A DNA stretch of 20,656 nucleotides from a virus. The notes beneath the pieces were generated by a model. It was not told where the DNA came from. It saw only the letters and a list, made by a program, of their open reading frames with translations, and did no database searches. A program made the translations under genes and the position numbers. The stretch covers positions 1-20,656 of the IMG/VR virus record IMGVR_UViG_3300011118_002344. The stretch is one strand, 5' to 3'. Below are positions 1 through 20,656 of the stretch, piece after piece (position 1 is the stretch's first letter; the number at the start of each line of letters is the position of its first letter).

Positions 1-238
1 ATCCGGAGCAAACTTATCCAAAGCAAACTTATACAAAGCAAACTTATCCAGAGCAAACTTATCCGATGCTGACTTATCTGGAGCAGACTTGTTTGGAGCA
101 AACTTACGTGAAGCAAACTTACGCGAAGCAAACTTATCCGAAGCAGACTTTTTTGGAGCAAACTTATCCGGAGCAGACTTACGCGGAGCAGACTTACGCG
201 AAGCAAACTTATCCGGTGCTGACTTATCCGGAGCAAAA
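1..238 (+). repeat. 15-base tandem repeat encoding the pentapeptide units
   Basis: Units resembling 'gagcaaacttatccg' repeat about 16 times with small changes (gagcaa/gagcag, tatccg/tacgcg). The period is exactly 15 bases, matching the five-residue protein repeat. The DNA copies are more alike than the protein fold needs, which suggests recent expansion. The period also keeps a second frame open (66-257), which is a shadow. Confidence 0.85.
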
Positions 239-271
239 ATTGGTGAGGATCAAATGATGTGGTACTACTAA
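2..271 (+). CDS. Pentapeptide-repeat protein, C-terminal part (start outside window)
   Basis: The frame is open from the first bases of the window and ends at a TAA, so the 5' end is missing. It reads as about 16 consecutive five-residue units of the form A(N/D)L-x-x, such as [10 protein letters not shown] and SGADL, followed by a short tail ending MMWYY. This is the signature of the pentapeptide-repeat fold, a right-handed four-sided beta helix. Some members (Qnr, MfpA) mimic DNA and protect or inhibit gyrase, but most have no known role and nothing here decides the function. A TTG at 89 could be an internal start, but the repeats continue upstream without a break, so a partial gene is the better reading. 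The DNA is correspondingly a near-perfect 15-base tandem repeat. The family is certain; the role is unknown. Confidence 0.85.
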
Positions 272-528
272 TTTTTACAAGAGAAGAAAAGGATGAAAAA
301 TGGAAAGAGAAAAAGAAATTAGATACATAAATTTACCTCATCAAGTTGTTCTTCATAGATGTAGGACTATTATTGAAATTGGGGGTAGCTAGATGTGCGA
401 GTGCCATTCCAATGATTAAAGCAGCTGTAAAGTATAATGCCTCCTCCACCAAAAGATACATTATATCCATATATATCATTTGATTTAAATAAACCGGCAA
501 AAAGGCATTTAGTTAAGGTTACAAGAAG
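272..528 (+). other. Intergenic stretch, mostly without a supported gene
   Basis: This 257-base gap separates the pentapeptide gene from the exonuclease gene. It holds one weak small ORF (300-392) and a second, 23-codon ATG frame (412-483) with no clear ribosome site. The segment at about 381-440 superficially resembles tRNA ends but has no T-arm. No convincing promoter or terminator could be read by eye, although the change of subject between the flanking genes makes this a reasonable place for one. Confidence 0.4.
300..392 (+). CDS. Possible 30-residue ORF, unknown
   Basis: ATG at 300 follows a purine-rich AAGGA about ten bases upstream, a usable ribosome site. The frame encodes 30 residues, starting MEREKEIRYINLPHQVV, with no recognisable domain. 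Length and position give weak support: it could be a real small early phage protein or chance. The function cannot be guessed. Confidence 0.25.
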   Translation: MEREKEIRYINLPHQVVLHRCRTIIEIGGS

Positions 529-1392
529 ATGAAAGAACTTTTCATTCTTGACGGGCATTATCATGTTCATCGAGCATGGCGCGCTCCTATTCATATTACT
601 CTAACTAGCCCAACGGGCGAGCCGACCAATGGGATATATATTTTTACTACATCTTTGCTTAAGTTAATTCGAGAGCAGGAACCTGATATGTTGGTTGTGG
701 CAATGGAAGGGAGAGGGCCAACATTTCGAAGTGAGTTATATAATGATTACAAAGCTACTCGTTCTCGTCCATCAGATGATTTCATAGCTCAAAGAAATAA
801 AATAGAAGAAATTCTTGAGGCTATGAATATTCCAGTTATTCGGGTTAATGGATATGAAGCGGATGACATAATTGGTACGTTAGCAAAAAAGGTTAGTGCT
901 GATGGGCATGAAGTTTTCATCTGTTCTAATGATAAGGATATGCTACAGTTGGTAGATTCTAATGTTAACATATTTGATGTGAAAACTGGCGACACTACAG
1001 ATTTGAGGGGTATGATTGAGAAAACCGGAGTGAGTCCGGATAAGTTTGTTGATTATTTAGCTTTACAAGGTGACTCTGCGGATAACATACTTGGAATACC
1101 CTATGTGGGATCTAAAACTGCTGCTCAGTGGATAAATGAGTATGGTTCTATCGAGAATCTTATTGAACATATTGATGAATTAAAGAAGAGTAGACGTAAA
1201 GATAGTTTATTGGAATTTAAGGATAGACTTCCTTTGAATAAAGTATTGGTAACTATTATGTGTGATGTACCTATCAGGATAGATTATGATAGTTTTGCTA
1301 TGAAAGAATTTGATAGAGATAAGTTGAGGGAGATTTTTACTGAGTTAGGGTTTAGTCGATTGATTGATAATTTAGGATTGGGTGGGGAGTGA
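529..1392 (+). CDS. 5'-3' exonuclease / flap endonuclease (PolA N-domain, T5 D15 type)
   Basis: This 287-residue protein is a stand-alone 5'-3' exonuclease, expected to remove RNA primers and flaps at the phage fork. Metal-binding motifs appear in family order: LDGHYHVHRAW (Asp8), GPTFRSELYNDYKATR (the family TFRxxxxxxYKxxR helical arch), GYEADDIIG (Glu110, Asp112, Asp113), SNDKDMLQL, and LQGDSADNILGIPYVGSKTA, which is the helix-3-turn-helix DNA-binding segment. The family's usual FD before the arch is ME here, a mild change. In bacteria this activity is the N-terminal domain of DNA polymerase I; here it is separate, and the phage polymerase downstream (10318-12981) lacks it, so the two are complementary. 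The ATG at 529 is preceded by AAGG. The gene ends in TGA just before the next start at 1394. The identification is firm. Confidence 0.95.
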   Translation: MKELFILDGHYHVHRAWRAPIHITLTSPTGEPTNGIYIFTTSLLKLIREQEPDMLVVAMEGRGPTFRSELYNDYKATRSRPSDDFIAQRNKIEEILEAMNIPVIRVNGYEADDIIGTLAKKVSADGHEVFICSNDKDMLQLVDSNVNIFDVKTGDTTDLRGMIEKTGVSPDKFVDYLALQGDSADNILGIPYVGSKTAAQWINEYGSIENLIEHIDELKKSRRKDSLLEFKDRLPLNKVLVTIMCDVPIRIDYDSFAMKEFDRDKLREIFTELGFSRLIDNLGLGGE

Positions 1393-1393
1393 G

Positions 1394-1894
1394 ATGGATA
1401 AGAAAATTTCAAAGAAAATAACAACTAGTTTGCTTAAAGCATTAAAAGTATCTACAGTTGAAAAAGATGTGAGAATAATAACTATGAAATGTTTACTTAT
1501 TATAATGTTAAGTATTTTGTTTATACCTCAAATTTGCTTTGCAGGTTTACAAGCTATAAATCCTGATCCAAATGATGAAGCAAATGGTGTGAGTATTGGA
1601 TGCATTCTAAGCTGGGGATACAAAACTGCTAATCTACCTGAGTTTGCAAATGTTTACATAGATGATATTCTTTATGCTGTTCTTACTGAAGATGATCAAT
1701 ATATGGATAGATATGATCCTCCTAAAGATTTTGATTATGATATTACATATAGATGGAGGATAGATTTATTAGATAATCATGGAAAACTATGGGAAGGAGA
1801 TGTTTGGTCATTCACAACTCAAAGTTGTGTACCAGAATTAGCTACAATCATATTACTTGGTTTTGGAAGTTTAGTATTTGTTAAATTTAGATAA
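1394..1894 (+). CDS. Secreted Fn3-like protein with PEP-CTERM-like sorting tail
   Basis: From the ATG at 1394 the protein has 166 residues. A second in-frame ATG at 1484 begins a textbook signal peptide (MKCLLIIMLSILFIPQICFA, then Gly), giving 136 residues. The 1394 start has the better purine-rich ribosome site (GGGGAG); the 1484 start makes better export sense. The mature part has an Fn3-like pattern: NPDPNDEANGV, an LSW strand, VYIDD, then YRWRIDLLDNHGK and GDVWSFTT. The last 20 or so residues are VPELATIILLGFGSLVFVKFR: a VPExA motif, a hydrophobic helix and a basic end. That closely follows the PEP-CTERM sorting signal handled by exosortase in Gram-negative bacteria, with Leu where the second Pro usually sits. 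I infer an exported, envelope-anchored protein borrowed from a host, perhaps altering the infected cell surface. It is out of place among replication genes. The family call is good; the role is unknown. Confidence 0.7.
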   Translation: MDKKISKKITTSLLKALKVSTVEKDVRIITMKCLLIIMLSILFIPQICFAGLQAINPDPNDEANGVSIGCILSWGYKTANLPEFANVYIDDILYAVLTEDDQYMDRYDPPKDFDYDITYRWRIDLLDNHGKLWEGDVWSFTTQSCVPELATIILLGFGSLVFVKFR

Positions 1895-1910
1895 AAGATA
1901 GGAGCTATTC

Positions 1911-2912
1911 ATGTTCAAGCACTGGCAAAAGACCTGTGTTTTTTTAACTAGAAGATGTAATCTTAGATGCAGAGGATGTAATGTCATCAACTTTCAATCT
2001 GCTTATGAGATGACTACTGATGAGTGGAAGAAAGCTTTTGATATTATGAGAAACTATGGAGTAGGTTTTATTGTGCTCTTTGGAGGAGAACCTACTTTAA
2101 GAGATGACCTTCCCGAGATAGTTAAATATCTTAACGAAATTGATATGCCCCATACTATTATAACCAATGGGACTATATTATTGAGGGATGAGGAATATTA
2201 TTGGAAGTTGCTTAAAGCTAAACCTTATGGGATAAGTGTTTCAGTGAATACACTAAAGCCAACTACTAAGTTTCATGATGACTTGAAGAGTGATGTTGGT
2301 CATAAAGTTCTTCTCAAGTTGCTAAAAGATTATCCTGAGTGTGATAAGGTTGCTAACATGGCTGTGACACGAGAAAATATTGAGCTGCTTCCGGAAATAG
2401 TTAGTTACTTTTCTAATTTAGGTGTTTGGAGTATTTTATCTTTCTTTCATGTTAGTCCTCAGAGGGAGGCTATGTATTGGAAATACAGAGGACCAGTTGA
2501 TAAGGATAATAGAAGTTTGGTATTTAGAGAAGAAGATGAAGGGATGATTTCGAGAATTGCTCAATGGTTTATAAATCACTATGATGAATTAAAACTTCAT
2601 AACAGAAAAGAATACTTTGAAGTATGGCGGAAGTACGGAGTAAAACAAAATTGGCACTGTAGGGATTGGACTTGTCCAGCAATAAATCCGGATGGATCGT
2701 TGATGGCATGTATTGATCGAGAGTTGACAAAATCTTTTAATATTCTTGATCTTCCACAAAAGGAAAAAGAAGTATATGAGGATTTTAAGTATGTAATAAA
2801 GGGGTGCCACGGGTTTTGGGATCATATGTGGGAGACCGGCTCTTATGCAGCCGAAAATAAGGCAGAACTTGGGAAGAAAAGATTCTCCCATCAAAGTAAT
2901 AAGGATGAATAG
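1911..2912 (+). CDS. Radical SAM enzyme with SPASM-like C-terminal cysteines
   Basis: This 333-residue protein carries the radical SAM 4Fe-4S motif CNLRCRGC (Cys16, Cys20, Cys23; CX3CX2C) and the SAM-binding GGEP segment (LFGGEPTLRDDL). A C-terminal region has four further cysteines (Cys250, Cys255, Cys267, Cys299) around CPAINPDGSLMAC, the pattern of an auxiliary SPASM/twitch cluster. Such enzymes use a 5'-deoxyadenosyl radical to modify peptides, sugars or other substrates. At 333 residues it is longer than the queuosine enzyme QueE and has the extra cluster, so I do not call it QueE. ATG at 1911 follows AGGAG with ideal spacing. Nearby glycosyltransferase, QueC and DpdA genes make a nucleic-acid or sugar substrate plausible, but the substrate cannot be read from sequence. 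Confidence 0.9.
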   Translation: MFKHWQKTCVFLTRRCNLRCRGCNVINFQSAYEMTTDEWKKAFDIMRNYGVGFIVLFGGEPTLRDDLPEIVKYLNEIDMPHTIITNGTILLRDEEYYWKLLKAKPYGISVSVNTLKPTTKFHDDLKSDVGHKVLLKLLKDYPECDKVANMAVTRENIELLPEIVSYFSNLGVWSILSFFHVSPQREAMYWKYRGPVDKDNRSLVFREEDEGMISRIAQWFINHYDELKLHNRKEYFEVWRKYGVKQNWHCRDWTCPAINPDGSLMACIDRELTKSFNILDLPQKEKEVYEDFKYVIKGCHGFWDHMWETGSYAAENKAELGKKRFSHQSNKDE

Positions 2913-2970
2913 AAAACGGATGTAAGTAAGGATGTAGAAGATTGTAAGTAGGAATGTAGGTTAGATATTA
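2913..2970 (+). repeat. Short repeats with three ATG-stop start-stop units
   Basis: The gap between the radical SAM and HNH genes repeats GGATGTA-like and GTAAGTA-like units. Three of them form a start codon directly followed by a stop: ATGTAA at 2920, ATGTAG at 2932 and ATGTAG at 2954, each behind a GG-containing purine run. They may act as start-stop elements affecting translation of the downstream GTG-start gene, or may be leftover duplications. Confidence 0.35.
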
Positions 2971-3651
2971 GTGAATAAGAAAGTGAATAAAAGAATTGCC
3001 TGGAATAAAGGCATACTTCGTGCAAAAAGAGAAATTCGAACTTGTGCTGCATCAAGTTGTAATGTTACTTTTGAATGTAGAGCAAACAGCACAAAAAAAT
3101 ACTGTTGCAGAAAATGTTATTACAAGACATTTAGTTTAGAGGGAGCGAAAGAGGAGAGAAGCAGAAAGAAAAGAAATGCTTTGCGTGATCCCGTTTATAG
3201 GAAACAAGTAATTCAGGCTGCTCATAAAGGGAATGCATCACGATGGAGTAAGCCAGGAGCCAGCCAAAGACAGAGTGCAGCTCTTATAAAAGCTTATAAG
3301 TCAGGTGTTAGAGAACGGAAATCTGGGAAGGATGCTCCTAATTGGCAAGGAGGGATTTCTAATCTTCCTTATCCATTTGAATTTAATGAAAAGCTAACTG
3401 AGTCTATCAGAGAAAGAGATAATCATACTTGCCAATTTTGTGGTAAAACTCAAGAAGAGGAGTATAGAAAGCTTTCAGTGCATCATATTGATTATGATAA
3501 GGATAATCTTGATTGGAATAATCTTATTACTTTATGTACTAGTTGTAATATAAAAGCAAATTTCAATAGAGAATACTGGAAGGAATTTTTCCAGTTAAAA
3601 CTAAAGGATACTTCTAATGGAAATTCTTATACCAACATATCAACGATGTGA
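2971..3651 (+). CDS. HNH endonuclease, homing type
   Basis: This 226-residue basic protein ends with a clear HNH nuclease module: Cys154-x2-Cys157, a LSVHHIDYDKDN segment with His171-His172, the WNNLITLC stretch and Cys189-x2-Cys192. The N-terminal half has an AWNKG segment of the kind seen in NUMOD-type DNA-binding regions, a cysteine cluster around residues 25-50 that looks like a zinc finger, and a GKDAPNWQGG motif common in phage homing endonucleases. The protein would nick or cut DNA at a specific site to spread its own gene. Translation probably starts at GTG 2971; GTG 2983 is an in-frame alternative. Its last 35 bases overlap the glycosyltransferase gene. Freestanding HNH genes are common phage insertions, so it may not belong to the surrounding pathway. 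Confidence 0.88.
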   Translation: MNKKVNKRIAWNKGILRAKREIRTCAASSCNVTFECRANSTKKYCCRKCYYKTFSLEGAKEERSRKKRNALRDPVYRKQVIQAAHKGNASRWSKPGASQRQSAALIKAYKSGVRERKSGKDAPNWQGGISNLPYPFEFNEKLTESIRERDNHTCQFCGKTQEEEYRKLSVHHIDYDKDNLDWNNLITLCTSCNIKANFNREYWKEFFQLKLKDTSNGNSYTNISTM

Positions 3652-4408
3652 AGTAATTGGCCTTTGCCTTCAGGCATTGGCCTTCCAAACATATCTTCCG
3701 GATAGAATTACTATCCTGGATAGTGGTGAGAGTCCTATTACATCAAACTATACAGTGCGTATGGTTTTTGATATCTTATCTGAGAAACATGTTGAAGTAG
3801 TCTACTTGAGAGAAAACAAAAAAGTTTCTATTGTTGCAGTTAGAAGAAGACTACTTGAAAAGGTAACTCAAGATTTTATGTTTGTTGATGATGATGCTAT
3901 ACTTGAGCCAGATTATGTTAATAAAATGGTAACTGGATTAAGATTATGTTTGAGTGAAGGAAATAGTCCAGTTAATTTTTCTGGTGGATCATTTCTTCTT
4001 CCAAATAATGAAATCAATAAACCAGATTTTTCTACTGAGTTATTTGAAGCTCCTCCTAATAATGTTTCTCAATACCAATATGCCTTTTTCAGATACAAGG
4101 AACCTCAGTTTATTGAAATTGATTATGGAGGAGTATCTGGAGTGTTGTTTAGGTTTGAAGCTAAAGATAGGTTGATAAAGTCTTTAGAGAATCTACCAAA
4201 TGATGCTCCGTTGGAAGATTTTATTTTAACTAAAGCTGCTGGAAGAGGCATACTTAGAACGGATGCTATTGCTTGGCATTTGTTCAATCTAGAGCAAAAA
4301 AGGAATTGGTCCTATGCGCTTGAAAACATTTTGAGAAGAAATTTTGAGCAGCATCCAGAGAAGATTGTAAATTTCTTAAGAAAGGATGAGGAGGATCAAA
4401 ATGGCTGA
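3617..4408 (+). CDS. Family 2 glycosyltransferase (GT-A fold)
   Basis: This 263-residue protein begins with the GT2 nucleotide-sugar fold: MEILIPTYQR, then the second-strand ITILDSGESP, and the metal-binding Asp-rich site FVDDDAILEPDYV (Asp91-Asp93), the DXD equivalent. Later parts (IDYGGVSGVLFR and APLEDFILTKAAGRG) match the acceptor side, with a Glu-Asp resembling the general base ED motif. It would transfer a sugar from a nucleotide-sugar donor. In phages such enzymes glycosylate modified DNA bases or alter host surface sugars; the modification island downstream favours DNA, but this is inference. ATG 3617 lies inside the HNH gene behind AAAGGA, so the two genes overlap by 35 bases. It ends overlapping the next small gene by eight bases. 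No membrane segment is visible, so it is probably cytoplasmic. Confidence 0.85.
   Translation: MEILIPTYQRCEVIGLCLQALAFQTYLPDRITILDSGESPITSNYTVRMVFDILSEKHVEVVYLRENKKVSIVAVRRRLLEKVTQDFMFVDDDAILEPDYVNKMVTGLRLCLSEGNSPVNFSGGSFLLPNNEINKPDFSTELFEAPPNNVSQYQYAFFRYKEPQFIEIDYGGVSGVLFRFEAKDRLIKSLENLPNDAPLEDFILTKAAGRGILRTDAIAWHLFNLEQKRNWSYALENILRRNFEQHPEKIVNFLRKDEEDQNG
4389..4394 (+). promoter_or_regulatory. Ribosome binding site deciding the 4401 start
   Basis: A full AGGAGG sits six bases before ATG 4401, within the end of the glycosyltransferase gene. It argues for 4401 rather than the upstream ATG at 4386, which overlaps the site's edge. Confidence 0.8.
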
Positions 4409-4583
4409 AATACAAGTAGGGATAGAAATGGCTGCTCAAGTGCATTATGAAGAAGCTGTAGAAAAGTATGGTCAAGATTTTGCTGATGCTGTTGTAGCAC
4501 AAGAACTTCAACTTCATGCAGATAATCTTGATTGCTTTGATGAGTATTCAGAATATGATTGGATGCAAGATTTTCTTGCTTAA
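4401..4583 (+). CDS. Small acidic protein, 60 residues, unknown
   Basis: ATG 4401 has an ideal AGGAGG ribosome site. The product is 60 residues, acidic, apparently all-helical, rich in Ala, Glu and Asp (AQVHYEEAVEKYGQDFADAV) and ends FDEYSEYDWMQDFLA. No family is recognised. It overlaps the glycosyltransferase stop by eight bases and is followed after eight bases by the DUF488 gene, so the three are probably translated together. Acidic small phage proteins of this kind are sometimes inhibitors or DNA mimics, but nothing specific supports that here. Confidence 0.75.
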   Translation: MAEIQVGIEMAAQVHYEEAVEKYGQDFADAVVAQELQLHADNLDCFDEYSEYDWMQDFLA

Positions 4584-4591
4584 CTTAAAAA

Positions 4592-4954
4592 ATGATAAAA
4601 ACAAAATCTTTATTTGATCCAGTTGAAGAGTCAGATGGAACTAGGATAATAGTATCTGGAGGATTTCCATCAGGCATTTCTTTTGATGAACATTATCCTG
4701 AGTTGGCTCCTACAAAGAAATTATTGTATGATTACAAGTATCATGAACTTCCTTGGGAAGAGTATGAGGTACGGTTTTTTCAATTGATGCGAGGTCATCG
4801 TGCTCAAAGGAAACTTGAAGAGTTATCAAGAAGATCAAAAAATGGTGAAGTGATAACTTTGCTTTGTTTTGAACATAGTGATGAGAAATGTCATAGGCGT
4901 TTGGTTAAGGGTTTGATAGAGGAAGAAAATGAAACAAGTACAGATATTAGCTAA
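4592..4954 (+). CDS. DUF488 family protein (YeaO-like)
   Basis: The 120-residue product has both ends of the DUF488 pattern: an N-terminal SLFDPVEESDGTRIIVSGGFP, close to the 'iyDp...dG.Riwv..' start of YeaO-like proteins, and a C-terminal ITLLCFEHSDEKCHRRLVKGLI, the family's LLC.E....CHR signature. The biochemical role of DUF488 is not established; the Cys and His residues in the signature could form a catalytic or metal site. The length matches YeaO-type members. No strong ribosome site is seen before ATG 4592, so coupling to the preceding gene eight bases upstream is likely. It may be part of the modification island, but that rests only on position. Confidence 0.75.
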   Translation: MIKTKSLFDPVEESDGTRIIVSGGFPSGISFDEHYPELAPTKKLLYDYKYHELPWEEYEVRFFQLMRGHRAQRKLEELSRRSKNGEVITLLCFEHSDEKCHRRLVKGLIEEENETSTDIS

Positions 4955-5108
4955 TTTTACTGTTGGTGATGATTTAGATGAGGAATTGCTTTTAGAATCA
5001 ATGGAAGCAGCTATCAAAGATGTTTTGTTTGATGTAGATGTTCATTGGATGAATATAAACTGGAATGACTTGGTTCAATCTGTAGAAGTGAATTTACATA
5101 ATGGATAA
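4929..5108 (+). CDS. Small acidic protein, 59 residues, unknown
   Basis: This frame starts at ATG 4929 inside the end of the DUF488 gene and ends at TAA 5106-5108, eight bases into the methyltransferase gene. It has a good ribosome site (GAGGAAGA about four to nine bases upstream). The 59-residue product begins MKQVQILANFTVGDDLDEELL and contains LFDVDVHWMNINWNDLVQSV; it is acidic with Trp and Asp/Asn residues. No family is recognised. Overlaps on both sides and the ribosome site argue that it is real, and it fills what would otherwise be a 146-base gap. Confidence 0.7.
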   Translation: MKQVQILANFTVGDDLDEELLLESMEAAIKDVLFDVDVHWMNINWNDLVQSVEVNLHNG

Positions 5109-5844
5109 CTATCTAAATAAAATAATCTGCGGTGATTGCATTTCAACTATGGATATGATGCAAGCTGAGTCTGTAGACTTAATTATAACATCTCCTCCTT
5201 ACAATGTTGGAATACCATATGATAATTATAATGATTCTCGTCCATTTGATGAATATCATAATTGGTGTAAGCAATGGTTAACTTCTTGCTATAGAGTACT
5301 AAAAAACAATAGAAGAATAGCTATTAATGTATTATTAAACATAGGTAATAATAGGGTGGGAAGAGATAGTCCATGTATTAGGTTTGGTAATCTTCTCAGA
5401 GAAGTTGGATTTAATTTAAATAATGTTGTGATTTGGGAGGATAGGACTAAGAATAAGTTAAGCTCTTGGGGAAGTTGGAAATCTGCTTCATCTCCATATA
5501 TCTATTGTCCTTATGAAGTGATTATTATGGCAAGTAAAGGGAATTGGAAGAGAGAAGATAAAGGAGTGTCAGATATTACTGGTGATGAATATAAAGATTG
5601 GGTGCATGGAATGTGGAAGTTTTCTCCACAACACAGTAAAAGTTTTCCTGTTCCGTTTCCAGAAGAACTTCCTAGAAGATGCATAAAGTTATTATCATAT
5701 GTAAATGATATAGTGTTAGATCCATTTTGTGGTGCTGGTACAACATGTTTAGCTGCTAAGAAATTAAATCGAAGATATATTGGTATTGATATTTCTTCTC
5801 ATTACTGTAGATTGGCGAGAAATCGATTGAAAATATTTTTTTAG
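5101..5844 (+). CDS. DNA methyltransferase, N6-adenine/N4-cytosine, beta-type order
   Basis: The 247-residue protein has the catalytic motif IV as TSPPY (residues 30-34) near the N-terminus, and the SAM-binding motif I as DPFCGAGTT (from Asp207) near the C-terminus. This order is that of the beta class of amino-methyltransferases. SPPY is frequent in N4-cytosine enzymes and also occurs in N6-adenine ones, so the target base is left open. Between the motifs lies a target-recognition stretch (about 80-190). No restriction endonuclease gene is adjacent, so this is probably an orphan phage methylase giving protection from host restriction or marking the DNA. It overlaps the preceding small gene by eight bases and is followed after 11 bases by a second methyltransferase. 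Confidence 0.93.
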   Translation: MDNYLNKIICGDCISTMDMMQAESVDLIITSPPYNVGIPYDNYNDSRPFDEYHNWCKQWLTSCYRVLKNNRRIAINVLLNIGNNRVGRDSPCIRFGNLLREVGFNLNNVVIWEDRTKNKLSSWGSWKSASSPYIYCPYEVIIMASKGNWKREDKGVSDITGDEYKDWVHGMWKFSPQHSKSFPVPFPEELPRRCIKLLSYVNDIVLDPFCGAGTTCLAAKKLNRRYIGIDISSHYCRLARNRLKIFF

Positions 5845-5855
5845 AGGGATTGAAA

Positions 5856-6599
5856 ATGAAGTTTGAGGATATGATGGATATTGATTTGAGCAACTGGAAA
5901 GATTTTAGTCATGTTCATACTAAAAGTGCTTGGTTTGATAAGAGTGATTATCATCTTTCTACTAAGGAATATGGAAGTAATAAGTTTCACGGAAGATTTC
6001 ATCCTGAAATTCCTTATCAGATGATGTTACGTTACACGAAGAAAGGTGAAGTTGTTTGGGATCCCTTTGCCGGTTCTGGTACTACTATAGATGTAGCAAA
6101 GTTATTGGAAAGACGTTGTATTGCTAATGATATTGTATCCACTCGTCATGACATAATTCCAGCGGATAGTAGAATTTGGAAGCCAGATGAGAATGTTCAA
6201 TTAGTTATAATGCATCCACCATATTGGAATATGATTAATTTTACTGATAAATCATCTGATTTGAGTAGTACTCTTACTGTTGAAAGTTTTGCTAATGAAT
6301 TTAAGAAAGTTGTCAGTAATGCTACTGATGTTTTAGATAATGAAAGAATACTAGTGTTGGTTATCTCAGATAGATATTATAAGGGTGAAGAGATACCTTT
6401 AGATTTTGTTTGCTATAATGAAATAGTTAAGTTTGGATATAAGTTAAAAGGGAGAATCGTAAAGAATTTTGGTGAAACAAAGGGTGGGGATTCAACAGGA
6501 CCTCAGAATAAGAATTTGTGGAGATACAGAGCACTAAAAGGAGGTTTTTGGGAATTAGGTCTTGATTGGATATTAGTTTTTCAGAAAGGAAAAAAATAA
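5856..6599 (+). CDS. DNA methyltransferase, second, motif I first
   Basis: From ATG 5856 (ribosome site GAGGG at 5844-5848; a TTG at 5850 is less likely) the protein has 247 residues. SAM-binding DPFAGSGTT begins at Asp69 and the catalytic motif follows as HPPYW at residues 120-124. The order is therefore opposite to that of its neighbour. The catalytic motif has His in place of the usual Asp/Asn/Ser before PPY, a variant seen in some phage and orphan methylases. The N-terminal KFHGRFHPEIPYQM segment before motif I resembles the lead-in of this subfamily. It probably methylates an exocyclic amino group in DNA; the target is unknown. Its stop TAA shares one base with the ATG of the QueC-HAD gene, which suggests tight co-translation with the deazaguanine genes. 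Confidence 0.88.
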   Translation: MKFEDMMDIDLSNWKDFSHVHTKSAWFDKSDYHLSTKEYGSNKFHGRFHPEIPYQMMLRYTKKGEVVWDPFAGSGTTIDVAKLLERRCIANDIVSTRHDIIPADSRIWKPDENVQLVIMHPPYWNMINFTDKSSDLSSTLTVESFANEFKKVVSNATDVLDNERILVLVISDRYYKGEEIPLDFVCYNEIVKFGYKLKGRIVKNFGETKGGDSTGPQNKNLWRYRALKGGFWELGLDWILVFQKGKK

Positions 6600-7588
6600 T
6601 GAGTGAAAGAGTATTATTGTTTTCGGGCGGGATTGATTCATATATCGCGTGGCACTATTTGAATAGACCAAGGACAGTTTACTTTGATTTGAAAACTCCA
6701 TACAGCGACTATGAAGTTCGAGTAATCAAGGAACTGATCCCTAACACAATTATAGACAATTCTCTTAATCTTGCTTCAAGACAAGATCAAAAATCAGATG
6801 CCTCATTTATTCCTATGAGAAATCTTTATCTTGCCATGTTAGCTTGTAAATATGGAGATGAAATTATCATTTGTGGATTAGAGGATGATCATGTGGATGA
6901 TAAAACATCGGAAGCATTTGCAAGATTTTCAGACTTGTTATCTGATTTTAATGGTAGAAGAATAAAAGTAACAAGTCCTTTTTGGGAAATGTCCAAAGCT
7001 GATATTGTTAAATGGTATCTGAAAAAGTATCATGGAGATGCCTCTAAATTATTGGAAACAATAAGTTGCTATACTCCAAATTTGCAAGATGGAGTTGGCA
7101 TAAAACGATATTGTGGAAAATGCCGTTGCTGTTTTAGAAAATGGAATGCTCTTTATGTTAATGGAATTGAATTACTTTTTCATAATGTTGGAATGATGAA
7201 GGAGTATTTTATTAGGGCTCGTCAAAATTATTACACACCTAAAAGAAATGCTTCTATAATTAAAACTATATCTAATTATGGAAAGAAATCTAAGTTTAAG
7301 CATCTCGGAAAAGTTTATATGATTGATATTGATGGTATCTTAACTAATGAAATAGAAGGTCATGATTATGAAAATAGAACTCCAAACCATAAGAATATTA
7401 GTAAAGTGTACTCACTTTGGGAGCAAGGAGCAATAATAATTTTGTGGACGAGCAGATACTCAGAGGATGAAAAGGTTACAAGAGAATGGATGAGGCGCTT
7501 AGGAGTGAAGTATGATCAGTTGATACTGGGGAAGCCTCAGTATGATGGAATAATTGATGATAAAGTTATTAATTTAGATAAAGTTTAG
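6599..7588 (+). CDS. queC: QueC-like 7-deazaguanine synthase fused to HAD phosphatase domain
   Basis: The 329-residue protein joins two enzymes. Residues 1 to about 195 are QueC-like: the ATP-pyrophosphatase loop SGGIDS (9-14), FIPMRNLYLA, SPFWEMSKADI and the zinc site Cys157, Cys172, Cys175, Cys178 (CGKCRCC). QueC converts 7-carboxy-7-deazaguanine to preQ0 using ATP and ammonia. Residues about 235-329 are a HAD-type phosphatase domain: DIDGILT (Asp243, Asp245), ILWTSRYSED and GKPQYDGIIDDK, most like small HAD phosphatases found in capsule and sugar clusters. Plain QueC is about 220-230 residues, so the C-terminal domain is an addition. ATG 6599 has AGAAAGGA upstream and overlaps the methyltransferase stop. 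With dpdA close downstream, it likely feeds a deazaguanine base into DNA. The HAD substrate is unknown. No queD, queE or folE is in the window, so the precursor may come from the host or from genes elsewhere. Confidence 0.88.
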   Translation: MSERVLLFSGGIDSYIAWHYLNRPRTVYFDLKTPYSDYEVRVIKELIPNTIIDNSLNLASRQDQKSDASFIPMRNLYLAMLACKYGDEIIICGLEDDHVDDKTSEAFARFSDLLSDFNGRRIKVTSPFWEMSKADIVKWYLKKYHGDASKLLETISCYTPNLQDGVGIKRYCGKCRCCFRKWNALYVNGIELLFHNVGMMKEYFIRARQNYYTPKRNASIIKTISNYGKKSKFKHLGKVYMIDIDGILTNEIEGHDYENRTPNHKNISKVYSLWEQGAIIILWTSRYSEDEKVTREWMRRLGVKYDQLILGKPQYDGIIDDKVINLDKV

Positions 7589-7603
7589 TTTTTGAAGTTA
7601 CAA

Positions 7604-7843
7604 ATGTTTAAGATAGGTATTCAAAAAACTGGTTGCGGTAAAGCTGCTATTACATGCGATGTCAAGGTTAATACTTTACCTGAAGTTGAAGCCAAAGCAC
7701 TGGAATTTGCCTCCACTATTTTTCCAGGTAAAGATATTAGACTTGTTTATGAAGAAGATTCTGAGGAAAATGCTTTGATTTACTATATTTATGAAGGTGG
7801 AGTTTCTGAACATATTGGTAGAGTAGGAATTAAATCTTTGTGA
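7604..7843 (+). CDS. Small protein between queC and dpdA, unknown
   Basis: From ATG 7604 the product has 79 residues; TTG 7592 would add four. It starts MFKIGIQKTGCGKAAITCDV and contains EVEAKALEFASTIFPGKDI and ALIYYIYEGG, which looks like a small alpha/beta fold. No family is recognised. Sitting between the two deazaguanine genes with gaps of 15 and 29 bases, it probably shares their transcript and may be an accessory factor, but nothing in the sequence proves this. The ribosome site is weak (TGAAG). Confidence 0.65.
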   Translation: MFKIGIQKTGCGKAAITCDVKVNTLPEVEAKALEFASTIFPGKDIRLVYEEDSEENALIYYIYEGGVSEHIGRVGIKSL

Positions 7844-7872
7844 AAGTTTTTAAGTAGAAAGAGGAGTGAAGT

Positions 7873-8865
7873 ATGCGCATTTATCATGCTGGTGTTGCTA
7901 ATTATGGTATGTCATATCCTGAACTCATGATGATGCTTGAGAGAAAAGAAGTTTATACTCTTGAGTCATTTTGGTATCGTGCTAGATTAGAAAAAGCATT
8001 CGAGAGATATCCTACATTTAAAATCTTTTTAGACTCTGGAGCATATAGTTGGGATCATCAGATGACTATGCAGGGTAAAACAGTTACGGAAGAGGATGAA
8101 ATTGAGTATTTGAATAGTTATATAAGATTTATTAAAAAGTATGAGGATAGATTATATGTTTATGCTAATTTAGATTTTGTTGGCGATCCTGAAAAAACTA
8201 TGATGATGCAGGAACGAATGGAAGCTGCTGGATTAAATCCATTGCCAGTTTTTCATTATCATGGAAAACAGGGAGATCCTAATATTGAAAAAGTTCATTT
8301 TAAGTATTTAGAAAGATTAGTTGAGAAGTATGATTACATAGCTCTTGGAGGAGGAGTTAGTGGAGGGCTATTTAGTTATAAGTATATGTCTAAGTTTGGA
8401 GATGCAGCATTTAAGATAATTGATTCTTGTGGAAGAGATGTTAAAATTCATGGGTTTGGTTTAACATCTGTTCCAGTTATGTTGAGATATAATTGGTTTT
8501 CTGTAGACAGTACGAATTGGATAAAGAGTGCAGCTTTTGGAATAGTATACATACCCGTTTTTGATCATAAAACTGGTGAGGCTATATATGATAAAATTCC
8601 AAAACGCCTTTGCGTTTCTGAGATAGGTAGAGTGAAAGATACTGTAGCTGGGCATTATTCTCATACATATGTGGGAGATAAAGAGACAATAGAAAAGATC
8701 CACAATTATTTCAATTCCATTGATATAGATATGAAGAAGATGGAAACAGAATCTCTTGAAAGAGTTAGAGCTAATTTTAAGTATTTTGATGCCTTTTTGA
8801 AGAACAGAAATGAGTTTTACCCGAAGGGTGTAATTGATAAACGAGTAGATAAAAAATTGTTTTAG
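7873..8865 (+). CDS. dpdA: DpdA-like DNA guanine transglycosylase
   Basis: The 330-residue protein has the TGT-like barrel motifs of phage DpdA proteins: FLDSGAYSW (Asp54), YANLDFVGDP, a PVFHYHG strand, YIALGGGVSGG, HGFGLTS and SVDSTNW (Asp212). The two Asp sites match the base-binding and nucleophile positions of tRNA-guanine transglycosylases. DpdA exchanges guanine in DNA for a 7-deazaguanine made by the Que enzymes, which shields phage DNA from restriction enzymes. The tRNA-specific C-terminal domain of bacterial Tgt is absent, as in DpdA. ATG 7873 follows GAGGAG. The QueC gene just upstream strongly supports the call. Which DpdA subfamily this is, and which derivative is inserted, needs comparison and chemistry. 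A diverged copy of its last 10 codons appears again at 9195-9224. Confidence 0.87.
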   Translation: MRIYHAGVANYGMSYPELMMMLERKEVYTLESFWYRARLEKAFERYPTFKIFLDSGAYSWDHQMTMQGKTVTEEDEIEYLNSYIRFIKKYEDRLYVYANLDFVGDPEKTMMMQERMEAAGLNPLPVFHYHGKQGDPNIEKVHFKYLERLVEKYDYIALGGGVSGGLFSYKYMSKFGDAAFKIIDSCGRDVKIHGFGLTSVPVMLRYNWFSVDSTNWIKSAAFGIVYIPVFDHKTGEAIYDKIPKRLCVSEIGRVKDTVAGHYSHTYVGDKETIEKIHNYFNSIDIDMKKMETESLERVRANFKYFDAFLKNRNEFYPKGVIDKRVDKKLF

Positions 8866-8880
8866 GAGAAAAGAAAAATG
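8836..8880 (+). repeat. Direct repeat, copy 1 (dpdA tail plus ribosome site)
   Basis: Starting GATAAACGAG and running through TTGTTTTAGGAGAAA to ATG 8878, this segment recurs with few changes at 9195-9237. Copy 1 encodes the real end of dpdA (DKRVDKKLF, stop) and the ribosome site of the 98-residue gene. Confidence 0.85.
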
Positions 8881-9174
8881 AATGACTATGAAATAATTGA
8901 GTTTATTAGGGATTTGCCTGAAATACTTGAGTTGAAATCTAATGATACTTTTGTTGAAGTTATTGGTAAAATGTTAATGCGTAGATTTATCCTTGAGATG
9001 AATTCTAAGGAAATTCAAGATAAAGTGGTTATATTTTTAGATGATGTTTTTGATATAAAAAGTGTTTGTAATTCAGAGAATAATACTCCTGATGTGATAG
9101 ACAAAAACCAATTGATTGTAGATCTCTTTCTAGAGAAGAAGGTTAGATTAGTTATTGGTCCAAGTTGTGAATGA
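8878..9174 (+). CDS. Unknown 98-residue protein bracketed by duplicated sequence
   Basis: ATG 8878 follows TAGGAG with good spacing. The product begins MNDYEIIEFIRDLPEILELK and is acidic, mostly helical in its first two thirds, with a short strand-like end KVRLVIGPSCE. No family is recognised. The gene lies exactly between two copies of a segment of about 45 bases made of the dpdA tail and a ribosome site, so it looks like an inserted or duplicated cassette. It may be tied to dpdA or to the downstream clamp, but no function can be assigned. Confidence 0.72.
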   Translation: MNDYEIIEFIRDLPEILELKSNDTFVEVIGKMLMRRFILEMNSKEIQDKVVIFLDDVFDIKSVCNSENNTPDVIDKNQLIVDLFLEKKVRLVIGPSCE

Positions 9175-9194
9175 AAGGGTGGGTATTTGGATCA

Positions 9195-9237
9195 GATAAA
9201 CGAGCAGACAAGAAATTGTTTTAGGAGAAAGAAAATG
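9195..9237 (+). repeat. Direct repeat, copy 2 (dpdA tail remnant before clamp gene)
   Basis: This copy reads DKRADKKLF-stop in the frame matching dpdA. Differences from copy 1 are mostly silent or conservative (gat/gac, aaa/aag, gta/gca). It supplies the TAGGAG ribosome site for the clamp gene at 9235. The resemblance extends weakly upstream through a GAAAGGGTG element. Confidence 0.85.
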
Positions 9238-10308
9238 AAATTGAATAGAGAAACATTACTTCAACAGCTGGAGAGGGCTTATCCTGCTATTGCACTGAAT
9301 CCAATCGTGCCTCATTATTCATATTTTAAGATTAGTAAAGGACATGATGGATTGAAAGGTTCTGTCCAAGCTTTCAATGGATTAGTATTAGTAAATGCTC
9401 AAATAGTTGAAGATGTAGAATATGACTGTGCAATACCTGCTGAACCATTTATAAAGTTATTGCGAAGTCTTGAGGATGATGAAGTTGAGCTGATTTTTAA
9501 AGGTACTGAGGTTAAAGTTAAAACTGATGCAGTTAAGGGAACTTTTACAATACTAGATGAGATTCATAAAAAAACTATATCTTTATCAGGTGATCTTGTT
9601 AGTGATAAGGAAATTATTCAAGATCTAATTAATGGATTAAACATATGTAGATTATATGTATCTAAAGATCAAACATCCGGGCCTATGCGTGGAGTGAGGA
9701 TAGATGGAGATAAACTTATAGCTACGGATAGATATAGAGTAGTAGTTTGGAAATTGGATAATGATATTCCAGTTAATTGTTCTATTCCACCTAAGTTTAT
9801 TGATATTGTATTGAAGAATAAAGAGCAGATTAAGGAGCTTTTTCTTGCTAAAGGTGAATTTACAGTTATTTTGAATGATGGTACATGGATTAGTACATTA
9901 CTCTTGAGTGGAGATTATCCAAATGTTCTACAGTATTTTCCTACTTCGGATAACTATAAAAGAATCAAGTTTACTGATGAAATATCTAGTGCCATAGAAA
10001 GACATGTTACTTTTCTTTCTCGAGTGGATTTGATTGATAAAGAAATATCTGTTCAAATTTTGAAGGATAAGTGTGTAACTAAGTCAAAAGATAATAGTTT
10101 AGGTTCTTTAGTTGATGAAGTTAACATTATATCTAAAGAGGATTTGAATATAGAATTTTTTGTAAATCCAGTATTTTTGAAAGATGTTGTAGATATTTGT
10201 TCCTGCTTTAAGTATTATGAAGAAAGTGGATTAATAATTCTTGAGTCAGATAAGTTGTCTGAGTCTGATAAGCTTCGATATTTGACACAGGTGCGAGAGA
10301 ATGAATAA
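9235..10308 (+). CDS. DNA polymerase sliding clamp, DnaN (beta) type
   Basis: From ATG 9235 the protein has 357 residues, close to the bacterial beta clamp. The clearest hallmark is GVRIDGDKLIATDRYRVVVWKL, which follows the second-domain 'GV...L..vATD.hRL' pattern. The first domain has AFNGLVLVNAQI and CAIPAEPFIKLLRSL; the third has SGDYPNVLQYFP, the 'G.yPd...l.P' strand. It would encircle DNA and tether the phage polymerase encoded just downstream. A TTG at 9187 would add 16 residues, but these come from the repeated dpdA tail and the real ribosome site AGGAG lies before 9235. T4-like phages use a PCNA-type clamp, so a DnaN-type clamp separates this phage from close T4 relatives. Confidence 0.88.
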   Translation: MKLNRETLLQQLERAYPAIALNPIVPHYSYFKISKGHDGLKGSVQAFNGLVLVNAQIVEDVEYDCAIPAEPFIKLLRSLEDDEVELIFKGTEVKVKTDAVKGTFTILDEIHKKTISLSGDLVSDKEIIQDLINGLNICRLYVSKDQTSGPMRGVRIDGDKLIATDRYRVVVWKLDNDIPVNCSIPPKFIDIVLKNKEQIKELFLAKGEFTVILNDGTWISTLLLSGDYPNVLQYFPTSDNYKRIKFTDEISSAIERHVTFLSRVDLIDKEISVQILKDKCVTKSKDNSLGSLVDEVNIISKEDLNIEFFVNPVFLKDVVDICSCFKYYEESGLIILESDKLSESDKLRYLTQVRENE

Positions 10309-10317
10309 GGGATAAGA

Positions 10318-12981
10318 ATGGGAAAACAAAAAGCTTTTTTCTTAAGCAATTGGGAAATTTTTCAAAAAGAACACCCTGAGAAATTTGAGAGAAAACCATC
10401 TTCAGGTGGAAAGAGATCTAGCAAGAAAATATATGATTGCAGTACTTGTGGACTCCATAGAAAATGTAGAAGTCCCAAAATGGAAAGGTTTGGGAATGGA
10501 AAGAAGAGAATTCTTATAATAGGACAAAATCCAGGAAGGGTAGAGGATAGAGAAGGAATACCTATGGTTGGCCCATCTGGAAGACTTGCAAATAGGATGT
10601 TTGGATATGTTGGGATAGATATGGATGAGGATTGTGAAAGAACAAATATTGTTCAATGCTATCCAGGACAGAATAGTAAAGGTGCAGATAAAGATCCTAC
10701 AAAGGATCAAATTAAATGTTGTCGGGAACGAATATTGAGAGATATTGAAGAGGTTAAGCCTAAGTTAATCATATGTTTTGGTACACCTGCTATAAATGCT
10801 GTTTTGAAAGATCAATATACAATAGGTTTTACTGCTAATCAAATGCATGGAAAGGTTGTTCCATGTCATAAGCATAACTGCTGGGTAGGGTGTTCTTATC
10901 ATCCTGCTTTCTTTAGATATAGAAAAAGGAAGAAGGATAAGTTTCCTGATGATGAGATTATTCTTGGATATGATTTGGCAAATATAATTTCATATCTTGA
11001 TCAACCTCTTCCTCAACCTTTATCTACAGAGGGAAATAAGTGTATTACTAATGTTGAAGAAGTTATTAAAGCTATTGAAGATTTGTGTATTTCATATAAA
11101 CCAACAGCTTATGATTATGAAACAACTAATCTTTATCCTTGGATAGAAGGTGCTGAGTTATTATCAATATCAGCATCTAATGATATAAATTCTGGAATAT
11201 TTATTCCTTTGAAATTGAAATATGATAATGGGGATATGATTTTTAGTCTTCAACAGCAGGAATTGATTTTAGATGCTTGGAGAAAATTCTTAAGGAGTGA
11301 TATTCCAAAGGTAGTTCAAAATATTAATATGGAAGAGATATGGAATAGGATGTATCTAAATCAATCTGCAAGTAATATTATTCATGATACTATGATTGCA
11401 GCTCATGTGATAAACAACAGTTCAAATACAACTAGTTTGGGTTTTCAGACTTTTATACTCACTGGACATAGTTATAAAGGGATGGTTGATGTTAAGAAGT
11501 TATTATCAGAACCACTGGAAAAAGTTTGCAATTATAACTGCTGGGATTCAAGATATACGTTGATGTCTTACTATGATCAAAAGAAAACTTTTAGTATAGA
11601 GAAACGATTAGGTGAATTTTATAAATTTTATCATGAAGGAGCAAAAGTTTTAGTGAGTTTGAGGGAGAGAGGGAATAGGATAGATATGGATATTCTTCAG
11701 GAGCTTGATGATAAATACTTAGCTGAGCGAGAACTTAGAATAGAAGAGATGAGGTCCCTTCGCGGAGTTAAACAATATGAAGAGGAGTCAGGCAATACAT
11801 TTAACCCTGAATCTGCTACAAGGCAGCTTCAAAAGATTTTGTATGGGATATATGGAGTAGAGAAAACAAGAGAACTTACAACTCCATCAGGATTGGGATG
11901 TACAGATAAAAATGCTATTCAAATTATTCTTGGAAAGACTAAGAATGATGATGTTAGAAAATTGCTCGCAGGACTTACTAGATTTAGAAAAACTTGTAGT
12001 ATTACTGAGCGGATTACTAACTATAAAAATGTTATGGATTCAAAGTCTTATGTTCATCCTTCTTATAATTTGAATATGGCTGATACATATAGATCTTCTT
12101 CTTGTGATCCAAATATTCAAAATGTATTCCAGCATGATAAGGAGCTTCGAATATTTAGGAAATGCATAGTTCCGACTAGAGGAAGAATTATATTGGAAGT
12201 TGACCATAGTGGTATGGAGGTTAAGGGTATAGCTATGGCTTCGGGAGATCCAGAGCTTATCAGGCAGATTAAAGAAGGTGTGAAATGGACGAAGGAACAT
12301 CCTGAAGGTGGGCATAATCCTTATGATACTCATTATAGGTGGTCAACAAAGGTTTATTCGAAATCTGTAGATGATGTAACTAAAGATGAGAGATATATTA
12401 TAAAGAATCAATTTGTGTTTCCTAGTTTTTACGGTTCTATAGCTAAAAGTGTTGCACGAAATTTTCCTAATATTCCTGCTGATCATGTGATTCAGGTTCA
12501 AAAAGAATTTTGGGAGGAGTATCACTATGTTAGGGAATGGCAGAATAGAGTACTACATGATTACTTAAAGAATGGATATGCTGAAGCATTAAATGGTTGG
12601 AGACGAATAGGACCATTATCTATTAATCAGCTGTTCAATAATTTGATTCAGGGAACATCTTTTCATCTTCTTCTCGGAGCTTTGATTATGATAGAGCTTG
12701 AATTTCCAAGAAGAAAGCTAAAAACGGTTGCTGATGCTGAGATTCATGATTCTATTAAATTTGATGCTGTGTTGAAAGAATTGAGTGAAGTAATTGATGT
12801 AGCTTCGGAAATATTATGTTCAAAACAATACAATTGGCAGAAAGGTATTCCTTTGGGAGTTGAATGGGAAATAGGGTACAATTGGCATGACATGCATTCA
12901 ATTATAATAAATAATCAAGAGAAGTTTGTAGTGGTAGACAAAGAAAGAATTAAATTGGAAGATCTTGTACTTACCATATAG
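10318..12981 (+). CDS. Uracil-DNA glycosylase / 3'-5' exonuclease / family A DNA polymerase fusion
   Basis: The 887-residue protein has three parts. Residues about 38-200 match family 4 uracil-DNA glycosylase: Cys41, Cys44, Cys114 and Cys134 or 135 fit the Fe-S ligands, with IIGQNPGRVEDREG and IPMVGPSGRL, and SYHPAFF near 195. The usual GE.PG of motif 1 is GQNPG here. Residues about 260-420 are a DnaQ-like proofreading domain: DYE (Asp266, Glu268), NINME with Glu339 where Asp is usual, and Asp410. Residues about 430-850 are family A polymerase: motif A LEVDHSGMEVKG (Asp629, Glu634), motif B Lys696 with FPSFYGS, and motif C IHDS (Asp811; HDE in most). It is the phage replicase. It lacks the 5' nuclease domain, which is the separate gene at 529. 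ATG 10318 follows AAGGGATAAG. The fusion suggests uracil sensing or removal coupled to synthesis; whether the glycosylase is active is open. Confidence 0.93.
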   Translation: MGKQKAFFLSNWEIFQKEHPEKFERKPSSGGKRSSKKIYDCSTCGLHRKCRSPKMERFGNGKKRILIIGQNPGRVEDREGIPMVGPSGRLANRMFGYVGIDMDEDCERTNIVQCYPGQNSKGADKDPTKDQIKCCRERILRDIEEVKPKLIICFGTPAINAVLKDQYTIGFTANQMHGKVVPCHKHNCWVGCSYHPAFFRYRKRKKDKFPDDEIILGYDLANIISYLDQPLPQPLSTEGNKCITNVEEVIKAIEDLCISYKPTAYDYETTNLYPWIEGAELLSISASNDINSGIFIPLKLKYDNGDMIFSLQQQELILDAWRKFLRSDIPKVVQNINMEEIWNRMYLNQSASNIIHDTMIAAHVINNSSNTTSLGFQTFILTGHSYKGMVDVKKLLSEPLEKVCNYNCWDSRYTLMSYYDQKKTFSIEKRLGEFYKFYHEGAKVLVSLRERGNRIDMDILQELDDKYLAERELRIEEMRSLRGVKQYEEESGNTFNPESATRQLQKILYGIYGVEKTRELTTPSGLGCTDKNAIQIILGKTKNDDVRKLLAGLTRFRKTCSITERITNYKNVMDSKSYVHPSYNLNMADTYRSSSCDPNIQNVFQHDKELRIFRKCIVPTRGRIILEVDHSGMEVKGIAMASGDPELIRQIKEGVKWTKEHPEGGHNPYDTHYRWSTKVYSKSVDDVTKDERYIIKNQFVFPSFYGSIAKSVARNFPNIPADHVIQVQKEFWEEYHYVREWQNRVLHDYLKNGYAEALNGWRRIGPLSINQLFNNLIQGTSFHLLLGALIMIELEFPRRKLKTVADAEIHDSIKFDAVLKELSEVIDVASEILCSKQYNWQKGIPLGVEWEIGYNWHDMHSIIINNQEKFVVVDKERIKLEDLVLTI

Positions 12982-13032
12982 AATTTTCTGATGTAGAGGT
13001 ATATTTATTGTATAATTATATTGTGGGAATAT

Positions 13033-13095
13033 ATGAAGTATTTTGAACTTGCTAAAAGAATAATACAAAAATGGCCAGAGTGGAAGGTGAAGTAG
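13033..13095 (+). CDS. Possible 20-residue ORF, unknown
   Basis: ATG 13033 opens a 20-codon frame (MKYFELAKRIIQKWPEWKVK) whose TAG is directly followed by the ATG of the next small ORF. The ribosome site is weak (TGGGA). Short basic amphipathic peptides with a PEW motif occur in phage genomes, but this one is not recognised. It may be a leader coupled to the downstream Cys/His-rich ORF. Confidence 0.35.
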   Translation: MKYFELAKRIIQKWPEWKVK

Positions 13096-13245
13096 ATGAA
13101 ACAAAAGAAGTGCCATGAAAATTATGATGATGGTTGCGTTCATCGTGAAATAATCCATACACCTTTTTCAAAAGATTGGTGTCGTTTGAAGAATGATTAT
13201 TGTAATAATCAAAAGCCAACTTCAAGTGGTGACAAAAAATCGTGA
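13096..13245 (+). CDS. Small Cys/His-rich protein, 49 residues, possible zinc binder
   Basis: ATG 13096 follows AAGGTGA with ideal spacing. The 49-residue product has Cys6, His7, Cys14, His16, His21, Cys29 and Cys36 (KKCHENYDDGCVHRE, then WCRLKNDYC), enough to bind one zinc ion. The C-terminus is polar and flexible. No named family is recognised; the pattern is C-x7-C-x14-C-x6-C. It sits between the polymerase and clamp loader genes, so a small replication-associated factor is possible. Its 3' end forms one arm of an inverted repeat. Confidence 0.6.
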   Translation: MKQKKCHENYDDGCVHREIIHTPFSKDWCRLKNDYCNNQKPTSSGDKKS

Positions 13246-13257
13246 CGGGCTTTTGAT
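13208..13257 (+). promoter_or_regulatory. Inverted repeat upstream of clamp loader gene
   Basis: ATCAAAAGCC at 13208-13217 pairs exactly with GGCTTTTGAT at 13248-13257, across a 30-base loop that includes the stop of the small Cys/His gene. No T-run follows, so it is a poor intrinsic terminator. It lies 17 bases before ATG 13275 and might affect translation or mRNA processing. Confidence 0.35.
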
Positions 13258-13274
13258 AATAATTAGGAGTAAGT

Positions 13275-14228
13275 ATGTCACTATATCAAGAAATCAGGCC
13301 GGAAAAGTTTGAAGGCATAGTAGGAAATTCTGCCACCATTGGAGCACTTAGAAGCATGCTGAGAAAACCTGCTGATTCTCAATCTCATGCTATACTCTTA
13401 AAAGGGCAGTCAGGATGTGGTAAAACTACATTAGCTCGTATTTTAGCTAATGAATTTGGATCTAATAAGGATTCTATATTTGAACTGAATGCTGCTAATA
13501 CTAATGGAATTGATACTATTAGAGAGATAGCTAAAAATTCACATCTAATAGGTCTTGGGGGTCATGCTAAGACTTATATCTTTGATGAATCTCATGAACT
13601 TACAGGAAAAGCTCAAGAAGCTCTTCTAAAAATAATTGAGGATAATCCATCTCATTGTTATTTTATCTTTTGTACAACAAGTCCAGAAAGCATTATTAAA
13701 ACTATTCGGAATAGATGTACTGAATATGAAGTTGGCTTGCTACGAGGGAATGGAATAATAGAGGTTCTTAAAAGGGCTTGTGAGAAGAAGAGTTTAGATG
13801 TTTCTTCTGATATTATAGAAGCTATATCCTATACTTGTGATGGATCGCCAAGAGATGCTTTAGTTTCATTAGAGCAGGTTGCAGGAATAGAGAATATTGA
13901 TGAAGCTCTTGAGCTGCTGGTAAGTGGAACAGAAAGAGATGCTTCTATTTTGGATTTACTTAAGCTGCTAATAATGGGTCCTGAGGCAAGAAGAAAGAAA
14001 TGGAAGAAAATTATTACGACCTTTGATGCTATTGATGAAGATAGTGAACGAATTCGGCGGTCTATTTTAACATTCTTGTACAACAAACTTAAGAAGTATG
14101 ATGATGTACAGGAAGCTTTGGATATAACTCATTTACTGAGAATTTTTTCAATTAGCACTTATTATGGGAAGAAGAGTCAACTGGGCTCTCTTGTTGCAAG
14201 GGCTTGCTTTGAAACTTGGAAAGATTAA
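13275..14228 (+). CDS. Clamp loader ATPase, DnaX/RFC type
   Basis: The 317-residue AAA+ protein carries Walker A GQSGCGKT (44-51), Walker B IFDESHEL (Asp104, Glu105), sensor 1 FCTTS (132-136), a TIRNRC arginine-finger segment (Arg147; NRC instead of the usual SRC) and sensor 2 GSPRDAL (Arg193). The start SLYQEIRPEKFEGIVG is the standard 'R..P..f..ivGq' of DnaX. It would load the DnaN-type clamp onto primed DNA by ATP hydrolysis. Bacterial DnaX has a four-Cys zinc finger after Walker A; it is absent here, as in phage and RFC-type loaders. A separate small subunit gene is not seen in the window. ATG 13275 follows TAGGAG. After its TAA the same frame stays open for 53 codons (next entry). Confidence 0.93.
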   Translation: MSLYQEIRPEKFEGIVGNSATIGALRSMLRKPADSQSHAILLKGQSGCGKTTLARILANEFGSNKDSIFELNAANTNGIDTIREIAKNSHLIGLGGHAKTYIFDESHELTGKAQEALLKIIEDNPSHCYFIFCTTSPESIIKTIRNRCTEYEVGLLRGNGIIEVLKRACEKKSLDVSSDIIEAISYTCDGSPRDALVSLEQVAGIENIDEALELLVSGTERDASILDLLKLLIMGPEARRKKWKKIITTFDAIDEDSERIRRSILTFLYNKLKKYDDVQEALDITHLLRIFSISTYYGKKSQLGSLVARACFETWKD

Positions 14229-14390
14229 GAAGTTATTGTTAGGATAACTGAATTACAAAAAGTAGAACTTGATATTAAGAAGGCTGAACTTAAATTAGTG
14301 CGTCTTGATGTAGAACACCAGAAAGTTCAAATAGAATCATTGAGGCTTGATGTAGAACACCAGAAAGTTCAAATAGAATCTTGGAGGTGA
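14229..14390 (+). CDS. Coiled-coil reading frame in phase with clamp loader stop
   Basis: Immediately after the clamp loader TAA the same frame runs 53 codons to TGA 14388. It contains no ATG or TTG and only one GTG (14298), so a normal start is hard to find; an ATT at 14235 is possible. The translation is heptad-like and charged (ITELQKVELDIKKAEL, then LDVEHQKVQIES twice). The two LDVEHQKVQIES units come from a perfect 35-base repeat with a period of 42 bases, exactly 14 codons, which supports coding. Choices are readthrough of the TAA to give a tailed clamp loader, a non-standard start, or the remains of a gene that lost its start. A complete anti-SD match GGAGGTGA at 14383-14390 has no start codon at the right distance. 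Confidence 0.4.
   Translation, partial: EVIVRITELQKVELDIKKAELKLVRLDVEHQKVQIESLRLDVEHQKVQIESWR
14304..14380 (+). repeat. 42-base tandem repeat, two copies
   Basis: A 35-base segment beginning CTTGATGTAGAACACC occurs at 14304-14338 and identically at 14346-14380. The period of 42 bases equals two coiled-coil heptads. Perfect identity suggests a recent duplication. Confidence 0.92.
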
Positions 14391-14501
14391 ACTTCGTTTT
14401 CAAACGATAGGTGATGATGAGGAACATAAAAATCGTATTGCGTAAAAATAGTAATTTGATTTAAACAATAATGTAAACAAATTTAATTTGGAGGAAGTAC
14501 A

Positions 14502-15398
14502 ATGGATAAGAGTAGAGAGCAATCTATTGATGATGGTGCTAATATGAGTACCGGAGGCGTCAATTTCAATTATGTTGACACAGCTAAATTGGAGAGGTTG
14601 GGTATTGGTCGTTACAATACCAAGAAACCAAAAGGAAATAATTTTATTAGGATAGTGGCTCCCAGTGCTACAGGTGCTTTTGCTAAAGAAATATGGAAGC
14701 ACGATAACATAGGTGCAAATAATGCTACTTTTTTGTGCTTGGATAAGATGTTTGGTAAAGCTTGTCCTATATGTAATCAGGCTCAGGAATTGAAGGCATC
14801 AGGTGCAGGTAATGATGTAGTAAAAGAGCTTGCTCCAAGTAGAAGATTTCTTCTTTTTGTGATTGACACTACATCAGCTGAAACTGAGGAAGAAGGTCCT
14901 AAGTGGTTTGACTGCCCACAATCAATTTATAAAGCGGTTTGTACTTTATCAAAGGATAGAAGAACCGGAGCAAAGATAGATCCTACTGATCCAGATGATG
15001 GAAGGGATATTGAATTTGTTAGAAATGATGGTAAGAGAACTTCATATGATGGATTTGTGCTTAAAGAAACTAAACCAATTCCTAATAGTTGGTATAGTGA
15101 TTTGCCTTCTTTTGATGAAATTCTTTTGATCCCTGATCCTGTTGAAATGGAAGCAACTGTTTTAGGTAAAAAAACTTCTACTTCAAAGGATAGAGCAGAG
15201 GTAGATGAAAATAGAGATAGAAAGAGTAGGGATGACTCAAGAAGTAGGGATGACTCAAGAAGTAGGGATGACTCAAGAAGTAGGGATGACTCAAGAAGTA
15301 GAGGTAGGAGTGATTCAGATGATGCTCAAGCTCAATCAGTTAAAGATAAGCTAGATGAGATCAGGAATCGCAAAAGAAATAGTGTAGAGGAGAAATAA
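14502..15398 (+). CDS. Single-stranded DNA binding protein, T4 gp32-like, with RS-repeat tail
   Basis: This 298-residue protein coats single-stranded DNA during replication and recombination. His67, Cys79, Cys88 and Cys91 (FLCLDKMFGKACPIC) reproduce the order and near spacing of the zinc ligands of T4 gp32 (His64, Cys77, Cys87, Cys90). The OB-fold region follows, with LAPSRRFLLFVID and YDGFVLKETK. The C-terminal 70 or so residues are disordered and charged, with four DNA-perfect repeats of SRDDSR, then SRGRSDSDDAQAQS and a basic helix. T4 gp32 has an acidic tail that recruits partners; the RS/D mix here is different and is a likely docking site. ATG 14502 follows GGAGGAAG. The next gene, UvsY-like, starts three bases after its stop, matching the functional link between SSB and mediator. 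Confidence 0.85.
   Translation: MDKSREQSIDDGANMSTGGVNFNYVDTAKLERLGIGRYNTKKPKGNNFIRIVAPSATGAFAKEIWKHDNIGANNATFLCLDKMFGKACPICNQAQELKASGAGNDVVKELAPSRRFLLFVIDTTSAETEEEGPKWFDCPQSIYKAVCTLSKDRRTGAKIDPTDPDDGRDIEFVRNDGKRTSYDGFVLKETKPIPNSWYSDLPSFDEILLIPDPVEMEATVLGKKTSTSKDRAEVDENRDRKSRDDSRSRDDSRSRDDSRSRDDSRSRGRSDSDDAQAQSVKDKLDEIRNRKRNSVEEK
15225..15296 (+). repeat. 18-base tandem repeat in SSB tail, four copies
   Basis: AGTAGGGATGACTCAAGA repeats four times without change, and a fifth copy breaks down after AGTAG. Each unit encodes SRDDSR in frame. The identity implies recent slippage and suggests that copy number varies between relatives. Confidence 0.95.
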
Positions 15399-15401
15399 AA
15401 A

Positions 15402-15941
15402 ATGTTAACTGATGCAGATAAAGATGCTTTAATTCACTTTCGAAGTAGATTGCCTATTGATCAATTTAAATTGGAAGTAGAAAATAGTCAGCAACCTGCT
15501 TTATATGATGACGTTGGAAGATGGGTATCTGGTGTTAGGGCTGCTTCTAAAGTTGCTAAAGAGCATATAGAATTTGTTAAAGCTGATCTATCTTCTAAAA
15601 TTAGAAAGAATCCTGATGAGTATGGATTGACTGGGAAAATTACTAATGATTCTGTTGGAGCAATTGTTACAACCCATCATGATTATCAATATGCAGTTGA
15701 AGATTATATAGATAAGGATAGACTGGCGAATGAGGCGTCTGTTCTTTTATCCTCTGTTGAACAGAGAAGATCAGCTATTAGCAATCTGGTTCGATTGTTT
15801 GTACATGCTTATTACTTAAATGATAAACCAGTTAGTGATAGCAGTTGGAAAGATGATGAAGCGGCAATAATTGCTTTGAGGGATCAAAGAGGGCATAAAG
15901 AAGATATTGTTGTTGATGATCTAGAGGAAGAGCTGGAATGA
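15402..15941 (+). CDS. Probable UvsY-like recombination mediator
   Basis: The 179-residue protein is almost wholly helical and acidic at its end (DDLEEELE). It reads like phage UvsY-type mediators: an early segment VENSQQPALYDDVGRWV, then HIEFVKADLSSKIRKNP, GKITNDSVGAIVTTHHDY, and a C-terminal SVEQRRSAISNLVRLFVHAYY. Mediators of this type displace SSB and load UvsX on single-stranded DNA. The order SSB, this gene, UvsX agrees with that role. At 179 residues it is longer than T4 UvsY (137). No catalytic motif is expected. The call rests on pattern and context, so an unrelated SSB-associated protein remains possible. Confidence 0.55.
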   Translation: MLTDADKDALIHFRSRLPIDQFKLEVENSQQPALYDDVGRWVSGVRAASKVAKEHIEFVKADLSSKIRKNPDEYGLTGKITNDSVGAIVTTHHDYQYAVEDYIDKDRLANEASVLLSSVEQRRSAISNLVRLFVHAYYLNDKPVSDSSWKDDEAAIIALRDQRGHKEDIVVDDLEEELE

Positions 15942-16003
15942 AAGCAAAAGATTGGAAGTTTCATAAATATTTGTCTGATTCTGATGACATTGATGTTGGA
16001 TGA
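15938..16003 (+). CDS. Possible 21-residue ORF coupled to mediator gene
   Basis: ATG 15938 overlaps the mediator stop as ATGA and has AGGAAGAG upstream. The product MKAKDWKFHKYLSDSDDIDV-G is 21 residues, with a basic half and an acidic half. It is too short to assign, but the ribosome site and coupling are better than chance would usually give. Confidence 0.4.
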   Translation: MKAKDWKFHKYLSDSDDIDVG

Positions 16004-16097
16004 AATTCAGCAGAAGGATATTTTTTGTTTACCTCCAATAAAGGGTCTGGATGAAGGAGAAATAGTAGTAGATGCTTTCCATTCTAGTTTTATATGA
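15984..16097 (+). CDS. Possible 37-residue ORF before uvsX
   Basis: ATG 15984 (or 15993) opens a frame with LDEIQQKDIFCLPPIKGLDE and GEIVVDAFHSSFI up to TGA 16095. The composition looks protein-like, but no clear ribosome site precedes it. It overlaps the 21-residue ORF in another frame. Uncertain. Confidence 0.3.
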   Translation: MTLMLDEIQQKDIFCLPPIKGLDEGEIVVDAFHSSFI

Positions 16098-16142
16098 GGG
16101 ATAACTTGGGCTATAACTAAATTGAATGATGGAAAAAATAAT

Positions 16143-17201
16143 ATGGCTAATAGAAAAACTAAAAGTGAAATAGAAGAAACATCAAAGACAGCTAGTAAGG
16201 TAGTAGGTCTTCCAGCTGTTGAAGAATGGTGTCAAACTGGAAGTACTGTTTTAGATTTAGCTCTAGCAAATATATTTCCAGGAGGTATACCTATTGGAAG
16301 AATCATTCAGTTTTATGGAGGAATGAGTACTTGCAAATCTGTGTTATCTTCATCTATTCTTGGATATGCTCAGCGTTCTGGAAAAGGTGCATACTATGGA
16401 GATATTGAACATACACTTGATCCTAGATTTGCTGGATTCTATGGATTAGATTTTAACAAATTATCCAATATAAATGATTTTGAAGAGGATACCTTTCCAT
16501 CAACTATTGAGGAATTTTTTGATGTTTGGCTTTCTAATATCATCTACAAGGATGATAAGCATACAAAGCTAAATAAGAAACCAAAAGTGATTGTTACAGA
16601 TACTATTACTGCTTTGCCAGCTAAGATTGAGTCTGATAAGAAAATGGATGAGCAGGGTTATGGAGCATATCGAGCTAAGCAATTATCATTAGGCTATAGA
16701 AAATATCTACAAGATATTTCTTATAGCAATACAACTTTGGTTATTATTGATCAAACAAGGGATAAGTTTGGTTCTGCTTTTGGTGGTGAATCTGTTCCAG
16801 GTGGAAGGGCTCCAGAGTATTATCCATCAGTGCGAGTCTATCTTAAACATGATGGTAAGGTAATTAATTCATCTAAAAAGGTAATTGGAATTTGGACTAA
16901 ATTTAAGGTTTCTAAAAATAAAGTTGCACCTCCTTTTAGAGAAGGAAGATTTAAGATCCTTTTTGATTATGGACTCGACGACATTGCTACTAACCTCTTT
17001 TTTATTAGTCAAGAACAGAATGGAATAGATAAAGCTAAGAAAGCTAAAACTCCAATTAATCTTTTTGGGGATGAATATACTCTTAAAACTTGGATTAAGT
17101 ATGTAGAAGAAGGAAACCTGGAGGACAACTTGAGAGAGGAAGTATGGAAATTATGGCAAAAGGTTTATGAAACTCAACCTCGAAAAGTAAGGAAGTGGTA
17201 A
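16143..17201 (+). CDS. uvsX: RecA/UvsX-like recombinase
   Basis: From ATG 16143 the protein has 352 residues; TTG 16122 would add seven. It is a RecA-fold recombinase for strand exchange and recombination-dependent replication. Visible are the N-terminal GSTVLDLAL and GGIPIGRIIQFYG lead-in, Walker A GGMSTCKS (59-66), the catalytic Glu89 in YGDIEHTLDP (RecA: DAEHALDP), the Walker B strand VIVTD (Asp153), TLVIIDQTRDK, and loop 2 with GGRAPEYYPSVRVYL. Walker A has Cys64 where most P-loops have Gly; T4 UvsX has Phe at this place, so this fits a UvsX-type rather than a cellular RecA. The C-terminal region lacks the acidic RecA tail. SSB and mediator genes lie upstream, and resolvase and Mre11/Rad50-like genes downstream. 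Confidence 0.92.
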   Translation: MANRKTKSEIEETSKTASKVVGLPAVEEWCQTGSTVLDLALANIFPGGIPIGRIIQFYGGMSTCKSVLSSSILGYAQRSGKGAYYGDIEHTLDPRFAGFYGLDFNKLSNINDFEEDTFPSTIEEFFDVWLSNIIYKDDKHTKLNKKPKVIVTDTITALPAKIESDKKMDEQGYGAYRAKQLSLGYRKYLQDISYSNTTLVIIDQTRDKFGSAFGGESVPGGRAPEYYPSVRVYLKHDGKVINSSKKVIGIWTKFKVSKNKVAPPFREGRFKILFDYGLDDIATNLFFISQEQNGIDKAKKAKTPINLFGDEYTLKTWIKYVEEGNLEDNLREEVWKLWQKVYETQPRKVRKW

Positions 17202-17241
17202 TGGATAATAGGTTTTGATGATAACTTTCAGAGGCTTATAG

Positions 17242-17970
17242 ATGAAAGAGAGAAATGAAATGAAAATTTTTGGTCTAGATATATCTCTTGATCACGGAGG
17301 AATTGTTGTTCTTAATGGAGATGGAAAAGTAATTAATTATTGTTTTCTTACAGCAACTAAAAAATATATAGATGTTGATCCAAAACATGGATTTCTTCTT
17401 AGTAAAAAAGGGGAGGATGAATCCAAAGAAACTTTTAGATTAAGAAGAATGAAAGAATATCTAGAAAAATTAGTGGATTTTGAACGTATAATGCCATCAG
17501 TTGAGGCAATGTTTTTTTCTATCGAGGGATATTCTTACTCATCCAAGACTACTTCAATCTGCCAGATTGCTGAGTTAACTGGATACTTAAAACATATAAT
17601 ATTTGAAGATGGAGGATGTATTCGAATTCATGATCCTTTATCTGTAAAACTTTTTGCAGTGGGTAAAGGAAGTTGTATGAAGAAGGATATTGTTAATGAA
17701 GCTTTATCTCAAGGATTTAACATTCCTGGTGGATTAGTAAAGAAAAAACAAGTTAAGAAGAAGGAAAGTGTGAAGGTTGAAGAATTTGATGGACCAGCAA
17801 CAGATTTAGCTGATGCTTATTTTTTGGCTAATATGATATATATAGAATTGAAACTCAGAAGTGGAGAACTTATGTTACGACAACTGAAAGAAAATGAGAG
17901 AAGGATATTCCTGCGTGTTACAAAAAAATATCCTGTGAATATTTTAGATAGATCGTTTGTACAAAAATGA
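17242..17970 (+). CDS. RuvC-like Holliday junction resolvase (RNase H fold)
   Basis: The 242-residue protein shows the acidic residues of an RNase H-like nuclease: IFGLDISLDHGGIVVL at the start, FFSIEGYSYSSKT in the middle, and DLADAYFLANMIY near the end, in the order of RuvC (D...E...D..D). The central SICQIAELTGYLKHII resembles the RuvC segment that follows the Glu, and KLFAVGKGSCMKKDIV matches the RuvC 'vKk...G.G.A.K..v' segment. It would cut four-way or branched DNA left by recombination, before packaging. A basic insert (KKKQVKKKESVK, about residues 174-185) is added. ATG 17242 has AGAGG; ATG 17260 (MKIFGLD) is the more family-like start, so the first six residues are uncertain. The family is likely; the substrate is inferred. 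Confidence 0.78.
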   Translation: MKERNEMKIFGLDISLDHGGIVVLNGDGKVINYCFLTATKKYIDVDPKHGFLLSKKGEDESKETFRLRRMKEYLEKLVDFERIMPSVEAMFFSIEGYSYSSKTTSICQIAELTGYLKHIIFEDGGCIRIHDPLSVKLFAVGKGSCMKKDIVNEALSQGFNIPGGLVKKKQVKKKESVKVEEFDGPATDLADAYFLANMIYIELKLRSGELMLRQLKENERRIFLRVTKKYPVNILDRSFVQK

Positions 17971-18083
17971 ATCAGGCGTGGAGCAAAAGATATAGCTAAT
18001 ACGATGGGTATTTCTATAGGCAGATTAAGCCAGCTTACCAGATTGGAAAAGCTGTTATAAAGGCTATGGAGGAACTTAAATGA
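17967..18083 (+). pseudogene. Ambiguous frames after resolvase gene, possible broken small gene
   Basis: An ATG overlapping the resolvase stop (ATGA) starts MNQAWSKRYS, then a TAA at 17997, after which the same frame continues YDGYFYRQIKPAYQIGKAVI and ends AMEELK at TGA 18081. In the resolvase's own frame, directly after its TGA, lies RRGAKDIANTMGISIGRLSQ to TAA 18058, which resembles a small helix-turn-helix without a start. No frame gives an intact gene. This looks like a decayed or frameshifted small gene, but chance cannot be excluded. Confidence 0.3.
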
Positions 18084-18088
18084 GGAGG
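18083..18088 (+). promoter_or_regulatory. Ribosome binding site for GTG 18096
   Basis: A full AGGAGG with a seven-base spacer precedes GTG 18096. It decides in favour of the 38-residue ORF, which would otherwise be overlooked. Confidence 0.7.
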
Positions 18089-18095
18089 AATAGTC

Positions 18096-18212
18096 GTGAT
18101 ATATGATATAACAGAGATATATTCAACAAGTGATGCTGATCTTGCATTGATGAGGCATGTTCTAAAAGGATTTAATCAAGTTCATAATTCTATAGGTTAT
18201 TATAATGATTAA
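18096..18212 (+). CDS. Small protein, 38 residues, unknown
   Basis: GTG 18096 is placed ideally behind AGGAGG. The product begins MIYDITEIYSTSDADLALMR and ends FNQVHNSIGYYND. It overlaps the start of the Rad50-like gene by eight bases, so it may couple translation of that gene, whose own ribosome site is weak. No family is recognised; as the first of three overlapping frames it could be a small partner of the Rad50/Mre11 pair. Confidence 0.55.
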   Translation: MIYDITEIYSTSDADLALMRHVLKGFNQVHNSIGYYND

Positions 18213-19437
18213 AAAGCTTTCTTTGAAAAATTACAAAACTCATAAAGATACTGAATTGGAATTTTCACCTGGGATAAACATCATTACAGGCGATACAGGT
18301 CAAGGAAAAACAAATATTTTACTAGCTCTAAAGTGGATAGTTGAAGATAGACCACGAGGTGAAGGATGTATAAGAAGAGGTCAGGATGGAAGCACTGCAG
18401 TTATGGAAGTTGTTGATAATAAAGATACTTGCAGTATAATTAGAAGGAGAAATAAATCTGAGAATATATATAAGATAGAAAAAGATGGATTGGATATAGA
18501 TCCATTTGAAACAAACTTTCCTCCTAATGAAGTTTTGGATATACTTAATTTGTCTGATATTAATATTCAGAAGCAACGAGATCCATACTTCCTTGTTTAT
18601 GCACCACCTGGAAAGGTCACTACTTATATTAGATCTATAACAAAATTGGATGAAATAGATAAAGTTACTAAGGTATTATCTAGTAAGATTCGCTCAGAAA
18701 AAAGTGAAATATCCTATCGTGAGGGAGAACTTGAATCTACTAATAAGAAGTTAGTTATTTTGAATGAAATAGATCTTGCATCACTTGAGGATAAAATAGT
18801 TAGAGCTAAAGATTGTGTATTAAGAATTGAACAGATAGGAAAAAAGGTAGAACGAATTCGCTCTATTATTTCAGAACTTAAGATTCTTGAGAGTCATAGA
18901 ATAATTCTTCCAGATAATCTTGATCAAATATTTAGTAAAGCTGAAGAATGTTCTGAATTTATGATTGAAGTATCAAAGCAGGTTCTAAAATTTAAAGTTT
19001 TGTTGGATAGGATAAAAGAAATTAGGATACATAAAATAATTCTTCCAGAAAATCTTGATCAAATATTTGGTGAGACTAAAAGATATTCTGAATCTATAGT
19101 TGAAGCATCTGAACGAATATCAAGACTTAAGGTTTTGTTAGATAAGATAAATGAAATTAGGATACATAAAATAATTCTTCCAGAGAATTTTGAAATACTT
19201 TCATCTATAGAATCTACCCTATCAGCACATGGTAATATTTATAAAAAAATTGATTCAACACTTGGATTACTTGAAGAGGTTAATAATATTAAACTAAAGA
19301 TTAGTGATACTGGACATCAACTGGAGCGATTGGAATCTGAAGAAAAACATCTTATGGGAGAACTTGATGTTTGTCCATCATGTGGAGTTGAACTTACAAA
19401 TGAATCTAAAAAACATCTGCTTGGAGGGATAGAATGA
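18205..19437 (+). CDS. Rad50/SbcC-like ATPase half with coiled coil and zinc hook
   Basis: The 410-residue protein starts as Rad50/SbcC: LSLKNYKTHKDTELEFSPG, Walker A GDTGQGKTN (residues 29-37), then the LNLSDINIQKQRDPYFLVY segment. A long coiled coil follows, and the Cys-x2-Cys hook CPSCGVEL lies about 20 residues from the end. The second ATPase half (signature motif, Walker B, D-loop) that normally follows the return coil is absent. This matches a short Rad50-like type I recall in phages and prophages rather than a truncation, since the frame ends cleanly in an ATGA overlap with the nuclease gene. The middle has three 45-residue repeats around RIHKIILPENLDQIF. It would pair with the Mre11-like nuclease to process DNA ends. 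Without Walker B in the same chain, how ATP is hydrolysed is unclear. Confidence 0.85.
   Translation: MIKKLSLKNYKTHKDTELEFSPGINIITGDTGQGKTNILLALKWIVEDRPRGEGCIRRGQDGSTAVMEVVDNKDTCSIIRRRNKSENIYKIEKDGLDIDPFETNFPPNEVLDILNLSDINIQKQRDPYFLVYAPPGKVTTYIRSITKLDEIDKVTKVLSSKIRSEKSEISYREGELESTNKKLVILNEIDLASLEDKIVRAKDCVLRIEQIGKKVERIRSIISELKILESHRIILPDNLDQIFSKAEECSEFMIEVSKQVLKFKVLLDRIKEIRIHKIILPENLDQIFGETKRYSESIVEASERISRLKVLLDKINEIRIHKIILPENFEILSSIESTLSAHGNIYKKIDSTLGLLEEVNNIKLKISDTGHQLERLESEEKHLMGELDVCPSCGVELTNESKKHLLGGIE
18862..19205 (+). repeat. 135-base repeat in the Rad50-like coiled coil
   Basis: ATAATTCTTCCAGA recurs at 18901, 19036 and 19171, exactly 135 bases (45 codons) apart. Copies run from about 18862 (diverged), 18997 and 19132 (third copy partial). 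Copies two and three are the closest, so the coiled coil grew by tandem duplication. Confidence 0.88.
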
Positions 19438-20378
19438 GATTTGGAATTTTGGGAGACCTCCACTTTACAAATAGATCACCCGAGCGTCGGGTTGATGATT
19501 ACTGGAAAACTTTATATAGAAAGATGTCTCAAGCCTTATATATATTTGATGAGAAAGAATGTGACTATATTCTTCAAGTTGGGGATTATTTTAATTCTCC
19601 TGCAGTATCGGATAAGGTGATATCGGAAATTATAAGATTACAACATAGTTCTGGAAGGGATGAGGAGAGAAAAATATTATGCGTGTTTGGCCAACATGAT
19701 ATTTCAGGGCACTCAAAATCTACTTTGTCAAATAGTCCATTGGCAGTTTTGCAGGCAGCAAGAGCTGTTGAAGTACTAAATGATACTCCTGTTATAGTTG
19801 GAAAGAATGATATATCCTTCCACCTTTATGGTGCTTCATTTGGTGAATCTGTTCCTATACCCTTTGAAGATTCTTACAACATTCTGGTAACTCATAGAAT
19901 GGTAGGTAATAAACCTTTGTGGCCTGGACAAGAATTGATTGGTCCGAGACAGTTTATTAGAAAACACCCTGATTTTAATCTTATTTGTTGTGGGGATTAT
20001 CATTATAGATTTATAGATACTTGGAATGGTAGAACAATTATAAATCCTGGAGCAATAGTTCGAAAGACAATAGGCAAGTTTGATTTGGAACATAAGCCTG
20101 CAGTTGTTATATTTGATACAGAAAAAAACAACTCAGAAGTTGTAGAACTTGATGTGGAGTCAGTTGAGAAGGTGTTTGATCTTACTAGAAATATAGTATC
20201 AAAGGATAGTAAAGTGTTAGCCAATCTTGTAAAGCAGCTAAAAGAAGGTGGAAGAAAGCTATCTGGTTGGAAGCATATTCTTGTAAAGGTTTTGAAGGAA
20301 AGAAAGTCAAGTCAAAAGGTAAAGGATGTTATTGATTCAACTTTAGAAGAGGTTAGAGGAAAAGAATATGGCTCATGA
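19434..20378 (+). CDS. Mre11/SbcD-like calcineurin-fold nuclease
   Basis: The 314-residue protein has the metallophosphoesterase motifs in order: GDLHF (residues 7-11), VGDYFNSP, FGQHD, LVTHRM and CGDYHYRF. These are the metal ligands of Mre11/SbcD/T4 gp47, with GQHD replacing the usual GNHD. INPGAIVRKT follows, matching the SbcD 'npGS..r' segment. It would trim DNA ends for UvsX-driven recombination together with the Rad50-like protein, whose gene overlaps it by four bases (ATGA). The ribosome site GGAGGG sits just upstream of ATG 19434. The C-terminal 70 residues are basic and helical and could bind the partner's coiled coil. The family call is firm; the partnership is inferred from position. 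Confidence 0.9.
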   Translation: MRFGILGDLHFTNRSPERRVDDYWKTLYRKMSQALYIFDEKECDYILQVGDYFNSPAVSDKVISEIIRLQHSSGRDEERKILCVFGQHDISGHSKSTLSNSPLAVLQAARAVEVLNDTPVIVGKNDISFHLYGASFGESVPIPFEDSYNILVTHRMVGNKPLWPGQELIGPRQFIRKHPDFNLICCGDYHYRFIDTWNGRTIINPGAIVRKTIGKFDLEHKPAVVIFDTEKNNSEVVELDVESVEKVFDLTRNIVSKDSKVLANLVKQLKEGGRKLSGWKHILVKVLKERKSSQKVKDVIDSTLEEVRGKEYGS

Positions 20379-20535
20379 AATTAAAGGTTTACCTGGGATT
20401 TATAAAGAAAAAGAGACCGAGAGGTTATAACTAATGCACCTGATGGTGTTAAAGCAAATAGTAAGGAAATAACAAAATTGTGGGGAAAGAATTGTAGAAA
20501 TTGAAGAAAAATTGAATTCATATGAAATTACATAA
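20368..20535 (+). pseudogene. Small gene apparently split by two compensating frameshifts
   Basis: ATG 20368, behind AGAGGA, reads MAHEIKGLPGIYKEKETE and then stops. One frame over, EVITNAPDGVKANSKEITKL continues plausibly from about 20421. The first frame then resumes with GERIVEIEEKLNSYEIT to TAA 20533. One lost base near 20419-20430 and one gained base near 20475-20485 (beside GGGG and AAAA runs) would join the pieces into a protein of about 55 residues. This may be a decaying gene or sequencing error. The product family is not recognised. Confidence 0.4.
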
Positions 20536-20551
20536 ATTAAGGATAATGAAA

Positions 20552-20656
20552 ATGGCTGATATAATTGATGATATAAAAAAGAAGCAAAAGCGAATTGAGG
20601 AACTTGTGAAAGAGCAAGCAAATCAGGAAGGACAAGAAAAACAATTGCTTAAGCAA
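20552..20656 (+). CDS. Coiled-coil protein, N-terminal part (continues past window)
   Basis: ATG 20552 has AAGGA eight bases upstream. The first 35 residues (MADIIDDIKKKQKRIEELVK, then EQANQEGQEKQLLKQ) form a charged helix with heptad spacing, and the frame is still open at the last base. The function is unknown; the full gene lies to the right. Confidence 0.6.
   Translation, partial: MADIIDDIKKKQKRIEELVKEQANQEGQEKQLLKQ

Follow-up and report, generated by a model that had tools for sequence, protein, structure and literature searches.

A widespread phage gene cassette that links a divergent QueC-like protein with a radical SAM enzyme and DpdA

Introduction

A 20.7 kb virus fragment (the window, meaning the whole stretch of DNA analysed) carries genes for a QueC-like protein and for DpdA among enzymes of other families, which raises the question of what base this phage places in its DNA. 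To our knowledge, the end points of phage 7-deazaguanine pathways are preQ0, G+, ADG, preQ1 and small derivatives. A sequence-only reading of the window had proposed an island for 7-deazaguanine DNA modification whose chemistry goes beyond the needs of preQ0, and this is borne out: a second radical SAM enzyme (rSAM), QueC-HAD and DpdA co-occur in dozens of phages. The gene cassette that the window carries in part is widespread and apparently undescribed. Guanines in the DNA of these phages are probably replaced by an elaborated 7-deazaguanine, and in the cassette the QueC-like protein (QueC2) and rSAM, sometimes with a sugar transferase, probably stand in for the ordinary final step. Gene identities, linkage, the split of the QueC family, the loss of its signature residues and the presence of FolE, QueD and QueE in relatives were established at the sequence level.

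Genes of the window

The QueC-HAD and DpdA genes are real, with Pfam and PHROG matches. Domain matches confirmed rSAM, GT2, DUF488 and the two methyltransferases, and all coordinates given by the sequence-only reading stand (Table 1). That reading also listed four small proteins of no known family. One of them is an HNH endonuclease, and just two ORFs inside the interval 1911-8865 are left without an assigned family.

The idea that all genes of the run belong together did not hold. Relatives that retain the core lack HNH, MT2 and the ORFs of 65, 83 and 98 aa, and MT1 and DUF488 are confined to the closest relatives. HNH and MT2 were rejected as pathway genes because of this absence. The HNH endonuclease is probably mobile, and HNH relatives are found at three further sites in the L111 contig. 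MT1, intact in L111 (71% identity) and reduced to a 32-aa stub in L002, is probably an ordinary methylase, and MT2 is probably outside the pathway.

Table 1. Features of the cassette region in the window
Feature	Position	Strand	Match	Conservation
Second radical SAM enzyme, distinct from QueE, with twitch/SPASM-like C-terminus	1911..2912	+	Pfam 4e-19	core
HNH endonuclease, 226 aa	2971..3651	+	8e-9	
GT2 glycosyltransferase, GT-A fold, DDD motif	3617..4408	+	Pfam 5e-9	accessory, conserved in a subset
Small ORF without assigned family	4386..4583			
DUF488-N3a protein ('active' subclade)	4592..4954	+	DUF488 2e-21	closest relatives only
MT1, N6/N4 DNA methyltransferase	5101..5844	+		closest relatives only
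MT2, partial N6/N4 methyltransferase	5850..6599	+		not conserved
QueC2-HAD, fusion of a divergent QueC-family ATP enzyme (about residues 1-230) and a HAD phosphatase (about 238-325)	6599..7588	+	QueC domain: Pfam QueC 6e-16, phrog_1550 4e-20; C-terminal HAD: phrog_1238 1.5e-15	core
Small ORF without assigned family	7592..7843			
DpdA, DNA guanine transglycosylase	7873..8865	+	phrog_887 3e-39	core

Signature residues of QueC2

The window protein does not pass as a canonical QueC, a point that the sequence-only reading had missed. It scored 42.2 bits against the QueC equivalog model TIGR00364 (curated cut-off 150.3), and at 19 bits it was also below the curated cut-off of 280 for the QatC model NF041925. 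Within PF06508 the protein falls in a second branch, for which we coined the name QueC2. This branch is split at an SH-aLRT of 99 from canonical QueC and GAT-QueC, including canonical copies from the same phages. Larger proteins from a genome scan (L119-L125) lacked the QueC2 signature and were excluded.

The window QueC2 has the SGGxDS loop (SGGIDS), the zinc site C(x)nCxxCxxC (C157, C172, C175 and C178) and the VPxRN motif in the form IPMRN. At the position of YxQxHxxE it reads DLKTPYSDYE, with Glu alone retained, and at YPDC it reads HVDDK, with Asp retained and Tyr changed to Val. Across the family, SGGxDS, PxRN, SCY, CxxCxxC and the Asp of YPDC are kept. The Tyr of YxQxHxxE is gone from nearly all copies (L072 and L080 retain it), and so is the Tyr of YPDC (retained in L082 and L092). 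In E. coli, the formation of queuosine strictly requires both tyrosines (PMC13329287). Judged by its motifs and tree position, the QueC of the window is a divergent paralogue and probably not a plain preQ0 synthase.

Distribution of QueC2 and its partners

QueC2 was found in 133 IMG/VR loci, usually in the company of HAD, DpdA and FolE/QueD/QueE, and some QueC2 phages carry a canonical GAT-QueC in addition. Group C is the QueC2 branch of the window. Its 24 well-flanked loci (at least 4 kb on either side) contained rSAM in 22 cases, DpdA in 21 and HAD in 18; canonical QueC was present in one, and its absence from the others is suggestive only, because all records are fragments of uncertain completeness. 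Every rSAM gene that could be placed in group C loci is on the same strand as QueC2, and rSAMb is immediately upstream of QueC2 in 14 loci. In group B, canonical GAT-QueC was also present in 13 of 19 loci, and thus QueC2 is not simply the QueC of those loci. Group A combines QueC2 with FolE/QueD/QueE, partly with DpdA, and without the window-type rSAM; QueC2 of this group could just make preQ0 or ADG. One locus from another branch of the QueC tree, L105, has the single run QueD-QueE-FolE-HAD-QueC2-rSAM-GT2-GT2-DpdA.

FolE, QueD and QueE are absent from the window. In the genomes of relatives they are located elsewhere, which the sequence-only reading had overlooked. The closest near-complete relative, a contractile-tailed phage of about 180 kb that was binned in an archaeal MAG, encodes all three and is therefore able to make 7-carboxy-7-deazaguanine (CDG). 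An archaeal origin, which a Borrarchaeum match might suggest, was rejected, since the contig has the character of a phage genome. QueC2 also occurs in actinomycete loci, alongside QueD, QueE and pentose-phosphate enzymes, and the Streptomyces loci have FolE and a phosphoribosyltransferase as well.

These distributions bear on the strongest alternative, namely that QueC2 is a fast-evolving, isofunctional QueC and that the phage DNA has preQ0 or ADG decorated by rSAM and GT2. QueC2 is the sole PF06508 protein in 14 long records (47-110 kb), most of which have CDG pathway genes near it. QueC2 retains the sites for ATP and zinc as well as the base-reading Asp, and group A has FolE/QueD/QueE/QueC2 without rSAM. 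However, both of the tyrosines that E. coli QueC requires are lost, the score of the window protein is far below the QueC cut-off (42 against 150 bits), and QueC2 would be redundant beside GAT-QueC in the 13 group B loci. We consider this alternative unlikely.

The radical SAM enzyme and the glycosyltransferase

The rSAM has the cluster motif CX3CX2C (C16, C20 and C23) and a GX4C motif in its twitch/SPASM-like C-terminus, where C250, C267 and C299 are present and one near-invariant Cys is missing from the window copy. It is not QueE, as MoaA/SPASM models fit better and the relatives have a separate QueE. A 65-aa ORF adjoining GT2 was found in the window alone, and therefore a role of rSAM as a peptide (RiPP) maturase is unlikely.

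GT2 has a GT-A fold with a DXD-type motif (VDDD), and Foldseek matched it to SpsA, TarP and AvpGT. It accompanies the cassette in seven phages, including L105 and L023 from the same other branch of the QueC tree. Co-conservation with dpdA, which the sequence-only reading had set as its own test, was thus found for GT2 as well as for rSAM. The linkage of GT2 to the cassette suggests that it may glycosylate the modified base. Scans with the window rSAM and GT2 gave no relatives beyond the set already found.

DpdA and the target of the modification

The window DpdA is 32-37% identical to phage DpdA proteins and shares the motifs LDSGA, NLD, HGFG.TS and SVDST with its relatives. D54, D101 and D212 are invariant in the seven relatives compared. 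The DpdA profile had no match to solved TGTs by sequence, and hence no catalytic Asp was assigned in that way. Among 50,697 deposited phage records, a tblastn search with DpdA matched 167; GT2 matched none, and the rSAMs had no full-length match, with three and two partial matches at about 30%.

QueC2 might instead act in counter-defence on tRNA or on a protein, the target of Cap9 and the proposed target of QatC, with the proximity of DpdA incidental. Cap9 is one of its closest solved structures, and Cap9 and QatC apply the QueC fold to protein N-termini (PMC13279940). However, DpdA is present in 21 of the 24 well-flanked group C loci, and in a general survey of recurrent neighbours no conserved partner gene of the MGGS/MGTS type, with its N-terminal Gly motif, was evident. 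Such a target is improbable. That QueC and DpdA alone are linked, with rSAM, GT2, DUF488 and the methyltransferases as independent accessories, agrees with the unlinked HNH, MT2 and small ORFs of relatives but is very improbable given the upstream position and shared strand of rSAM in group C, the rSAM and GT2 genes between QueC2 and DpdA in L105, and the 167 DpdA matches against none for GT2 and few partial ones for the rSAMs.

Proposed pathway

With moderate confidence, we favor the view that the cassette is a new branch of DNA hypermodification by 7-deazaguanines, with QueC2 converting CDG to a substituted amide. The window would hold the late part of a pathway that places an elaborated 7-deazaguanine in DNA. 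Judged from the relatives, FolE, QueD and QueE of the phage, encoded outside the fragment, would convert GTP to CDG. QueC2-HAD would form a product other than preQ0. Its QueC2 part probably uses ATP to adenylate the carboxylate of CDG, which would then be coupled to a non-ammonia amine to yield a substituted 7-carboxamide. The fused HAD domain may strip phosphate either from this amine or from the product, and the carboxamide side chain would be altered by the second radical SAM enzyme. DpdA would exchange DNA guanine for the modified base at a point that may precede or follow these reactions, and in the subgroup of the window GT2 would attach a sugar. We infer the amide reaction, the HAD substrate, the step order and the glycosylation, as well as an anti-restriction role. 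Group A without rSAM, the absence of FolE, QueD and QueE from the window itself, the missing Cys of rSAM and the small number of phages with GT2 count against this model.

More tentatively, the cassette may define a widespread and so far uncharacterised class of DNA hypermodification in phages, whose 7-deazaguanine bears a substituted, perhaps pentose-derived, carboxamide. It would be made from CDG by a QueC-like amide synthetase shared with an uncharacterised biosynthetic pathway of actinomycetes, trimmed by HAD, altered by rSAM and, in the window lineage, glycosylated.

Phages with the QueC2 cassette are known mostly from metagenomes, and a base made by a branch tied to HAD, rSAM and sometimes GT2 may lie outside what targeted LC-MS panels look for. 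QueC2 would be another re-use of the QueC scaffold besides preQ0 synthesis and protein deazaguanylation, and the cassette is a possible source of new DNA-modifying enzymes. Actinomycetes with QueC2 gene clusters, such as Streptomyces longwoodensis (L135), are culturable organisms in which the reaction could be tested directly.

Comparison with known systems

DpdL, DpdM and DpdN, the tailoring enzymes of phage 7-deazaguanine described by Cui in 2023, are reportedly a decarboxylase, a methyltransferase and a formyltransferase. They resemble our cassette in tailoring a phage 7-deazaguanine and differ from it in that they are not known to include an rSAM, QueC2-HAD or GT2. In the dADG phage MED16 we found dpdA alone, which is of no help in explaining QueC2. 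Our literature search found no paper that joins phage deazaguanine hypermodification with a radical SAM enzyme and a glycosyltransferase.

The preQ0/G+ pathways of phages CAjan and 9g consist of FolE, QueD, QueE, QueC or GAT-QueC, and DpdA (Hutinet 2019, PMC6884629). They share with our cassette the insertion by DpdA, a PF06508 enzyme and, in the relatives, the CDG genes. In contrast, here QueC2 replaces or joins QueC, and HAD, a second rSAM and GT2 are additions absent from the pathways of that study. Cap9 of type IV CBASS and QatC of qatABCD are likewise non-canonical PF06508 enzymes, and the coupling of CDG to a protein amine by Cap9 is a precedent for a CDG amide (PMC13279940). Cap9 retains the CDG-binding Tyr and Asp, whereas QueC2 has the Asp alone, and the window showed no recognisable CD-NTase or qat gene.

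The CmoA/CmoX/CmoY hypermodification of 5-carboxymethylcytosine is alike in logic, since a carboxyl on the base serves an ATP-dependent amide ligase, and CmoY is a precedent for such a handle on a phage base (PMC12783734). The base and the enzymes are different, and the ligase proposed here is QueC-like. The closest solved structure to the HAD domain is AfhF (PDB 9iqw), the D-arabinose 1,5-diphosphate phosphatase of phage HY126. Both have the HAD fold, and unlike AfhF the HAD of the cassette is fused or adjacent to QueC2. AfhF is itself a phage enzyme with a pentose phosphate substrate.

Gene content of the window and related loci

We consider it highly probable, as a judgement and not a measurement, that the window encodes part of a DNA 7-deazaguanine pathway. 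The window (G000) is a virus record of 20,656 bases with nearly all genes on the plus strand and no tRNA genes found. QueC-HAD, DpdA, the radical SAM enzyme, GT2, DUF488 and two methyltransferases of the sequence-only reading were all confirmed in place, and one of its small unknown proteins is a 226-aa HNH endonuclease. Neither FolE nor QueD was found in the window, and its sole radical SAM gene is not QueE. This enzyme (rSAM) lacks a near-invariant cysteine because its C-terminus has GCHG-FW, where relatives have CPGC-AW. A partial pentapeptide-repeat protein lies at the window edge, and a 170-aa protein with no Pfam or NCBIfam match has a signal-like N-terminus and a C-terminal end, VPELATIILLGFGSLVFVKFR, resembling a PEP-CTERM-type sorting tail.

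Coordinates of features in the window and in relatives
Locus	Position	Feature	Remark
Window	89-271	pentapeptide-repeat protein	partial
Window	529-1392	5'-3' exonuclease	phage replication gene beside island
Window	1382-1894	170-aa protein	
Window	1911-2912	rSAM	
Window	9187-10308	sliding-clamp-like protein	phage replication gene beside island
Window	10318-12981	family A DNA polymerase	phage replication gene beside island; uracil-DNA glycosylase (UDG) superfamily domain at N-terminus
Window	13275-14228	clamp-loader-like ATPase	phage replication gene beside island
Window	14502-15398	gp32-like SSB	phage replication gene beside island
Window	16122-17201	RecA	phage replication gene beside island
Window	19434-20378	phosphoesterase gene	
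L111	119638-120654	QueD	
L111	142883-143881	second radical SAM gene	
L111	150918-151808	QueE	
L111	157739-158320	FolE	
L111 contig	10995-11630	another QueC-like protein	
L111 contig	23592-24261	second DpdA	split
L135	13989-14693	QueC2 homologue	actinomycete plasmid
L136	13986-14690	QueC2 homologue	actinomycete plasmid
L137	13983-14696	QueC2 homologue	actinomycete plasmid

The first relative, a 33.3-kb IMG/VR record (L002), keeps rSAM, GT2, DUF488, QueC-HAD and DpdA in the window's order beside the same replication genes, with protein identities of 54-84%. HNH, MT2 and the ORFs of 65, 83 and 98 aa are missing from this record, where MT1 is reduced to a 32-aa stub. An IMG/VR profile search with the QueC domain as query matched 133 loci, 80 of which were retained. 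Custom HMMs on 103 loci gave a recurring set of FolE, QueD, QueE, QueC2 (the divergent QueC branch), HAD (fused or separate), a second radical SAM, DpdA and PolA. Within group C, the window's branch as labelled by eye from a QueC tree with some open forks, 24 loci had at least 4 kb on each side. These carried rSAM (22/24), DpdA (21/24), HAD and QueE (18/24 each), FolE (17/24), QueD (14/24) and canonical QueC (1/24), all lower bounds because loci run into contig ends. Every placed rSAM gene shares the QueC2 strand, and the rSAMb type is the immediate upstream gene in 14 loci. By our judgement, not measurement, rSAM very probably belongs to the pathway. Among deposited phages, three partial matches to rSAM (about 30% identity) and two, also partial, to the rSAMc type were found, and none to the L012 type or to GT2. 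In rSAMc-type phages (L017, L055, L056, L065, L071, L074, L077), most of which also carry GAT-QueC, the QueC2 neighbourhood repeatedly includes a short-chain dehydrogenase.

L111 is a 179-kb contig (JAHQJS010000001.1) in the MAG 'Candidatus Borrarchaeum weybense', and its QueC2 is 72% identical to the window's over the QueC domain. The contig (also L126-L134) appears to be a contractile-tailed phage genome: its genes form long runs on a single strand, and it encodes a baseplate wedge protein (phrog_219, 4e-71) and a head maturation protease. The window and the contig are collinear between the exonuclease and the phosphoesterase gene. L111 has FolE, QueD and QueE, and QueD is also present in G001 and G002; therefore, judging from these relatives, the window's phage very likely makes its own 7-carboxy-7-deazaguanine (CDG). 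The contig also has a split second DpdA and another QueC-like protein.

QueC2 as a second QueC branch

In a 93-protein tree (quick method, no bootstrap), a branch with SH-aLRT 99 parts 78 QueC2 from 15 canonical/GAT-QueC proteins, 14 of which come from phages also carrying QueC2. QueC2 is the sole PF06508 protein in 14 records of 47-110 kb, which may be incomplete. According to the motif table, SGGxDS, [IV]PxRN and SCY are retained in QueC2, as are the zinc cysteines and the YPDC Asp. The Tyr of YxQxHxxE is gone from nearly all members (retained in L072 and L080), and so is that of YPDC (retained as YxDC in L082 and L092). E. coli no longer forms queuosine when either Tyr is replaced by alanine (Libby et al., PMC13329287); Cap9 binds the deazaguanine through this Tyr and Asp, a pair that B. 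subtilis QueC shares (Gao et al., PMC13279940). QueC2 probably does not chiefly make preQ0, which is our judgement and not a measurement. No published account of the family was found in the part of the literature examined; one may exist elsewhere.

The AlphaFold2 model of QueC-HAD (seven sequences, pLDDT 83, pTM 0.77) matches QueC structures 2pg3 and 3bl5 and Cap9 structure 9nto, and its HAD part matches AfhF (9iqw), a phage D-arabinose 1,5-diphosphate phosphatase.

Proposed pathway

The most likely mechanism is that FolE, QueD and QueE would make CDG, whose carboxylate QueC2 would activate and join to some amine as an amide. HAD would take off a phosphate, rSAM would alter the product, DpdA would put the modified base in place of guanine in DNA and, in this lineage, GT2 would add a sugar. 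We give about even chances, again judged and not measured, that QueC2 makes an amide from a non-ammonia amine.

GT2 homologues lie close to QueC2 in the window, L002, L010, L011, L111, L023 (weak) and L105 (two). The clearest arrangement is in L105, a single run of QueD, QueE, a 124-aa ORF, FolE, HAD, QueC2, rSAM, GT2, GT2, a 306-aa ORF and DpdA. The GT2 model (pLDDT 75, poor C-terminus) has a generic GT-A fold, uninformative on the acceptor. We lean slightly towards GT2 acting on the base or its precursor, a judgement and not a measurement.

In many relatives the FolE N-terminus is fused to a phosphoribosyltransferase-like domain with a VDDIVDSG-type motif (L013, L019, L036, L040, L042, L045, L060, L071, L073, L074, L078, L112). 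The actinomycete plasmid QueC2 homologues, annotated as 7-cyano-7-deazaguanine synthase, share the QueC2 signature with SAGLDS replacing SGGxDS and sit in biosynthesis-like gene runs. The Streptomyces loci combine QueD, QueE, FolE and ribulose-phosphate 3-epimerase with HAD proteins, an NRPS-like gene and a radical SAM gene, and in one of them a phosphoribosyltransferase is annotated. In the Amycolatopsis locus, QueD and QueE are accompanied by a nucleoside 2-deoxyribosyltransferase, a ribulose-phosphate 3-epimerase and a HAD protein. Together with the AfhF match, the fusions and these loci suggest pentose-phosphate chemistry, as a lead and not a result.
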